From Dyadobacter sp. CECT 9275 (lineage in GTDB: Bacteria; Bacteroidota; Bacteroidia; Cytophagales; Spirosomataceae), in contig NZ_CAJRAF010000002.1 in NCBI RefSeq assembly GCF_907164905.1, positions 496,001-560,000 on the forward strand: a DNA stretch of 64,000 nt, written 5' to 3'. Of this stretch, positions 1-64,000 are shown piece by piece (position 1 is the stretch's first letter; every line of letters begins with the position of its first letter). The translations under genes were made by a program, and so were the position numbers. Below the pieces are notes generated by a model. It worked only from the letters and a program-made list of their open reading frames with translations, was not told the DNA's origin and did no database searches.

Positions 1-289
1 CGTGTAACAAAAGCTGGTAAGAAACCTGATCAAGGACTTTTTTCAGCGTCATCATCTGAATGATGTTATCAAATTTCCGGTTTATCTCGGAATCCTGATC
101 CTTTTCCGCAGTGGAAAGTACCTGCTCCGTTTTATCAACGAGCCCGGTAGCAATGCTTCCATGCGATTTAAAGGTATCGGGTAGCTCCCGCACCAGAAAA
201 TAACACAGCACCAGCGTAACCAGGGGTACAGCAATTAGTATAATCCGGTTACGGTTCAGCAGCCTCAGGAATTGTATTAATTCTGTCAT
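1..289 (-). CDS. Wzz-like polysaccharide chain-length determinant (N-terminal fragment, cut by window edge)
   Basis: Only the first 96 residues lie in the window. The protein starts MTELIQFLRLLNRNRIILIA and has one hydrophobic segment at about residues 15-33, followed by a polar, presumably periplasmic stretch. A short cytoplasmic start, one membrane helix and a periplasmic coiled region is the N-terminal layout of Wzz/GumC polysaccharide co-polymerases, which set chain length and couple polymerisation to export. The start ATG overlaps the stop of the TolC-like gene upstream in the same operon (ATGA at 289-286), implying translational coupling. Whether a C-terminal kinase domain follows cannot be seen. 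The family call rests on topology and context with the sugar transferase and TolC-like genes. Confidence 0.65.
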   Translation of the reverse strand, partial: MTELIQFLRLLNRNRIILIAVPLVTLVLCYFLVRELPDTFKSHGSIATGLVDKTEQVLSTAEKDQDSEINRKFDNIIQMMTLKKVLDQVSYQLLLH

Positions 290-960
290 TTTATATTCTC
301 AAGTTTTTCTCCTAAAAGTTCTTCCAGCGAACTCTTTGCAATAAGTACATCCGTTTCAGCGGTAATTTTAACCTGCTGCTGGCCGGTTACCATGTTCAAT
401 ACATTATTGTAGTTCTCGAACGTCGTCTCTCCCTTTTCAAACTTATGTCTGATACTGGAGAGGGCAGCTTCGCCATCCAGCAGCGCATTGGCTCTGATCC
501 TTAACAAAACAAGACTCTGGACATACGTGAAATATCTTTTCTTGACATCCGCCTCCAGGTTCAGGTCATAGGCCTCCTTTTCATACTGGAGTGCCTGCTG
601 TTCCATCTTGGCCTGCTTGATCATTGAAGGCTTCTGAAGCAACGAACCAATATTGAAGAAAAAGCCAAACTGGTATCCGTTCAGGAAATTGGGATTAATT
701 GCGTTGGCATACTGTGAAGGGCTGTACACGTAGGAAAAAGACAGGACTTCAAAATAAGAAAGCTTGGCCCTTTTGATACCAAAATTCCCCATTTCGACCC
801 TGGCGCTATACATCCTGGCCTTGGGGTAATTTTTTTGAGCTACTGCCAGAAGTTTATCCAGATATTCGTAGGAAACCTCCGTGTGAAGAGATTCCTGGGC
901 GTGGGATACAATGGATAAGGAAAGAAAAAAAAGCAGTAAAATGATACATCTCATATACAT
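286..960 (-). CDS. Short TolC-like outer-membrane protein of an exopolysaccharide locus
   Basis: A 224-residue protein with a signal peptide (hydrophobic residues about 5-20, cleavage after SHAQ) and a long alpha-helical body. The helical region has residue patterns like TolC-family efflux proteins, including a repeated pairing of long helices around residues 105-215. Normal TolC proteins have two such repeats and about 420-480 residues, so this one is half length. Short TolC-like proteins next to Wzz-type genes may form or assist the exit channel for polysaccharide, but that role is inferred. The ATG at 960 is used here; an in-frame ATG at 954 is equally possible. Its stop overlaps the start of the Wzz-like gene by 4 bp. 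Transcription is on the same strand as the sugar transferase 150 bp upstream. Confidence 0.65.
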   Translation of the reverse strand: MYMRCIILLLFFLSLSIVSHAQESLHTEVSYEYLDKLLAVAQKNYPKARMYSARVEMGNFGIKRAKLSYFEVLSFSYVYSPSQYANAINPNFLNGYQFGFFFNIGSLLQKPSMIKQAKMEQQALQYEKEAYDLNLEADVKKRYFTYVQSLVLLRIRANALLDGEAALSSIRHKFEKGETTFENYNNVLNMVTGQQQVKITAETDVLIAKSSLEELLGEKLENIK

Positions 961-1111
961 TCAATAGCGTACTGTACAACAAATTAAAATGACCTTGGTT
1001 TACAGGACAGTTAAATAAGCCAAAAAATCATTTATCGAGGTGGGGGGGTAGTATCCGGATCAAGTACTCTGGCAATATATACGATATTGATCACAATATT
1101 ATCAAAACAAA

Positions 1112-2338
1112 TCAAACATTCTCGGACTGCAGCAGGGCGGGGAATGTCTTAAGGATGATTTTCAGATCCATCATAAATGAAAATTCCTTGGCATAAGTCA
1201 CATCCAGCTGCGCACGTTCTTCTTCGGACATATCTGCCTTGCCTTTCCCTCTCTTGGTAACCTGCCATAATCCTGTGAGCCCTGCCGGACCTGCAAAACG
1301 CATGATTTTATCGTCGGTAGTCATTTTTTCTGCTTCGTACAATGGCAGCGGCCTATTTCCTACCAGAGACATATCTCCACGGAAAATATTCCAGAGCTGG
1401 GGAAGCTCATCCAAACTTGAATTTCTAAGGAACTGCCCGATGCGCGTGATACGCGGATCATTCTGAAACTTCATAAAGGCAGCTTTTTTGTCCTTCTGTG
1501 CCTGGAAAACCTTTTCGCAAATTTCCTTTCCGTCCAGAAAAAGCCTTCTGTTACAATTATTGCCTGCACGGCATTCCTCGCAAAGTTGGCTACCATCTTC
1601 CGATTCCAGCGGTTCGGAGGTTTTGTTATACATATTAAATGCAGCCATCTTCCGCATCATCTGATCGGCATCAGTCCGCATAGTCCTGAATTTCAATAGA
1701 TTAAAGATACGATACCCGCTCCCCACGCGCTTGGACCTGTAAATAACAGGACCTTTACTGTCCAGCCTGATCAGCAAAGCAACCAGCAGCAGCAACGGAG
1801 CCAGCAGGATGAGCGCTGCACCGGTGGAAGCAATATCAATACCCCGTTTCCATAACGGAATCCCTGCACTTTGAAATTTGATTTTCTGCGAAGCACGTTC
1901 AGCAATATACCACTGCCGCTTATTGAAGTAGTGTAACCTGGTCAGCAGATCTCCATTCTTGAATTTTGCATCAAAAATATCGTCAGCCCGTAACAGTCTT
2001 GCCCTCTGTACCGCGCTTCTGGTGAGCTTATCCACCAGAATAACAAACGGGATATTACCTAACTTACCACTGTTTCTGATTTGCTCCAGCAGTTCCCATC
2101 CCAGCGCGTTCTCGTGGCCTATCACCACATCCGCAGGGAAATACTGCTCCAGAGCATCCATGGCGCCTTGCTTCGTATCAAAATACTCCACCTGCATGGA
2201 TTCTCCGAATTTTTGAAGAAAATACATATACTGTTCAAAATCCCGGTTCAGGTATACAACCCTGAACAATACTGCTGGCACTCTTGTCTCGCGGACAGGA
2301 GTAGTCGGGTGAATCGCCAAATCCATTGTCTCAATCAT
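1112..2338 (-). CDS. Sugar transferase (polyprenyl-phosphate sugar-1-phosphate transferase) fused to a degenerate receiver domain
   Basis: A 408-residue protein. Residues about 160-405 form a bacterial sugar transferase of the WcaJ/PglC superfamily: a membrane helix at about 168-191, KFRTM at 216-220, and the SSLDELPQLWNIF and SLVGNRPLP motifs at 307-333. Such enzymes start polysaccharide repeat units by moving a sugar-1-phosphate to undecaprenyl phosphate at the inner membrane. Residues about 24-140 resemble a response-regulator receiver, but the acid pocket and phospho-acceptor Asp are missing (VVIGHENALG where a DxxMP block would be). This replaces the usual four-helix N-terminal region. 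An insert at about 235-290 carries Cys253, 256, 262 and 274, a possible metal site. The ATG at 2338 directly abuts the stop of the receiver gene upstream. Confidence 0.85.
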   Translation of the reverse strand: MIETMDLAIHPTTPVRETRVPAVLFRVVYLNRDFEQYMYFLQKFGESMQVEYFDTKQGAMDALEQYFPADVVIGHENALGWELLEQIRNSGKLGNIPFVILVDKLTRSAVQRARLLRADDIFDAKFKNGDLLTRLHYFNKRQWYIAERASQKIKFQSAGIPLWKRGIDIASTGAALILLAPLLLLVALLIRLDSKGPVIYRSKRVGSGYRIFNLLKFRTMRTDADQMMRKMAAFNMYNKTSEPLESEDGSQLCEECRAGNNCNRRLFLDGKEICEKVFQAQKDKKAAFMKFQNDPRITRIGQFLRNSSLDELPQLWNIFRGDMSLVGNRPLPLYEAEKMTTDDKIMRFAGPAGLTGLWQVTKRGKGKADMSEEERAQLDVTYAKEFSFMMDLKIILKTFPALLQSENV

Positions 2339-2728
2339 TTATGAGTAACGTGCATTTCGTCGTAACACAGCATTGATCTTCGCATGTACTTCCATTGGGT
2401 TAAAGGGTTTCAGCATAAAATCATCAGCGCCCAGGTTAAGGCACTGAATACGCTCGCTGCTGTCATCGGAGCCTGAAAGTATGATCACCGGTATATCAGC
2501 ATAGATATTACTGGCTTTTGCTATTTTAAGAAATTCCTTACCATTGAGGTTAGGCATCTGAAGGTCGGCAATAATCAGATCAGGGGAATTGCCCTGTTCA
2601 AGCCAAATCATTCCTTCCGAGCCGTCGTTTTTTACAACAACATTAAAATCATTTTTAAGAAAATGCTCTAGTATTTTACAGATGCTTGGTTCATCATCAA
2701 TTACCAAAATGCTCTTTTTTAAATCCAT
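2339..2728 (-). CDS. Single-domain response regulator (stand-alone receiver)
   Basis: A 129-residue CheY-like receiver with no output domain. All key residues are present: acidic pair D11/D12, phospho-acceptor D55 in ADLQMP, S85 at the switch position and K107 in the LKPF motif. It must act by protein contact. It is immediately followed, with no spacer, by the sugar transferase that carries a degenerate receiver, so the two are probably co-translated and may interact. That would connect polysaccharide initiation to a two-component signal; this is inference. No histidine kinase lies next to it. The 435 bp upstream contain no gene and should hold the promoter. Confidence 0.88.
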   Translation of the reverse strand: MDLKKSILVIDDEPSICKILEHFLKNDFNVVVKNDGSEGMIWLEQGNSPDLIIADLQMPNLNGKEFLKIAKASNIYADIPVIILSGSDDSSERIQCLNLGADDFMLKPFNPMEVHAKINAVLRRNARYS

Positions 2729-3163
2729 AAGCGGGCAAATATTCTGAATAGTTGTAGGAAGATTAGACGCAGTTTTTAACTCCCAATCTGATTATCGTAA
2801 TAAATTTGGAATTATCAAAGAGTAAAGTTAATGCAAAAAAATTGTAGAATTAATGAGAAGATAGCAATAATAAAACTTGGAGAGGGTAAAGGGAAATAAA
2901 TCTTAAAAAGTTAACTGATTACCAATTAGTTAACGGTCGTTCAATCCACATTCACTTAACGAAATAATGCGACAAGGGTGGGAATATATTTCCTTGGTCG
3001 GAGTATTTATAATTTATCTTATTATAAATAAAGTCACTAATAGTACGAAATAGTTGGAAAATATCTCAGCCGGATGCATTATACATATTACCGGACTTTT
3101 ATCCATTGCACACGCTGTGTGCTGCCAATAAATGAATTAGCTTAGGATCAATAAAAAAGTACT
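2729..3163. other. Gene-free AT-rich intergenic region
   Basis: These 435 bp lie between the start of the minus-strand polysaccharide genes and the end of the minus-strand lipoprotein operon. They should contain the promoter of the receiver/sugar transferase genes, but I found no exact match to the Bacteroidetes -7 box (TAnnTTTG) on the minus strand. The only clear structure is a 10-bp perfect inverted repeat at 3004-3030. I see no convincing small ORF or RNA gene. Confidence 0.6.
3004..3030. repeat. 10-bp perfect inverted repeat in intergenic DNA
   Basis: TATTTATAAT at 3004-3013 is the exact reverse complement of ATTATAAATA at 3021-3030, with the 7-nt loop TTATCTT between them. It is pure A/T in the stem, so it could be a protein-binding site or a chance feature of AT-rich DNA. 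It does not look like an intrinsic terminator. Confidence 0.45.
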
Positions 3164-3184
3164 TTATTTTGCTTTGAAATAAAG
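3154..3184 (-). terminator. Weak candidate terminator of the kinase/zinc-finger/lipoprotein operon
   Basis: CTTTATTT at 3162-3169 pairs with AAATAAAG at 3177-3184 (8 bp, 7-nt loop). On the minus strand the stem is followed within a few bases by a run of six T. The stem overlaps the last codons of the lipoprotein gene and is A/T-rich, so its strength is doubtful. Confidence 0.35.
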
Positions 3185-3688
3185 CCCCACCGTTGTTGAA
3201 TTTGGATAACTGTAAGCGGTTGTGGTGGTTTGCATGACAAACCTGTTTTTGAAGACATCTCTCGCCAGGATGGTCCATTGTCCGCGTTTGTCGGCAGCAT
3301 CAGCGGCGGCTACCACGATTTGATCGTCCTCCTGCCTCCATACCAGCCGGGATCCTTCTCCGCCTTCATTGAACTTTCCTTCAAAAGTCCCGTTTTTGTG
3401 AAGACTAACCTCCACCATATACCTGTTGAACTCAACGCCCCCAAATTGCTGAATCATTTTTCCATCCTTGAAAATGGGAGCATCATTTGCCCGGATTTCA
3501 TAAATCTCCCAGGATTTGACGCTGGTCAACATGCCCGCAGCTTCCTTTCCATTGCCCGCCGGCTGGTTACATGATACATATCCTGCTGCCGTAAAAAGCA
3601 GCAGGATATGTATCTTTTTCAGGAATATTTTTTTGGCTACTCCATTAAAAGCTGAGCAATCCGCTAATCTGTTAAATATTACTTTCAC
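3164..3688 (-). CDS. Small lipoprotein of unknown function, last gene of the redox-like signalling operon
   Basis: A 174-residue protein with no family that I recognise. It has a basic N-terminus, a hydrophobic stretch (about residues 27-38) and a lipobox ending at Cys40 (AAGYVSC), so it should be a lipid-anchored envelope protein. The mature part is about 135 residues, predicted mostly beta strand, with several Trp and aromatic residues. The first in-frame start is a GTG at 3688; a stop codon lies three codons further upstream and there is no in-frame ATG before the lipobox, so the true start is uncertain. That GTG begins only 6 bp after the stop of the UBP zinc-finger gene, so the two are almost certainly co-transcribed. 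The signal-peptide region contains a perfect 17-bp hairpin (3573-3614). Confidence 0.65.
   Translation of the reverse strand: MKVIFNRLADCSAFNGVAKKIFLKKIHILLLFTAAGYVSCNQPAGNGKEAAGMLTSVKSWEIYEIRANDAPIFKDGKMIQQFGGVEFNRYMVEVSLHKNGTFEGKFNEGGEGSRLVWRQEDDQIVVAAADAADKRGQWTILARDVFKNRFVMQTTTTAYSYPNSTTVGLYFKAK
3573..3614. repeat. Perfect 17-bp inverted repeat inside the lipoprotein signal-peptide codons
   Basis: GATACATATCCTGCTGC at 3573-3589 is the exact reverse complement of GCAGCAGGATATGTATC at 3598-3614, separated by the 8-nt loop CGTAAAAA. The stem encodes the end of the signal peptide up to the residue before the lipobox cysteine. It begins about 75 nt after the GTG start, so a formed hairpin could slow ribosomes or serve as a processing site. 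No T-run follows it on either strand, so it is not a normal terminator. Confidence 0.75.
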
Positions 3689-3694
3689 AATATA

Positions 3695-3967
3695 CTATTC
3701 ATATTCAACAAAGGCCTTATCCGGATAACACCATAACCAGTTTTCTCCGGGCTCTGCAGAAATTACCACCGGATGGTTGGTTTGAATGTAATGGCGCGTC
3801 ATGTGTTTTGCGGGGGAGCTGTCACAGCATAAAGTAGCTCCGCACGACTGGCAGGTCCTTAAATGCAGCCATTCACCTCCTACTTTAGTACATTCCTCAC
3901 AAACGAGCTCCTTGGGCTGCACGATCTCCGTAATGCCAGAGATATGTTTACAAATCGGGTCTTTCAT
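3695..3967 (-). CDS. Stand-alone UBP-type zinc-finger protein
   Basis: A 90-residue protein that is nearly all one UBP-type zinc finger (the ubiquitin-binding domain of eukaryotic USP and HDAC6 proteins). Visible metal ligands are C6, H8, C23, C26, C39, C42, C47/C48, H55, H59 and H65, and the family-typical GENWLWCYPDKAF block follows at 74-86. Bacteria have no ubiquitin in the usual sense, so the ligand is unknown; in eukaryotes this fold grips a free C-terminal Gly-Gly. It sits between the receiver-flavoprotein gene (75 bp upstream) and the lipoprotein gene (6 bp downstream). UBP-finger genes beside thioredoxin-reductase-like genes recur in bacteria, which supports a shared but unsolved job. 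Confidence 0.9.
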   Translation of the reverse strand: MKDPICKHISGITEIVQPKELVCEECTKVGGEWLHLRTCQSCGATLCCDSSPAKHMTRHYIQTNHPVVISAEPGENWLWCYPDKAFVEYE

Positions 3968-4042
3968 AATTTCAATCTGATGTTTTGAGGTAACGGATTG
4001 CTTCCGGATTATTGCGAAAATAGCATAAAATCATGAACGCGA

Positions 4043-5701
4043 TTATATCTCACTCAGGTACTGATGCACAAAGCTGATCGCCATGGACCCCTCTCCCACT
4101 GCGGAAGTTACCCTGTTCATAGCACCGGCACGTACATCTCCCGCGGCAAAAATCCCTGGACAACTGGTTTCCAACAAGTACGGATCTCGGTTATTTTTCC
4201 ATACCTGTTTGAAATCGTCGTATCCTTTCAGTTCCCTGCCGGTTTCAATAAAACCCTTGTCATTTTTGATGATCTCAAGTCCCACCCAATCCGTGTATGG
4301 CCGTGCACCGATAAAGATAAAAAGTGCATCAGCTTTTACCCAGCGCTCCTCCGAAGTATTCAGGTCAACCAGTTGCAGCCCCTGCAAATGTTCCTCACCT
4401 CTGGCTTCCAGAATCTCGGTACAGCCAAGTATGGTTATATTATTTGTATTGTCGATCTGATCAATCAGATATGCCGACATAGATGAAACGAGGTCAGGCT
4501 TCCGGATAATGATATAGACATTTCTGGCAAATTTGGATAAGTACATGGCTGCCTGCCCCGCAGAGTTCCCTCCCCCGAGAATGTAAACATCCTTTTCGCC
4601 ACAGGAAACGGCTTCGGTACTTGCGGCTCCATAATAAATACCGCTTCCGGTAAAATCAGGGATTCCTTTGGTTTCGAGCTTCCGGTAATCAACCCCCGTA
4701 GTGATCACCACCGCTTTGGCCGTGATCTCCCGGTCGTCTTCCAGCACAAGCGTTTTGTAATTATCTTTCAGCTTTATTTCCTTAACAGACTGAGGCGAAA
4801 GGAATTCGGTCCCGAAACGCGTGGCCTGAGTAATGGCTCTCCTGGCCAGCTCCGACCCGCTTAATCCGGCAGGAAATCCCAGGTAGTTTTCAATCCTGGA
4901 ACTTGTTCCAGCCTGCCCTCCCGGCGCTTTTCTTTCTATCAGCAAGGTACTTAAGCCCTCCGATGCGCCATACACCGAAGCCGCCAGTCCGGCGGGGCCT
5001 GCACCAATGATAACCACGTCGTAGACCGACTGCTTCATATCTGCGTTCAGACCAATCTTGCCGGCAATATCTAAAATTCCAGGTGTTTTCAGTAAAGCCC
5101 CATCCTCAAAAATAACCACAGGTAAATCCTTCGGTTCAAGGTTATTGGTGGAAATGAACTGTGCTGATTCATGAGCGGCTGCGTCGAGCCAGAGGTAAGG
5201 TACCAGGTTGCCCGCCAGAAAGTCCTTGATTTCATGAGATTTGGGAGAAAACTGATACCCAATTACCTTAATACCCTTAAAATCAGGACGATAATTCATC
5301 TGCCAGTCGCTCAGCAGATCATCGATGGCCGGATAAAGCTTTTCTTCCGGAGGATCCCACGGTTTCATGAGATAATAATCCAGCCCCACTTCGTTAATGG
5401 CTTTAATAGCTGCCTCCGTATCGGAATAAGCTGTCAGTAACACGCGCTTAGCCTCTGGAAAAAGCAGCATGGCCTTTTCCAGAAAATCAACGCCCTGCAT
5501 TTCGGGCATACGCTGGTCCGAAATAAAGATGGCTACTTCCTCACCCTTATTCTGGAGATCCAGCAAGCTTTCCATAGCCTCTTTCACGGAAATCGTGCTG
5601 AGTACTCTGTACTTATCCCGGTAGTGCGCTTTCAAATCACGATTGATCGCACGCAATACCTGAGCATCATCGTCTATTGAGAAAATAATCGGCAATCCCA
5701 T
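4043..5701 (-). CDS. Response regulator fused to a glutaredoxin-like domain and a thioredoxin reductase-like flavoprotein lacking redox cysteines
   Basis: A 552-residue three-part protein. Residues 1-130 are an intact receiver (D10-D12, phospho-acceptor D62 in SDQRMP, T90, K113). Residues about 143-215 look like a thioredoxin/glutaredoxin fold (IKVIGYQF start, LPVVIF cis-proline strand), but the CxxC position reads SPKS (152-155). Residues about 226-552 are a thioredoxin reductase-type FAD/NADPH domain: GAGPAG at 233-238, GGGNSAG at 376-382, GDVR at 521-524. The usual CATC active site reads GAAS (358-361), so disulfide reduction by the normal route is not possible. It may sense redox state or reduce a non-disulfide substrate. 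The partner kinase ends 34 bp upstream in the same operon. The fusion type is known in databases as fused response regulator/thioredoxin-disulfide reductase. Confidence 0.9.
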   Translation of the reverse strand: MGLPIIFSIDDDAQVLRAINRDLKAHYRDKYRVLSTISVKEAMESLLDLQNKGEEVAIFISDQRMPEMQGVDFLEKAMLLFPEAKRVLLTAYSDTEAAIKAINEVGLDYYLMKPWDPPEEKLYPAIDDLLSDWQMNYRPDFKGIKVIGYQFSPKSHEIKDFLAGNLVPYLWLDAAAHESAQFISTNNLEPKDLPVVIFEDGALLKTPGILDIAGKIGLNADMKQSVYDVVIIGAGPAGLAASVYGASEGLSTLLIERKAPGGQAGTSSRIENYLGFPAGLSGSELARRAITQATRFGTEFLSPQSVKEIKLKDNYKTLVLEDDREITAKAVVITTGVDYRKLETKGIPDFTGSGIYYGAASTEAVSCGEKDVYILGGGNSAGQAAMYLSKFARNVYIIIRKPDLVSSMSAYLIDQIDNTNNITILGCTEILEARGEEHLQGLQLVDLNTSEERWVKADALFIFIGARPYTDWVGLEIIKNDKGFIETGRELKGYDDFKQVWKNNRDPYLLETSCPGIFAAGDVRAGAMNRVTSAVGEGSMAISFVHQYLSEI

Positions 5702-5735
5702 AAAAATCTTCCTTCAAAAAGTTATTTCAGTTTTA

Positions 5736-7133
5736 TTAATTTATTGGAAAACAAACCAGAAACTCTGTATGCCCTGGTTCGGACGACAACGTTACGCTTC
5801 CCTGGTGCTGCTTCACGATCCGGTTTACAACGTCCAGGCCCAGACCAGTTCCCTTGCCTATCTGTTTAGTGGTAAAAAAAGGATCGAATATTTTGGATTT
5901 AATGTCTTTTGGTACCCCGGCGCCGTTATCAATCACAGCTATTTTAACAAATTCATTCTCCTTCCAGGTTTTAATGGTAAGCTTTGGGTTGGGCTGGCCC
6001 TCAAGCGCATCGGAAGCGTTATCGATCAGGTTGGTCCAAACCTGGTTGAGTTCCCCTTCTTTTCCTGTAATATGCGGCAGGTTTTCTTCGAACTCCTCGG
6101 ATAACTCAATGCCAGCTTTTTTAATTTTATGATTCAGCATTACGAGGGTATTTCTGATCCCGGTATGAATATCTACAAGATCCTTATCTCCACCCCTGTC
6201 CATGTGAGTAAATGTTTTCACCGAGCCGATCAGTTCCGCAATGCGCCTGGATGCTTCCTGGATTTCAGATACCATCCTTTCGGTTGTGAAATTGGTGTTA
6301 ATCCAGTTCAGTACCGGTTCCAGGGCGTTATCAGGCAGGCAGCTTTTGAATTCCTCCAGGTCTTTGGTTTCAAATCCAAACTCAACAAAATTTTCGGCAA
6401 TATCCATCCCGTCCTGGATATTCTGATCATACAGCCAGTCAGATATCTCGTCTTCCTTTTCGGAACGCTGCATCATCGTCAGCACGGGACGCTCCTTGCG
6501 GCCCAGTGCCTCAAACATTTTATTACTCAGCGTATCTATTGATTCCGAACTCAACTGAATGGATATCAATTTTTTAAACCCCTCAGGTTCCAGCTGCAAG
6601 TGTTTTTTGAGCGAAGCTGAGCCACGTACAATAGCTGCAGCAGGGTTATTGAGTTCGTGCGCAAGCCCGGCGGATAGTTTGCCCAGCGCCATCATTTTTT
6701 CGTTTTGCTGTTCAAGCTCTGTAAACTCCCTGACCCGCGATGTCATCACCACCACCAGTGCCTGGGTGAGCTCGTAGTAATGTATTATAAGCTCTTTCAG
6801 CTTTTCTTTCGGGAAAGTCATAATCTGGGAATCCACCATACATTGGGTAAATGCTATGGAAATCTTCCCCCTCGAAAAAGGGAGAATACCCGTAATGGTT
6901 CCTGCTGGTAACTCTGAAATACTCAGCTTGTTATTGGCTTGTATCCGGTAAAGTTCAATTTTACCGCTAATGATGATATGCGTTCCCGTAAGCGGCTCAT
7001 CGGGTTTGGCAAGGAATTCTCCGGCTTTCAGTACATAGTGGCTGCTGTTGTCGATCAGCCACTGCAACTGTGTTTCCGGCACTTCCTTGAAGAAACTTAT
7101 CTGTTGTAAATCGTTTATCTGAACATCCTTCAT
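5736..7133 (-). CDS. Histidine kinase with N-terminal cyclic-nucleotide-binding-type domain
   Basis: A 465-residue soluble kinase with no membrane helix. Residues about 10-135 form a Crp-type cNMP-binding barrel (ISGKIELYRI strand at about 55-64). A dimerisation/phospho-acceptor helix follows with H159 in LAHELNNP, then a HATPase_c domain with the N box NLIDNASDAL, DNGAGVP, and the FFTTKQIGKGTGLGL lid. HELNNP is typical of kinases that are both kinase and phosphatase. It is the first gene of a four-gene minus-strand operon, with the receiver-flavoprotein fusion 34 bp downstream as its likely target. The ligand of the cNMP-like domain is unknown; such domains also bind haem, FAD or nothing. 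Confidence 0.9.
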   Translation of the reverse strand: MKDVQINDLQQISFFKEVPETQLQWLIDNSSHYVLKAGEFLAKPDEPLTGTHIIISGKIELYRIQANNKLSISELPAGTITGILPFSRGKISIAFTQCMVDSQIMTFPKEKLKELIIHYYELTQALVVVMTSRVREFTELEQQNEKMMALGKLSAGLAHELNNPAAAIVRGSASLKKHLQLEPEGFKKLISIQLSSESIDTLSNKMFEALGRKERPVLTMMQRSEKEDEISDWLYDQNIQDGMDIAENFVEFGFETKDLEEFKSCLPDNALEPVLNWINTNFTTERMVSEIQEASRRIAELIGSVKTFTHMDRGGDKDLVDIHTGIRNTLVMLNHKIKKAGIELSEEFEENLPHITGKEGELNQVWTNLIDNASDALEGQPNPKLTIKTWKENEFVKIAVIDNGAGVPKDIKSKIFDPFFTTKQIGKGTGLGLDVVNRIVKQHQGSVTLSSEPGHTEFLVCFPIN

Positions 7134-7360
7134 AGAGCTGGGTTCCCTTTAAAATACACCAAGGTTTTACCTGGCCAAGTTAGTCAAAAAAAATCTACAC
7201 CAGCTATAAATTAACTCGTCATCCTGCCAAGAATGCGGTTGGAGCATCTGCATTCACAGATCAAACCTTCATCAATACTTCTCCGGATTTTAAGCACACC
7301 CCGGACTTTTATGCGTGCATTCTGCATTTTTAAGGCCCATTATCTGCCGGGTATACAGCA

Positions 7361-7720
7361 TCATATCAGCTGCAGCAATTCACTTTCGGCTTCCACTACT
7401 TTCATCAGTTTTCGGTTGAGCTCTTTGTACGCTTCTATTACCTTACGTCCCGTCTCGGTCAGCTCGGTTCCTCCACCCTTCTGGCCGCCTTTGCGGGCCA
7501 CAACATAAGGATTTTGACCCAACGCGTTCATTTCATCTACCATGGCCCATGCCTTTTTATAGGACATACCCATGTCCTTGGCCGCTTTCGCCATGGAACC
7601 TGTTTCTGCTATACGTACGAGGAGCTCCAGCCGGCCAGGGCCGAAAAATTTGACGCCATCCACATACACCCAGTGGCGCATCCGTATTTCTACATTTCTG
7701 TTCATAGGTGTTTCCTGCAT
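7361..7720 (-). CDS. ModE-type winged-helix regulator, DNA-binding domain only
   Basis: A 119-residue protein matching the N-terminal winged-helix domain of ModE, the molybdate-dependent regulator: RLELLVRIAETGSMAKAAKD followed by the MSYKKAWAMVDEMN recognition helix and a KGGQKGGGTELTETG wing. The C-terminal molybdate-binding (TOBE/MOP) domains of full ModE are absent, so it cannot sense molybdate that way. Two starts are possible: ATG at 7720, or ATG at 7705, which matches the usual family N-terminus. No molybdate transport or cofactor gene lies nearby, so its target is unknown. It is divergent from the DUF2723 gene (starts are 165 bp apart), so it could regulate that promoter region. Confidence 0.8.
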   Translation of the reverse strand: MQETPMNRNVEIRMRHWVYVDGVKFFGPGRLELLVRIAETGSMAKAAKDMGMSYKKAWAMVDEMNALGQNPYVVARKGGQKGGGTELTETGRKVIEAYKELNRKLMKVVEAESELLQLI

Positions 7721-7884
7721 CTGTTAAATAGAGTTAAAATCAAGGTTTTACTACCATTCCTTAACCTTTTTTAAGACTATGCCCCTCCGCTACCCGATTT
7801 GGCCTCAGTAGTTTTGGTCTATCAAATATGATGAAAATTTCCGGGAATCGCCTGTTCCGTTTTCTTATTAACCAAAACTACCGT

Positions 7885-10851
7885 ATGAAGAGATTTAACA
7901 ATTTAAACAACCTGACCGGCTGGCTGGTATTTACCGTTGCCTTCGCCACTTACAGCATCACTGTTGAAAGGACTGCCAGTTTCTGGGATTGTGCCGAGTT
8001 CATTGCTGCTGCCTTTAAACTCGAGGTACCTCACCCGCCTGGCGCACCATTTTTTCTGCTGATCGGGCGTATTTTTTCACTGTTAGCACTCGGTGATCTG
8101 TCACAGGTGGCCTACTGGATTAATATGGTCTCGGTACTCAGCAGTGCATTTACCATTCTTTTCCTTTTTTGGACCATTACCCTGCTGACAAAAAAAATAG
8201 TTGCAGGACCAGACTCTATCCCGTCGCCTGCTGATACCTTCCTGATCATGGGTGCAGGAGTAGTGGGAGCGTTGGCCTATACCTGGTCCGATTCGTTCTG
8301 GTTTTCGGCCGTGGAGGCAGAGGTATATGCCATGTCCTCCTTTTTTACCGCGATTGTGATATGGGCAGTTTTCAAATGGGAACAAATGGAAGACCCCGCA
8401 GCAGCCAACCGCTGGCTGGTTTTCATCTCCTATCTGATCGGACTTTCTATTGGAGTGCATTTGCTCAATCTGGTTACCATTCCAGCTCTGGCATTGGTAT
8501 TCTATTTAAAAAAATACCCTAAACCGGGAGTTGTGGGTGGTTTAATTGCCCTCGGCACAGGCATGGTCATTCTGACAGTCATCAATACCGGTATCATTCC
8601 CGGTTTGCCCGAGATGGCCGGGAAGTTCGAGATCTTTTTTGTCAACACCCTCGATCTTCCTTACAACTCAGGTGTACTATTTTTTATCATCCTTTTTCTG
8701 GGATCCCTCGTTTGGGGGATACGGTTCTCACATCTGAGGGGTATGCCGGGCCTGAATACAACCCTGCTTTGCCTCGCATTTATTCTAACGGGTTACACTT
8801 CTTACCTCATGGTACTGGTACGGTCGGGATACAATCCGCCGATCAACGAAAACAGCCCGGACGATGTACTCAGTTTTGTATATTATCTCAAAAGAGAACA
8901 GTATGGTAACCGTCCCCTTCTTTACGGCCCCTCCTATGTAGCCCGGCCAACAGGGCTAAAGAAACTGTCTCCGGTTTACCGGAAAAAAGACGGCAAATAT
9001 GCCATTATTGATTACCGGCAAGAATACGAATATGCACCGGGGAGCAGCATGCTTTTGCCCAGGATGTACAGCTCGCAGCCGGGACATCCGGAGTTATACC
9101 AATCTATGACTGGATTGGCAGACGGGCAAAAACCTACAATGGTGCAAAATCTTTCGTTCCTGTTTTCTTACCAGATGGGTACCATGTACTGGCGTTATTT
9201 TCTGTGGAATTTTTCGGGAAGAATGGGTGACGCCCAGGGCGCCGGAACTTTGTTGCCATGGGACGCTTTTAAGGCATTCCCGACGTCCATCTCAGCAGGC
9301 AAAGCGCACGACAATTATTTTATGCTCCCGCTTTTACTAGGTATTGCAGGCCTGTTGCTGCTTTATTTCCATCAGAAAAAGGACCTGATCGTACTCGCGA
9401 TGTTATTTGTGCTTACGGGTATCGGGCTTGTTGTATATCTGAACTCGCCCCCAACGGAGCCGCGCGAGAGAGATTATATCTACGTGGGCTCTTTTTATGT
9501 CTTTTGCATCTGGATCGGGATGGGCGTAGTTGCTTGTACACAGGCGTTCAGCCGCGTCCTTAAGCAAAAGGGCATCAGGGCTATTACGGCCACTGCCTTG
9601 TGTCTCGGTGTTCCCATGCTCATGGGGATCAAAGGCTGGGACAACCACGACCGCCGAAACCGCTTCCATTCTGTCGATTTTGCCAGAAACCTGCTTAGCT
9701 CATGCGCTCCCAATGCGATCCTATTTACCGGAGCCGATACCGACACCTTTCCGCTCTGGTACGTGCAGGAGGTGGAAGGCTTCCGTACCGACGTCCGTGT
9801 TTGCGTACAAACCTTTATGGGAGCCGACTGGTATATCCGTCAGCTGCGACGAAAAATTAACCGGTCGGATGCTCTACCCATGACACTGGAAATGGCTAAT
9901 TACATTACCGGGAAAAATGACATCGTTCCTTTTTATGAAATACCTGGTGTGAAGTCCGGCATTAATCTTAACGAATATCTGCAACTGATCAAACAGGATA
10001 ACAAGGCGCTGCAGGTTCCGCTTACAAGTGGCGACATGACATCCGTTTTACCTTCTTCGGTACTTTTCCTGCCGGTGAATACCGCTGAGGTAGATAGCAT
10101 GAAAATTGTAAAGAAAGACCTGCAGCCCTTTATAGGGAACGCCATGTACTGGACCATCGGGAACAAAGACCTTTACAAGGGGGATCTGGTGATGCTGGAT
10201 ATCATCGCTACCAACAATTGGAAGCGGCCTATCTATTTTTCTTCTACCATGGGAAAATCCAATCATCTTGGCCTGACAGAGTACATGCAGCTGGAAGGGT
10301 ATGCCTACCGCCTGCTTCCGGCGCGGGTAGAGGGGGCACAGGATGGTTATGTAAATACCGATATCATGTTTAACAACATGATGAACAAAATGGCCTGGCG
10401 CGAACTCAATAATAAAGATACCTACTATGATGATACCTACCGGGGCGCGCCCATTGTGACAGCCAGAATGTCATTTCTGCGCCTTGCCGAACAACTGGTA
10501 AACGAAAAAAGGATAGCCGAAGCCAGGCAGGTTGCCGAAAGGGCTATTGCCGTAATGCCGGATGACACCATACCGTACGACCAGGCTTCGGCAGGTTTTA
10601 CAGGGATCTTTTTTGATATCAACGAACGTAAGAAGGCTTTACAACTGGCAGATACCATGGCCAGGCGGTCAGACGAGAACCTGCGCTGGGCCAGGCAAAA
10701 TCCGGACTCTTCCATCATCGATGTGAATGCGGACCTGTTTATCCTACAATCCATCGTGCGCTCCTGCAGACATGCCGGGGAGGATGCCGCCGCCGAAGAA
10801 TATGAACGTATTTTCAAAAAGCACCTGGTAGCTTTCAACTACATTCGGTAA
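7885..10851 (+). CDS. DUF2723 integral membrane protein (putative lipid-linked-sugar glycosyltransferase)
   Basis: A 988-residue protein. The first half has about 10-12 membrane helices and begins with the DUF2723 signature: NLTGWLVFTVAF, then ERTASFWDCAEFIAAA and HPPGAPFF. The family is related to eukaryotic TMEM260, a protein O-mannosyltransferase, and in Bacteroidetes it is thought to glycosylate exported proteins; that role is inferred. The acidic residues in the FWDCAEF block fit the catalytic loop of GT-C enzymes. The C-terminal third is soluble with helical, TPR-like content (about residues 830-980). An in-frame ATG at 7828 would add 19 residues, but the ATG at 7885 (MKRFNNLNN) matches the usual family N-terminus. 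It ends in a strong bidirectional terminator. Confidence 0.85.
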   Translation: MKRFNNLNNLTGWLVFTVAFATYSITVERTASFWDCAEFIAAAFKLEVPHPPGAPFFLLIGRIFSLLALGDLSQVAYWINMVSVLSSAFTILFLFWTITLLTKKIVAGPDSIPSPADTFLIMGAGVVGALAYTWSDSFWFSAVEAEVYAMSSFFTAIVIWAVFKWEQMEDPAAANRWLVFISYLIGLSIGVHLLNLVTIPALALVFYLKKYPKPGVVGGLIALGTGMVILTVINTGIIPGLPEMAGKFEIFFVNTLDLPYNSGVLFFIILFLGSLVWGIRFSHLRGMPGLNTTLLCLAFILTGYTSYLMVLVRSGYNPPINENSPDDVLSFVYYLKREQYGNRPLLYGPSYVARPTGLKKLSPVYRKKDGKYAIIDYRQEYEYAPGSSMLLPRMYSSQPGHPELYQSMTGLADGQKPTMVQNLSFLFSYQMGTMYWRYFLWNFSGRMGDAQGAGTLLPWDAFKAFPTSISAGKAHDNYFMLPLLLGIAGLLLLYFHQKKDLIVLAMLFVLTGIGLVVYLNSPPTEPRERDYIYVGSFYVFCIWIGMGVVACTQAFSRVLKQKGIRAITATALCLGVPMLMGIKGWDNHDRRNRFHSVDFARNLLSSCAPNAILFTGADTDTFPLWYVQEVEGFRTDVRVCVQTFMGADWYIRQLRRKINRSDALPMTLEMANYITGKNDIVPFYEIPGVKSGINLNEYLQLIKQDNKALQVPLTSGDMTSVLPSSVLFLPVNTAEVDSMKIVKKDLQPFIGNAMYWTIGNKDLYKGDLVMLDIIATNNWKRPIYFSSTMGKSNHLGLTEYMQLEGYAYRLLPARVEGAQDGYVNTDIMFNNMMNKMAWRELNNKDTYYDDTYRGAPIVTARMSFLRLAEQLVNEKRIAEARQVAERAIAVMPDDTIPYDQASAGFTGIFFDINERKKALQLADTMARRSDENLRWARQNPDSSIIDVNADLFILQSIVRSCRHAGEDAAAEEYERIFKKHLVAFNYIR

Positions 10852-10861
10852 GGAAAAAATA

Positions 10862-10899
10862 AAAGAAGTTTGATCTCCCCCCTCAGATCAAACTTCTTT
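10862..10899. terminator. Bidirectional intrinsic terminator (15-bp perfect stem)
   Basis: AAAGAAGTTTGATCT at 10862-10876 is the exact reverse complement of AGATCAAACTTCTTT at 10885-10899, with the 8-nt loop CCCCCCTC. The A-rich 5' and T-rich 3' flanks let it work in both directions. It lies between the converging DUF2723 (+) and DUF983 (-) genes, where such an element is expected. Confidence 0.85.
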
Positions 10900-10930
10900 G
10901 CAAAAAAGTTCTGAATTCTATTTTTGCATC

Positions 10931-11311
10931 CTATTCTTCCACAACCTTTTCATGTGTCGGTTTGATGAATATTGCCAGCCACGAACGCCTCGCCATCCGG
11001 TAAAACAAGGGCGTGAGCAGGATGAGGACCGGAATAATACTGACCAGGAAATAGTTGAGATAGGCTTCAAAAAAATTAACAAAAATCAAAAAATAAACCA
11101 GCATAAAAGCCACGTAAAACGCGTAGCTCATATACAGCGCCCCCTGATAAAACCCCGGCTCCGGCACAAAATTCTGACCGCAGTGGGGGCAACTTTTATG
11201 CATTTTATCAAAATTCCGGGTATAAGCACTTCTGGTAACAAAAAAATCCCCCTCCCCGCATCTAGGGCATTTGTTAAGAACCAGACTTGAAAAACGATTA
11301 TGGCTGCTCAC
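10931..11311 (-). CDS. DUF983 family membrane protein with zinc ribbon
   Basis: A 126-residue protein. A zinc-ribbon start has CPRCGEGDFF (Cys at about 15 and 18) and CPHCG (about 41 and 44), followed by two membrane segments (about 61-80 and 85-105). This is the layout of DUF983, a family of unknown function common in Bacteroidetes and alphaproteobacteria. The start codon is GTG at 11311; it is supported by an AGGAG Shine-Dalgarno sequence about 5 nt upstream, which is unusual in this phylum, where strong Shine-Dalgarno sites are rare. It is transcribed alone, toward the shared terminator with the DUF2723 gene. Confidence 0.88.
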   Translation of the reverse strand: MSSHNRFSSLVLNKCPRCGEGDFFVTRSAYTRNFDKMHKSCPHCGQNFVPEPGFYQGALYMSYAFYVAFMLVYFLIFVNFFEAYLNYFLVSIIPVLILLTPLFYRMARRSWLAIFIKPTHEKVVEE

Positions 11312-11514
11312 GATTTCTCCTGTTAAAGTTAAAAATCAACCCGTGTACGGGTAACTCTCCTATCCGCAAATATCGTAGAACAAACCGGCACTACGGTAAG
11401 ACATTCTACGCATTGTATGGTACAAATCAACGATTCCGGCGGACACAACACACAGAGGTAACGCAGGAATACAAAGTACTATTCAATTAAAATTACTTCT
11501 CTATAATTTGTAGT

Positions 11515-11605
11515 ATTAATTTAATTTTGAGTAATCAGGGTGCTAAGTCCAATTTGTACTATCAGACTAGTTACTTTATTAGGGATTTCATTAAATTTGT
11601 ACTAT
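11515..11605 (+). repeat. Three spaced direct repeats AATTTGTASTAT upstream of the LuxR-type regulator
   Basis: Copies are at 11515-11526 (AATTTGTAGTAT), 11551-11562 (AATTTGTACTAT) and 11594-11605 (AATTTGTACTAT), spaced 36 and 43 bp. The last copy overlaps a possible -7 box and lies 35 bp before the regulator start. They could be binding sites for the regulator itself. Confidence 0.5.
11592..11599 (+). promoter_or_regulatory. Candidate Bacteroidetes -7 box for the LuxR-type regulator
   Basis: TAAATTTG fits the Bacteroidetes consensus TAnnTTTG and lies 41 bp before the ATG at 11641. I do not see a well-spaced -33 TTTG: the nearest upstream TTTG is 35 nt away. The promoter call is therefore weak. 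Confidence 0.4.
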
Positions 11606-11640
11606 TATTCGTATAATTGATATTCTACCCCCACTGATTT

Positions 11641-12270
11641 ATGCTTAACGTTTTGCTAGTAGACGATCATTCAATTGTAAGATCGGGCCTAAAACTTTTA
11701 CTAAGAGATTCCTTTCCTTCAGTTAAAACAGACGAGGCATCTAATGGTAATATTGCACTGAAGAAAATTACAGCCGACCATTATGATCTCATTGTGTTGG
11801 ATATAACGCTTCCCAATACCGATGCCCTGGGGCTGATCAGCAGAATTATCACACAACGACCTGACGCTAAGATACTTCTGTTCTCCATGGTCTCGGATTA
11901 TGCCTCTATAAAACGTTACATTAAACTGGGTGTGAAGGGGTATGTAAACAAAAACAGCGAAGATGATGATATTCTTTATGCTATTAAGGCGGTACTGAAC
12001 GGCAAAAGGTATGTTAGCCAGGAGATCATGGAAGCCATTCTGGACGACAAATATTTCTCTGGTTCCGATAATCCATTCGACCTGCTGACAGAAAGAGAGT
12101 TTGAAATAGCACGTCGTATATTAGCCGGTGACAACCTTACTACCATTGCTCAAACGCTAAATATCCATACTTCTACCGTTGGAACCCATAAATCCAAGGT
12201 TTTTGACAAACTTAAGGTCTCCAATATCATTGAGCTTATGGAGCTTGCCAAAGCACATCAGCTTATTTAG
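11641..12270 (+). CDS. NarL/LuxR-family response regulator
   Basis: A 209-residue two-domain regulator. Residues 1-120 are a receiver with D8/D9, phospho-acceptor D54 (VLDITLP) and a Lys in the YVNKNS segment. Residues about 145-205 are a LuxR-type helix-turn-helix: LTEREFEIARRI, then HTSTVGTHKSKVFDKL as the recognition region. Its stop overlaps the stop of the convergent histidine kinase gene by 8 bp (12263-12270). That kinase has no receiver of its own, so this regulator is a plausible partner, although the two are on opposite strands. The target genes are unknown; repeated AATTTGTASTAT motifs upstream may be autoregulatory. Confidence 0.9.
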   Translation: MLNVLLVDDHSIVRSGLKLLLRDSFPSVKTDEASNGNIALKKITADHYDLIVLDITLPNTDALGLISRIITQRPDAKILLFSMVSDYASIKRYIKLGVKGYVNKNSEDDDILYAIKAVLNGKRYVSQEIMEAILDDKYFSGSDNPFDLLTEREFEIARRILAGDNLTTIAQTLNIHTSTVGTHKSKVFDKLKVSNIIELMELAKAHQLI

Positions 12271-15200
12271 TTCCTCCCTCATCTTTCAAACGAATATTGG
12301 CATTCAGCGTGGTGGAAGTTTTGGAGTATTCCAACGTTCCCTCCAAGGCACGAAGTGCATCCTTCATGATGATGTGCCCGAACTGTGAATTAACTTTAGA
12401 CGACTCAGCATCGCCCTGTAGGTAGGTATTCATATTGAGGATCATCTCATCGGACATACCCGTCCCGTCATCCGAAACTGTAATGACGACACAATTGCCC
12501 TCCCGAACAGCCAAAATTGAAATATTCCCATATTCCGTATTTTTATTGGCATTGTCGATCAAATTCCTTAATACGGTTTTGAGTAAAAACCGGTTGGTGA
12601 AAATCTTCAGGTCCGGAGAAATGCCATTGTTCAACGTATTGTTGTTCTGATTCAGTATCTCTTTATAAAGAAGGGAAAGTTCGTCCACCACTTCTGCTAC
12701 CGAAAGTTCCTCCTTTTCAACAGGCTGATTTTTGTCCAGCGCGGCCATCCAGTTCATAAGCTCTTCGGTAAAATAATGAATTTCCTTAGTGGAGCAGTCC
12801 AGCTGAACAATCACCTCCCTAAGTTCCTGGCGTGTATAGTGGGTCCAGTTTTTTGCCAGATGCGCCGAATTTTTATGCAGATATCGTAACGGTGAGCGCA
12901 GATCATGGACCAATATTGAAAAAACATTCTCCTTGTCTGAAAGAAGGTTCTGCAGCTTGTTCTCCGATGCCTGTAAGTTCTTGTAACTGAGCTCCAGACT
13001 TTCTATAAGTAATTGCTGGCTCTTTGATCTTTCGGCAATTTTCTCCTCCAATATGGCATTTTGTCTGATTATGTAACGGTATCTGAACTGAAACCCCAGC
13101 CAGATCAGCACACAGACCAGTATCGTACAGATTACCCTGAAAATGGTGGTTTCATACCAATATGGCAAAACCGTAAACCGAACATCATGATAGATATATG
13201 CTGGTCTGGCATTGATGAAAGAAAGTTTTCTTAACCTTAAGATGTAATCCCCGGGTAACAGTAGTTTTAATTCAATTTTCCCATCTACAATCGGCGCCCA
13301 GACATTCTGCACCTGGCTGACGAAATATTCGATTTTCAGATTATCAGCTTTACCATAATAAGGAGTAGATACATAGATAAGCAGCTGTGAAAACCCCCTC
13401 GGAACCAGCAGGTTTTCGTCCAGATCATGAAACGTAGAGTCGTCGATCTGTATGCGGTCTATGTATATTTTTTTGTCAGGATACATGAGTGAGACCTTTT
13501 TCGGATCTACGGAAATCATACCTTTCAGTGATGGAAAAAACAAAAGTCCCGCATCATTTTTGGCTGCACAGGGCGAACACCCGCCGTTAAACTCATAACC
13601 GGGCAGCCCCTGTATTTTGTCAAATGAATGATAATAGGCCATCTTGTTTTTATCGATGGCACTTTCCAGCAAATTTTTCCGGGATACCACAAACAAACCG
13701 TCATTGCTGGTGACCCACATACGTCCCTCACCATCCTCCATAAAACAATGTGTGTATTTGAGGCTTTTATTCAGGTCAAGGGGAAGTTCAATTGTCTTGT
13801 CTCCACTGAGCAGAAACAATCCTTTTCCGTAAGTTCCCACAAAAATATTGTTCCCTGAATCTCTGTAAATGGACCTGACCTGTAATTTGGAGCTGGAACC
13901 TATCGGTGAGAAACTCCCCGATGCAAGGTCATAACCAAAAATCCCCCGATTTGTCCCAATCAGGATCCTGCCCTTTTCAACAAGCATACACTGCATGATC
14001 ATATCTCCGGGTTGCTCAATTGTGCCGGGCGTCAAGTCCAGCAATATTTTGATTTGGTTATTTTCAAGATATCCCAGCTGGCTCCTGGTCACAAAATACA
14101 GCCGATTTCTGTTTGCCAAACTACTCTGCATCGCACACAACTCGTCCTGAAACCAGCCTAGTTTTTCTGATGTAACAAAATCCTTCGTTTTAAATAAAAA
14201 CGCAGACGCATTCTGAGCCCTTTTAGAATAATAGATCCATCCATCGGCATCCCTAAATAAAAAGAAAGGCACAACATCCGCATGCTGCTGGAATTTCCTG
14301 CTGTTTAAGTGATAGGTATAATCCGTATTGATGACCTCATCACCCTTTGTTGTTATCGCGTAAGTATTGGTGTAGGCAAGCGTTGCGTCAGGACTATACG
14401 TGATGGCCTCGAACAGCTTGGGATAAAAAAGATAAAGCCCGTCTGTTGAACTTCCAATAGCATAAATACCAGTTCCCGGTATCTTGTGTATGATCTCTAT
14501 ATTATGGCAGGGCAGATCTTTTATGACCATTTTAAGACCAAGCCCGAGCCGGGGAATAAGGTATATCTCATATAAATTGTTATCCCTCACCAGATAGTTA
14601 TTGGCCAAAGCCAGGTATAAAATCCTGCTTTTCTGGTCAAAACTGATGCCGGTTTCGATCGGTCCCGCGTGGAGATATTTGCCATTCTTCATAAATGAGG
14701 CCTGCCCCGAACGGTTTAAAAAACAAAGTGTATCAGAAAACTGCAGCATTAAAGAGTTCTGAATCCTTTCTGAAGACACGTACCCGGCTTTTGAAGCGGA
14801 AAAAAAATTGAGAACACCTTTATCGGTTTTCGGATCATGAAAGTAAGTCCAGCTTGTGCCGTCGGAGGTCTGAGCATTCGTCACAGGATTCGTGACCTGC
14901 GGATAAATGGGGTTTCTTTTCAAAAACTCGCTTTTCCTGATCTCGGTCACATGGGCATTGTAAAATCCTATTATATGAACAGAGCTACTGTCATCAACCG
15001 GTTCAAACTGCAGCCCATCCCCTTTCTGCCTGAAAAGTTTGTCTCCCTCATCCTTAAAATAGACTCTGTGATGATTGTCAACTCCAATCCAACCGATCCG
15101 GTCCGAAAACATGGAGGGAATTTGTGTCGCATTTAATACAACAAATTCGCGTCCATCGAAGCGCGTAATACCTGCCTGCGTGGAAAACCACAGATACCCC

Positions 15201-15373
15201 TTACTATCTGTTACGATTCCATCGATCGAATTCTGAGGCAATGAGTTTTCACTGTTATAATGCTTGAAGGAATATTCCTGGCCATACAAAGAAGCAGGAT
15301 AGGTAAAACAAAATCCAACGAAGAGGATCCGGAAATAAAACCCGGCAAGAGAAAGAAGATGTCTCACAAACAA
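12263..15373 (-). CDS. Periplasmic-sensor histidine kinase with Reg_prop propellers and Y_Y_Y domain
   Basis: A 1036-residue membrane kinase. After a signal peptide (cleavage near LYGQ) come about 650 residues of two-component propeller repeats (GYLWFSTQAGITRFDG, RMWVTSNDGLFVV), a Y_Y_Y domain (about 680-750), one membrane helix (about 757-778) and a short coiled coil. The kinase core follows, with H823 in VHDLRSPL, N box NLIDNANKN and DDGTGMS. It lacks the receiver and AraC domain seen in the full hybrid sensors of Bacteroides, so it needs a separate response regulator. Relatives often sense carbohydrate breakdown products. The first possible start is a TTG at 15373 (a stop codon lies directly upstream); the GTG at 15367 is an alternative. 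Confidence 0.87.
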   Translation of the reverse strand: MFVRHLLSLAGFYFRILFVGFCFTYPASLYGQEYSFKHYNSENSLPQNSIDGIVTDSKGYLWFSTQAGITRFDGREFVVLNATQIPSMFSDRIGWIGVDNHHRVYFKDEGDKLFRQKGDGLQFEPVDDSSSVHIIGFYNAHVTEIRKSEFLKRNPIYPQVTNPVTNAQTSDGTSWTYFHDPKTDKGVLNFFSASKAGYVSSERIQNSLMLQFSDTLCFLNRSGQASFMKNGKYLHAGPIETGISFDQKSRILYLALANNYLVRDNNLYEIYLIPRLGLGLKMVIKDLPCHNIEIIHKIPGTGIYAIGSSTDGLYLFYPKLFEAITYSPDATLAYTNTYAITTKGDEVINTDYTYHLNSRKFQQHADVVPFFLFRDADGWIYYSKRAQNASAFLFKTKDFVTSEKLGWFQDELCAMQSSLANRNRLYFVTRSQLGYLENNQIKILLDLTPGTIEQPGDMIMQCMLVEKGRILIGTNRGIFGYDLASGSFSPIGSSSKLQVRSIYRDSGNNIFVGTYGKGLFLLSGDKTIELPLDLNKSLKYTHCFMEDGEGRMWVTSNDGLFVVSRKNLLESAIDKNKMAYYHSFDKIQGLPGYEFNGGCSPCAAKNDAGLLFFPSLKGMISVDPKKVSLMYPDKKIYIDRIQIDDSTFHDLDENLLVPRGFSQLLIYVSTPYYGKADNLKIEYFVSQVQNVWAPIVDGKIELKLLLPGDYILRLRKLSFINARPAYIYHDVRFTVLPYWYETTIFRVICTILVCVLIWLGFQFRYRYIIRQNAILEEKIAERSKSQQLLIESLELSYKNLQASENKLQNLLSDKENVFSILVHDLRSPLRYLHKNSAHLAKNWTHYTRQELREVIVQLDCSTKEIHYFTEELMNWMAALDKNQPVEKEELSVAEVVDELSLLYKEILNQNNNTLNNGISPDLKIFTNRFLLKTVLRNLIDNANKNTEYGNISILAVREGNCVVITVSDDGTGMSDEMILNMNTYLQGDAESSKVNSQFGHIIMKDALRALEGTLEYSKTSTTLNANIRLKDEGGTK

Positions 15374-15745
15374 TTAATCAGCTTAAAGAAAATTCTGATG
15401 CAACTTAGTACTTATCCCACGTCTCATTGATGATTACGTAAGTTAGAAATTTTATTATCCAATCAAGCAAATCCGGAGAAAGTAAACCGGGCAGCTGTAC
15501 ATTCAGCAGGATTCTGCCCCGATTTACTTGTTTTATATTCAGTTTAAAACTTTTATATTCGACATTTTATAGACCTTGAAATTTATTTCAATGCAATGTC
15601 CTGATCTATCATCTTCGCAATGGGAACAGTTTGTCAACCCATACCCTCACCGGATTATTGCATTTGTATCTGCATTCCGGACGTACACGTTAACGATCAG
15701 AACAAAACACTAAGCATCTTAACCACTAACCATAAATCATTGAAA
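15374..15745. other. Intergenic region between divergent genes
   Basis: These 372 bp separate the divergent kinase and gluconate dehydrogenase subunit 3-like genes and should contain both promoters. The reading frame of the downstream gene stays open back to 15620, but those upstream codons do not look like protein and precede the Tat-type N-terminus. I see no clear repeat or operator. Confidence 0.5.
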
Positions 15746-16276
15746 ATGAATCGTAGAGAAGCCGTTCAAAGGATTACGTTTCTGCTGGGAGGGGCCATAT
15801 CGGCGCCGCTCATAGCAGGTGTAATGGGCGAAAAACTGAACTTCGGACCATCCCTCCTGATATCTCCCGATCAGGAAATTTTGCTGGCCGAGGTGGCCGA
15901 GGTCATCATACCGGCAACAGGGACCCCGGGAGCAAAAGCGGCAGGAGTCGAAAAATTTATAACACGTGTGATGCGCGATTGTTACATCCGGGAAGACCAG
16001 CAAAAATTTTACGACGGACTGGAAAAAGTTAATAAGACCAGCCTCGATGCGTACGGCAAAGCTTTTACGGCACTGGATACCACTCAAAAAAATGAGGTCC
16101 TGAAAAAGACAACGGTATCCGACAAACCGTTTTTCCTCCTGATGAAAAGCCTGACCGTGACCGGCTTCTTCACGTCAGAAGCCGGTGCCACACAGGCGCT
16201 TGACTACTTACCTATACCCGGCCGCTTTCAGGGATCGTGGCCGATGCCAAAAGGACAAAAAACCTGGGCACTGTAA
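15746..16276 (+). CDS. Gluconate 2-dehydrogenase subunit 3-like protein (Tat-exported small subunit)
   Basis: A 176-residue protein starting MNRREAVQRITFLLGGA, a twin-arginine-type signal. The mature part matches the small (gamma) subunit family of membrane gluconate 2-dehydrogenase: LLAEVAEVIIPATGTPGAKAAG near the start, then a helical body ending in FQGSWPMPKGQKTWAL. In known complexes this subunit carries the flavin subunit through the Tat system by hitch-hiking. The following GMC oxidoreductase, 92 bp downstream, has no signal of its own and is the expected partner. The ATG at 15746 is chosen because it starts the Tat motif. No cytochrome c subunit gene follows, unlike the proteobacterial complexes. 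Confidence 0.85.
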   Translation: MNRREAVQRITFLLGGAISAPLIAGVMGEKLNFGPSLLISPDQEILLAEVAEVIIPATGTPGAKAAGVEKFITRVMRDCYIREDQQKFYDGLEKVNKTSLDAYGKAFTALDTTQKNEVLKKTTVSDKPFFLLMKSLTVTGFFTSEAGATQALDYLPIPGRFQGSWPMPKGQKTWAL

Positions 16277-16368
16277 GTTTCAGAAACCGGGCTTATGAAA
16301 TGAACACAATCCCGTAAGGATGTGCCCGATCAGTGATGTGAAAAATAGTTTTAATTGACAAAAAACAA

Positions 16369-18084
16369 ATGGCGAATTTAAATATTGATGCGCAAAAAGA
16401 ATTAACCTACGATGCCATTGTGATCGGCTCGGGGGTATCTGGCGGCTGGGCAGCTAAAGAACTCACCGAAAAGGGTTTAAAGGTACTGATGCTGGAAAAA
16501 GGCAAAAACCTGGAACATGTAACTGGCTACGAAAACGCTTTAAAAGCACCCTGGGAATCGCAATACAACGGCAGGCTGACGATAAAACAAAAGGAAACAC
16601 ACCCCTTCCTTTCCAGGGATTATCCTTACAATGAGATGACGGAGAAGTACTGGATGAACGACTCCGATTCCATGTACGAAGAAAAGAAGAGATTTGACTG
16701 GTTCAGGCCTAATATCGTAGGAGGAAAATCAATCATGTGGGGCAGGCAGTCGTACCGCTGGAGTGACCTGGATTTTGAAGCTAACCTGAAAGACGGGATC
16801 GCCGTTGACTGGCCCATACGTTATAAAGATATAGCTCCCTGGTACTCCTATGTAGAAAAACACGTGGGTATTTCAGGAGAAAAACTCGGGCTCCCCCAAT
16901 TGCCGGACAGCGACTTCCTCCCGCCAATGGATATGTACTTCGTTGAAAAGGAGGTACGCAAAAGACTGGAAAAAGAGTTTCCGGGCCGACACATGACCAT
17001 AGGACGGGTTGCGAATCTTTCAAAGCCTACCAAAATACAACTGGAAGGAGGCCGCTCCCCATGCCAGTACCGCAACCGTTGCTCGCTTGGCTGCCCTTAC
17101 GGCGCCTATTTCAGTACACAGTCCAGTACGCTGCCACCAGCCGTAAAAACCGGCCTTCTTACCCTCCGTCCCGATTCCGTAGTGAGGGAAATTGTTTATG
17201 ACGACAAGAAAAAAAGAGCAACAGGAGTGCGGGTAACGGACTCGGTTACTCTGGAGGAGAAGGAATATTTCGCCAAACTGATCTTTGTATGTGCCAGTGC
17301 AATTGGCTCTACGGTAGTATTGCTGAACTCTACCTCGGACCGTTTTCCCAACGGAATGGGAAATGATTCTGGTGAACTGGGCCATAACCTGATGGACCAC
17401 CATTTCCGTACCGGGGCCAGCGGGGTCTGGGAAGGCGACCTCGACAAATATTACTTTGGAAGAAGGGCAAATGGTATCTATATCCCCAGATATCGTAACA
17501 TAGGAAACGACAAGCGCGAGTACCTCCGTGGCTTTGGTTATCAGGGAAGCGGCGGACGCCAGGGCTGGCAGCGCAATGTTGCTGAGCTTGCCTTTGGCGC
17601 CGATTTCAAAGAGGAACTCACTACACCGGGACCATGGACGATGGGCTTAGGTGGATTTGGCGAAACATTGCCGTACCATGAGAACCACATGTACCTGAGC
17701 AAAGACAAGAAAGACAAATGGGGCATGCCAGTGGTTGTTTTTGACGCAGACCTGCGTGAAAATGAACATAAAATGCGTAAGGATATGATGGCTGACGCTG
17801 CTGAAATGCTGGAAAGGTCAGGGGTGAAAAATGTAAAAACTTACGACAACGGCTCTTATCTGGGTATGGCCATCCACGAAATGGGAACTGCCAGAATGGG
17901 GCGCGACCCGAAAACTTCCGTACTTAATGGCAACAATCAGCTACATGCTGTTAAAAATGTTTTTGTCACCGATGGGGCCAGTATGACTTCGGCATCCTGC
18001 GTAAATCCATCCCTTACTTACATGGCCCTAACGGCCAGAGCGGTTGATTTTGCCGTAAAGGAAACGAAGAAAAAAAATCTGTAA
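16369..18084 (+). CDS. GMC-family FAD oxidoreductase (sugar/polyol dehydrogenase type)
   Basis: A 571-residue glucose-methanol-choline-type flavoprotein. The N-terminal Rossmann motif is GSGVSGGWAAKEL (20-32). C-terminal GMC blocks are IHEMGTARMG and DGASMTSASCVNPSLTYMAL. A cysteine trio (C232, C238, C242 in PCQYRNRCSLGC) resembles the Fe-S-binding cysteines seen in some dehydrogenase-type family members and suggests electron transfer rather than use of oxygen. It has no signal peptide and probably leaves the cell together with the Tat-exported small subunit encoded 92 bp upstream. The substrate cannot be read from sequence: gluconate, sugars, glycosides (3-oxidation) or inositols are all possible. 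A terminator follows at 18101. Confidence 0.88.
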   Translation: MANLNIDAQKELTYDAIVIGSGVSGGWAAKELTEKGLKVLMLEKGKNLEHVTGYENALKAPWESQYNGRLTIKQKETHPFLSRDYPYNEMTEKYWMNDSDSMYEEKKRFDWFRPNIVGGKSIMWGRQSYRWSDLDFEANLKDGIAVDWPIRYKDIAPWYSYVEKHVGISGEKLGLPQLPDSDFLPPMDMYFVEKEVRKRLEKEFPGRHMTIGRVANLSKPTKIQLEGGRSPCQYRNRCSLGCPYGAYFSTQSSTLPPAVKTGLLTLRPDSVVREIVYDDKKKRATGVRVTDSVTLEEKEYFAKLIFVCASAIGSTVVLLNSTSDRFPNGMGNDSGELGHNLMDHHFRTGASGVWEGDLDKYYFGRRANGIYIPRYRNIGNDKREYLRGFGYQGSGGRQGWQRNVAELAFGADFKEELTTPGPWTMGLGGFGETLPYHENHMYLSKDKKDKWGMPVVVFDADLRENEHKMRKDMMADAAEMLERSGVKNVKTYDNGSYLGMAIHEMGTARMGRDPKTSVLNGNNQLHAVKNVFVTDGASMTSASCVNPSLTYMALTARAVDFAVKETKKKNL

Positions 18085-18100
18085 TCCGGTTTGAAACAAA

Positions 18101-18128
18101 ATGGCGCGGAGAAATCCGCGTCATTTTT
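18101..18128 (+). terminator. Intrinsic terminator after the GMC oxidoreductase
   Basis: ATGGCGCGGA at 18101-18110 pairs with TCCGCGTCAT at 18115-18124 (10 bp, one G-T pair) around a GAAA tetraloop, followed by TTTT. It lies 16 bp after the GMC stop codon and closes that two-gene unit. Confidence 0.85.
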
Positions 18129-18223
18129 ATTTCGTTATACAGGATATGCTTTGCCCAAAACTCATAGAGGGAGTAATTAATGCAAAATTGTATTAATTCT
18201 TAGTCCTCCCATTTTTTCCTGAC

Positions 18224-19381
18224 ATGCCTGCCAACAATTCCATTTCTGCTTCTCCGGTAATCAAATCTGCCCGTACGGCTACTCTGTTAATATTCCTGGT
18301 CTGCGGAATTGGAATTTCCAGTTGGGCTCCCATGGTACCTTTTGTTAAAACCAACCTTGGGCTCAGCGAGGCAAATCTGGGTATTGTACTCTTATCCCTC
18401 GGGGCAGGAGCCATTCTTACCATGCCCTTTACCAGTCTTTTCATCAACCAGTATGGCAGCCGTAAAGTATCCCTGGTCGCTGCTGTGGTGATCGCTCTCA
18501 TGTTACCCTTGCTTCTTATTGCTGGTTCAGCGTTTTCTCTTGCCACTGCGTTGTTCGTTTTTGGAGCAGCCATCGGCACAATCGACGTAGCCATGAATGC
18601 ACATGCCATTGTAGTACAAAACAGCTATGGCAGGCCCATTATGTCGGCATTCCATGGAATGTTCAGTCTGGGAGGACTTGTTGGTTCCATTGGCCTGGGA
18701 TTTCTGATCAAATATGGTTTATCTCCTACCGTTGCCGCAATCAGTATTTCTGTCCTGCTGCTCCTGATTGCGATTACCCAATATTCCCGCTTGCTGCCGC
18801 ATACAAAGGAAAGCCGGGTGGATACATTCAAGTTTACCTTACCCACCGGGCCCGTACTACGGCTTGGGCTGATGTGTTTTGTGTTATTTCTGGCCGAAGG
18901 CGCATTGCTCGACTGGAGCGCTGTATTTCTCCAGTTCTCCCGTGGATTTGATCCATCCCTATCCGGTATTGGCTTTGCTTCGTTTTCTGTTGCTATGGCA
19001 GCGATGCGCCTTACCGGTGATAAAATCGTTCACAGACTCGGAACCCGAAAAGTGGTAGTACTAGGTACTCTGATGGCTGCTGCGGGTTACTTTATGGCCG
19101 TCTTGCTCCCATATTCGTACGCCGCACTAATTGGTTTTACTTTCATAGGACTGGGTGCGGCCAATGCCGTTCCGGTATTCTTCACCGCTGCCGGGCGTAT
19201 TTCCGGCATACCAGCAGCTGTGGCTCTTCCCGCCGTTACAACGCTGGGTTATGCCGGCCAGCTGGCAGGTCCGGCGCTTATTGGTTTTATTGCTGAATTC
19301 TCCTCATTACCTGTCGCTTTGGGTTTTGTGGGCATACTCCTGCTTCTGGTAAGTATTTCGTATTCCGCCCAGCCGGAATAA
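18224..19381 (+). CDS. MFS transporter (YbjJ-like)
   Basis: A 385-residue permease with about 12 membrane helices and a short cytoplasmic start. The order SSWAPMVPFVKTNLGLSEANLG, a short loop with GSRK after helix 2, and SAFHGMFSLGGLVG near helix 5 resemble the YbjJ group of the major facilitator superfamily, whose substrates are mostly unknown. The second half repeats the pattern with GTRK after helix 8. It stands alone: a terminator precedes it and the Omp85-like gene converges on it 5 bp away. The substrate cannot be inferred, and sugar or drug export are equally open. Confidence 0.82.
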   Translation: MPANNSISASPVIKSARTATLLIFLVCGIGISSWAPMVPFVKTNLGLSEANLGIVLLSLGAGAILTMPFTSLFINQYGSRKVSLVAAVVIALMLPLLLIAGSAFSLATALFVFGAAIGTIDVAMNAHAIVVQNSYGRPIMSAFHGMFSLGGLVGSIGLGFLIKYGLSPTVAAISISVLLLLIAITQYSRLLPHTKESRVDTFKFTLPTGPVLRLGLMCFVLFLAEGALLDWSAVFLQFSRGFDPSLSGIGFASFSVAMAAMRLTGDKIVHRLGTRKVVVLGTLMAAAGYFMAVLLPYSYAALIGFTFIGLGAANAVPVFFTAAGRISGIPAAVALPAVTTLGYAGQLAGPALIGFIAEFSSLPVALGFVGILLLLVSISYSAQPE

Positions 19382-19385
19382 TACC

Positions 19386-20522
19386 CTAAAAAGCTTCACC
19401 CGTAAATAAATAAAAACCTGGGCCATCCTTCGTAAAACCAACATCAAGTCTCAGGTAAATATCCTTTTGAGGAAACAACAAATACCGCAGGCCCACTCCT
19501 CCTGCAACCCGGATATGCCTGAAAGCAAACTGACCAACCCTGGGAGCCACCACTGCGGCGGAAGCAAAGGCAGCTCCTCCGAAACGCCTGCTAAACCTGA
19601 ACGGAAGCCAGCGATACTCCGTTTGTACCGCCAGCATGTTTTTATCCCGGTATCTGCCGGAGTAATATCCCCGCATTATCATTTCACCACCCATGAGGGC
19701 CAGTTGGTTAAATGGAATATTACCAGAGAAAAAATTACCGTACACCTGCCACGCCAGTACGTTACGCGTGCCCATCGGATGCGCAGAGCGAACATCCAGG
19801 TTCCAGCCCGAGAACTGATATTTACTTCCAAGACTTCTATTGTAGTTCAGATACGAAATTTCACCGAAAAATCCTTTCCGGACATTGAGTACATTATGAC
19901 GGTTGTCGTACACCAGCGCTGCTCCCAAGCCCAGGTTCCGCCCGCCTGAACTTCCCAAAGGCAACGGATATGAATGGTTTTCAGGTTGTTCAAAATGCGT
20001 ATTGTATAATTGCTGATAGTCAATCTCCGGTCCCGCGAAGAAGTTCGGAATTATCTTACGCAGTACACGTTGTTTGAGCAGCAGGTAATTGGCGTCTATC
20101 AGTGCAGGATCGTGCCCGGAGGTTTCGGGACCTATGCCATAATACAGTAGAGGAAATCGCTGAAAACGTGTTTTTCCCAGAAAAAACCATTTATCCTTAT
20201 CCCCGTATATTGCATTGTCCAGCCAGATCCCATACTGGCCTTCCAATGTAACAAAAGTAAATGCGTTCAGCTCGCTCAGCCGGTTAAGGGAATCATTTTT
20301 CGCCTGAAACAACAGAAGTGAAGAAAATCCAAATTCAAAACTGGTTTCCGGGGAATAGGCCAGTGTCGGATAGATCCTGAAACTGGGCCGTCCGGGCGCC
20401 GTGGTATCGCTCAAGGCCTTCCGGATAATCTTTTTCACCCAGTTGTTTTGGCCATGAGCAAAAGGAATATCGTCCAGAAAAAACGATAGGATTAAAAAGC
20501 AGAATCTTCTGATTTGGACCAC
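19386..20522 (-). CDS. Omp85/BamA-like outer-membrane beta-barrel protein (no POTRA domains)
   Basis: A 378-residue exported protein with a hydrophobic signal region (cleavage near AHGQ). The rest is rich in alternating aromatic/polar strands typical of a 16-strand barrel. The MGGEMIMRGYYSGRYRD segment contains the RGY signature of the Omp85 L6 loop, followed by a final-strand pattern ending in Phe. Compared with BamA (about 800 residues) all POTRA domains are missing, so this is a barrel-only member like many Bacteroidetes surface-antigen proteins. The function is unknown; lipid or protein export are possible. The start is a GTG at 20522, since there is no in-frame ATG before the signal sequence. 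Confidence 0.78.
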   Translation of the reverse strand: MVQIRRFCFLILSFFLDDIPFAHGQNNWVKKIIRKALSDTTAPGRPSFRIYPTLAYSPETSFEFGFSSLLLFQAKNDSLNRLSELNAFTFVTLEGQYGIWLDNAIYGDKDKWFFLGKTRFQRFPLLYYGIGPETSGHDPALIDANYLLLKQRVLRKIIPNFFAGPEIDYQQLYNTHFEQPENHSYPLPLGSSGGRNLGLGAALVYDNRHNVLNVRKGFFGEISYLNYNRSLGSKYQFSGWNLDVRSAHPMGTRNVLAWQVYGNFFSGNIPFNQLALMGGEMIMRGYYSGRYRDKNMLAVQTEYRWLPFRFSRRFGGAAFASAAVVAPRVGQFAFRHIRVAGGVGLRYLLFPQKDIYLRLDVGFTKDGPGFYLFTGEAF

Positions 20523-20706
20523 TGAAAAGTAAATTATCGTCCGCTTGTTTTGTTTACAGAAAACAGAAAAAAAAATCAGGCCAGACCGAGTGAGTCATCT
20601 TCAAATAAGCACCTTTATTACAGTAGAAGCACTTGTTTTACCGCTCTTTCAGGAACATTAACCGGCGTTATGGCCGATTTTAAGCCGCATTACATCACTG
20701 ATATTC

Positions 20707-22815
20707 ATGAAAAATTACCTGCTGATTTTATTTGGGATACTGCAAACGGCAACGCTACTTGCCCAGGAAAAGGGAACGAAAAAAGGCTGGTGGCAGCAAA
20801 ACAACCTGCGCATGATCCAGATGAACCTTCCCGATTATGAAGCTGCAACGCTAGATGCCGATTCCGTTGTAGCGGACCTGATCAGTGTTTCAGCCAATAC
20901 CCTGCTGATAAACGCGGGAGGTATTATGGCATTTTATCCGACAAAACTGGATTTTCATTACACCAATCCGTACATGAAACCGGGTGTATTGGGAGCTATT
21001 ATTAAAAAGTGCCACGAAAATCAGATACGGGTTATGGTGCGTTTTGACTTCAGCCGGGTCCACGAAAGTATCTTCAAAGCCCACCCCGACTGGTGTTATA
21101 TTTCCCCCAAAGGGGAGCGCATGATCAATACGGACATGTATGTGGTTTCGATCAACGCTCCGTACGTACAGGAAAAGGCTTTTCAGATTATTGAGGAAGT
21201 GATTGACCTGTTTCCGATTGACGGAATTTTTCTCAACATGCCGGGCTACCAGGTACGAAATCCCTATGAAGATAAATATCATGGTATCGACCAGAACGAA
21301 TCGGATCAAAAACGGTTTGCTGCGTTCAGTAACGGGCTCACACTTCCGAAGGAGGAAAACAAGGCCGACCCGCTGTTTCAGCGCTACCTGGATTTCAAGA
21401 AAGAAACCGTAGAGGAATGGTCGGAAAAACTGCATAGGCTGGTCAAATCAAAAAACCCTCAAATTGCGATTTGTACCTATTCGGACAAGTTTGTGGACAT
21501 CATCCGGCACGAGTCACAAAGTATGACCAGCCTTCCCTATTGGCCCTATACGGCGTCGGATAATGTGAGTAATGCGGTTAATTCCTTCCCGCATCATATA
21601 ATCAGCAATGCCAGCATACAACAAATTTCCTTTCAGTCGCGGTACAACGCCATTGAACCTGCGGAAGTGCGGATACGGCTTTATGAAAATATTGCAAACG
21701 GTTCGGGGCTGGATATGAGCATGATGGGCGACATGCGGGGATACGAAGACGAGCGCAACTATCCGGTTTTCAGAGAGGTGTACAGCTTTCACAAAAAACA
21801 TGAGGCTTATTTCGGCCAATACAAATCCAGGGCGAAAGTAGCCATTATCGCACCTGGCGCCTGGCCCAGCGGTGATCCCATGCAGGAATACCGCGGGATA
21901 CAACTGATGCTCAGAGAAGCCCATATCCCTTTTGATATCATCGAAGACGGGCAAATTGGCAACTTGGAAGAAAAGATCAAGCACTATAAACTGATCCTGT
22001 TACCCGAAATCACTTACCTGAAACCCGACGCCATAAAGATACTCAAAGAAGCGAACCTGGCAGGAACCCAGCTGATTGCCACCAACCGTAGCCTGTTTGA
22101 TACCCCGGCGGACTTGTACAAAATTTTCGGTGTTAAAATTGTCAAAAAAGACAATGATGGAGCAGGTAACTACCTGGTGCCTGACGATCGCTCGGTGTTC
22201 AAAAACTTCAAAGGTCAAAATATGATGTTCTGGAAGTACAATCTGGGCCTTTACGATATGACAGCGACGGATAAGCAATACCTGCCTATTTTATCCAAAG
22301 GCCGCCCGGGCCCTCCCGAAATTATAGGTGGACATACCCCCACAGGTTACCATGCCATGAGTATAAAGAGAAACGGAAATGGCCAGGCAGTTATCCTGCC
22401 TGTAAACATAGGAAAACTTTACTATATACATGGTTATCAGGAGCATAAGCGAATCATACTGGACGTAATCAAACACCTTTTGCCAGACGCGGACTCCGAT
22501 ATTCGCACCAACGCTCCCGCCCGTGTGGAAACGATTCTGACAGAATACCGTAAAAACATAAAGGGATTGTCAACTTCCAAAGCTACTGACGGCCAGATTC
22601 TTCATCTGATCAACCTCACGGGATTCAGCGGCAATACTTACTTCGATCCTTATGTGCAGCACAACCTGACATTCAAAATCAGATCACCGAAAAAACCTTC
22701 AAATGTTTTTACACTTTCCAATGAGAAACCCCTGTCGTTCAGCTGGAAGGATGATTACCTATCTTTTGAAATAGCGAAATTCCACGCTTATGAAGCGGTG
22801 GTGATGGATTGGTAA
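20707..22815 (+). CDS. Secreted GHL6-type glycoside hydrolase-like protein with beta-galactosidase trimerisation-like domain
   Basis: A 702-residue protein with a signal peptide (cleavage near LLAQ). The first part resembles the hypothetical glycosyl hydrolase 6 family: NLRMIQMNLPDYEA, SVSANTLLINAGGIMAFYPT, then IRVMVRFDFSRVH, strands of a TIM barrel. The middle part (about 370-560) resembles the trimerisation (flavodoxin-like) domain of family 42 beta-galactosidases, with VAIIAPGAWPSGDPMQEYRG. Acidic residues at strand ends could be catalytic, but I cannot assign them. The substrate is unknown. It is transcribed alone and separated by a terminator from the convergent YceI gene; nearby FucP and ROK genes suggest a sugar-scavenging neighbourhood. 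Confidence 0.7.
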   Translation: MKNYLLILFGILQTATLLAQEKGTKKGWWQQNNLRMIQMNLPDYEAATLDADSVVADLISVSANTLLINAGGIMAFYPTKLDFHYTNPYMKPGVLGAIIKKCHENQIRVMVRFDFSRVHESIFKAHPDWCYISPKGERMINTDMYVVSINAPYVQEKAFQIIEEVIDLFPIDGIFLNMPGYQVRNPYEDKYHGIDQNESDQKRFAAFSNGLTLPKEENKADPLFQRYLDFKKETVEEWSEKLHRLVKSKNPQIAICTYSDKFVDIIRHESQSMTSLPYWPYTASDNVSNAVNSFPHHIISNASIQQISFQSRYNAIEPAEVRIRLYENIANGSGLDMSMMGDMRGYEDERNYPVFREVYSFHKKHEAYFGQYKSRAKVAIIAPGAWPSGDPMQEYRGIQLMLREAHIPFDIIEDGQIGNLEEKIKHYKLILLPEITYLKPDAIKILKEANLAGTQLIATNRSLFDTPADLYKIFGVKIVKKDNDGAGNYLVPDDRSVFKNFKGQNMMFWKYNLGLYDMTATDKQYLPILSKGRPGPPEIIGGHTPTGYHAMSIKRNGNGQAVILPVNIGKLYYIHGYQEHKRIILDVIKHLLPDADSDIRTNAPARVETILTEYRKNIKGLSTSKATDGQILHLINLTGFSGNTYFDPYVQHNLTFKIRSPKKPSNVFTLSNEKPLSFSWKDDYLSFEIAKFHAYEAVVMDW

Positions 22816-22896
22816 CATACCTTACCAAAGGGTTTGTCAAGTAACCTTATGGTCAGGCGGAACGTTCCGGTTGGGGACCAATTTATTTTGAGTATA

Positions 22897-22937
22897 AAAA
22901 GAAGAAGTCAGGCCCGCATAGCCTGACTTCTTCTTTT
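22897..22937. terminator. Bidirectional intrinsic terminator (17-bp perfect stem)
   Basis: AAAAGAAGAAGTCAGGC at 22897-22913 is the exact reverse complement of GCCTGACTTCTTCTTTT at 22921-22937, with loop CCGCATA. It lies between the converging glycosidase-like and YceI genes and has A and T runs suitable for both directions. Confidence 0.88.
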
Positions 22938-22956
22938 ATCTTGATTTCTTATCAAT

Positions 22957-23526
22957 CTACTGAGGACCAAATTCGCCGTCAGCGATGATCAGTACTTCTT
23001 CGCTGATCATTGGTGGTTGAAATTTAGGCCCAATACCGAAATCAGCACGCTTTACAGTTCCGGTTGCCCTGAAACCAGCCACCGGCTTTTTACTCATCTG
23101 ATTGGTAATGGTACCCCGGTACCAAAGCTCCAGTGTTACTGGCTTTGTAACACCGTGCATGGTCAGATCACCGGTAAGCTGGAATTTATCCTTGGCTATG
23201 ATTTTCAGACCAGTACTTTTAAAAGTTAATTCAGGATTAGCCGCTGCATCAAAAAAATCAGCTGATTTCAGGTGATCATTACGCTTTTCAACGCCTGTAT
23301 TAATAGATGCCGTTTTTGCTGTAAGCTCAAATTTGGCATCGCTGAAATCAGGTTTTGTCGCCGTAATGGTGGCATCAAAGTCAGTAAAAGCACCGGAAAC
23401 CGTCGAGACACCCAGGTGGGTAACATCAAATTTAAGCTGCGAATGCGCTTTGTCGTTCTTCCACGTCTGTGCGTAGGTTAAAACCGAACCTGCTGACAAA
23501 AGGAATAAAAGGAATAATTTTCTCAT
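22957..23526 (-). CDS. YceI family periplasmic protein
   Basis: A 189-residue protein with a clear signal peptide (cleavage after TYAQ). The mature part is a YceI lipocalin-like barrel: KAHSQLKFDVTHLGVSTVSG at the start, SADFFDAAANPELTFKST in the middle and GFRATGTVKRADFGIG near the end. The family binds isoprenoid or other amphiphilic molecules and is induced by stress or high pH in E. coli. Its ligand here is unknown. It is transcribed alone toward the shared terminator at 22897-22937. Confidence 0.92.
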   Translation of the reverse strand: MRKLFLLFLLSAGSVLTYAQTWKNDKAHSQLKFDVTHLGVSTVSGAFTDFDATITATKPDFSDAKFELTAKTASINTGVEKRNDHLKSADFFDAAANPELTFKSTGLKIIAKDKFQLTGDLTMHGVTKPVTLELWYRGTITNQMSKKPVAGFRATGTVKRADFGIGPKFQPPMISEEVLIIADGEFGPQ

Positions 23527-23723
23527 CGGATTTAGCTTTTTTTAAAGATAAAACATCTTAATGTTAAACACCGAAATAATGAAATTTACTCCTCACCCTG
23601 CTGTTTATTCTGTTATCTTATTTTTAACATAAAAATATCCCTCAGCACAAAGCACCGTTCACAAAAAAACCTGGGCCAGTCTTGATGAAACCATTCCAGG
23701 TATGTTTTCATTATCCGGTATCC

Positions 23724-24623
23724 TTACAGCAGTGCCGCTCCAAAAACCCCGGCGCTGTCACCGAGTTTTGGTTTCAGGATAGGTGTGGTAACGATGCCCT
23801 TGTTGAAAATGTACTTTTTAATTTTTTCATACCCCTCGGTATACAGCAGGTCGATATTGCCCACACCTCCGCCAATCACGATCAGTCCGGGGTCCAATAC
23901 GTTGATGAGCGTTGAAATCGCTTTGCCATAAAATTCGATCAACCTTTCAACAGTTGCCCGGGCAAACTCGTTTCCACCCTCCTGGTATTGCTGAAGGATA
24001 GTTTTGAGCGACTGCTTCTCCCCACTAACCTGCTCATAATATCTTTCAAGTGCAGGACCAGAGATCACCTGTTCCACACACCCCGATTTTCCGCAGTAAC
24101 AAGGCTCACCATTCTCTTCAAGGATATTATGTCCCCATTCTCCGCCGATGCCATGATGTCCGCCTATGATCTTATTATGCACCACAAGACCACCGCCCAC
24201 GCCGGTGCCCATGATCACGCCGAACACAACTTCCGCCTCGGGAAAATCTTTACCAGACCCCATCAGCGCCTCAGCCAATGCAAAACAGTTGGCGTCATTG
24301 GCCAGCTTGACCGGGACACCCAGTATTTTTTCAAGATCCTTTGCCAAGGGCATCCCGTTAAGGCATGTGGTGTTACAATTTTTCATAAGCTGCGACTCAG
24401 GTTCCAGCACACCCGGCGTGGCAAAGCCTACTTTTTGAGGTACCTCACCAATTTCCTCAGCCACCAGATCGACGAGTTTTTTAATCTGGGACAATATATG
24501 CTCATATCCCTTTGCCGATTCTGTTGGCAAACGTTTTCTCAAAACTACTTCCAGATTATTATCAGAATCCAGTACGGCACATTCTATCTTGGTACCGCCC
24601 AAGTCTACTCCCCAAAGTTTCAT
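23724..24623 (-). CDS. ROK family sugar kinase
   Basis: A 299-residue ROK protein. The phosphate-binding start is GVDLGGTKIECAVLD, the ATP/sugar region is GVIMGTGVGGGLV, and the zinc motif CYCGKSGCVEQ is complete, following the GGEWGH sugar-contact motif. There is no winged helix, so it is an enzyme rather than a NagC/XylR-type repressor. It most likely phosphorylates glucose or a related hexose or aminohexose in the cytoplasm. The FucP-type permease gene ends 89 bp upstream on the same strand, so the two probably form an uptake-plus-phosphorylation unit. Confidence 0.9.
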   Translation of the reverse strand: MKLWGVDLGGTKIECAVLDSDNNLEVVLRKRLPTESAKGYEHILSQIKKLVDLVAEEIGEVPQKVGFATPGVLEPESQLMKNCNTTCLNGMPLAKDLEKILGVPVKLANDANCFALAEALMGSGKDFPEAEVVFGVIMGTGVGGGLVVHNKIIGGHHGIGGEWGHNILEENGEPCYCGKSGCVEQVISGPALERYYEQVSGEKQSLKTILQQYQEGGNEFARATVERLIEFYGKAISTLINVLDPGLIVIGGGVGNIDLLYTEGYEKIKKYIFNKGIVTTPILKPKLGDSAGVFGAALL

Positions 24624-24711
24624 GTTAATTATGCTCAGTTGTTTTTATTCAGATATACCTGTTTTTAATAATACAGGCATCAGACCGAAATGGACAGTTA
24701 AAAATTTAAAA

Positions 24712-25962
24712 TCAGTGTACTTTATAAAATTTAAATCCGAAAAGGAAAATGACGAAATAACAGACAATGGGTAAATAATAGGCCGTGGCAACGTCGTATT
24801 CGGCCACCGCTCCCATTGCAAACGGGAAAACCGCTCCGCCCACTACCCCCATGGAAATGAAGGAAGATGCCTGCTGTGTGTGTGCCCCGAGATTTTTAAG
24901 GCCCAGACTAAAGATAGTCGGGAACATGATGCTGAAAAAGAAATTAAGCATCAGCAAGGCAATGAATGAAGGCCAACCAAGACTCTGAGCGATAATGATG
25001 CACATCAGGACATTACAGGCTGCGAAAATAGCAAGCAAGGTATGCGGCGCAATCATGCGCATCAGGAAGGTACCCACAAACCGGCCCGCTAACATCAGCG
25101 CCATGAATATGATCATATAGTTCCCTGCCACCACATCTGTAAATCCCATTTTCTCGTGACCATAATTGATGAAGAACGCCCATGTTCCACCCTGGGCTGC
25201 CACGTTGAAAAACTGCGCAATCACCGACCATACAAAATGGCGGTGGTGTATAAGTTTCTTACCGGGTTCCATATCTATATTCACTGCATCCGGATTGGCT
25301 CCGGTCACATGCGGATCGGTCAGTGCTGGTACTTTCACAAAAGAAAAACAGAACGCGATGAGGGAAATAACACTGCCGATGGCAATATACAGCAGCTTCA
25401 CAGATGTAAGATCGGTACTGCCCTGCACATTATTACGGAGCAGAAAATAAGATCCGATGGCGGGTCCCATGATCGCGCCGAGGGCATTAAACGCCTGGGC
25501 AAAGTTGATTCGCTGGTCGGACGTTTGCTGATTACCCAGCGATGCTACGAAAGGATGCGCTACCGTCTCAAGCGTGGAAAGGCCACAACCCAAAATGAAC
25601 AATGCTATCCCAAAAAAACCGAAAGAGGCCGTATTTGCCGCAGGCACAAACAAAAAAGAACCCAATGCAAAAAGGGAAAGTCCCAGAAGTACTCCGTTTT
25701 TATATCCGAATCGCTTCATAAACAAACCGGCGGGAATACCCATGACAAAGTAGGCTCCGAAAATCGCGAACTGAACGAAGGCCGACTGAGTTTTGCTAAG
25801 GCTCAAGACATGCTGGAAGTGTTTGTTCAGTACATCGCCCATGGTGATTGCAATTCCCCAAAACATAAAAAGGGAAGTGACGAAGACAAGCGTCACGAGA
25901 TACTTTTTTTCAGTAAAAGTTGCCGGAATTTTGGCAGCCCCCTGTTCGGGTAGATGGCTCAT
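24712..25962 (-). CDS. FucP-type sugar:proton symporter (MFS)
   Basis: A 416-residue permease with 12 predicted helices. The start LVTLVFVTSLFMFWGIAITM and the LSKTQSAFVQFAIFGAYFVMGIPAG segment are hallmarks of the FucP/GluP group (fucose, glucose, galactose or N-acetylglucosamine uptake). ETVAHPFVASLGN near helix 4-5 is also typical. It is followed 88 bp downstream on the same strand by the ROK kinase, which suggests the imported sugar is phosphorylated right after entry. That link favours glucose or GlcNAc over fucose, but the substrate is not proven. Confidence 0.88.
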   Translation of the reverse strand: MSHLPEQGAAKIPATFTEKKYLVTLVFVTSLFMFWGIAITMGDVLNKHFQHVLSLSKTQSAFVQFAIFGAYFVMGIPAGLFMKRFGYKNGVLLGLSLFALGSFLFVPAANTASFGFFGIALFILGCGLSTLETVAHPFVASLGNQQTSDQRINFAQAFNALGAIMGPAIGSYFLLRNNVQGSTDLTSVKLLYIAIGSVISLIAFCFSFVKVPALTDPHVTGANPDAVNIDMEPGKKLIHHRHFVWSVIAQFFNVAAQGGTWAFFINYGHEKMGFTDVVAGNYMIIFMALMLAGRFVGTFLMRMIAPHTLLAIFAACNVLMCIIIAQSLGWPSFIALLMLNFFFSIMFPTIFSLGLKNLGAHTQQASSFISMGVVGGAVFPFAMGAVAEYDVATAYYLPIVCYFVIFLFGFKFYKVH

Positions 25963-26191
25963 TGTAGGTTAATTGTAGTATTAAATATTCGGTTAGTTCT
26001 ATTTTTGAAGATGTAAATTAGAGAAATTTAAAAAACCTTTCCAATCATAGTTTTCTGCTTCCCTGCCGCGTACCGCTTTTCAGCTTAGCGAAAGTTACTA
26101 AAACACCTGATAAAGAACCCGAAACAACATCCCTGAAAATTACCGTCTGGTAAAATTTACAGTCAATACCTCTTCATGGTTTTGCAGTCTG

Positions 26192-26920
26192 TTACAGCAA
26201 ACCCGACTTTTCCAGCCATAATCTGGCCATCAGTTCGTGTCCGGCAGGCATGGGATGTATCCCATCCCAGATCCAGTATTCGGCCGGGGCACGGTTCAGC
26301 GCATCATTAAACGCAGCCTGATAAGGAATAAACACCGCCCCGAATTCTGCAGCCAGTTTCTTTACAATCTGTTGCCTCAGGCTTACCTCCGCAAAATAGG
26401 TATCCCATTTTTCCTTTACCCTGCCCACAGGGAGTATGAAGGGTTCCGCCAGCATTAATTTTAAGGCTGGAAGTGCTACCATTGTCTTCTGCAGCAAATT
26501 GCGGTAATGTTCCTCAAAAAACGCTGCATCAGCGTCAGTATTACCCTGGATCAGCCAGGCGGTGTCATTAATACCAATAAGGATACTTAGTAAATCAGGT
26601 TTCAGGTCCAGGGTATCGGTCTGCCAGCGCTCTTCCAGATGGGTGATTCGATTACCGCTGATCCCCCGGTTATAAAAATGGAATCCTTTTGAAGGATAAT
26701 CATACCAAATTCTGGAAGCGGCAATAAAAGCGTAACCATGGCCCATAACATGGTTCCAGTCGTTGTTCCTGGTACGGTTTCCGTCCGTAATGGAGTCGCC
26801 TTGAAAAAGGATCGTCATGCCCCCAGGGGCGCTGTTGTTTCCCGCAAATGAAATCCCCGGAAAAGCTGCTGCAGACACGATCCCGGCACTAATGTTTTGG
26901 ATAAAATTTCTTCTCAACAT
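26192..26920 (-). CDS. SGNH/GDSL hydrolase with Tat-like signal
   Basis: A 242-residue secreted esterase-like protein. The N-terminus MLRRNFIQNISAGIV resembles a twin-arginine signal (RRNFIQ). All SGNH blocks are present: LFQGDSITDGNRT (nucleophile Ser at about 42), a Gly-containing block II (NRGISGNR), IGINDT (Asn in block III) and WDGIHPMPAGH (Asp/His of block V). Members remove acetyl or acyl groups from sugars. With the FucP/ROK and glycosidase-like genes near, a role in deacylating glycans is plausible but not shown. It is a single gene with 229 bp before the FucP start. Confidence 0.85.
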   Translation of the reverse strand: MLRRNFIQNISAGIVSAAAFPGISFAGNNSAPGGMTILFQGDSITDGNRTRNNDWNHVMGHGYAFIAASRIWYDYPSKGFHFYNRGISGNRITHLEERWQTDTLDLKPDLLSILIGINDTAWLIQGNTDADAAFFEEHYRNLLQKTMVALPALKLMLAEPFILPVGRVKEKWDTYFAEVSLRQQIVKKLAAEFGAVFIPYQAAFNDALNRAPAEYWIWDGIHPMPAGHELMARLWLEKSGLL

Positions 26921-27113
26921 CGTTCTGTCTGGTGTATGGGCCTGGTGATAAAAGGCTGCGATAAATTTTCTACAACTTATTGTTTTTTTTCTTCAATTTT
27001 CTCATTTCAGGATAAATCCCTCGATTTTCCAGCCTTTCCGCGACCATTATTATACTGGCATCCTAATTGCTCTAAACAGGAAAACTTCTTATCAAACTTA
27101 AATCGTCCACACA

Positions 27114-27278
27114 ATGGGAAATCTTCTTTATACCATAGCAGTTATTCTGGTTATTCTATGGTTGATCGGCTACTTTGGTTTTGCCAGCTTCGGATTGGGT
27201 AATATTATTCATATCCTTCTTGTTATTGCCGTCGTGGCCATTATTCTCCGTGTAATCCGGGGAGACAGAGTCGTTTAG
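27114..27278 (+). CDS. lmo0937-family small membrane protein (54 aa)
   Basis: A 54-residue hydrophobic protein beginning MGNLLYTIAVILVILWLIGY and ending in RVIRGDRVV. Two short membrane segments are joined by FASFGLGN. This composition matches the lmo0937/DUF5670 family, small conserved membrane proteins of unknown function. It starts at an ATG 193 bp from the divergent SGNH hydrolase gene and is followed by unrelated genes, so it is probably a single transcription unit. Confidence 0.75.
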   Translation: MGNLLYTIAVILVILWLIGYFGFASFGLGNIIHILLVIAVVAIILRVIRGDRVV

Positions 27279-27441
27279 AAATAAAAACAGGGTATTCATC
27301 AACACGATTGATTAATATGTGAGGTCTGTTCAAAGAGGATTATGGCAAAAACCATCGTCTTTCTTTGAACAGATTCTTATTATATGGACATTTCAGATTA
27401 AGACAAGCGATGTCCTTACTTCTTCAATACAAAAGATTGCT

Positions 27442-27720
27442 ATGACGCACGAAAAAATATTTACCCGCAAAGACGGTACCCGGGTTAAGGTTTCCGTCTG
27501 GTTATACGTTCATCAGAATCAATCGAATTGGGGATATCTTATTTTTGTGCAGGAACCTTCTTCCGATCAGTGGATTGATCCCTTCAGTAACAAGGCATAC
27601 CTATTGCGCGCAGCAGAATCCAAAAGATTTAACGGACATGCTACCTTCGATCATTTTGTATCTAAAAATGAAATACTGCAGGCAAAAATGGAACTGTGGA
27701 AAATGATCAAACCGGTGTGA
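27442..27720 (+). CDS. Hypothetical protein, 92 aa
   Basis: A 92-residue protein without a family I recognise. It begins MTHEKIFTRKDGTRVKVSVW, has an aromatic, beta-rich middle and a helical, Lys-rich end (LQAKMELWKMIKPV). No signal peptide or membrane helix. The same frame is open back to 27319, but the upstream part has no protein-like features and the ATG at 27442 gives a clean start. It ends 6 bp before the end of the convergent TesA-like gene, without a visible terminator between. The composition suggests a real soluble protein; function unknown. Confidence 0.55.
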   Translation: MTHEKIFTRKDGTRVKVSVWLYVHQNQSNWGYLIFVQEPSSDQWIDPFSNKAYLLRAAESKRFNGHATFDHFVSKNEILQAKMELWKMIKPV

Positions 27721-27726
27721 GGTGGA

Positions 27727-28404
27727 TCAAAGCTGGTCTTTCAGTATTGACCAAACGTTTTCCGCCACGATCTTGTGCCCGGCTACATTCGGATGAATAC
27801 CGTCAGGCAGATTCAGTTTGGGTTCACCTCCAACGCCTTCGAGCAAAAAAGGGATAAGCTGAACATGATTGGTTTTGGCTATATCAGCATACAGCATCCT
27901 GAACTGAGAAGTATATTCCTGTCCCATATTGGGCGGGATCTGCATCCCGGCCAGTATCAACTTTGCGTCGGGATACTTAGCTTTGACTTTATCCAATATC
28001 GACTGGAGGTTTTTCTTTGTTTCCGATACCGGAATACCCCTGAGGCCATCATTCCCTCCCAGTTCCAGAATAAAAACATCCAGAGGCTGTTTGAGCAGCC
28101 AGTCTATCCGGCTGTTGCCGCCTGCCGTGGTCTCACCGCTTACCCCCGCATTAATAACTTTATAGGCCAGGCCGAGTGAGTCAATCCGTTTTTGAATCAG
28201 GCCTGCGAAAGCCAGGGAAGGATCATCCAGTCCATATCCGGCCGTCAGGCTGTTTCCAAAGAAAACAATGTTTTTTTTCGAGGCTGATTTAGTCTTAGCT
28301 GCTTCAAGAGAATCGCCGGAAGCCGCAGACTTGTTTTTAGAATCACTGTTACAGCCGTATATAAAAAGCGACGCCGCCAGGCAGAAAAAAAGAAAACGAG
28401 TCAT
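27727..28404 (-). CDS. TesA-like SGNH arylesterase/lysophospholipase, lipoprotein
   Basis: A 225-residue protein with a lipobox ending at Cys18 (SLFIYGC), so it is lipid-anchored, unlike E. coli TesA, which is free in the periplasm. The SGNH core is complete: FFGNSLTAGYG (nucleophile Ser; Asn replaces Asp of GDS as in arylesterases), NAGVSGETTAGG (block II), LGGNDGLRG (block III) and LPDGIHPNVAGH (block V). It is a broad ester or thioester hydrolase in the envelope. It is divergent from the YbbA/YbbP-like ABC genes (starts 205 bp apart), the same neighbourhood as tesA-ybbA-ybbP in E. coli. Confidence 0.88.
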   Translation of the reverse strand: MTRFLFFCLAASLFIYGCNSDSKNKSAASGDSLEAAKTKSASKKNIVFFGNSLTAGYGLDDPSLAFAGLIQKRIDSLGLAYKVINAGVSGETTAGGNSRIDWLLKQPLDVFILELGGNDGLRGIPVSETKKNLQSILDKVKAKYPDAKLILAGMQIPPNMGQEYTSQFRMLYADIAKTNHVQLIPFLLEGVGGEPKLNLPDGIHPNVAGHKIVAENVWSILKDQL

Positions 28405-28609
28405 AAGTGTATTTTAATATTTACCATTAATCCATTAACCGCAACAAACGTAGGTATTAGGCCATAAAAGCAGATTCAGAGCCATTCGGCATCAAGTATG
28501 TTCCATTTAACCAATATTTAGGTGGTTTTCTGAATCTTAAGAACCAAATTTACATAAAAGCAGTTGCCAAATTTAACACCACCGGATAAAACGTTAAACC
28601 AGCATATTA

Positions 28610-29290
28610 ATGAATAGCATTCTTGACCTTAAAGAGGTTGGTAAAATATACAAAAGCGGCTCCCGTTCTTTAACGGTATTACAGGACATCAACTTTTCTG
28701 TCAACCCGGGGTCAACACTGGCCATTGTGGGGCCTTCCGGAAGTGGCAAAACAACACTCCTCGGCCTTTGTGCCGGTCTCGACCGCTCCTCTTCGGGCAC
28801 GGTGGAACTTCATGGAACGAGGCTGAACGACCTGAATGAAGATCAGCTGGCATCCGCCCGGAACCAGTACATCGGCTTCATATTCCAGAATTTTCAGCTG
28901 CTTCCCACGCTGACAGCTCTTGAAAATGTGATGGTACCGCTGGAACTAAGAGGCGAAAAAAATATTAAATCCAGGGCCCTCGATTTACTGGACAAAGTGG
29001 GCCTGGCCGAACGCGGACATCATTATCCCACGCAACTTAGCGGTGGAGAGCAACAAAGGGTTTCCCTTGCCAGGGCGTTTTCCAATAATCCGGCTATACT
29101 TTTTGCCGACGAACCTACGGGAAACCTGGATGCCGAAACGAGTGAAAAAGTTGTAAAACTACTTTTTGATCTGAACAAAGAGGCTGGTACCACACTGGTA
29201 TTGGTTACCCACGACCTGGAACTTGCCGCTAAAACGCAGCGGATTATCCGTATAAAAGGCGGGCGTATTGTTTCGGATCAGCATACCTGA
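28610..29290 (+). CDS. ABC transporter ATPase, YbbA/LolD-like
   Basis: A 226-residue ATPase with Walker A GPSGSGKTT (about 40-48), Q loop FIFQNFQLLPTLTALENV, signature LSGGEQQR, Walker B ILFADEPTGNLD and a switch His in VTHDLEL. Sequence and partner place it with MacB/LolD/YbbA-type systems that use ATP to work on envelope substrates rather than pump across the inner membrane. The long FtsX-like permease begins 71 bp downstream and the TesA-like esterase is divergent upstream. The substrate is unknown. No Shine-Dalgarno sequence is visible. Confidence 0.92.
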   Translation: MNSILDLKEVGKIYKSGSRSLTVLQDINFSVNPGSTLAIVGPSGSGKTTLLGLCAGLDRSSSGTVELHGTRLNDLNEDQLASARNQYIGFIFQNFQLLPTLTALENVMVPLELRGEKNIKSRALDLLDKVGLAERGHHYPTQLSGGEQQRVSLARAFSNNPAILFADEPTGNLDAETSEKVVKLLFDLNKEAGTTLVLVTHDLELAAKTQRIIRIKGGRIVSDQHT

Positions 29291-29361
29291 CCCGCTCCGG
29301 CTGATGAAGTCCTATTTAAGTTGAAAATCCGCTTCAGCGTTCAAGTAATTCCTGTTAGATA

Positions 29362-31905
29362 ATGAATAAAGAAAATATCAATTTCCCGTGGCTGCTGAAA
29401 ATGGCATGGCGCGACAGCCGACGTAACCGCGCACGGCTGTTCCTTTTTGTGTCTTCTATCGTACTGGGGATTGCAGCGCTGGTAGCCATTTATGCACTCG
29501 GAGATAATTTAAGGCAAAACATTGACAGCCAGGCGGCCACCCTGCTCGGTGCCGACCTGGCGCTTTCCGGAAACCGCCCGATAGAAGGAAAAGTTAAAAC
29601 AATGGTCGATTCCCTGGGAACAGCCAGGTCGGAGGAAAGAAGTTTTGCATCCATGGTCTATTTCCTTAAAAGCGGCGGCAACAGACTGGCTCAGGTGAAG
29701 GCACTGCAGGGTGATTATCCCTACTATGGCACCTTTGAAACCGTTCCGCTGGAAGCGGGAATATCTTTCCGCACCAAAAAGGAAGCCCTGGTAGACCAGT
29801 CCCTGATGCTGCAGTATCAGGCAAAAGTGGGGGATTCCATTAAGATCGGTGAGGTAACTTTTGCTATAGCCGGAATTCTTGAAAAAGCCCCGGGCCAGAA
29901 CGGGCTTACGAGTACTGTGGCGCCATCTGTATACATCCCGATGAAATACCTGGACGCCACCGGCCTTATGCAAAAAGGAAGCCGGGTGGCTTACCGGTAC
30001 TATCTGAAATTCCCTGAGGATACCGATGTGCAAAATCTGGCTAAAAAACTGGACCCGCGCTTTGAAGCCGCCGACCTGGACTATAAAACTGTACAGACCC
30101 AGAAGGAGGATACCGGACGTTCATTCAAGGACCTAACCCGCTTTCTGTCATTGGTAGGTTTTGTGGCGCTGCTTCTGGGATGCATAGGCGTAGCCAGTGC
30201 CATACATATTTATATCAGAGAAAAACTTAATTCCATTGCCATCCTGCGTTGTCTGGGTGTGAGAGCTTCCCAGGCATTTCTGATTTATCTGATTCAGATT
30301 GTAGGCATAGGATTGTTAGGCTCGGTGCTGGGCTGCCTGCTAGGTACGGCAATTCAGCAGTTCCTGCCTATTGTCATTAAAGACTTCCTGCCTTTTGAAC
30401 TGACAACGGATATCTCCTGGATTGCCATTGCCCAAGGTCTGGTGATCGGCACCCTCATATCTGTTCTATTTGCCCTTCCTCCGCTGGTATCTATCCGCAA
30501 GATATCGCCCCTGAATGTACTTCGGAATATTTTTGATCAGGTTAAATTAGACCGTGACCCGGTCATCTGGCTGGTGTACGCGCTGATTGTAGTATTCATT
30601 TTCGGATTTTCGTATCTGCAGATGAGAACCTGGCTTCAATCGTTGATTTTTACAGCAGGCATCCTGGGATCTTTCCTGCTGTTATACGGTACCGCGGTTT
30701 TGCTGATGTGGCTGGTGCGGAGATTCTTCCCTCAGTCGTGGAGTTATCTCTGGCGCCAGGGACTTGCCAATTTGTACCGGCCCAACAACCAGACGGCGAT
30801 CCTCATTGTTTCCATTGGCCTGGGTACCTCGCTGATCTGCACCTTATTTTTTACGCAGACCATACTCATGACACGCGTAAATTTATCTACCAGCGGTAAC
30901 CAGCCGAATATCGTACTTTTTGATATACAACCCGGCCAGAAAGAAGCGGTGCTGGACGTGGCCAAAGTCCACAAGGTTCCGGTGAACCAAAGTGTACCTA
31001 TTGTTAATATGCGGCTGGATGAGGTAAATGGTAAAACCGCCGCAGATTTTCAGGGTGACACCACAGCCGAGCAATCCCGAAGGATTTTTAGCAGGGAATA
31101 CCGGGTTACGTTCCGTGACTCCCTGTCTTCGTCCGAAAAAATTTCAAAAGGCAAATGGGAAGGTATCTATACCAAAGACCAGCCACTCATACCTATTTCC
31201 TTGGAGCAAGGCTTTGCGGAGCGCAGCCGGGTAAACCTTGGCGACACCATGGTATTTAATGTGCAGGGGACGCTCATGACAACCCGCGTCAGTAGTTTCA
31301 GGGAAGTAAACTGGGGAGAGGTGCAAACCAATTTTCTGGTCGTATTTCCCTCAGGCGTGCTGGAAGAAGCCCCTCAGTTTAATGTGATGCTCACGCATGT
31401 TCCATCACCCGAGGTATCCGCCCGGTTTCAGCGGGATATCGTGCGGCAGTTTCCGAATATTTCCATTATTGACCTTGCCCTGGTGCTTCGGGTACTTGAC
31501 GAGCTATTTACAAAAATTGGCTTTGTGATCCGTTTCATGGCCGGTTTCAGTATCCTGACCGGAATTATCGTACTCATTGCATCGGTTCTGATCAGCAAGT
31601 ATCAGCGTTTGCAGGAAAGTGTTTTGCTCAGGACCATCGGTGCCAGTAAAAAGCAGATTTTTACCATCACGGCCATGGAATACTTCTTCCTGGGTTCGCT
31701 GGCCGCTTTCACCGGAATTCTCATATCCCTGGTCGGGAGCTGGGCGCTGGCCAGGTTCAGTTTTGAGGCGGAGTTCAGGCCGGATGTATGGCCAGTTATT
31801 GCTCTTTTCCTTTTTGTTTCATTGCTGACAGTGAGCATTGGGCTTATTAACAGCCGGGGTATCCTTTCACGCCCGCCGCTGGAGGTACTACGCCAGGACG
31901 TTTAG
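29362..31905 (+). CDS. YbbP-like FtsX-type ABC permease
   Basis: An 847-residue permease with a first helix at about 25-46, a large periplasmic region (about 47-255), a first FtsX membrane block of helices (about 260-380), more helices (about 400-475), a second periplasmic region and a final FtsX block of three helices (about 715-835). This double FtsX layout is that of YbbP. With the ATPase encoded just upstream it forms a mechanotransmission-type ABC complex of unknown substrate. The ILRCLGVRASQAFLIYLIQI and LLRTIGASKKQIFTITAMEY segments are the coupling helices that contact the ATPase. A terminator follows at 32036. Confidence 0.9.
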   Translation: MNKENINFPWLLKMAWRDSRRNRARLFLFVSSIVLGIAALVAIYALGDNLRQNIDSQAATLLGADLALSGNRPIEGKVKTMVDSLGTARSEERSFASMVYFLKSGGNRLAQVKALQGDYPYYGTFETVPLEAGISFRTKKEALVDQSLMLQYQAKVGDSIKIGEVTFAIAGILEKAPGQNGLTSTVAPSVYIPMKYLDATGLMQKGSRVAYRYYLKFPEDTDVQNLAKKLDPRFEAADLDYKTVQTQKEDTGRSFKDLTRFLSLVGFVALLLGCIGVASAIHIYIREKLNSIAILRCLGVRASQAFLIYLIQIVGIGLLGSVLGCLLGTAIQQFLPIVIKDFLPFELTTDISWIAIAQGLVIGTLISVLFALPPLVSIRKISPLNVLRNIFDQVKLDRDPVIWLVYALIVVFIFGFSYLQMRTWLQSLIFTAGILGSFLLLYGTAVLLMWLVRRFFPQSWSYLWRQGLANLYRPNNQTAILIVSIGLGTSLICTLFFTQTILMTRVNLSTSGNQPNIVLFDIQPGQKEAVLDVAKVHKVPVNQSVPIVNMRLDEVNGKTAADFQGDTTAEQSRRIFSREYRVTFRDSLSSSEKISKGKWEGIYTKDQPLIPISLEQGFAERSRVNLGDTMVFNVQGTLMTTRVSSFREVNWGEVQTNFLVVFPSGVLEEAPQFNVMLTHVPSPEVSARFQRDIVRQFPNISIIDLALVLRVLDELFTKIGFVIRFMAGFSILTGIIVLIASVLISKYQRLQESVLLRTIGASKKQIFTITAMEYFFLGSLAAFTGILISLVGSWALARFSFEAEFRPDVWPVIALFLFVSLLTVSIGLINSRGILSRPPLEVLRQDV

Positions 31906-32035
31906 CCAGAGCAAATTGCGGATTACATAAATGCAGCTCACATTCTGAAACCTGATCCGCAATGGCGATGAATACCTCAACCCGCCAGACCAGTACGCAT
32001 ATCCAATTCAGCAAAAAATAACTTCTCATTTCCAT

Positions 32036-32066
32036 AAAATGACCGCTGAAGGCGGTCATTTTCCTT
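32036..32066 (+). terminator. Intrinsic terminator after the YbbP-like gene
   Basis: AAAATGACCGC at 32036-32046 is the exact reverse complement of GCGGTCATTTT at 32052-32062, with the 5-nt loop TGAAG, followed by CCTTTT. It lies about 130 bp after the permease stop. Confidence 0.85.
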
Positions 32067-32252
32067 TTGATCCCCCAAACTTTCCTTCCCGACAACAAGC
32101 TTCATCATGAGTTAACATTGGAAACGTAAATTGCACCGCTAATAAAAATTCCTGTTTTGTATGATCCGAGGCTCAGGAAAGCGGCAATGTCTTTCTCTTG
32201 ATTATAAATCAATACCACCCTGCTGCATTGGCCCAAATTTCCCGATTTATTT

Positions 32253-32283
32253 CAAACGTTTGCAGCAATTTTTCAAACGTTTG
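32253..32283. promoter_or_regulatory. Tandem LacI-type operators CAAACGTTTG upstream of SusC
   Basis: Two perfect 10-bp palindromes CAAACGTTTG at 32253-32262 and 32274-32283, 21 bp centre to centre (two helical turns), each within a TTCAAACGTTTGCA context. A central CG palindrome is the usual form of LacI-family operators. The same pair occurs between the LacI gene and iolB (41857-41886), so the LacI regulator there probably controls this SusC/SusD pair too. Confidence 0.75.
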
Positions 32284-32421
32284 CATGAAGTGCAGACTAT
32301 TTTATATTTTTTATATCAATAATACAATTTGTATTGTTGCATAACATTTCCCTGCAAACAGCGTCTAAACCCTCTTTAAAATTTTTTATTTTCTATTCTA
32401 CTAAAACAAATAATCCACATT

Positions 32422-35400
32422 ATGAGAAAAACATTGACTCTATTGGTCAGGAAAAGGGGATTTCAATGCTGTGTTTTGTCATTAGGTACAATGATGTACC
32501 TGGCAACTCCATCATTGGCAACCGCCTCTTCAGCCGACACACGTAAACACCAGCAAACCTCTCCTCAAAAAGAAATTACCTTGTCGGGAAAGGTTGTAAC
32601 TTCTAATAATGAAGGATTGCCGGGAGTAACCGTCCTTGTTTCGGAATCGGATGGCGCAAATAAGCAGGGAACCACTACCAACGAAAAAGGTGAATTTTCG
32701 TTCAGCAATCTTGAAACCGGAAAAAAATATAACCTTCAGTTCAGTTATATCGGTTTTGACAAGCAGTCCCTGAACGATTTCGTTCTGACAGAAGCCAACA
32801 GCAATTCTATCAGCATTACGCTAAAGGAATCGGCATCAGACCTGAGCGAAGTAGTCGTGGTAGGTTATGGAAGTACCGTAAAAAAAGACATTACCGGTTC
32901 TGTTAAATCTCTCAAAAGCGCGGAATTCAATCAGGGGATCATCAATTCACCCGAGCAGCTTTTACAAGGAAAGGTATCCGGTGTGAACGTAACCTCGGCA
33001 ACAGGCGAGCCAGGCGGCAAAACCAATATCACGGTACGTGGCCCGGGAGGGGTGCGCACAGGAAGTACGCCGTTGTTCGTGGTGGATGGTATGGCACTGG
33101 ACAACAGCAGTACCGGTGGGGATACCAACCCGCTTAACTTCCTGAACCCACAGGATATCGAATCCATGGATGTTTTGAAAGATGCCTCAGCAACCGCTAT
33201 TTATGGAGCGAGAGGAGCAAACGGAGTTATTTTGATCACAACCAAAAAAGGCAAATCGGGCCAGGCCAGTGTTAATTATTCCGGAAGCCTGGGTTTGTCT
33301 ACCATGGCCCGCCCCTTGGATGTACTGTCCGGTCCCGATTTTATAGCCGAGGCTGGTAAGCTGGGCTCAACGGTGATCAACGGAGGTGCTAATACCGACT
33401 GGCAAAAGGAAATTTCAAGAACTGCTACCACGCACAACCACAATGTTTCCATTGGTGGAGGTACCGAAAAAATGACTTATTATGGCTCATTTGGTTTGCA
33501 AAAACAACAAGGGGTTTTGAAAGGCAGCCAGCAGGACAGATATACCGGCCGTATCAATCTGTCGCAGAAATTGCTGAACGACCGGGTTACCCTGGATATC
33601 AATCTGAACGCGACCAATACAAAAAACCAGCGTCCGGATAACCAGGGAATCATAGGTGGGGCCATCACAGCCAACCCTACCTATAAACCTTATGATGATA
33701 AAGGTGATCCGTTCCAGTACCAGGACGGAACCAACCCGCTGATCACTTTAAGACTTTACAAGGAATTACTGAGTACCAACAGAGTACTTGCAAGTATATC
33801 TCCGTCTGTAACCATCATTCCGGGTCTGGTTTATAAACTCAATTTTGGCCTCGACCATGCCACTTCTACCCAGGACAAACAAACGCTGCCCAATACCATT
33901 CCGGCTTCCATCGGACGTCTGGAAACCTATGATCTGAAAAACTCCAACCGTTTGATTGAAAACTACCTGACTTATACCTTAAATAAAAAGTCACACAGTT
34001 TTTCTGCTCTGGTAGGTCACTCCTATCAGCGGATCTTCCTTCAGGGACGGAACTTCAGTATCAACAAATTCCCGATATCAGATATTGAGCCCATCTACAA
34101 CCCCGGTCTGGGACAGGACCTGACGCTCGTACTCAACAAACCCGGCGGATTTGCCACCATCAATGAGCTTCAGTCGTTTTTCTCAAGGGTGAATTACAGT
34201 TTCAAGGACAAGTATCTTGTAACAGCAACCTTGCGTGTTGACGGTTCTTCAAAATTCGGGGCCAACAATAAGTATGGTTCCTTTCCCTCTTTCTCGCTGG
34301 GATGGCGGATTTCGGAAGAGCCTTTTATGAAATCCTCTCCGTTTTCCGACCTGAAACTGCGTGCAGGCTGGGGTAAAACCGGTAACCAGGAAATTCCAAG
34401 CAAAATTACCCAGGCTCGTTTCACATCTTCAGTATCAGGGACTACCAGCTATCCGCTTAACAGTACCAATACCTACCCTGCCGGTACTACCTATACCCGG
34501 CTAGCCAACCCCAATATCCAGTGGGAAGTATCTGCGCAGACGGATCTTGGTTTAGACTTTTCATTGTTTAAAGGTGCATTGAGCGGAGAAATAGATTATT
34601 TTTCTAAAACCTCTGAAAAAATATTGCTGGAAGTTATTCCTTCCGATCCAGTACAGCCAGCCGGTACTTTTTGGACCAACGTTCCCGATATGCAGATTGT
34701 CAACAAGGGACTTGAGTTTGACCTGAATTTCAGAAAATCACTGGATAACGGCCTGCGTTATTCCATCGGTGGAAACATCACATTTATAAAAAATGATGTG
34801 AAAAATTCACCCTACTCGGTTATTCCATCCGGTGCCGCACAGGGCTCAGGCCTTACTTCGGCTACAATCAACGGATACATCAACAACCAGCCCATCGGTA
34901 CTTTCTTCCTGAAAGAATTTATTGGCTTTGACGACAAGGGTATCAGCAAATTCCGCGATACGGACGGTGACGGTATCATTACCGATAAAGACAGGATTGC
35001 TGCCGGAACCGCGCTTCCTACTAGGATGTACAACTTTAACGGAAACGTAAGTTTCAAAGGATTTGACCTGACCGCGAATTTCAATGGTGTAGGAGGTAAT
35101 AAAGTGTATGACAACACGGCCAACTCTAACTTCTACAAGCTGAAATTATCTAAAGGTGTGAACGTAACACCCGAGGCACTCGAAGCAGCCAGCGAGTCCA
35201 TCAACAACTCTGCTCCGGTATCGACCAGGTATCTGAAAAACGGTGCTTATCTGAGATTGAACAACCTGGTGTTAGGCTACAATCTGAACACAGTTAAACT
35301 TGGTATTCACAAATGGGTGCAAACTGCACGCGTTGCGGTAACAGGCCAGAACCTGATCGTTTGGACCAAATACAACGGCTACGACCCAGAAGTAAACAAT

Positions 35401-35496
35401 GACCGTTCCATTAACGGCATTACTTCCTACGGTATCGATTATCTCAGTTATCCAAAGGCTAAAACAGTCATTTTTAGTCTAAATCTTGGCTTCTAA
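32422..35496 (+). CDS. SusC/RagA-type TonB-dependent outer-membrane transporter
   Basis: A 1024-residue protein: signal region, a carboxypeptidase-regulatory-like domain (about 52-135, LSGKVVTSNNEGLPGVTVLV), a TonB box (DLSEVVVVGYG at about 143-153), a plug domain (about 160-280, with the SusC marks LFVVDGM and GARGANGVILITTKKG) and a 22-strand barrel. It imports a compound across the outer membrane together with the SusD lipoprotein encoded 8 bp downstream. No STN domain is present, so it is not a FecA-type signalling receptor. Tandem CAAACGTTTG operators upstream suggest control by the inositol-cluster LacI protein; the substrate may therefore be inositol or an inositol-containing compound. 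Confidence 0.95.
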   Translation: MRKTLTLLVRKRGFQCCVLSLGTMMYLATPSLATASSADTRKHQQTSPQKEITLSGKVVTSNNEGLPGVTVLVSESDGANKQGTTTNEKGEFSFSNLETGKKYNLQFSYIGFDKQSLNDFVLTEANSNSISITLKESASDLSEVVVVGYGSTVKKDITGSVKSLKSAEFNQGIINSPEQLLQGKVSGVNVTSATGEPGGKTNITVRGPGGVRTGSTPLFVVDGMALDNSSTGGDTNPLNFLNPQDIESMDVLKDASATAIYGARGANGVILITTKKGKSGQASVNYSGSLGLSTMARPLDVLSGPDFIAEAGKLGSTVINGGANTDWQKEISRTATTHNHNVSIGGGTEKMTYYGSFGLQKQQGVLKGSQQDRYTGRINLSQKLLNDRVTLDINLNATNTKNQRPDNQGIIGGAITANPTYKPYDDKGDPFQYQDGTNPLITLRLYKELLSTNRVLASISPSVTIIPGLVYKLNFGLDHATSTQDKQTLPNTIPASIGRLETYDLKNSNRLIENYLTYTLNKKSHSFSALVGHSYQRIFLQGRNFSINKFPISDIEPIYNPGLGQDLTLVLNKPGGFATINELQSFFSRVNYSFKDKYLVTATLRVDGSSKFGANNKYGSFPSFSLGWRISEEPFMKSSPFSDLKLRAGWGKTGNQEIPSKITQARFTSSVSGTTSYPLNSTNTYPAGTTYTRLANPNIQWEVSAQTDLGLDFSLFKGALSGEIDYFSKTSEKILLEVIPSDPVQPAGTFWTNVPDMQIVNKGLEFDLNFRKSLDNGLRYSIGGNITFIKNDVKNSPYSVIPSGAAQGSGLTSATINGYINNQPIGTFFLKEFIGFDDKGISKFRDTDGDGIITDKDRIAAGTALPTRMYNFNGNVSFKGFDLTANFNGVGGNKVYDNTANSNFYKLKLSKGVNVTPEALEAASESINNSAPVSTRYLKNGAYLRLNNLVLGYNLNTVKLGIHKWVQTARVAVTGQNLIVWTKYNGYDPEVNNDRSINGITSYGIDYLSYPKAKTVIFSLNLGF

Positions 35497-35504
35497 TAAA
35501 ACAC

Positions 35505-37199
35505 ATGATGAAAAAGAAAATATCTCTCATATTCACCGCAGCTGGAATTTTATGGTTAAGCGCCTGTACCGACTTAAAGGAACAGGTACTGGACGAAACT
35601 TTAAGCACCAAGGTGTCCGACGAAGATGCCGCAAACGGACTCATCGCGCCTGTTTATGCTTTGCTGCCAAACCTATTTCAGCATACTACCTATTTTGCCC
35701 TGCAGGAAATCTCTACGGATGAGGCTATTTTGCCCTACCGAGGTGGTACAGACTGGGGTGATAACGGGATCTACCTGGCGCTTCATGCACATAACACAAC
35801 CAGTACGGACCCTAACGTAAACAATACCTGGAACACCCTGGTGCAGTCCATATCAAGGTCTATCACGGCGATCACCAGCTTTAAAACCTCTACCAACCCC
35901 AATGCAAGCTTGTATCTGGCGGAAGCAAGAGGAATGCGGGCGTATTACAATATGATTGCGCTGGATATGTTCGGTATTGTATTTATTAAGGAAGATCCGG
36001 GTGCGCCCTCTACCATTGTGCGCGGAGACGAAGCTGTTAAATACATCGAAAGCGAACTGCTGGCCATTGAACCACAGGTCCAGCCCAAAGCGGTGGTAGG
36101 TCCTGGCCGGTTAAATCAGGCGGCAGTATGGGGATTGCTTTCACGTCTGTATCTGAATGCTGCCGTTTACAGGAATATTTACGGTACTCAGTTTGACTTC
36201 AAAAGTGATGACATGGACAAAGTGATCCAGTATACTGACAAGATCATTGCATCCGGACAGGCCAAACTTTCTGCTGATTACTTTGCTATTTTCGGCAACG
36301 ACAATCATACCAACGAAGAATTGATTTTTGCTGTGGATCAGCGCCCTGACCTGAACGGCCACAACCGTATGGCATACTTCTCTATTTCTGGTGATCAGTT
36401 CCCTCTGGCCGCATTCCCCGCCGCAAACGGGACTGATGGCCCCGGTATTACTTCGGACTTTTACCAGAGCTGGGTACAGGCTTATGGTACCGAAGATCCA
36501 ACCCGTGACCCGCGTTTCTACAAACAGAACATGTCTATTTACTCCAACAAGGCCGATACCTGCATCAATGATGCCGACTACAAAATTAACCGGGGTATTC
36601 TCCGCGGCCAGCAGTATGGTGCATTGCGGGTAAATGGAGCATTTGTAAGATGCCCGGATGGAAAACTGAAAGTTGGGAAGCTTAACTATGTAACACGAAA
36701 TAAAGCCAATCTGGCAGTGGACTTTACCCAAAATATTGATTTCACCCCGGAAGGCAGCAACTATAATTCAGGGTACCGCGTTGAAAAATATGAATTCAGC
36801 CGCGTTTCAGACACTGGAAGAAACAAGGGAGAAGCGGATATCGTCATCCTTCGTTTGGCGGATATTTACATGATGCGCGCTGAAGCCAAGTTACGGAAAA
36901 GTAATGATGCAGCAGGAGCGCTGGCCGATGTGAATACTGTGAGAGCCGCACGAACTGCAACCACTCCCCCGCCCGCATTGACTTCCATGACACTGGACCT
37001 GCTTTTCCGTGAACGCGGATTTGAGTTCTACTGGGAAATGTTACGCCGTACGGATATGATCCGTTTTGGTAAATACGAAGGAAAATGGACTGAAAAAACC
37101 AACTCTGACGTTCACAAACGTATTTTCCCAATACCACAAAATGCGATCGACGGAGCGTCCAACCTTCCTGGATACCTGGTTCAGAACACTGGATACTAG
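35505..37199 (+). CDS. SusD/RagB-type substrate-binding lipoprotein
   Basis: A 564-residue outer-membrane lipoprotein. The lipobox ends at Cys21 (LWLSAC). The helical TPR-like SusD core follows, with the typical GMRAYYNMIALDMFG segment at about 145-159 and a C-terminal FRERGFEFYWEMLRRTDMIRFGKY block. It caps the SusC barrel and binds the ligand at the cell surface. It begins 8 bp after the SusC stop, so the two form one operon closed by a strong terminator at 37220. No glycosidase gene follows, unlike a full polysaccharide-utilisation locus, which fits uptake of a small ligand. Confidence 0.95.
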   Translation: MMKKKISLIFTAAGILWLSACTDLKEQVLDETLSTKVSDEDAANGLIAPVYALLPNLFQHTTYFALQEISTDEAILPYRGGTDWGDNGIYLALHAHNTTSTDPNVNNTWNTLVQSISRSITAITSFKTSTNPNASLYLAEARGMRAYYNMIALDMFGIVFIKEDPGAPSTIVRGDEAVKYIESELLAIEPQVQPKAVVGPGRLNQAAVWGLLSRLYLNAAVYRNIYGTQFDFKSDDMDKVIQYTDKIIASGQAKLSADYFAIFGNDNHTNEELIFAVDQRPDLNGHNRMAYFSISGDQFPLAAFPAANGTDGPGITSDFYQSWVQAYGTEDPTRDPRFYKQNMSIYSNKADTCINDADYKINRGILRGQQYGALRVNGAFVRCPDGKLKVGKLNYVTRNKANLAVDFTQNIDFTPEGSNYNSGYRVEKYEFSRVSDTGRNKGEADIVILRLADIYMMRAEAKLRKSNDAAGALADVNTVRAARTATTPPPALTSMTLDLLFRERGFEFYWEMLRRTDMIRFGKYEGKWTEKTNSDVHKRIFPIPQNAIDGASNLPGYLVQNTGY

Positions 37200-37219
37200 T
37201 ACCTGAAGGGTTAAAAATA

Positions 37220-37261
37220 AAAAAGGGTTTCGCAGCGTACTATGCTTGCGAAACCCTTTTT
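37220..37261. terminator. Bidirectional intrinsic terminator (15-bp stem) after SusD
   Basis: AAAAAGGGTTTCGCA at 37220-37234 is the exact reverse complement of TGCGAAACCCTTTTT at 37247-37261 around a 12-nt loop. It lies between the converging SusD and DUF3857 genes. Confidence 0.88.
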
Positions 37262-37299
37262 GCTGTCCGTATACATTCCTTCGTCCGGCCGTCCCAGCA

Positions 37300-39915
37300 C
37301 TAATCGCTGGTCAGCTCCTGATTTACACTGGTATCTCGTAAAGGGATGGCGGTTGAAAAAGTATTGACGAAAGTTTTTTCCGCCCGCCTCGACTTATAGA
37401 GATACAGGATCCAGAAAGCCATAAAAATCAGTGCGCTAACGATTTCTCCCACTTGTTTGGCCACCAGAGAGATTGAGTCATAATCGTAAAAAATGGCTGC
37501 AATGGAAGTATCAGCAATTAAATAAGCCGCCTTAAAAGAATAGAACAGCGAAAAAACCAATCGGAATGAATCTCTCCTTTTTAAAAATAACAACAGTACC
37601 AATCCGGACCCGCAAAACGTAAGTGCGTTCAGAAATACCTCGGCGGACAGAAAAACATGATATAGGGTAACTCTGGTTTCCAAATCTCCCGCCAGCGCAT
37701 CCCAACCGCTAACGGTGAAGTAAGGAAGCGACTCATCTCCCCACAACCAGAACAAAATCGAAATACCTTGTCCAAATAACCCTATACCCATTAAAATAAG
37801 CCATCCGCCAATAGGAATACCCCGGCCCGACTGATGAATACTGCCCGGGGAATAACGGTAAAGTTTTGTGCACAGGTAAATACCAACTACAAGGGAGGCT
37901 ATAAACAAAAGTATCATCCAGGGATTATAATCACTTGTACCGGATACTTCCAGGGAATCCCACATTTCATATTCAAGATGACCAACCAGCTTCTTAATAT
38001 CATTCTTAAACTGGTTGCTCTCATTCACTGGGACGTAATCCTTTAAAGTTTTATATTCATAGGATAACTCCCAGACATTTTCAGTTTCGTTCAGCTTTGA
38101 TTTGAACCTGATCAGATATGACTCGCGCTTCAACTCCCACTCTTCGGGACGGATATTTCTTTGATCGGGAAGCTTTATCTGGATGCGGTAATCAAGATGG
38201 TAAGGGTAATTCAGAGAAATCGGGGTTTTTCTGACCCGGTTTGGAAGATTGATGAGCTGATCATAAAGAATTTTACCAAAAACCGAAAACCGGAGTTTTT
38301 TCGAGGTACTGTCTTTTGACCAGGCATTCTTTATTTTGTAGTGCTCTGTTACCAAAAACATATTCTCTTCCCTCAGATCTTGATACACCAGTGTATCAGC
38401 TGCTTCAAATTCACTGTTTTTATAGATCTCCCTGTAATAATTGATATACCCCTCTTCTATTTCTGAGATATTACCCTCCTGAAAATCAGCCCGTATATAA
38501 TCCGCATTTGACTTAGCGTATACCGTATGAACCTTGAGAGATCCCGCGGATACCGTATCCGTAGCAGACGGGACGGTAAACACTTCGGTAACCAAAATTT
38601 TCCCGGGATTTTGAGGCGGAATATTGATGATGGACTGTTCCCCTTTTTTTAACAACAAACCTTTTTCGTAAGCCGGAAAAAAAATTGACGCGGCCTTGCC
38701 CCCCTGAAGAGAAAACGTTGCGTCAATAAAAATGTGCTTTGTTTCATTTAGTTTGACCCGCGTCACCACATGGTTGAAATCCAGCGGAGTGGGCAGGTAG
38801 TCAGCCAAGTGGGATTTTTTGTAGGTGTCCACGAGTACAGGATCTGCCTCAATAGCATTTTCCCTTAGAATGGCGCACAGCAGAAGTGTCTTATCCTTAC
38901 AATCCCCATACCTTTGCTCGAAAACATTTTCGGGATGGTGAGGTTTATGCGAATTTTCTCCAGTTTCAATTCCCAGATAACGAATCTCGTCCTGTACAAA
39001 ACGACTTACCTTTTCGATGAATATTTCTTTGTTTCCCTTCGCCTCTTTTTGCCATTGCAAAATTTTGTTTTTCAACGGCCCATTTATGACCGGCTGAGCA
39101 TAAAATTCCAGGCCCCAGTCCACTACCTCAGCCCAGTTTTTGAACTCGGAAATCTGCACAAATGGCTCATTAACATACCAGGAGGGTGAATAATCCTCGT
39201 AAGGTATATTTTTAGCGTTTCTTACATCCCATTCGTATACGAGCTGGTTCCCGATTTGTCTGACCGACTTTTTAACAGGATTATTGAATTCTTTGAAATA
39301 TAGGTTTCTGGTTTTGGACGAAAACAAAGCATAGTGTTTCTGCGGGATGTAATCATAGGCCCCAAAATAAAAGGAGTTTGAATATTTATTTCGGAAAACA
39401 CTGTTCCAACCCGTTACGGTGTAAGAGAATTCGATCCGATCGCCTTTGCGGACGTCTTTCAGAATTAAAGACGCCGAATAATATCCGTTGTAAATGAATC
39501 TTTGTCTGTCAGTTTCGTAGGCAAGTACCTTAAAATCTCCCGCTTTCAACTTCGAAATTACTTTCCCATCCCGGATGATATTTACAGTATGGAAAGAAAC
39601 CTGCTCGTAGGTGGGATCAAAACTTACCGCTATTTCTGATCCATTCTGGATGCCGCTCTCAGATACAATCTGCCGGATCAGGCGGTGGTAGGTCGACTTC
39701 TTATCCAGATTAACCTGCATATCATTGAAGGCGACGTAATACCCGTCTGAAAAACTCTTTTGGGACGGAATTCCACCTGATGGTTTCACTTCAATTACCC
39801 AGGAAGGTATGGGAGATATTTTTACCGAGGGTACTGAAAAGCTTTTAAGATTACAAAAAAGGCAAATCAGCAGCAAAAGCCCCCAATTTTTGATTGTGGT
39901 ACGGAAAGGTTTCAA
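37300..39915 (-). CDS. DUF3857-transglutaminase-like protein with C-terminal DUF2569 membrane domain
   Basis: An 871-residue exported protein. After a signal sequence comes DUF3857 (about 50-220), then a transglutaminase-like core with QRYGDCKDK (catalytic Cys339), LDFNHVVTRV (His) and IFIDATF (Asp), a full cysteine-protease-type triad. A beta domain follows, one membrane helix (about 665-685), then a DUF2569-like bundle of about four helices starting GIPIGGWLILMGIGLF. The catalytic part faces the periplasm. It may cleave or cross-link proteins; the target is unknown. Fusion with DUF2569 is unusual to me. The start is a TTG at 39915, because a stop codon lies directly upstream and no ATG precedes the signal sequence. 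Confidence 0.85.
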   Translation of the reverse strand: MKPFRTTIKNWGLLLLICLFCNLKSFSVPSVKISPIPSWVIEVKPSGGIPSQKSFSDGYYVAFNDMQVNLDKKSTYHRLIRQIVSESGIQNGSEIAVSFDPTYEQVSFHTVNIIRDGKVISKLKAGDFKVLAYETDRQRFIYNGYYSASLILKDVRKGDRIEFSYTVTGWNSVFRNKYSNSFYFGAYDYIPQKHYALFSSKTRNLYFKEFNNPVKKSVRQIGNQLVYEWDVRNAKNIPYEDYSPSWYVNEPFVQISEFKNWAEVVDWGLEFYAQPVINGPLKNKILQWQKEAKGNKEIFIEKVSRFVQDEIRYLGIETGENSHKPHHPENVFEQRYGDCKDKTLLLCAILRENAIEADPVLVDTYKKSHLADYLPTPLDFNHVVTRVKLNETKHIFIDATFSLQGGKAASIFFPAYEKGLLLKKGEQSIINIPPQNPGKILVTEVFTVPSATDTVSAGSLKVHTVYAKSNADYIRADFQEGNISEIEEGYINYYREIYKNSEFEAADTLVYQDLREENMFLVTEHYKIKNAWSKDSTSKKLRFSVFGKILYDQLINLPNRVRKTPISLNYPYHLDYRIQIKLPDQRNIRPEEWELKRESYLIRFKSKLNETENVWELSYEYKTLKDYVPVNESNQFKNDIKKLVGHLEYEMWDSLEVSGTSDYNPWMILLFIASLVVGIYLCTKLYRYSPGSIHQSGRGIPIGGWLILMGIGLFGQGISILFWLWGDESLPYFTVSGWDALAGDLETRVTLYHVFLSAEVFLNALTFCGSGLVLLLFLKRRDSFRLVFSLFYSFKAAYLIADTSIAAIFYDYDSISLVAKQVGEIVSALIFMAFWILYLYKSRRAEKTFVNTFSTAIPLRDTSVNQELTSD

Positions 39916-40079
39916 TTATAAATGGAGAGTTAGGTAAATAACTCCTAAATCTAGATTAATTTACCAAAAGACACAAATGAGTGTACAATCTGGTGATGTG
40001 AAAGAAACGGTTTTGGTGGAACATTATCTCTGCGATACCTAACGATTTGTTTTAACCCTTGCCCGGAAAGTCACGGATG

Positions 40080-40733
40080 TTAATCAACCCAAAATTCTCT
40101 TCGCCGCTTTTGGCGTTTCACTTCCGAATATTTATGAATTCCGTTAACATAATGCTGTATATCGACCAAATTACCCTGATAATCATATTCATACAGCGCG
40201 CCTGTCCCATTAGAAAAATCACCCTTGTTCATCGGCTTCCCGTACATATTAAAGTTTTCGACCACCTGCACTAACCTGCCTCGTTCATATATCCTTTCTG
40301 TCCAAAGCTGGCTGTTCTCAAAAAACCACAGAAAAGTACCGTCAGCTTTTCCTCTTGTATAATTACATTCGATCTCAATCTGACCATTTGTATAATAGGA
40401 GGTATATTTTCCCTCTGCTTTACCACCTATTGTGGCAAACTTAGCTCTGATCTGACCCTCAGGATAAAAAAACGTCGCAGCAGTCAATTCTGTCTTACTA
40501 TTTTTAACTTTTGATATTTCATACCCGTAAAAAGTATTTTTTAAATATTTCCAATATCTCCCATACAGTTTGTTATCACCCAGAAAATATTCCTCCTCCT
40601 TGATTTTTCCATTTGATAAATATTTCTTTAAAATAAGCGTATCACCGGACAAAACTTTCTCCGTTCTCTTCTGGCAGAATGCAACCAGAGAAAATGAGGT
40701 ACAAAGGACCATGAGTAAGAGCCTTACGAGCAT
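40080..40733 (-). CDS. Exported YwqK/MORN-type repeat protein
   Basis: A 217-residue protein with a signal peptide (cleavage near AFCQ). The mature part has repeated Y-x-N/E-G-x-I/L units (YLSNGKIKEEEYF, FYPEGQIRAKF, YYTNGQIEIECNY), the MORN_2 pattern of the YwqK family. Databases often label such proteins antitoxin YwqK, but there is no toxin gene nearby and this one is exported, so a structural or envelope role is more likely. It ends 165 bp before the DUF3857 gene and begins 54 bp after the LacI gene stop, all on the minus strand. Confidence 0.75.
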   Translation of the reverse strand: MLVRLLLMVLCTSFSLVAFCQKRTEKVLSGDTLILKKYLSNGKIKEEEYFLGDNKLYGRYWKYLKNTFYGYEISKVKNSKTELTAATFFYPEGQIRAKFATIGGKAEGKYTSYYTNGQIEIECNYTRGKADGTFLWFFENSQLWTERIYERGRLVQVVENFNMYGKPMNKGDFSNGTGALYEYDYQGNLVDIQHYVNGIHKYSEVKRQKRRREFWVD

Positions 40734-40787
40734 CTCAGATAACTTTTATTTAGTTCATACTTAAAACAAAAAGGGGCTCATTTCCCA

Positions 40788-41819
40788 TCAAATCCTTAAC
40801 GACGACTCCCTGATCACAAGCTCTGAAGGGAGCACAATACTTTCATGCAGAAAATCTCCTGACGCATTGACCTGATTCAGAAAAAGGCGCGAAGCTTCCA
40901 TCCCTATTTTCCGCCCGGGCCTGCTGACGGTAGTCAGGGATGGAAACGTATAGGCAGAGATCGGTGAATTATCAAAACCGACCAGACCAACGTCCTGGGG
41001 TATCCGGAGGCCCTTGTCTTTTACTACGCGCATGGCGCCAATTGCAACCTGGTCGTTCACGCCAAAAATGGCATCGGGCGGTGAAGCCAGTTCCAGCAGC
41101 CGTTTGGTGGGAACAATGGCACTCTCGACCTTGAAATTGGTATTGATGATCAGCTCTTCCCGGACGGACATATCATACTTTTTCAGACAATCAATGTACC
41201 CCTTTAACCGCTGTTCCGACACGGTAAGCCCGTTGGGGCCTTTCAGGTGGGCTATATCCTTGTAACCAATACTGATCAAATGCTCCACTGCGGCAAAAGC
41301 ACCATGGTAATCGTCCACAGTAGCACGGCTTGTTTCAAAATCTTCGTATTCTCGGTCAATAAAAATGAGCGGTGTTTTTCGCTGGATTACGCTTTCAAGA
41401 TGTTCGTAATAGCCCGAGTCGTAGGTTTCCTGCGCCACAGACAAAAAAATACCCTCAATGCGGTTGGAGAGCAATTTGGAGAGGTACTCTTTTTCCAGCA
41501 GATAGCTTTCGTTGGTTACACAGATATTCAGCGTATAGCCCATTGGCTGCAGTATCGTGTGCAAGCCTTCCACCACGGCCGTCTCGTAGTAATTGCTGAT
41601 CGTGGGCACCACCACGCCCAGGGTAGCGGTGCGCTTGTTGAGCAGGCTCAGAGATACTTCGTTCTTCTGATATCCCACCTGCCGGGCGTACTCCTGTATA
41701 TTTTTACGGGTATCCTCATTGATGGCCGGATGGTCATTCAGAGCCCTGGAAACCGTAGATGGGGAACATCGGAAACGTTTTGCAATGTCTTTAATCGTAA
41801 CAGGCCGGGAAGAATTCAT
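40788..41819 (-). CDS. LacI-family regulator, probable repressor of the inositol cluster
   Basis: A 343-residue regulator. Residues 5-60 are a LacI helix-turn-helix: VTIKDIAKRFRCSPSTVSRALNDHP and the hinge start. Residues about 65-340 are the periplasmic-binding-protein-like effector domain. It diverges from iolB across a 132-bp gap that holds two CAAACGTTTG palindromes, so it most likely represses iolB and its own gene, and is released by inositol or a breakdown product. The same palindromes upstream of SusC (32253-32283) and a variant upstream of the symporter (46683) suggest a regulon. The effector is inferred from context. It is the only transcription factor within the cluster. Confidence 0.92.
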   Translation of the reverse strand: MNSSRPVTIKDIAKRFRCSPSTVSRALNDHPAINEDTRKNIQEYARQVGYQKNEVSLSLLNKRTATLGVVVPTISNYYETAVVEGLHTILQPMGYTLNICVTNESYLLEKEYLSKLLSNRIEGIFLSVAQETYDSGYYEHLESVIQRKTPLIFIDREYEDFETSRATVDDYHGAFAAVEHLISIGYKDIAHLKGPNGLTVSEQRLKGYIDCLKKYDMSVREELIINTNFKVESAIVPTKRLLELASPPDAIFGVNDQVAIGAMRVVKDKGLRIPQDVGLVGFDNSPISAYTFPSLTTVSRPGRKIGMEASRLFLNQVNASGDFLHESIVLPSELVIRESSLRI

Positions 41820-41856
41820 GATATAGGATAATTACAATTTAAAACATAAATTATTG

Positions 41857-41886
41857 CAAACGTTTGTATTTTTTTTCAAACGTTTG
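41857..41886. promoter_or_regulatory. Tandem LacI-type operators between the LacI gene and iolB
   Basis: Perfect palindromes CAAACGTTTG at 41857-41866 and 41877-41886, 20 bp apart. They lie 38-67 bp before the LacI start and 66-95 bp before the iolB start, in a position to block both promoters. The TTTG at the end of the second copy (41883-41886) could also be the -33 element of the iolB promoter. Confidence 0.82.
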
Positions 41887-41914
41887 CATTCAATATTAAC
41901 ATATTTACATTTTG
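41883..41914 (+). promoter_or_regulatory. Candidate iolB promoter overlapping the second operator
   Basis: TTTG at 41883-41886 is followed after 19 nt by TACATTTTG (41906-41914), close to the Bacteroidetes -33 TTTG / -7 TAnnTTTG arrangement but with one extra base in the -7 box. A repressor bound at 41877-41886 would cover the -33 element. No start site is known. Confidence 0.45.
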
Positions 41915-41951
41915 TGTTTAATTTATACAACACTATCATTGCAGAAATGTA

Positions 41952-42827
41952 ATGAATAACACAATGAGTAAACTGCTGGTTAAGCCTTTCAAAAATACCA
42001 ATACCTACCATTCCCTGACAAGCGGACAAGCCGGCTGGCAATATTTAAACTTCGAGGCGAAAATACTGGATACCGGTGAACAAATCGAACTTAATACCGG
42101 AGATTACGAATATTGCATTGTTCTGCTTGGTGGAAATTTCAAAGTGGAGGCCAATGGTGAAGTATGGGAAACCAGAAATGGCAGAAAAGATGTGTTCAGC
42201 GGGATCGGCCATGCCATGTACCTTTCCAGGCATACCGCTTTTGTACTGACGGCCCAGTCGCCCCGGACCGACATCGCGATCTGTTATGTAAAAACCGATG
42301 AGGATCATCCGCCGCGCATGAAACGCCCGGAAGAAGCGGCCATTGAGTTCAGGGGCGGAGATAATGCCAACCGCCAGATCAACAGCCTGCTGGAACCAGG
42401 TTTTGACTGTCATAAAATCGTATGCGTTGAAGTATATACGCCCTCAGGCAACTGGAGTTCCTTCCCTGCTCACAAGCACGACGAACGGAAAGTAGACGAA
42501 AATGGCAATCTGCTGGAAGCCAATCTTGAGGAGATCTATTTTTACAAGATTGACAAACCGCAGGGCTATGCCATACAGCAGGTTTATACTGAGGACCGTT
42601 CGCTGGATGAAATTGTGAGGGTGCATGACAATGAAGCCGTATTGGTACCTAAGGGTTACCACCCGGTGGTTGCGGGCCACGGCTATCATGTTTACTATCT
42701 TAACTTTCTGGCAGGTAGCGACCAGTCGCTGGCCAACACCTCGGATCCGGATCATGACTGGATATATGGCTCATGGAAAGGCTCAGATCCCCGGTTGCCC
42801 CTAGTGACAGCCGAAATGAACGGATAA
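41952..42827 (+). CDS. iolB: 5-deoxy-glucuronate isomerase
   Basis: A 291-residue cupin-type enzyme that converts 5-deoxy-D-glucuronate to 5-dehydro-2-deoxy-D-gluconate in myo-inositol breakdown, downstream of IolD. Family blocks are WSSFPAHKHD (metal His residues at about 175-177), EEIYFYKI and PQGYAIQQVYT, and VLVPKGYHPVVAGHGYHVYYLN. ATG at 41952; a second in-frame ATG at 41964 is possible. It is the first gene of the catabolic operon and divergent from the LacI gene. The next gene, iolC, begins 108 bp downstream. Confidence 0.93.
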   Translation: MNNTMSKLLVKPFKNTNTYHSLTSGQAGWQYLNFEAKILDTGEQIELNTGDYEYCIVLLGGNFKVEANGEVWETRNGRKDVFSGIGHAMYLSRHTAFVLTAQSPRTDIAICYVKTDEDHPPRMKRPEEAAIEFRGGDNANRQINSLLEPGFDCHKIVCVEVYTPSGNWSSFPAHKHDERKVDENGNLLEANLEEIYFYKIDKPQGYAIQQVYTEDRSLDEIVRVHDNEAVLVPKGYHPVVAGHGYHVYYLNFLAGSDQSLANTSDPDHDWIYGSWKGSDPRLPLVTAEMNG

Positions 42828-42935
42828 TAGATGGTCTTTTCCGGACGGAAGTATATCGCTGAGCCGGATCGTACACAATGAAACCCTGACCAGCCGCACG
42901 GCGGCAGTAAGGCCCACTAAACGAAAATAACCCCA

Positions 42936-43943
42936 ATGAAAAAATATGATTTACTGACACTGGGCCGCTCTTCAATTGATCTGTATTCGGCCAATGTGGG
43001 TAGCCCTTTTGTTAATATAGAGGCATTCAACGCGTTTGTAGGTGGTTGCCCTCTCAACATTGCCACGGGCAGTAAACGCCTCGGCCTCAATACGGCCTTG
43101 CTGACCGGAGTCGGAAACGATCAGGTAGGCAACTTTATCAAGCATTTTTTACAGCAGGAAGGTATTCATACCGACTGGATTCCCACCATAGAAGGTACCA
43201 GAAGTTCGGCTGTTATCCTCGGAATTGAACCTCCTGATAAATTTCCTCTTGTTTTTTATCGTGACAATTGCGCGGACATTCACCTGGACCTTGATCATGT
43301 GGCAGCCGTTCCTTTTGCCGAGTTCAAAGCGGCGGCATTTTCAGGTACTGCTTTCAGCAGGGATCCAAGCCGTACCGCCATGTTTTTTGCACTGGAACAG
43401 GCCAGGCAAAATGATGTGATCAGAATCCTGGACATAGACTTCCGGGCAGACCAGTGGTTTGACCCCCGCGCATTTGGAGTTACCATCAGAGCCGCTCTTG
43501 GCAGTTTTAATATTGTGGTAGGAACGGAAGAAGAAATCCTCGCCACCTTTCTGACAGACAAGGAGCAACTCCTGATTAAACATCAGCAGATATCCGCACC
43601 GGAAATCAGGGGAAATATTGAAAATGCAATTGAGCAGATTCTGCTTTCGGGCGTGGAAACGCTGGTGGTGAAACGAGGGAAAGACGGGGCGTCCATTTTC
43701 CAGCCGGGGAGGGAAGAAATAAAAGTACCAGGTTTTCCTGTAGAAGTATTGAACGTACTCGGTGCCGGAGATGCGTTTTGTGCCGGCTTTTCTTATGGCT
43801 TGCTGAGTGGCTGGGATCTTTACAAGAGTGTAAGAATGGGAAATGCATGCGGGGCCATTATTGTAACCAGGGAAGGCTGTGCCAACTTTATGCCTACGAA
43901 TGAAGAGGTTATGCAATTTGTGCTGGATAGAGGGGGATTTTAG
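42936..43943 (+). CDS. iolC: 5-dehydro-2-deoxygluconokinase
   Basis: A 335-residue PfkB-family kinase. It phosphorylates 5-dehydro-2-deoxy-D-gluconate (the IolB product) with ATP. GGCPLNIATGSKRLG near the start is the IolC-type substrate motif and LNVLGAGDAFCAGF the PfkB anion hole, with catalytic Asp in GAGD. It is the single-domain form; proteobacterial versions are often fused to a DUF2090 aldolase-like domain. Here the aldolase is a separate class II enzyme (iolJ). It sits between iolB and iolA. Confidence 0.92.
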   Translation: MKKYDLLTLGRSSIDLYSANVGSPFVNIEAFNAFVGGCPLNIATGSKRLGLNTALLTGVGNDQVGNFIKHFLQQEGIHTDWIPTIEGTRSSAVILGIEPPDKFPLVFYRDNCADIHLDLDHVAAVPFAEFKAAAFSGTAFSRDPSRTAMFFALEQARQNDVIRILDIDFRADQWFDPRAFGVTIRAALGSFNIVVGTEEEILATFLTDKEQLLIKHQQISAPEIRGNIENAIEQILLSGVETLVVKRGKDGASIFQPGREEIKVPGFPVEVLNVLGAGDAFCAGFSYGLLSGWDLYKSVRMGNACGAIIVTREGCANFMPTNEEVMQFVLDRGGF

Positions 43944-44070
43944 CGTGGGGTATTCGGTGGGCAGTATTCAGTAGGCAGTAAGTAGTGGGCAGTGGGTGAT
44001 TAGTACAATTAATAATAAGGCCGGACGGTTTCCGGACATCAGTTAAATCAAACGAAATTCAATATCCATC
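43944..44070. repeat. Degenerate GTRGGCAGT repeats between iolC and iolA
   Basis: The 127-bp gap begins with a low-complexity tract (about 43950-44000) made of short near-copies of GTGGGCAGT/GTAGGCAGT: GTGGGCAGTATTCAGTAGGC, then AGTAAGTAGTGGGCAGTGGG. The same AGTAGGCAGT core appears in the larger repeat block upstream of iolJ (48484 onward). It may be a dispersed intergenic repeat family. Confidence 0.5.
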
Positions 44071-45537
44071 ATGGAAAAGTTAAAGAATTACATCAACGGA
44101 CAGTGGATCGATAGTACCTCTGAATCAACCCTGAAAGTATTGAATCCGGCTACCCAGGAGGTACTGGCATTGGTTCCGGAAGGAAATGGAGCAGATGTTG
44201 CCTTGGCAGCCGAGGCTGCACATCAGGGATTTCAGGAATGGAGGGCTACGCCGGTTTCCAAACGCGTGCAGTACCTCTTCAAACTTAAGACCTTACTGGA
44301 AAACAACCTGGATGACATTGCGCGGACGATCGTGCTGGAATCTGGCAAAACATTTGTGGAAGCCAAAGCTGAAATGGTAAGGGCCATTGAAAACGTTGAA
44401 AACGCCTGTGGTGTACCCACCCTGATTCAGGGCGAATTCTCTGAGGATATTGCCAAAGGCATCGACGAATACATGATCCGTCAGCCGCTCGGCGTGTGTG
44501 CCTGTATTGCTCCTTTTAATTTTCCGGGGATGATCACTTTCTGGTTCCTCCCCTATGCGCTGGCCTGCGGAAACAGCTATATCATCAAGCCGTCAGAAAA
44601 AGTACCTCTCACAATGACCAAAATTGTAACCCTGATGGAGCAGCTTGACCTGCCCAAAGGTGTTTTGAATCTGGTACAGGGCGGTCGTGAGGTGGTGGAC
44701 GCATTGCTTGAACATCCCGTCATTAAAGGTATCAGTTTCGTAGGCTCATCGGCCGTAGCCAAATATGTTTACTCCAAAGGGGCTGCGCATGGCAAACGCG
44801 TACAGGCCCAGGGTGGAGCTAAAAATCCGGTCATTGTATTGCCTGATGCTGACATTGACATGACCACGCAGATCGTAATTGACAGCGTTTACGGATGTGC
44901 AGGTCAACGATGCCTCGCAGCTTCCACCATTGTAACCGTCGGCGAGCACAAGGAGTTTACCGAAAGTTTGGTGGAATCAACGAAAAGCAGAAAAACAGGG
45001 TTTGGACTGGACAGTGATGTTCTGATGGGCCCCGTCATTACAGCAGAAAGTAAAAACCGGGTGAAGCACCTGATAGATAAAGGTCTTCACGAAGGAGGAA
45101 GGTTATTGGTGGACGGGCGTGACCCCAGGATTGAAGGGTATGAAAACGGTAACTTTATCCAACCTACCATTATTGAAGATATACCCTTGAATGGAGAATT
45201 GGCGGCCACGGAAATTTTCGGACCTGTTCTGAGTTTGGTGCATATCAATACCGTTGATGAAGCGATCCGTTTCATCAACGGCGGTAAATATGGAAATATG
45301 GCCTGCATTTTCACCAGCAGCGGCTTGAATGCCCGTAAGTTCCGTCACGAAGCGGAAGCGGGTAACATCGGAATCAACATCGGTGTAGCTGCCCCGGTTG
45401 CACAATTCCCGTTCTCAGGCTGGAAGGAAAGCTTCTACGGCGATCTGCACGGACAGGGTAAACATGCCGTCGAATTTTTCACCCAAACCAAGGTAGTAAT
45501 AGAGCGGTGGCTCAAAGAATGGACAAGGAAGTTTTAA
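44071..45537 (+). CDS. iolA: CoA-acylating (methyl)malonate-semialdehyde dehydrogenase
   Basis: A 488-residue aldehyde dehydrogenase. It turns malonate semialdehyde, released by the IolJ aldolase, into acetyl-CoA and CO2 using NAD and CoA. The sequence [12 protein letters not shown] start, [16 protein letters not shown] block, NAD-binding [11 protein letters not shown] and catalytic [12 protein letters not shown] (Cys at about 276-282) are those of the MmsA/IolA group. It is the usual last step of the inositol route, giving acetyl-CoA next to DHAP. Gene order iolC-iolA-iolG is consistent with one operon. Confidence 0.92.
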
Positions 45538-45603
45538 TACCGACCGGCCAAATTCATTTGTGTGCCCCTGTCTCAGCATATCAATCCAAAACTTAACCGA
45601 AGT

Positions 45604-46635
45604 ATGTCAAGAAAACTAAAAACCGGGGTGATAGGTCTTGGTCGTATCGGCCAGATACACCTCAGCAATCTGGTACATCACATGCCCAATGCAGAGGTGA
45701 TCATTGCCTCCGATCTGTCAACGGAATCACACGCTTTTGCCCACAAGCTGGGTGTTAGTCAGGTAACCACAGACGCCTACGATGTCATTAACCATCCCGA
45801 TGTAGAGGCAGTCGTAATTTGCTCCCCTACCCCTTTCCACGTACCGTACACCGTTGCTGCAGCTGAGCAGAAAAAACACGTTTTCTGTGAAAAACCACTT
45901 GATGTGACCATAGATGCCATTCAGGCAGCGGAAAAAGCGGTGAATGAGAATGGTGTAAAACTAATGCTTGGGTTTAACCGTCGGTTTGATGCTAATTTCA
46001 GCAACGTCAGGCATCTGGTGGAAGCCCACAAAATCGGTGATCCGCATATCCTGCGCATTACCAGCCGCGACCCCGCACCGCCGCCTGTGGAGTATCTGAA
46101 AGTATCCGGAGGTATCTTCCTGGATATGTCCATCCATGATTTTGATATGGCACGGTACATCGTGGGCAGTGAGGTAAAAGAGGTTTTTGTAAAAGGCGAT
46201 GCCCTCATTCACCCTGAGATCAAGGCATTCGGTGATATAGATACTGCGGTGATTGTACTGACTTTCGAAAATGGTGCAATTGGCGTTATTGACAATAGCC
46301 GGAAAGCCGTATATGGTTACGATCAGCGGCTTGAAATTTTCGGATCAAAAGGTATGGCAAAAGCTGAAAACAATACCACAGATACACTCATTCATTTTGA
46401 CAGCAGCGGAGGACACAGCTCATTACCCCTACATTTCTTTTTGGAACGATATGAAACGGCATACCGCGTTTGCCTTAAATCATTTATCGATTGCGTACTG
46501 AATGACACCCCTTCACCGGTGGATGCACATGATGGACTGATGGCCACTGCTATCGGTATCGCGGCCATGAAATCACTAACCGAAGGGCGTATTGTAAGAA
46601 TGGACGAAGTCCTTGAACTGGCCCAGATGTCCTGA
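45604..46635 (+). CDS. iolG: myo-inositol 2-dehydrogenase
   Basis: A 343-residue Gfo/Idh/MocA dehydrogenase that oxidises myo-inositol to scyllo-inosose with NAD, the first step of the pathway. Rossmann motif GVIGLGRIGQIH near the start, EKPLDVT (substrate/NAD loop, Lys of the catalytic triad at about 98), GGIFLDMSIHDFDMARYI (Asp and His). The ATG at 45604 (MSRKLKTGVIG) is chosen because it places the nucleotide motif at the usual distance; the frame is open back to 45562 without supporting features. A one-mismatch operator lies 48 bp after its stop. Confidence 0.9.
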   Translation: MSRKLKTGVIGLGRIGQIHLSNLVHHMPNAEVIIASDLSTESHAFAHKLGVSQVTTDAYDVINHPDVEAVVICSPTPFHVPYTVAAAEQKKHVFCEKPLDVTIDAIQAAEKAVNENGVKLMLGFNRRFDANFSNVRHLVEAHKIGDPHILRITSRDPAPPPVEYLKVSGGIFLDMSIHDFDMARYIVGSEVKEVFVKGDALIHPEIKAFGDIDTAVIVLTFENGAIGVIDNSRKAVYGYDQRLEIFGSKGMAKAENNTTDTLIHFDSSGGHSSLPLHFFLERYETAYRVCLKSFIDCVLNDTPSPVDAHDGLMATAIGIAAMKSLTEGRIVRMDEVLELAQMS

Positions 46636-46682
46636 AACGATTTTAACCTGCTAATAAAAAAATAATCCTGAGTGCCCTATCT

Positions 46683-46692
46683 CAAACGTTTC
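46683..46692 (+). promoter_or_regulatory. One-mismatch LacI-type operator upstream of the symporter gene
   Basis: CAAACGTTTC differs by one base from the CAAACGTTTG palindrome found in pairs at 32253-32283 and 41857-41886. It lies in the 208-bp gap between iolG and the symporter. It is a single, imperfect copy, so binding could be weak or accidental. Confidence 0.45.
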
Positions 46693-46763
46693 CAGAAGGT
46701 AAGGAATTCAGGAAAAGGCAAATAAGCCAAGCAGTAAAGCTGTCTTTGGAAAAATATAAATCA

Positions 46764-46783
46764 CGATTGACACCAGTCAATCG
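46764..46783. repeat. 8-bp inverted repeat upstream of the symporter gene
   Basis: CGATTGAC at 46764-46771 is the exact reverse complement of GTCAATCG at 46776-46783, with the 4-nt loop ACCA, 60 bp before the symporter ATG. It could be a hairpin in the leader or an operator of a different regulator. Confidence 0.45.
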
Positions 46784-46843
46784 AACAGTAATATCTTTAA
46801 CCTAAACTATCGTTCTCATTTCTTAATTAACCTCCCGATCTGC

Positions 46844-48457
46844 ATGGCAAATACCGGTCTACAATTTTTGGACTACGTCGTATTCTTCATTTACTTAATA
46901 GGTGTCTCGGCCTACGGCTATTGGATTTACAAGAAAAAAAGCTCCGCTGAAGTAAGCTCTACGGATTACTTTCTGGCAGAAGGATCTCTTACTTTCTGGG
47001 CGATTGGTGCTTCTATCATCGCCTCCAATATCTCGGCCGAACATTTTATCGGAATGTCCGGGTCCGGATTTGCCATCGGATTGGCTATCTCATCCTATGA
47101 ATGGATGGCAGCAGCTTCCCTCATTGTAGTAGCCGTTTTCATTCTGCCAGTATATCTTAAGAACAAGATATACACCATGCCACAGTTTCTGAGAGAAAGG
47201 TACAGTCCTACAGTAGCCACAATTATGGCCGTTTTTTGGCTGTTGCTGTATGTTTTCGTAAATCTTACTTCCATTCTTTACCTGGGTGCCCTGGCGCTGG
47301 AAGTAACTGCGGGCCTGGACTTTAGCTATGGGATTATCGGTTTAGGCATTTTTGCTGTGATTATTACCATTGGCGGTATGAAGGTTATCGGTTATACCGA
47401 TGTGGTACAGGTGATAGTACTGGTACTCGGCGGACTGGCCACCACTTATCTGGCGCTTGACCTTGTTTCCGAGCATTTTAACAAGCCGGGTGTATTTAAT
47501 GCCCTGAGTCTGCTCCGTCAACAGGCCGACAGCCATTTCCACATGATCCTGCCTAAAGACAATCCTTTTTATAAAGATCTTCCCGGCGTTTCTGTCATTA
47601 TCGGGGCCATGTGGATCAATAACCTGGCGTACTTCGGTTGCAATCAGTACATCATTCAGAGAAGCTTGGGGGCAAATCTGGAAACCGCGAGGAAGGGTAT
47701 TCTTTTTGCTGCTGTTTTAAAATTGCTGATTCCGATCATCGTCGTAATCCCCGGTATTGCCGCTTTCGTTTTGTATCAGAACGGAATGTTTCAGCAGGAA
47801 ATGCTGGATGCAGCCGGAGCTGTAAAACCTGACCACGCTTATCCCGTTTTGTTAAACCTCCTGCCTCAGGGCTTAAAAGGGATGGCATTTGCAGCACTTA
47901 CCGCCGCTATTGTGGCTTCTCTAGCTGGAAAAGCCAATAGTATTTCAACGATTTTCACCCTGGATATTTATAAGCAGTTTATCAATCCAAGTGCCAGCGA
48001 AAAACAACTGGTAAAAATCGGAAGATATACCATTTGGGTCGCCATGGCCATTGGTGTTCTCATTGCTCCTCAGCTGCGCGTGCTGGATCAGGCCTATCAG
48101 TTCATTCAGGAATACAGCAGTTTTATAACGCCCGGAGTTTTTGCCATTTTTATTTTTGGTATGTTCTGGAAACGTACCACATCGGCGGCGGCACTCACTG
48201 CCGCACTACTGACCATCCCATTGTCAACGGCAGGAAAATTCCTGGCACCCGAAATTCCTTTCCTGGATCGTATGGGTATCATCTTTCTGATGCTAAGCGC
48301 GGTAATCATTATAGTAACGCTGGCCGATTCCAGGAGTAAGAATAATCCGAAGGGTCTCGCCATCGAAGGGTCGATGTTTGCGCCGGGCAAAAGTTTTGTA
48401 GTGGCTTCTATACTCCTCTGCGGAGTTTTAGCTGCCCTGTATACCGTATTCTGGTGA
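46844..48457 (+). CDS. Sodium:solute symporter (SSS/SLC5), probable inositol importer
   Basis: A 537-residue transporter with about 14 predicted helices. It begins FLDYVVFFIYLIGVSAYGYW and contains the SSS-family markers TDYFLAEGSLTFWAIGASIIASNISAEHFIGMSGSG split around helix 2, an ion-binding region, and LTAAIVASLAGKANSISTIF near helix 8. SLC5 relatives include sodium/glucose and sodium/inositol carriers. Its place between iolG and iolJ makes inner-membrane import of myo-inositol its likely job. Bacillus uses an MFS carrier (IolT) for this instead. The gap before it carries one imperfect operator and an inverted repeat. Confidence 0.88.
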   Translation: MANTGLQFLDYVVFFIYLIGVSAYGYWIYKKKSSAEVSSTDYFLAEGSLTFWAIGASIIASNISAEHFIGMSGSGFAIGLAISSYEWMAAASLIVVAVFILPVYLKNKIYTMPQFLRERYSPTVATIMAVFWLLLYVFVNLTSILYLGALALEVTAGLDFSYGIIGLGIFAVIITIGGMKVIGYTDVVQVIVLVLGGLATTYLALDLVSEHFNKPGVFNALSLLRQQADSHFHMILPKDNPFYKDLPGVSVIIGAMWINNLAYFGCNQYIIQRSLGANLETARKGILFAAVLKLLIPIIVVIPGIAAFVLYQNGMFQQEMLDAAGAVKPDHAYPVLLNLLPQGLKGMAFAALTAAIVASLAGKANSISTIFTLDIYKQFINPSASEKQLVKIGRYTIWVAMAIGVLIAPQLRVLDQAYQFIQEYSSFITPGVFAIFIFGMFWKRTTSAAALTAALLTIPLSTAGKFLAPEIPFLDRMGIIFLMLSAVIIIVTLADSRSKNNPKGLAIEGSMFAPGKSFVVASILLCGVLAALYTVFW

Positions 48458-48739
48458 TCTAAGTCCTTGGAAGTTTGCAGTTAGAAGTTAACAGTAGGCA
48501 GTTAGCGGTATGCGGTGTGAAGTTGATAGTAGGCGGTTAGCCGTTGAAGAAAGCGGTTAGCTGGAAGTTAACAGTGAGCAGTAGGCTGCTAGCGGTACGA
48601 AGTTAATAGTAAACAGCTGTACAACAGTCTGTTATCCGAAAGTCAACAGTGAGCCTTATGCCGTAAGAAGTTGATAGTAAACAGTTAAACAGTATGTAGT
48701 TAGCTATTAGCTAATAGCTAAAAGCCAAACACCAGTAAA
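48458..48739. repeat. Six-copy degenerate repeat block between symporter and iolJ
   Basis: A 282-bp gap filled by about six near-copies of a unit starting GAAGTTRAYAGTRRRCRG. Unit starts are 48484, 48519, 48564, 48599, 48638 and 48667, spaced 29-45 bp, with poorly conserved tails such as TTAGCGGTA. It ends in a 22-bp palindrome (48700-48721), separately listed. Copies are too unequal for CRISPR and no spacer structure is present. No ORF is convincing. Confidence 0.7.
48700..48721. repeat. Perfect 22-bp palindrome just upstream of iolJ
   Basis: Positions 48700-48721 read the same on both strands; each half contains TTAGCTATTAG. It ends 18 bp before the ATG of iolJ, where a hairpin could cover the ribosome-binding region, or a dimeric protein could bind. 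Confidence 0.6.
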
Positions 48740-49678
48740 ATGCTTTTAACAACAAAAGAACTCTTTCAAAAATGTTACGGTCGATACGCTATTCCGGCGG
48801 TCAACGTATTTTTTATGGAGGAAATACACGGACTTTTTGCAGCTGCGCAAAAGGCCAAAGCTCCTTTTATTGTACAAACAACACCCTTTGCCCGTGATTA
48901 TGCGCATCCGGATATGCTTCTTTCCATGATTGGCGCAGCAGCCAGGATATATCCCGAAACGGTTTTTGCCATTCACATGGATCATGGTTACGAAGCCCAC
49001 CTATTTGATGCCATTGAAAAAGGCGGCTATACCTCGGTTATGATAGACGCCTCTCATGACCCTTTTGACCAGAATGTTGCCAGAACCAGGGCGGTAGTGG
49101 AAAAAGCACATGCAAAAAATATCAGTGTAGAGGCTGAACTGGGCGTACTGGCAGGCGTAGAAGACGACCTGACCGTGGACGCCGCTCATTCCTTTTACAC
49201 CAATCCACAGGAAGTTGAAGATTTTGTAAATGCCACTGGCTGCGACAGCCTGGCCATTGCAGTTGGGACGAGCCATGGTGCTTACAAATTTTCGGGTGGA
49301 CAAGGTCTGCGGTTAAATATCCTAAAGGAAATTCAGCAGCGCCTCCCCGGATTCCCATTGGTACTGCACGGCGGTTCCAATGTAAGTTCCGAAGTGGTTC
49401 AGCGCATTAATAACGCCGGCGGAAACTTAAAGACCGACGCCAAGGGGGTGCAGGAAGACGAAATACTAAGGGCAATTCCGCTGGGGATCTGTAAAATCAA
49501 TATTGCCACAGATACCCGGCTTTTGTGGACGATGGTCAACCGTGAGTTTTTCCGCGACAAGCCTGATGAGTTTGCACCCACCAGTCCCGGTAAAATTTTC
49601 ATGGAAGAATACCAGCAATTTATGCTTAAAAAATTTGAGTTATTCGGATGTGTGGGAAAAGCAGAAGATTTTAAATAG
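48740..49678 (+). CDS. iolJ: Class II aldolase, 6-phospho-5-dehydro-2-deoxy-D-gluconate aldolase
   Basis: A 312-residue class II (zinc) fructose-bisphosphate-aldolase-family protein. Zinc and catalytic residues are visible: HMDHG (about residues 77-81), VEAELGVLAG, GTSHGAYKF and VLHGGSN. In this cluster it most likely splits 6-phospho-5-dehydro-2-deoxygluconate (the IolC product) into DHAP and malonate semialdehyde. FBA, tagatose-bisphosphate aldolase and IolJ are hard to separate by eye, so the name rests on the neighbours. It is about 20 residues longer than Bacillus IolJ. It follows the repeat block and a 22-bp palindrome. Confidence 0.82.
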   Translation: MLLTTKELFQKCYGRYAIPAVNVFFMEEIHGLFAAAQKAKAPFIVQTTPFARDYAHPDMLLSMIGAAARIYPETVFAIHMDHGYEAHLFDAIEKGGYTSVMIDASHDPFDQNVARTRAVVEKAHAKNISVEAELGVLAGVEDDLTVDAAHSFYTNPQEVEDFVNATGCDSLAIAVGTSHGAYKFSGGQGLRLNILKEIQQRLPGFPLVLHGGSNVSSEVVQRINNAGGNLKTDAKGVQEDEILRAIPLGICKINIATDTRLLWTMVNREFFRDKPDEFAPTSPGKIFMEEYQQFMLKKFELFGCVGKAEDFK

Positions 49679-49746
49679 AACAGCAATTGGAAGCCTGTTA
49701 AAAATACGGAAGTAAAAGGCTAACCATTGCAAAACAACCAGATACC

Positions 49747-51612
49747 ATGGCAAAAAGATTAACCGTAGCGCAGGCTACCATAACATTTTTAAAGAATCAG
49801 TATATTGAACGCGACGGTGTTGAAACACCATATTTCGGTGGCTGCTTCGGGATATTCGGTCACGGGAATGTGGCAGGCTTGGGTCAGGCCCTGCAGGAAA
49901 ACCCCGACTTCCGGTACTACCAAAGCCGGAACGAACAGTCGATGGTACATGCAGCGGTGGCCTATGCCAAAGTAAAAAACCGTCTGGGTGCGTTTGTATG
50001 CACTACCTCCATCGGGCCCGGGGCCACCAATATGATCACAGGTGCGGCACTGGCTACCATTAACCGGCTTCCCGTATTACTGCTTCCCGGTGATATTTTC
50101 GCAACCCGAGAGCCCAACCCGGTTTTGCAGCAGTTAGAAAGCGCTTCTACCCAGGATATCTCAGTGAACGACTGTTTCAAACCGGTTTCCAAATACTGGG
50201 ACAGAATCAGCCGCCCCGAGCAGCTTATTTATGCTTTGCCGGAGGTTATGCGAGTACTTACTTCACAGGCAGAAATGGGAGCTGTGACGTTATCCATGCC
50301 GCAGGATATCCAAACACACGCTTATGATTTCCCGGACCAGCTTTTCGAAAAAAAGGTATGGCACGTTGCCCGCCCGAGAGCAGATTCCATGGCATTGAAA
50401 AAAGCTGCAGAGTGGATCAGATCATCAAAAAATCCTGTGATCGTGGCCGGAGGAGGAGCTATTTACAGCGATGCCTGCAAGGCCCTTCACCAGTTTGCAA
50501 CTGCTACCGGGATACCCGTCGGGGAAACCTTTGCCGGAAAGGGAGCCGTCCGCTATGATCAGCCCTATAGCATTGGCGGACTGGGTGCCACCGGCACCCG
50601 TTATGCTATTGAGGTTGCCAACGAAGCAGATCTTGTGATAGGGATAGGTACCCGGTATAGTGATTTCACTACGGCATCCAAATCCATTTTCAAACATCCG
50701 GATGTCAGATTCATTAATATCAATATCAATGAATTTGATGCTTTTAAACATGCCGCGCTGCCGCTTACCGCCGATGCCAAAGTAACTCTGGAAGAATTGT
50801 CGGAGCTGCTGGGCGATTTTGAGGTAGCTACTGAGTACCGCAGCAAAATGGCCGGAATCAACAAAGCCTGGGATGACGAGGTAACGGCTATCTACGCATC
50901 CGGAAATGGAAGCGTGCCGCCCATTGACCAGGCGGTTGTTATTGGCGCTCTGAACACCTTTATGGACGATCGGGATGTGATGATCAATGCTTCAGGAAGT
51001 GCGCCCGGAGATCTGCATAAATTATGGCGTGCCACAGACCCCAAGAACTTCCACCTGGAATACGGCTTTTCGACCATGGGTTATGAAATCGCCGCCGGAC
51101 TTGGGGCCAAAATGGCCGACCCATCCCGGGAAGTATATGTCATTTGTGGTGACGGTGGTTACCTGATGAACAACCACGAGATTGTTACAGCCATTCAGGA
51201 GCAAGTGAAATTCACCATCTTGCTGCTGAACAACAACGGTTATGCCAGTATAGGTGGACTATCGGAAAGCATCGGAAGTGAGCGGTTCGGTACCCGGTAC
51301 CAGTACAGAGAGGAACAGTCGGGCCAGTTAAGCGGGGAATTTCTTCCGGTTGATCTTGCCAAAAACGCCGAAAGTCTGGGTGCAACGGTTATAAGGGCAA
51401 CAGATAAAACTTCGCTGGACGCAGCGCTGGCCCAGGCGAAAAGTAATGACCGGACCACCGTTATCTATATTGAAACCAATCTTTACCGCACCGTAAAAGG
51501 CTATCATGCGTGGTGGGAAGTACCTGTGGCGGAAGTATCTACCTCCCCGTCGGTACAAAAAGCTTATGAAACGTACCGTGAAAACAAAAAATCGCAACGG
51601 ATATTTTTATGA
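49747..51612 (+). CDS. iolD: 3D-(3,5/4)-trihydroxycyclohexane-1,2-dione hydrolase
   Basis: A 621-residue thiamine-diphosphate enzyme that opens the ring of the IolE product to give 5-deoxy-glucuronate. Visible marks: GCFGIFGHGNVAGLGQAL near the start, the RNEQSMVHAAVAYAK segment with the ThDP-activating Glu, and the GDGGYLMNNHEIVTA block (GDG...NN ThDP/Mg motif at about 463-480). Length fits the family (about 620-640). It lies 68 bp after iolJ and 103 bp before iolE. Confidence 0.93.
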   Translation: MAKRLTVAQATITFLKNQYIERDGVETPYFGGCFGIFGHGNVAGLGQALQENPDFRYYQSRNEQSMVHAAVAYAKVKNRLGAFVCTTSIGPGATNMITGAALATINRLPVLLLPGDIFATREPNPVLQQLESASTQDISVNDCFKPVSKYWDRISRPEQLIYALPEVMRVLTSQAEMGAVTLSMPQDIQTHAYDFPDQLFEKKVWHVARPRADSMALKKAAEWIRSSKNPVIVAGGGAIYSDACKALHQFATATGIPVGETFAGKGAVRYDQPYSIGGLGATGTRYAIEVANEADLVIGIGTRYSDFTTASKSIFKHPDVRFINININEFDAFKHAALPLTADAKVTLEELSELLGDFEVATEYRSKMAGINKAWDDEVTAIYASGNGSVPPIDQAVVIGALNTFMDDRDVMINASGSAPGDLHKLWRATDPKNFHLEYGFSTMGYEIAAGLGAKMADPSREVYVICGDGGYLMNNHEIVTAIQEQVKFTILLLNNNGYASIGGLSESIGSERFGTRYQYREEQSGQLSGEFLPVDLAKNAESLGATVIRATDKTSLDAALAQAKSNDRTTVIYIETNLYRTVKGYHAWWEVPVAEVSTSPSVQKAYETYRENKKSQRIFL

Positions 51613-51715
51613 TATCCACCGAAAGAATACGCTTTCGCAGGTTAAATCAAAGTACAATAGTAACCCTATGATCAGGAAGAGTTTCTCAAATATTCCTTTC
51701 AAAATTTAGTAAAAA

Positions 51716-52618
51716 ATGAACTTTGAAAATATAAAACTAGGCGTTGCTCCTATCAACTGGACCAACGACGATATGCCCGAATTGGGGGGTGAAAATACAT
51801 TTGAACAGTGTGTCAGTGAAATGGCGCTTGCCGGGTTTACCGGCTGCGAGGTAGGCAATAAGTTTCCACGGGATACCGGAATACTCAAAAAAGCGCTGGG
51901 TCTGCGGGGCCTGCAAATCTGCAACCAGTGGAACAGCTATGAACTGACAACCAAGTCGCTGGATGAAAACAAAAAAAACTTTATCCAATTGCTTGACTTC
52001 CTTGAAACCATGGGGGCCAAAGTAATCGGTGGAGGAGAAACCGGAAACAGCTGCCAGGGACAGATGAACGTGCCTGTTTTCGAAGGCAAGGGAATGCTCC
52101 ATACCAACGAGGACTGGAAAAATTTCTCACAAGGGCTCAATGAACTGGGCAAGATCGCGCGTGATCGCGGCATGAAACTTGCCTTCCACCATCACATGGG
52201 AACTTGTGTGCAGACAATAGCCGAAACCGACCGGCTGATGAATGAAACAGATCCTGAAAATGTATATCTCAATTACGACTGTGGCCATTTCTTTTTTGCC
52301 GGTGAAGATCCGGTTGCAGCTCTGAAAAAATACATTGGCCGAACTGCACATATACACCTGAAAGATGTGAGACCGAATGTTTTACAAAGGGTTCACGACG
52401 AAAAACTCAGCTTTTTAACCGCCGTCAAACAGGGTGTTTTTACCGTACCCGGAGACTCGGAAGGCTGCATAGATTTCCCTTCATTGTTTGAAGTGATCAG
52501 ATCCAGCGACTACAACGGATGGATTGTTCTGGAAGCGGAACAGGATCCTGCAAAGGCCAATCCGCTGGAATATGCGATCATCGCACGCAAATTTTTCCGA
52601 AGCCTGACAGGCATCTAA
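51716..52618 (+). CDS. iolE: myo-inosose-2 dehydratase
   Basis: A 300-residue TIM-barrel (AP endonuclease-like) enzyme that dehydrates scyllo-inosose to the dione substrate of IolD. It begins with the family block KLGVAPINWTNDDMPELGGE and has metal-binding motifs HHHMGTCVQT, NYDCGHFFFAGEDP, HIHLKDVR and WIVLEAEQDP. It is the last gene of the cluster, followed by a terminator at 52736. With iolG, D, B, C, J and A the route is complete. Confidence 0.93.
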   Translation: MNFENIKLGVAPINWTNDDMPELGGENTFEQCVSEMALAGFTGCEVGNKFPRDTGILKKALGLRGLQICNQWNSYELTTKSLDENKKNFIQLLDFLETMGAKVIGGGETGNSCQGQMNVPVFEGKGMLHTNEDWKNFSQGLNELGKIARDRGMKLAFHHHMGTCVQTIAETDRLMNETDPENVYLNYDCGHFFFAGEDPVAALKKYIGRTAHIHLKDVRPNVLQRVHDEKLSFLTAVKQGVFTVPGDSEGCIDFPSLFEVIRSSDYNGWIVLEAEQDPAKANPLEYAIIARKFFRSLTGI

Positions 52619-52735
52619 ATCAGTCTGCATACCAAACCTAACGTTAAATCTTCTGAACAAAATCACTTAAAGTTTCATCCCGGATTCAGCTGATCCGGCA
52701 AACTGAGACCAAAAACTACGAATGATTGCCTTTGC

Positions 52736-52768
52736 AAAATGACCCGGCCAAATCGGGTCATTTTTTGT
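52736..52768 (+). terminator. Intrinsic terminator at the end of the iol cluster
   Basis: AAAATGACCCG at 52736-52746 is the exact reverse complement of CGGGTCATTTT at 52754-52764, loop GCCAAAT, followed by more T (TTTTTTGTTTT). It lies 118 bp after iolE and before the S41 peptidase gene. Confidence 0.88.
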
Positions 52769-52891
52769 TTTATCCCAGCGCCACATTTTACAAGACCATG
52801 ACGTAATGATAATTGGATCCGACATTCAAATCATCATTCACTTTAAGCCTATGTTTTATCAGTTTACCTAATTTCTTAAAACTGATTGATT

Positions 52892-54337
52892 ATGTATTAC
52901 TTTAAAAATTTCCGACTAACTATATACCTTGCTATCCTTGTATTTGTTACAGGCTGCAACCAGAATGACATAGATCCGGGCGATAAAACCGACGGCAACG
53001 CAAGTTACGAGGCGATTAACGGCTGGTTATATGACATCATGAACGACGCATATTTCTGGTATAAGGATTTACCCGCCGAAAGTAGCCTGGACGCCAAGGC
53101 CAACCCTTCAGACTACTTTGAAAAGCTTGTGTACCAACGGGCTACTGTGGACCGCTTCTCGATGGTAACCGACGATGTGGAAGCACTTCAGAATGAATTT
53201 AACGGTGTAAGCAAAATTTTCGGCATAAGTTATTCCCTTTCTTACATAGACAACGGCAATGTCAATATAGCTGCTTTTTTAAACTATGTGGTAAAAGGCA
53301 GCCCGGCGGAAGCAGCCGGCTTGAAGCGCGGGGATATTATCTTAAAGATCAATAACACCCAGCTGACCACCTCCAATTACATAACACTGCTCGGCACGAC
53401 GGAAACCGCTACTTTTACACTCGGGACCGTTTCCAATAAAGTAATCACCGAAAGTAGTACCACAATTTCGGTCACAAAAGCAGAAGTAAGCGAAGACCCC
53501 GTGGCCTTTTCAACGATTATCTCCAAACCGGCCTACGGCAAAACGATCGGGTACCTGGTGTATACGCAGTTTGTGCCGGGTACTGAGGCGGACGAAAACA
53601 AATACGACAATGAGCTGCGTCAGGTATTCGCCAATTTCAAAAGTCAGGGAGTGAACGAACTGGTACTGGATCTCAGGTTCAATTCAGGCGGATATATGTC
53701 TTCCGCCGAAACCCTGGCTTCCCTGATTGGCAAAGGGGTTTCGTCTTCCAAAATTTTTTATACCGAACAATGGAACGATAAATACACTGCCTACTGGAAG
53801 CAAAATTATGGCGCTGCCGCGCTTAATTATATGTTCCTCAACGAAGCCAATAACCTGGGAGGTAGCCTGAACCGTGTTTTCGTCCTGACTTCCGGAAGTA
53901 CTGCCTCCGCCAGCGAACTGGTCATCAATGGCCTGAAACCTTACATGGAGGTTATCACCGTGGGGGAAAATACGGCTGGAAAAAATCTGTTCGGCTCGCT
54001 GATCGATGATGATCAGGGCCGCTGGGACTGGGGTGTTTACCTTATGCTGGGACAAACCGCCAATGCCAACGGGGAGTCAGATTACGGTACTATTAATGGA
54101 ATGACTCCAACCTATGTAACCGAAGATTCCAGCATACCTTACAAGGCCTTTGGTGACGAAAATGAAACCTTGCTGAGAAAAGCGCTGGATGTGATGGGTA
54201 TACCGGCCCCGGAAGGTACGCGCCTGGCAGCTACCACAACCGTCAACCGTTTTGTAAAAAGTATTCTAAGAGATAACCTGCAAGTAAGGAGCGACTGGAT
54301 GATCAAAAAGGATGCCATCAAACTACGGGAAAAGTAG
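52892..54337 (+). CDS. S41-family (C-terminal processing) peptidase, lipoprotein
   Basis: A 481-residue protein with a lipobox at about Cys22 (FVTGC), so lipid-anchored. A PDZ domain (about 110-175, GSPAEAAGLKRGDIILKIN) is followed by a tail-specific protease core: LVLDLRFNSGGYMSSAETLA, catalytic Ser in TSGSTASASELV and catalytic Lys in ENTAGKNLFGS. It is expected to cleave C-termini of exported proteins. The ATG at 52892 is used; a TTG two codons upstream is the only alternative. It ends in a short GC-rich terminator. The T9SS-exported protein follows 200 bp later but the two need not be linked. Confidence 0.9.
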   Translation: MYYFKNFRLTIYLAILVFVTGCNQNDIDPGDKTDGNASYEAINGWLYDIMNDAYFWYKDLPAESSLDAKANPSDYFEKLVYQRATVDRFSMVTDDVEALQNEFNGVSKIFGISYSLSYIDNGNVNIAAFLNYVVKGSPAEAAGLKRGDIILKINNTQLTTSNYITLLGTTETATFTLGTVSNKVITESSTTISVTKAEVSEDPVAFSTIISKPAYGKTIGYLVYTQFVPGTEADENKYDNELRQVFANFKSQGVNELVLDLRFNSGGYMSSAETLASLIGKGVSSSKIFYTEQWNDKYTAYWKQNYGAAALNYMFLNEANNLGGSLNRVFVLTSGSTASASELVINGLKPYMEVITVGENTAGKNLFGSLIDDDQGRWDWGVYLMLGQTANANGESDYGTINGMTPTYVTEDSSIPYKAFGDENETLLRKALDVMGIPAPEGTRLAATTTVNRFVKSILRDNLQVRSDWMIKKDAIKLREK

Positions 54338-54364
54338 GGAAATAATACTGCTTTTAACGCTGGG

Positions 54365-54387
54365 GCCCGGTTCACGCCGGGCTTTTT
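54365..54387 (+). terminator. Intrinsic terminator after the S41 peptidase
   Basis: GCCCGG at 54365-54370 pairs with CCGGGC at 54377-54382 around loop TTCACG, followed by TTTTT. It lies 27 bp after the peptidase stop. Confidence 0.8.
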
Positions 54388-54537
54388 GCGTGATCAGAAC
54401 ATAACAGTTTTCGGTTAAATTCCGCTATATAAAATCAACTTATCAGGTTAACCCGTATCTTTAGCACCTCAAACCATTTAGTATTAGTTTTATACGTCTT
54501 TATCTGGAATTGCGGATATATCAGGATTTGCGCTGTT

Positions 54538-56517
54538 ATGAAACCGGGAGTTTTATTATCTGTCATAATAATTTTAACGCATATTGCGGCCAGAGGGCAG
54601 ACCGTAAAGCACGAGTATCGTTTTTTTGACGACTTCAAAGTAGCGGCGCCTGCCTGCTCCCAAGACCTTGTGCCAGTAATAGCAGCGGGAAACTGCCCCT
54701 TCAACGGAAGCTCTGGAAGTTTCGTTACGGATGTGCTTCCCTGCGAAAACAGCCGTACCGTTTACCACACCAATCGGCATAGCGGATTACAGTATCAGAA
54801 CGCAGAAGGAGCTATTACGGAAAACTATACTATCCAGATGTATGTAAAAAGTACTGACTGGGGCGACCGGAAGTGGGCGCGTATTATTGACTTTTCAAAC
54901 GGCCAGCTCGATCAGGGAATTTATTTCTCCCAAATAGCCGGATCCTCGGAACGATGCATCGATTTTTACCCGAGCGGTATTGCCGGAGATTGCCCCTATT
55001 TTAAACTGAATGAATATTACCTGCTGACTTTCACCAGAAACGGGCAGACAGGAGTAATGGACGTATATGTGGGAAATAAATTATTTGTTTCCTACAATGA
55101 TTCGGGAAAAAGATATGTGGGAAAAACAGGCGTGCCTATCTTTATTTACCGTGACGACACCATCGTCTCCTGTGAATCGGGTGCGGCCAATTTTGCCTAT
55201 CTCTCCTTTTCCAATACTTTCTCAACCCAGGCTGATGTTGATAAAAGTTACAGTACAGTCTGTTATTCGGTCAACATTAACCCCTCTGCAGAATTCAGTA
55301 TCTCCCCCAATCCTATATGCGGCAGTGATGAGGTAACAATCAACTACACAGGCGCTTTGCCTTCGGAAACCGGATATAGTTTCAAATGGGAATTTGACGG
55401 AGCCACAATAATCAGCGGAAACGGAAAAGGGCCCTACGTAGTGAAGTGGAATTCAGGTGGCAGCAAAAGTGTAACGCTAACCGTGACTAACGATGCTTGC
55501 AACAATGACATTGTTAATACAAAAAATATCCCCGTTGCCTACGTAAAACCAGGTATAGCCATTAATGAAGAGGGATGCGGCGGGGAAGCTACCCTTACAG
55601 TGAAGGCAACTGAAGGCCAGGCACCGTTCCAGTATTCCCTGGATGGCACTAATTACCAGGCAGATAGCATTTTCCAGATAAAGTCCGGCACCTACAAAGT
55701 ATTTCTGAAGGATGCAAATAACTGCCGGAACGATACCACTTTTACCGTTACTCTTAAAGATCTGGCAGCAGTACGCACATTGCCCGATACAGCCATTTGT
55801 GCCGGACAGCAGATACGTTTATCCACCACGGGAAACGCCGGTACCTACTCATGGAGCCCGGCTGCCGGACTGGATGACCCCGGTGCCCAGGAGCCTGTGG
55901 CTTCGCCCACCAGCGCCACCACCTACATTGTGACCCTTACACAGGACAACTGCTCCTACAAAGATACGGTCACCATTGATGTGTTACCTGAACTGGCGCT
56001 GAGCATCACACCTGATGCTGTGGTCCGCCCGGGTGTCCCTTATCCGATAGAGGTTTCCATACCCGGCATGGCAGGCGCTCCAGGTATTACTTACGCCTGG
56101 TCTCCACCGACTGGCCTCGATCATCCCAATATTGCAAATCCCAGAGCTACCATTGTTGCCACCCAGACCTTCATCGTCTCCGTTGGCACACCGGAAGGCT
56201 GCACAGGAATGGACAGTGTCACCCTTTCCATTCCTCCTGCAGCAACAGTATATGTACCTGATGTTTTCACACCCGACGGGGACGGAAAGAACGAAGTGCT
56301 GCTTCCTGTAACAAATGGCATTGACGCACTCCGCTATTTTAACGTTTACAATCGCTGGGGAGAAGTAATCTATCATACCAGAGAACTTACCAAAGGCTGG
56401 GATGGCCGGGTAAAAGGAGTTCTCCTGCCAGCAGGTACTTATGTTTGGAGTATAGAGGCGGTTACAACAGAAGGAGATGCGGTCCATAAAAGCGGCAGCG
56501 TTTTATTGATAAGATAA
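54538..56517 (+). CDS. Large surface protein with PKD-like domains and T9SS type B sorting domain
   Basis: A 659-residue exported protein. A signal peptide (cleavage near ARGQ) is followed by a LamG/concanavalin-like region (about 25-235), a PKD-like domain (about 255-330), an SprB-like repeat (about 345-405, APFQYSLDGTNYQADSI), and further Ig-like domains. Residues about 570-659 are the gliding-motility-associated C-terminal domain: YVPDVFTPDGDGKNE, YNRWGEVIYHT, KGWDGRV and LPAGTYVWSIEAV. Such domains direct proteins through the type IX secretion system (type B), so the organism should have a T9SS. Likely a surface adhesin or carbohydrate-binding protein; the ligand is unknown. Confidence 0.88.
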   Translation: MKPGVLLSVIIILTHIAARGQTVKHEYRFFDDFKVAAPACSQDLVPVIAAGNCPFNGSSGSFVTDVLPCENSRTVYHTNRHSGLQYQNAEGAITENYTIQMYVKSTDWGDRKWARIIDFSNGQLDQGIYFSQIAGSSERCIDFYPSGIAGDCPYFKLNEYYLLTFTRNGQTGVMDVYVGNKLFVSYNDSGKRYVGKTGVPIFIYRDDTIVSCESGAANFAYLSFSNTFSTQADVDKSYSTVCYSVNINPSAEFSISPNPICGSDEVTINYTGALPSETGYSFKWEFDGATIISGNGKGPYVVKWNSGGSKSVTLTVTNDACNNDIVNTKNIPVAYVKPGIAINEEGCGGEATLTVKATEGQAPFQYSLDGTNYQADSIFQIKSGTYKVFLKDANNCRNDTTFTVTLKDLAAVRTLPDTAICAGQQIRLSTTGNAGTYSWSPAAGLDDPGAQEPVASPTSATTYIVTLTQDNCSYKDTVTIDVLPELALSITPDAVVRPGVPYPIEVSIPGMAGAPGITYAWSPPTGLDHPNIANPRATIVATQTFIVSVGTPEGCTGMDSVTLSIPPAATVYVPDVFTPDGDGKNEVLLPVTNGIDALRYFNVYNRWGEVIYHTRELTKGWDGRVKGVLLPAGTYVWSIEAVTTEGDAVHKSGSVLLIR

Positions 56518-56578
56518 TAAAACCAATGAGTATATTTCCTTCTCTTTTCAATGTTATACATCAAGAATTAATGCCCAC

Positions 56579-57412
56579 ATGAAAAACTTCCTCTTCAGAA
56601 TATGTCATTTGGCTAACCTTCCTTTATTATTAATTGTTCTTCTGATTGGTTTAAATAGCTGCAAATCTGCCCTTAACAAATCCAGAACTTCAAAACAGAA
56701 CCTGGCTGGGGATGACTTTCTTTATCAGTATTCCATCATAGATGCACTGATGGCCGGGGTTTTTGATGGGGACCTTACCATTGGGAAATTGAAAGAAAAA
56801 GGCGATTTTGGCATCGGTACCTTCAATAAGGTAGACGGCGAACTGATCATGCATCAGAACCGGGTATATAAAGTGAGTTACAATGGGTCGGTTCGGGAGG
56901 CATCGGACACGGATAGTACGTCGGCCGCATTTGTGAAATTCTTTCAGACAGATACCACCATTTACCTTGCAGGAAAAGGACTTACTTATGCCCAGGTTCA
57001 GGAATACCTTAGCAACAAGCTCAATCCCAACGGCATATATGCGCTGAGAATAACCGGCCTTTTCAGTACAATGACCACCAGAGCTGCCCGACCTGCCAAA
57101 GCACCCTACACTACGCTGGCAGGACACCTTAAGAACAATCAGGCTGTTTTTAATCTTCGGAACACCCGTGGGGTCTGCAACGGATTCTTACTTCCTCCCT
57201 ATCTGGCAAGAACCAACGTGCCGGGTTTTCATCTTCATTATATGGACGATTCAATAAAAGAAGGTGGGCATATCTTTAACTTCACTACCGATTCTCTCAA
57301 AATCGAAATTGATATCGCAAAAGGTTTTGTGATTGAAAATAATACTAATGACGAGTTCCGGAAAGTAAACCTCGCTCCTGACCGCGGAGAAGAGCTCAAG
57401 AAAATTGAGTAA
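56579..57412 (+). CDS. Alpha-acetolactate decarboxylase, lipoprotein form
   Basis: A 277-residue protein matching acetolactate decarboxylase, which converts acetolactate to acetoin. Family blocks: LYQYSIIDALMAGVFDGDLT (49-68), GDFGIGTFNKVDGELI (75-90), LRITGLF, and zinc ligands H218, H220 and H231 in GFHLHYMDDS and GGHIF. The 2- and 11-residue spacings match the zinc His triad of the Bacillus enzyme. Unlike cytoplasmic budA/alsD products, it has a membrane-type signal with a lipobox at Cys28 (LNSC), so it should act in the periplasm. No acetolactate synthase gene is nearby. It follows the T9SS protein by 61 bp, but co-function is not evident. Confidence 0.9.
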   Translation: MKNFLFRICHLANLPLLLIVLLIGLNSCKSALNKSRTSKQNLAGDDFLYQYSIIDALMAGVFDGDLTIGKLKEKGDFGIGTFNKVDGELIMHQNRVYKVSYNGSVREASDTDSTSAAFVKFFQTDTTIYLAGKGLTYAQVQEYLSNKLNPNGIYALRITGLFSTMTTRAARPAKAPYTTLAGHLKNNQAVFNLRNTRGVCNGFLLPPYLARTNVPGFHLHYMDDSIKEGGHIFNFTTDSLKIEIDIAKGFVIENNTNDEFRKVNLAPDRGEELKKIE

Positions 57413-57496
57413 TGTTTAAATTGCTCTTTTGTTTAATGGATATTTTGTTCTGGGCAGCCTAGCCTATCATGTCTCCAACTGACAGACAGGGTTTTG

Positions 57497-57949
57497 TTAT
57501 GCGTTAACTGAAGAGAGATAAGTCCACACGATAAACAGAATCTGTAGAGGGATCCTAAACCATAAATAAGCCAGGCCATTTCCATCAAAGCTTCCGTTTT
57601 GGTAGTTTATTTGCTTCACGGAAGCGTAAATATTTGCCGGCAGCACAATAATAAGGAACAGAATTAGCAACCAGGCTACCATGACTCTGATCCCCGGAAT
57701 CAAAAGTCCGATGGCAAAGGCAATCTCCATAATGCCGGTCAGATAAACCATTTCTATTTTGTATGGTACAAAGTCCGGAAGCATCATTGCCATTCCTTTT
57801 GTAAATGCAAAATGAGCAAATGCCGTAAATATTAGCATTACTGACATTGCAATTCTTCCTGAAAAGGCAAATTCAAAGTTGCCCATCATAAATTTCGTCC
57901 CTAACAACGATAAGCCAAATGCTACAATTAAAACAATGAATGGTTTCAT
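57497..57949 (-). CDS. DoxX-like membrane protein
   Basis: A 150-residue protein with four membrane helices (about 5-20, 32-52, 68-88, 125-145), the layout of the DoxX/DoxD-like superfamily, whose members are quinone- or redox-linked or unknown. The family-like IEMVYLTGIMEIAFAIGLLI block is visible. The ATG at 57949 (MKPFIVL) is preferred; the frame is open back to 57976 but the extra residues (MEDLCKKKI) disrupt the first helix context. It begins 54 bp after the stop of the Crp-like regulator gene on the same strand and could be its target. Confidence 0.75.
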   Translation of the reverse strand: MKPFIVLIVAFGLSLLGTKFMMGNFEFAFSGRIAMSVMLIFTAFAHFAFTKGMAMMLPDFVPYKIEMVYLTGIMEIAFAIGLLIPGIRVMVAWLLILFLIIVLPANIYASVKQINYQNGSFDGNGLAYLWFRIPLQILFIVWTYLSSVNA

Positions 57950-58003
57950 GATCTTTTTTTTACAAAGGTCTTCCATTCCAACAGACCGGACAATGAACCC
58001 AGG

Positions 58004-58570
58004 TTAAGAAATTCGTTTTCGTATTCTGCTTAATGCCTGCGGCGTAACTCCGATAAAAGAAGCGATGTATTTTAAAGGTATATGCTTTATGAGGTGTGGC
58101 TGTTCCTTAAACAAGTTCTGATAGCGCTGTTCGGCAGTGTCATTCAGCAGTGAAATTTCTCTTTTGGATTTTCTAAGAAACAGTTCCTCGCTTGCGTATC
58201 GCCCGATTGTGTTTCCGTTTTCTGTTTCTCTGTAAACTTTTTGCAGATCATTGTAGGTTAATCTCCAGAGCGTTGACCTGGTCAGCGTCTCAACATTATA
58301 CAATGATGGTTTCTGAGTTAAAAAGGACTCATAACCGCTCACGAAGTTATTGTCAAATGCAAAAGCAAAAGTGAGGTCATTTTCTTCCTTAGGTATGTAA
58401 AACCGGACAATACCTTCTTCAATAAATGACAGATAATTTTCAATTTGTCCGGCGGCAAGAAAAACATGGTTTTTGGGAAACTCCTGCCTGACGAGTTTAG
58501 ACGAAAATTGCTCCCAATCGCTGTCAGTCATTTCAATGATTTTCTCAAAATATGCCCGGATTTTTTCCAT
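58004..58570 (-). CDS. Crp/Fnr-type transcription regulator
   Basis: A 188-residue protein with a cNMP-binding-like barrel (about 10-110, FPKNHVFLAAGQIENYLSFI and EEGIVRFYI) and a C-terminal winged helix (about 145-188, IPLKYIASFIGVTPQALSRIRKRI). This is a common Bacteroidetes Crp-like form with no cysteine cluster for Fe-S sensing. The ligand is unknown and need not be cAMP. It is followed by the DoxX-like gene on the same strand, a pairing common in Bacteroidetes, and may regulate it. Confidence 0.88.
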   Translation of the reverse strand: MEKIRAYFEKIIEMTDSDWEQFSSKLVRQEFPKNHVFLAAGQIENYLSFIEEGIVRFYIPKEENDLTFAFAFDNNFVSGYESFLTQKPSLYNVETLTRSTLWRLTYNDLQKVYRETENGNTIGRYASEELFLRKSKREISLLNDTAEQRYQNLFKEQPHLIKHIPLKYIASFIGVTPQALSRIRKRIS

Positions 58571-58794
58571 TGTCGCTATATTTCATTTTGGTTAGGACCA
58601 CCCCTACCTTCACTATTTCAGACGGATCAAATAATTCTATTAGCAGAACATGCCGCTATTCGGTTGTAGTACATATACAAAAACTACTTTATAGCTTTAA
58701 GAATCTTCACCGCAGAAGAAGGGCTTATACGGAGCATGCCAAATCACAAATTCTGTATAGTTTCGTCCAAAGAGCAAGACGCTGTTTTCCCGCC

Positions 58795-60120
58795 CTATCT
58801 CACAAAAAGTTTTATTCCATTGGCTGACTTGAGAACGATCAGCGGGTGCATACCGGCAACGTGCGAAGGATCGGCTTCGAAATCAAACCTTTTTACCAGT
58901 GCCGCCAGGATCAGCTGCATTTCCATCAGTGCAAATTGCTGCCCTATACATAACCTGGGCCCCGCCCCAAAGGGCAAATAATTGAACTTGGGCCTGTTTC
59001 TAACGCTATCCGGACTGAAACGATCAGGATTAAAATCTTCGGGGTTTTTCCATAGATGCGGGTTCCGGTGCAATTCAAATACTGACATAAATATAGAAGT
59101 CCCTTTGGGTATGATGTGTCCGGCTATTTCGTCGTCACCGATCGCCTCGCGGGTCATCGTCCAGGCGGGAGGAAACAGTCTCAGGCCTTCTTCCACCACC
59201 TGACGCGTGTAAGGCATTTGCATCAGATCCTCAAAGGTAGGTACCACCCGGAAGCGCTCTGCTTCCTTTCTGATCTTAGCCACAATTTCCGGCTGACTAG
59301 ACATTTCGAGCAACAGCCAGCTTAACCCCGTTGCCGAAGTTTCATGCCCGGCCGCAAACATCGTGATCGCCTCATCCCGAATTTGTTCATCGGTCATTCT
59401 TTCGCCGGTTTCCTCATCCAGACTATCCAAAAGCAGCTGCAACAGGTCATTAGGTGTTTCTCCTGATTCCTTTCTCCTGTTTATAAACTCAAAAACCAGT
59501 CGGTTAAAATAGGCCAGGTCCGTATGAAACCGTCGTTGCTCCCCGTTGATGGCCATGAGTGGAATCTTGTAAGGTTTTCTTACACGGGTGATCAGGAACT
59601 TCTGCGTTCTGTTGATCTGATGATATATCTTTGCCTTGTCCTCATTTGAGATATTCCCGAACAAAGTTTTAAGGGCGATATCTGCTGTAATTGCCATCAT
59701 GCTGGCATCTATATCCACCACGGAGCCACCGCGGAGCACCTCCATTTCTTCCAGGAAGGCTTCTGTTATTTGCCCCATGGTAACGAACAGTTCCTGTAAC
59801 TTTTCTCTGTGAAACGCCGGTTGTACCAATCTGCGCTGGCGCAGCCAAAAATCCCCTTCGCTGGTCAACAAGCCTGTGCCCAATACCGGCTTCAGCATTT
59901 TGGCAGAATTTCCCTTTTTAAAATTCTTGTGGTTGGACACTAAAACATGTTTAAAAAAAGCGGGATCACGGCTGATAACGATATCTTTGAAGAGTTTCAT
60001 CCGGAACGTATCTCCGCAGGAATCGAAACCTTTCCGGATGGCCCTGAGGGGATCTTTGACAAAAATGAAGGGTGCCTGTAAATCAAACCGGGCAATTTTG
60101 AAACGGGGAACAGCACGCAT
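58795..60120 (-). CDS. Cytochrome P450
   Basis: A 441-residue soluble P450. All core motifs are present: I-helix oxygen-binding AAGHETSATGLSWLL (Glu-Thr pair), K-helix EEGLRLFPP (ExxR), and the heme loop LPFGAGPRLCIGQQFA with axial Cys391. No membrane anchor, so it needs separate redox partners; no ferredoxin or reductase gene is adjacent. The sequence resembles CYP102/CYP4-type fatty-acid hydroxylases (PPAWTMTREAIGDDEIAGH), but the substrate is unknown. The ATG at 60120 is used; the frame is open up to a TTG at 60189 without support. Confidence 0.92.
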   Translation of the reverse strand: MRAVPRFKIARFDLQAPFIFVKDPLRAIRKGFDSCGDTFRMKLFKDIVISRDPAFFKHVLVSNHKNFKKGNSAKMLKPVLGTGLLTSEGDFWLRQRRLVQPAFHREKLQELFVTMGQITEAFLEEMEVLRGGSVVDIDASMMAITADIALKTLFGNISNEDKAKIYHQINRTQKFLITRVRKPYKIPLMAINGEQRRFHTDLAYFNRLVFEFINRRKESGETPNDLLQLLLDSLDEETGERMTDEQIRDEAITMFAAGHETSATGLSWLLLEMSSQPEIVAKIRKEAERFRVVPTFEDLMQMPYTRQVVEEGLRLFPPAWTMTREAIGDDEIAGHIIPKGTSIFMSVFELHRNPHLWKNPEDFNPDRFSPDSVRNRPKFNYLPFGAGPRLCIGQQFALMEMQLILAALVKRFDFEADPSHVAGMHPLIVLKSANGIKLFVR

Positions 60121-60261
60121 GATTATCAATGGTTGTACAAAGGCTGATGAGGCAAAAGTTTCCCTTACGTCCGAGCCCTTCAATACCAACGCATAGCCCA
60201 GGCAGGTTATGCGTTAGTATTGAAATGCTTTGAAAAAGGATACCTGCCGCTTTTGGGCCAA

Positions 60262-60855
60262 TTATAATTTGATCAGGTTCAGAAGAGACAGCGCTCCGCC
60301 CGGAAAGGCCTGCAGTTTACCGCCTTCGTCCAGCTTGCCCAGATCAATACCCGCAAATCCGATTTTTTCAATGATCTCTGCTACCAATTTCTTAGCGGCA
60401 TCGTCATTCCCCGAATAAAAAATAACGCGGTTCCCGCCCGCTTCCCGGGGTTCGCTGTTAAGCAACGGCTGCGCCAGGGTATTAAACGCCTTTACCACTG
60501 CTGCGCCGGGAAACCAGCCTGCCACTACTTCGCTCGACATTTTACCCCCCAAATCCGCCACCTTAAATCCTGGAAGAAATGCATTATTTGCATCAATCAC
60601 GGTTTTACCCGCCCAGGAATCTCTTCCTGCACCGATACCCTCCAGAGCAAGCCAGGGCACACTCAGAAAAACGACATCCGCATCGGCAGCTTCTTCAATG
60701 GTAACGGCAGTAACGTTACTGCCCAGGCTTTTCACTATTTCCGCGAGGGATTCGGGCCCGCGGCTGTTACTGATGATTACTTCATAACCCGCCAGGGCAG
60801 CATGCTTGGCGAAGGCCTGTCCAATGCCTCCTGCTCCTATAATTCCAATTTTCAT
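60262..60855 (-). CDS. NADP oxidoreductase, F420-dependent-type (NAD(P)-binding Rossmann protein)
   Basis: A 197-residue protein with a Rossmann start GIIGAGGIGQAFAKHAALAGYEV, SNSRGPES (the Ser-Arg suggests NADPH), FLSVPW, VIDANNAF and the VKAFNT block of the F420-dependent NADP reductase family. Bacteroidota generally do not make F420, so it probably reduces another acceptor with NADPH, as in many family members. The substrate is unknown. It is a single gene between the P450 and the divergent carbonic anhydrase genes. Confidence 0.82.
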   Translation of the reverse strand: MKIGIIGAGGIGQAFAKHAALAGYEVIISNSRGPESLAEIVKSLGSNVTAVTIEEAADADVVFLSVPWLALEGIGAGRDSWAGKTVIDANNAFLPGFKVADLGGKMSSEVVAGWFPGAAVVKAFNTLAQPLLNSEPREAGGNRVIFYSGNDDAAKKLVAEIIEKIGFAGIDLGKLDEGGKLQAFPGGALSLLNLIKL

Positions 60856-61154
60856 ACCTGTTTTATATGTTTAGAAATATTAATAATCCTTTCTTTATAA
60901 CCCTGCTACTGCGAGTTTCAAAAGTATACTATTTCGTATATACTTGATCATGACAGGCAATTAAATATACACAATATATGACTGAACGTATCCGAAAGCC
61001 TAATCTCCGGCCTGCTTTCAAAAGCAAAACGTAAACATCCGCATATAATCCTTGCCTGCTGTCTTAAAATATACTATTTTTTGCCCCTGAATTCCGCTCA
61101 TTACCTTGCCATACCACATGGAATCCATCATTAATTAACCTAATTTATCCAGTT

Positions 61155-61781
61155 ATGAATATCCAAGAAGTTTTTGCAAACAATGAGAAATGGATTAATG
61201 AAAAGCTTTCCGTTGCACCCAATTATTTCCAGGACCTGGCAAAGGGCCAGAGTCCTGAGATTTTGTATATCGGCTGTTCGGATAGCCGGGTGACTGCGGA
61301 AGATATCATGGGGGTGCAGCCTGGGGAAGCCTTTGTACACCGGAATATTGCCAACCTTGTCAATAGTATTGATTTAAATGTAATGTCGGTGATCAACTAT
61401 GCCATCCGCCATCTGAAAGTTAATCATGTAGTGGTTTGCGGCCATTATAATTGTGGTGGAGTAAAGGCGGCCATGCAACCCACAGACATGGGGATACTGA
61501 ACCCGTGGCTGCGCAACATAAGAGACGTTTACCGACTTCACAAAGACGAACTTAACGCCATAGAGGATACCGATCAGCGTTACGACCGGCTTGTTGAACT
61601 CAATGTGGAAGAGCAGTGTGTAAATCTGATCAAAACAGCAGCAGTACAGGAAGCGAATAAAACCCGGGGCCTGACAGTGCATGGCTGGGTGTTCGATATC
61701 AAAACGGGGAAGCTGATAGATCTTAAAATTGACTTCCCCCGAATTTTGGGCAATATTATGGAAATCTACAATCTGATGTAG
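61155..61781 (+). CDS. Beta-class carbonic anhydrase
   Basis: A 208-residue enzyme that converts CO2 and water to bicarbonate. Zinc ligands and catalytic pair are all visible: C41, D43 and R45 in CSDSRV, H97 and C100 in VVVCGHYNCGG. The EDIMGVQPGEAFVHRNIAN block follows the first motif. No signal peptide, so it is cytoplasmic. It is followed 70 bp downstream by the D-lactate dehydrogenase-like gene on the same strand. The 299 bp before it have no other gene. Confidence 0.95.
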   Translation: MNIQEVFANNEKWINEKLSVAPNYFQDLAKGQSPEILYIGCSDSRVTAEDIMGVQPGEAFVHRNIANLVNSIDLNVMSVINYAIRHLKVNHVVVCGHYNCGGVKAAMQPTDMGILNPWLRNIRDVYRLHKDELNAIEDTDQRYDRLVELNVEEQCVNLIKTAAVQEANKTRGLTVHGWVFDIKTGKLIDLKIDFPRILGNIMEIYNLM

Positions 61782-61851
61782 TAACAGCATTCCGCAAACA
61801 ATGTTATAAGTTTTGCATTTACCTGCAAGTTGAATATCCATTGATAACTTT

Positions 61852-62850
61852 ATGAAAACGGCGTTTTTTAGTACCAAATCCTACGACCGCGAATATTTTG
61901 ATAAAAGCCGCGAGCTGGAAGGACACGATATTACTTATTTTGAAGTACCGCTTAACGTTCATACCGCCAGGCTGGCCGAAGGTTACGACGCCGTTTGTAT
62001 TTTTGTAAATGACATAGCTGATACAGAAACGATCCATAAGCTCGCATCACTCGGTGTGAAAGCCATTGCCCTGCGCTGTGCCGGTTTCAACAATGTTAAT
62101 TTGAAAACAGCGTATGAAAATGGCATAAAGGTTGTCAGAGTCCCGGCCTATTCTCCTGAAGCAGTGGCCGAACATGCCGTTGCTCTTATCCTGACGCTAA
62201 ACCGCAAAACACACCGCGCTTACAACCGGGTGCGGGAAGGCAACTTTTCCATTGAAAACCTGACGGGTTTTAACCTTTATAAAAAAACGATTGGCGTGGT
62301 GGGAACGGGATTAATCGGTACTGCTTTTTGCCGGATCATGCTGGGCTTCGGCTGTAAGGTTGTAGCTTTTGACATCAGACAGAATCAGGAATTAATCGAA
62401 AAGGGTGTGATTTACGAGCCACTGGAAAAGGTACTTTTTGAAAGTGATATCATCTCGCTGCACTGCCCGCTCAATCCTTCAACGGCCCACATGATCGACA
62501 AAAATGCGATCGACAAAATGAAAAACGGTGTGATGGTCATTAATACAAGCCGCGGAGGACTTGTGAATTCCATTGATACTATTGAGGGCCTGAAAAACGG
62601 AAAAATTGGGTACCTCGGTATTGATGTCTACGAGCAGGAAAGCGAGCTGTTTTTTAAAGATCTGTCGGAAATGGTAATACAGGACGATGTCATGGCACGG
62701 CTCATATCCTTTCCCAACGTACTCGTAACGGGGCATTTAGGATTTTTCACTAAAGAAGCACTGGAAGAAATCACCAGAATAACTTTACAGAACCTTTCTG
62801 ACCTGGATGCTGGCCGCAGCCTGCAAAACGAAGTACCCTACACCGCCTGA
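61852..62850 (+). CDS. D-lactate dehydrogenase-like 2-hydroxyacid dehydrogenase
   Basis: A 332-residue D-2-hydroxyacid dehydrogenase. NAD-binding GVVGTGLIGTAFCRIMLGFG follows a catalytic-domain start (MKTAFFSTKSYDREYF) typical of LdhA. Active-site Arg in NTSRGGLVNS, Glu in the IDVYEQES segment and His in VTGHLGFFT are visible. It likely interconverts pyruvate and D-lactate with NADH. It ends just before a 12-bp terminator stem shared with the convergent desaturase gene. Confidence 0.92.
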   Translation: MKTAFFSTKSYDREYFDKSRELEGHDITYFEVPLNVHTARLAEGYDAVCIFVNDIADTETIHKLASLGVKAIALRCAGFNNVNLKTAYENGIKVVRVPAYSPEAVAEHAVALILTLNRKTHRAYNRVREGNFSIENLTGFNLYKKTIGVVGTGLIGTAFCRIMLGFGCKVVAFDIRQNQELIEKGVIYEPLEKVLFESDIISLHCPLNPSTAHMIDKNAIDKMKNGVMVINTSRGGLVNSIDTIEGLKNGKIGYLGIDVYEQESELFFKDLSEMVIQDDVMARLISFPNVLVTGHLGFFTKEALEEITRITLQNLSDLDAGRSLQNEVPYTA

Positions 62851-62860
62851 ATTCGCTAAA

Positions 62861-62898
62861 ACGGAAGATCCCCTGCCGTCCGGCAAGGGATCTTCCGT
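62861..62898. terminator. Bidirectional terminator between convergent genes
   Basis: ACGGAAGATCCC at 62861-62872 is the exact reverse complement of GGGATCTTCCGT at 62887-62898; an inner TGCC/GGCA (62874-62877, 62882-62885) extends the stem. On the minus strand it is followed by TTTTAG. It separates the LDH-like and acyl-ACP desaturase genes. Confidence 0.75.
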
Positions 62899-62931
62899 CA
62901 ACAACCCACTGCATAACGCTTACTGCTCCTC

Positions 62932-63915
62932 CTACCTGATCCAGCTAAATTCATATTTCAGATCGGGTATCTTGGTGCGCTCTGCAATACGGAGCAAACG
63001 CGCTGGTAAAGCCATCAGATAATCCCGGGCCTTTTCAGCTTTTTCATTCAGGCCTTTAACGGTTTCAATCTCCCATTCAATCAGCAGGGAGTCCAGTATT
63101 TCGATATAGTCATTGGTGGTATATACCCCCAATCGCTGAGCGGCATCCGAAAAATGGGAAAAGGTATCCCCCATCTTCACGCCGGTCTCCCTTAAGAAAT
63201 GGGCAGGCATTACAATTTTTTTGCGCATCATATCCTCGAGTGCCAGAATCAGTTCCGAAGGGTCTACCGCCAGAATCCTCGTAACAAAAGCCTTGTAAGC
63301 CTTTGCATGCCGCATTTCGTCGGAAGCAATCACACCGCAAATTTTGGAAAGGTGCGGATTTCCGAATTTTTTGGCGAGCGTTGCCGTTCGGCGGTGAGAC
63401 ACATTGGTAGCCAATTCCTGAAAAGAGGTATAGATAAAGTTACGGTAAGGATCACGGTCGGTCCCAATATCAAAACCATCTGCAATGAGGTATTGGGTGG
63501 ACACCTCCATCGCCCGCATGTTCACGCGCCCCGAGAGGTAAAGATATTTATTGAGCAGATCCCCATGACGGTTTTCTTCGGCTGTCCATGCACGTACCCA
63601 GCGCATCCAGCCATTTGGTTCTTCCACCTGGTTCACCCCGATCACATCTGCCAGCCACGATTCATACGTAGGAAGAGCTTCCTCCGTGATGGTATCCCCG
63701 ATCAAAACGGCGATATAATCGTAAGGCAATTCCATGCAGCTTTCCTGCAGTAATTTCACCTCGCTGATAAAATTCTCGCTGGATGCATCCGGTAAAAAAT
63801 CCGAAGGCTGCCAGTTATCTTCAATTGGTCTAAGGTACTCTGCGATCAGGCCGTCAAGGTCCTTTCCTACGTGTTGCATTACCTCAAGACGTTCGGCCGA
63901 AAGTGCGCTATCCAT
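62932..63915 (-). CDS. Acyl-ACP desaturase (plant-type, diiron)
   Basis: A 327-residue soluble diiron enzyme related to plant stearoyl-ACP Delta-9 desaturase. Metal-ligand motifs are complete: E114 and H117 in EENRH, E166 in SFQELATNVSHRR, and E199 and H202 in DEMRH. It inserts a double bond into acyl chains on ACP using O2 and ferredoxin electrons. Bacteria more often use FabA-type or membrane-bound desaturases, though this type occurs in mycobacteria and some Bacteroidota. It is a single gene; only 85 bp of its upstream region lie in the window. The ATG at 63915 is supported by the family-like helical start. Confidence 0.93.
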   Translation of the reverse strand: MDSALSAERLEVMQHVGKDLDGLIAEYLRPIEDNWQPSDFLPDASSENFISEVKLLQESCMELPYDYIAVLIGDTITEEALPTYESWLADVIGVNQVEEPNGWMRWVRAWTAEENRHGDLLNKYLYLSGRVNMRAMEVSTQYLIADGFDIGTDRDPYRNFIYTSFQELATNVSHRRTATLAKKFGNPHLSKICGVIASDEMRHAKAYKAFVTRILAVDPSELILALEDMMRKKIVMPAHFLRETGVKMGDTFSHFSDAAQRLGVYTTNDYIEILDSLLIEWEIETVKGLNEKAEKARDYLMALPARLLRIAERTKIPDLKYEFSWIR

Positions 63916-64000
63916 TATTAAATCTGTTTAAATCCAAAATACAGTGACACAAAGTACGGTAAATTAAAGTAAGTTTTGCATGACAATTCTCATTTCCCGG

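Follow-up and report, generated by a model that had tools for sequence, protein, structure and literature searches.

To our knowledge, the substrates of most SusCD pairs, the importers of Bacteroidota recognised by TIGR04056 and PF07980, are unknown. A single Dyadobacter genome has been reported to hold 96 susCD copies (PMC11573002), and SusCD-like complexes are also found outside polysaccharide utilisation: PusCD of Flavobacterium is induced by phosphate depletion, linked to phosphatases and, in the available part of that report, not tied to inositol breakdown (PMC8115612). Clusters of iol catabolic genes with an iolB, iolC and iolD core were found by a survey in 49% of 55 Spirosomaceae species; the accessible text of that survey mentions neither TonB, LacI nor 'outer membrane', its sole match to 'susc' being 'susceptibility' (PMC9430895). 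Regulators of the IolR type are LacI-family proteins adjoining iol genes and a CG-centred palindrome; a 2014 survey of the LacI family includes seven inositol groups, and the words 'Bacteroidetes' and 'SusC' are absent from its text as accessible (PMC4052901). In Corynebacteriales, the LacI-type IpsA has two binding sites at the ino1 promoter; it is an activator there, and myo-inositol releases it (PMC3899939). In Bacteroides thetaiotaomicron uptake of supplied inositol was reported as very minor (PMC9246714). Our literature search found no paper describing an inositol-regulated SusCD importer such as the one proposed here.

The locus considered here lies in a 64,000-nucleotide stretch of Dyadobacter sp. 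CECT 9275 (the window). Its SusC and SusD pass the family cut-offs of known importers, but they adjoin no glycan-degrading enzyme, would have a LacI regulator in common with a polyol pathway, and have inositol or an inositol compound as their predicted substrate. The regulator resembles the IolR type in family, neighbourhood and palindrome, but its proposed regulon extends to an outer-membrane importer and to INO1, the myo-inositol-1-phosphate synthase gene. The likeness to IpsA is one of protein family and of operator place, at the inositol phosphate synthase promoter; activation and release by myo-inositol, demonstrated for IpsA (PMC3899939), are here only proposed. The catabolic genes match described clusters in holding the iolB, iolC and iolD core together with iolA, iolG and a probable iolE (PMC9430895).

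Results

The features of the locus are as follows.

32253..32262, no strand: operator palindrome CAAACGTTTG, distal, upstream of susC; exact match, tandem pair kept in 40 of 44 relatives
32274..32283, no strand: operator palindrome, proximal, upstream of susC; exact; one or more exact copies within 600 bp in all 44 relatives readable there
32422..35496, + strand: SusC, TonB-linked outer-membrane transporter; TIGR04056 at 712.8 bits (cut-off 368.25)
35505..37199, + strand: SusD, surface lipoprotein; PF07980 at 87.2 bits (cut-off 23.1)
40788..41819, − strand: LacI-family regulator of the proposed inositol regulon; PF00356 and PF13377
41857..41866, no strand: operator palindrome, distal, lacI-iolB gap; exact match
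41877..41886, no strand: operator palindrome, proximal, lacI-iolB gap; exact in 48/48 Dyadobacter and, beyond the genus, in G152
41952..42827, + strand: iolB, 5-deoxy-glucuronate isomerase; TIGR04378 above cut-off
42936..43943, + strand: iolC, 5-dehydro-2-deoxygluconokinase; TIGR04382 above cut-off
44071..45537, + strand: iolA, methylmalonate-semialdehyde dehydrogenase type; TIGR01722 above cut-off, subfamily level only
45562..46635, + strand: iolG, inositol 2-dehydrogenase; TIGR04380 above cut-off
46683..46692, no strand: possible weak operator CAAACGTTTC, iolG-symporter gap; one mismatch
46844..48457, + strand: sodium/solute symporter, probable inner-membrane inositol transporter (substrate from position); TIGR00813 above cut-off
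48740..49678, + strand: class II aldolase, probable IolJ (role from position); TIGR00167 above cut-off
49747..51612, + strand: iolD, trihydroxycyclohexane-1,2-dione acylhydrolase; TIGR04377 above cut-off
51716..52618, + strand: probable iolE, inosose dehydratase (role from position after iolD); PF01261 TIM barrel only

With the receptor above its cut-off (and also matching TIGR04057) and a SusD-family lipoprotein directly downstream, starting 8 bp after susC, the pair has both marks of a SusC/SusD outer-membrane importer; the nearest solved chains by sequence are 5t3r_D, named SusC homolog, and 3ck7_A, named SusD. Its neighbours in the window are an ABC permease, DUF3857/transglutaminase and MORN proteins, LacI and the iol genes. 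No carbohydrate-active enzyme adjoins susCD in the window, which does not fit a polysaccharide utilisation locus. A glycosidase, phosphatase or lipase is likewise absent there; none of these hydrolases was noticed on reading by eye the gene lists of eight unlinked Dyadobacter susCD stretches. The LacI protein has DNA-binding and ligand domains and is divergent from the iol genes, with the CG-centred palindrome in the gap between them, and the NCBIfam models for iolB, iolC, iolD, iolG and iolA identify an iol catabolic cluster.

All four copies of CAAACGTTTG are exact, standing 21 bp apart before susC (32253/32274) and 20 bp apart before iolB (41857/41877), at the coordinates first noted. Across the 7,227,775-base genome, exact tandem pairs with an 8–13 bp spacer occur at these two places only, where ~5e-5 would be expected from base composition, and a reversed control pattern gave none. 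A lone copy carries little meaning, because the genome holds 11 against ~8 expected and the control also gave 11. Five of the 11 lie within coding genes; the six intergenic copies are the susC pair, the lacI/iolB pair, a single copy ~110 bp upstream of INO1 (C4:337069) and another 150 bp upstream of an ECF-sigma/FecR/SusCD operon (C4:684943). The genome-wide search thus upheld the earlier claim of a pattern confined to 'only these promoters' for tandem pairs, and found it too strong for the palindrome itself, since INO1 and the ECF/SusCD operon have single copies. Within the window, eight copies have at most one mismatch (shuffle mean 3.07; 3 of 100 shuffles reach 8), and the proximal susC operator sits in an 18-mer that is identical at iolB and the ECF operon. 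The genome has 13 LacI genes, and the 400 bp upstream hold the palindrome only at the one beside iolB.

Conservation within Dyadobacter points the same way at both regions. An orthologue of this LacI, 84–94% identical, adjoins iolB in 47/47 other genomes of the genus, and the palindrome occupies the lacI/iolB gap in 48/48, the distal copy being found outside the source genome only in G065 and G097. Every one of the 44 readable susC promoters of relatives has at least one exact palindrome, and 40 have the tandem pair; in nine genomes susCD lies outside the 20-kb lacI/iol stretch and the operator still precedes susC. Over 59 Dyadobacter stretches (1,013,263 bp) we counted 143 exact palindromes against ~1.1 expected, 86 of them upstream of susC, 49 between lacI and iolB and eight elsewhere. 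The iolG-symporter gap, with its one-mismatch copy in the window, holds an exact palindrome in G082 and G069. A SusC of this type at E <= 1e-200 was absent from G065 and G152, though LacI and iol genes are present; in G052 the sole match is weaker and lies apart from the iol region. The palindrome also precedes INO1 in 30/30 Dyadobacter genes. For the ECF/SusCD operon, a role in inositol use was rejected beyond the source genome, where its site stays a candidate, because the nearest ECF homologues (58–69%) in eight other Dyadobacter have no site in the 330 bp upstream.

The search for LacI orthologues covered Dyadobacter and 59 non-Dyadobacter genomes of a family set of 222. Outside Dyadobacter, orthologues adjoin iol genes (G098, G102, G104, G105, G152), myo-inositol oxygenase, MIOX (G160, G171), this SusC (G002, G004, G013, G016, G023, G027 and, also with MIOX, G124) or another SusCD (G039 and, also with MIOX, G143, G144 and G147), and the operator is mostly present at these loci. 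In genomes with the orthologue, the operator before this SusC is exact in 14/21 and a variant pair in four more; in G143, G144 and G147 it is absent from this SusC and present at another SusCD. In genomes without the orthologue it was found before this SusC in 0/27. The pair of G100 (L163) stands 558 bp upstream of where the SusC alignment begins. Four Emticicia genomes with iol genes have a one-base operator variant in tandem, 21 bp apart, at both susC and iolB. A second SusCD family, only 32–35% alike, has the same operator in the same position (G058, G069), and the gene orders SusCD-MIOX and LacI-SusCD-MIOX recur in several other genera, with SusCD-MIOX genes in Emticicia among them. Among 30 MIOX loci (600 bp upstream), the exact palindrome was found only in G039 and G042, both with the orthologue, many of the other 28 lying outside the orthologue search.

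This SusC is present in 176/222 genomes of the family, and outside the LacI clade its neighbours are mostly unrelated and the operator mostly absent. MIOX was found in 159 of the 222 genomes, IolD in 54, both in none and neither in nine, five of which have this SusC. Co-occurrence at genome level was dropped as a test of the SusC link, since nearly all genomes of the family have one of these pathways.

Discussion

What the analysis shows directly is the presence and conservation of the sites, the link between them and the LacI clade, and the recurring gene linkage. One regulator for both regions, as the preliminary description suggested, gains strong comparative support from the conserved sites, the genomes with unlinked susCD, the Emticicia variant and the lack of sites in genomes without this LacI, and a single LacI regulon spanning susCD and iol is very likely. 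That a different LacI-family protein binds the susC pair, with susC and iolB sharing merely a generic LacI-type motif, seems to us highly improbable. Operators of the LacI family are in general even palindromes centred on CG (PMC4052901), the genome has its 13 LacI genes, and other genera have tandem CAAACGTTTG pairs near LacI proteins only 23–39% alike (pairs at L161, L162 and L167–L177, which adjoin such proteins or none, were not counted as support). Against this stand the palindrome upstream of this one LacI alone, the scarcity of intergenic copies, the variant common to iolB and susC in Emticicia, and the count of 0/27. Unlikely, too, is that SusCD is co-regulated with the inositol genes and imports an unrelated co-occurring nutrient, e.g. 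a plant oligosaccharide: the wide spread of this SusC with unrelated neighbours would suit such a role, as would the scarcity of the operator outside the LacI clade, but the recurring SusCD-MIOX and LacI-SusCD-MIOX orders, and a further SusCD family occupying that position, argue for a link to inositol. The pump probably imports inositol or a derivative, because the operator of the iol genes also precedes susC and related genera are alike in this; the comparative data are best explained by import of inositol itself or of a compound containing it.

Which of the two is carried bears on the earlier proposal of an inositol-containing compound, which stands as one possibility, free inositol being at least as likely because neither the genes adjoining susCD nor the iol cluster showed a hydrolase. 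The cargo of SusCD pairs is usually bigger than a monomer. Galactinol, inositol phosphates, glycerophosphoinositol or methyl-inositols, hydrolysed by enzymes encoded elsewhere, would change the substrate only, and we give this a little under even chances: genes for calcineurin-type phosphoesterases are found close to this SusC in L266 and L258, and PusCD offers a phosphatase-linked precedent (PMC8115612), but hydrolases beside susCD are missing in the window and none was noticed by eye in the eight unlinked stretches, and MIOX directly follows SusCD in other genera. The substrate of MIOX is free inositol. The sign of regulation is a separate matter. Repression is the usual mode in the LacI family, and the regulon could be real with LacI acting as a plain repressor everywhere, including INO1 (which inositol would then raise), or as an activator everywhere, an arrangement that is plausible without being favoured. 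The iolB promoter fits two readings about equally by eye (the operator TTTG taken as −33, or TTTTG paired with a downstream TATCATTG). For susC no reading prevails, the commonest spacer occurring in only 15/45; repressor geometry from −33/−7 elements relative to the proximal operator was abandoned, and we make no claim on sign from it because promoter positions could not be fixed. Opposing a single sign, synthesis raised during inositol degradation would be wasteful, and IpsA, itself of the LacI type, activates ino1 until myo-inositol releases it (PMC3899939).

Taken as a whole, a LacI regulon with SusCD as its importer of free inositol or a small inositol compound is, in our judgement, probable. 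LacI (40788–41819) would control it through CAAACGTTTG palindromes at iolB, susC, INO1 and perhaps the ECF-sigma/SusCD operon, probably binding as cooperating dimers where two palindromes stand about two helical turns apart, with inositol as its likely effector, repression at iolB and susC, and activation at INO1 under inositol-free conditions. SusC/SusD would bring free inositol or a small inositol compound across the outer membrane, and the sodium symporter would move it through the inner membrane for degradation by the Iol enzymes. More tentatively, a TonB-powered SusCD dedicated to free inositol, a monomer of ~180 Da, may have been recruited at least twice into a LacI regulon that would switch on inositol import and degradation and switch off INO1. 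Regulator and operator would then have been retained as catabolism changed between the Iol pathway and inositol oxygenase. D. luticola T17 (L245) has lacI, the iol genes and susCD with the operator pair and is reported as myo-inositol negative in Biolog, as is D. crusticola, D. aurulentus and D. linearis being positive (PMC12584681); the negative score of T17 counts against the regulon and importer reading, as do the lack of such a SusC in G065 and G152, the missing operator at this SusC in G143, G144 and G147, and the mostly unrelated neighbours of this SusC outside the LacI clade.

If this reading is true, inositol uptake, breakdown and synthesis would be under a single switch. One SusCD family would gain a specific, testable substrate class beyond polysaccharides, and the LacI clade together with its operator would provide a rule for finding further SusCD of this kind.

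Operator copies in the window and genome

The preliminary description had placed four copies of the palindrome CAAACGTTTG in the window, and sequence matching and reading recovered all of them at those positions, as two tandem pairs in the following arrangement.

32253 and 32274: CAAACGTTTG, pair upstream of susC
32422-35496 (+): SusC
35505-37199 (+): SusD
40788-41819 (-): LacI-family regulator
41857 and 41877: CAAACGTTTG, pair between lacI and iolB
41952-52618: iol cluster, with iolB at 41952-42827 (+)

SusC and SusD both scored above family cut-offs and, as had been stated, no glycosidase was found among their neighbours in the window. The cluster comprises iolB, iolC, iolA, iolG, a sodium/solute symporter, a class II aldolase, iolD and a probable iolE. 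Across the whole 7,227,775-base genome, tandem pairs (8-13 bp spacer) occur at these two sites only, against ~5e-5 pairs and ~8 single palindromes predicted genome-wide from base composition. Single palindromes numbered 11, five of them within genes, and a reversed control pattern likewise gave 11; lone copies therefore carry little weight and pairs much. The earlier statement that the palindrome precedes only these promoters thus holds for pairs and fails for the palindrome itself, of which there are two more intergenic singles:

G000:C4:337069 (L160:9570): single ~110 bp upstream of INO1, the myo-inositol-1-phosphate synthase gene (L160:8245-9459; PF01658, 81.4 bits)
G000:C4:684938-684955: 18-mer at the single 150 bp upstream of an ECF-sigma/FecR/SusC/SusD operon (region L159:4939-17064)

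This 18-mer, common to the proximal susC, proximal iolB and ECF sites, is matched exactly only three times genome-wide. The ECF-sigma/FecR/SusCD operon is followed by genes for a HEAT-repeat/cytochrome c protein, a 3-keto-disaccharide hydrolase and a Gfo/Idh oxidoreductase; upstream of the nearest ECF homologues in eight other Dyadobacter genomes the site was absent.

Of the 13 LacI genes in the genome, the one in the window is alone in having the palindrome in its upstream 400 bp, and several of the other 12 are preceded by different palindromes. In other genera, CAAACGTTTG also occurs as tandem pairs (11-12 bp spacer) that share a 20-kb stretch with other LacI proteins 31-39% alike (L162, L168-L171, L173-L175, L177); these probably belong to a distinct regulon with this motif in common.

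Conservation within Dyadobacter

A LacI orthologue (84-94% identity) was present in all 47 other Dyadobacter genomes, and the exact palindrome lies at the same place in the lacI/iolB gap in the window, in 47/47 of these genomes and, at the corresponding place, in G152 of another genus; the distal copy was confined to the window, G065 and G097. The susC upstream region was readable in 44 of the 47 (the fetched regions of G052 and G065 lacked susC, the susC contig of G095 was not fetched, and G062, of which L112 is a partial piece, was counted via L123). Within 600 bp, at least one exact copy was found in 44/44, at least two in 42 and a tandem pair in 40. These counts, which rest mainly on lacI-centred stretches, with nine unlinked susC stretches found via their pairs, give comparative support to the proposal of one regulator for both promoters. 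Those nine genomes (G058, G064, G067, G080, G088, G090, G092, G096 and G097) retain the pair at susCD even though it is not within the 20-kb lacI/iol stretch.

The 59 Dyadobacter stretches (1,013,263 bp) held 143 palindromes against ~1.1 expected, a total enriched by choice because stretches were picked around lacI and exact pairs. Eighty-six lay upstream of susC, 49 in the lacI/iolB gap and eight elsewhere, the last made up of two pairs upstream of a second SusCD family (G058, G069), one G095 pair before a 1068-aa frame resembling, by eye, a TonB-type receptor, and two singles before a symporter gene (G082, G069). In G095 this operator and frame adjoin lacI/iol (L104:1412-4746), and its own SusC copy is on another contig. 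The G082 and G069 palindromes lie directly upstream of the sodium symporter gene (L109:4887, L119:4270), and the corresponding gap in the window holds a one-mismatch copy at 46683.

The regulator and operator in other genera

Among 59 genomes of other genera of the family, 25 carried a LacI orthologue (E <= 1e-90). It accompanies this SusC in G002, G004, G013, G016, G023 and G027, whose gene order matches named Aquirufa records, and in G124, there with myo-inositol oxygenase (MIOX); MIOX in G160 and G171; iol genes in G098, G102, G104, G105 and G152; and the second SusCD family in G039 and, with MIOX, in G143, G144 and G147. In G042 the contig stops after the operator. In G160 and G171 the operator precedes MIOX-LacI, and susC, on a separate contig, is also preceded by it. 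In four iol-type Emticicia genomes a one-base variant occurs in tandem, with 21 bp from copy to copy, at both promoters (AAAACGTTTG twice at susC; AAAACGTTTG and GAAACGTTTG at iolB). In MIOX-type Emticicia one operator lies upstream of susC and another upstream of MIOX, itself 3' of susD; LacI was not seen near these genes in the six such genomes among the 25, three stretches of which were read (L411-L413). In a LacI tree of 45 rows, the 30 rows labelled as linked, including six from Emticicia and G042 (L220 and L221, without a match, are out), are split off from the others by a branch supported at 100/100.

The second SusCD family (L121:5695, L130:6841, L402, L403, L404, L409) has a SusC 32-35% identical to this one. 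Two Dyadobacter genomes have the operator in front of this family, and in three genomes from a different genus the family sits between LacI and MIOX.

SusC upstream regions were read in 27 of 34 genomes without the orthologue and 21 of 25 with it (L280 is G124 and L277 is G101, each counted once). No exact palindrome preceded SusC in the 27 (17 genera), whereas the 21 gave 14 exact, four variant pairs and three with neither (G143, G144, G147), which carry the operator at the other SusCD. Fisher's p of 2.4e-7 (exact) and 1.8e-10 (exact plus variants) is overstated, the genomes being related. In G047, which lacks the orthologue, a different SusC (37%) is preceded by a tandem pair; G163, outside the LacI search set, has the palindrome.

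INO1, breakdown routes and the putative substrate

INO1 is present in 30 of 48 Dyadobacter genomes, with the exact palindrome <=330 bp upstream in 30/30. IpsA is described in the available text of PMC3899939 as a LacI-type activator of ino1 let go by myo-inositol and, by this analogy, INO1 would be activated when inositol is absent.

Among 222 family genomes, 159 have MIOX, 54 have IolD, none both and nine neither, as if one breakdown route substituted for the other. The two never share a genome, even inside Emticicia. This SusC occurs in 176 of the 222 (not in G065 or G152), and SusCD with the operator accompanies either route. At 39 non-Dyadobacter loci, many only partly annotated, inositol genes were recognised next to this SusC only at Emticicia loci (L163, L164, L165, L277; L164 and L277 are one genome), L280 and L291; the LacI occurs at L261 and L274. 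In L291 (536-11415), a Chitinophagales MAG, the genes iolG, E, D, C and B, together with an aldolase gene, are oriented divergently to this SusC's orthologue (55%). A phosphatase-family gene is close by, and the stretch has no exact palindrome.

The accessible portion of PMC12584681 lists D. aurulentus and D. linearis as myo-inositol-positive and D. crusticola and D. luticola as negative. D. luticola was thus negative even though its strain T17 carries lacI, the iol genes and a susCD preceded by the pair (L245). We count these negative scores, together with the few inositol-gene neighbours of this SusC outside Dyadobacter and its absence from G065 and G152, against an inositol role. Among the open-licence papers listed, as far as their text was available, we found no description of a SusC, SusD, SusCD or other TonB-dependent system for inositol; a 2020 Parapedobacter study annotates an iol operon with a sodium/myo-inositol transporter, and the one SusC mention in its available text concerns oxidative stress (PMC7500135).

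In all, susC and iolB are very likely under a shared regulator. SusCD is a likely importer of inositol or an inositol compound, and the chances that its substrate is free inositol are about even.
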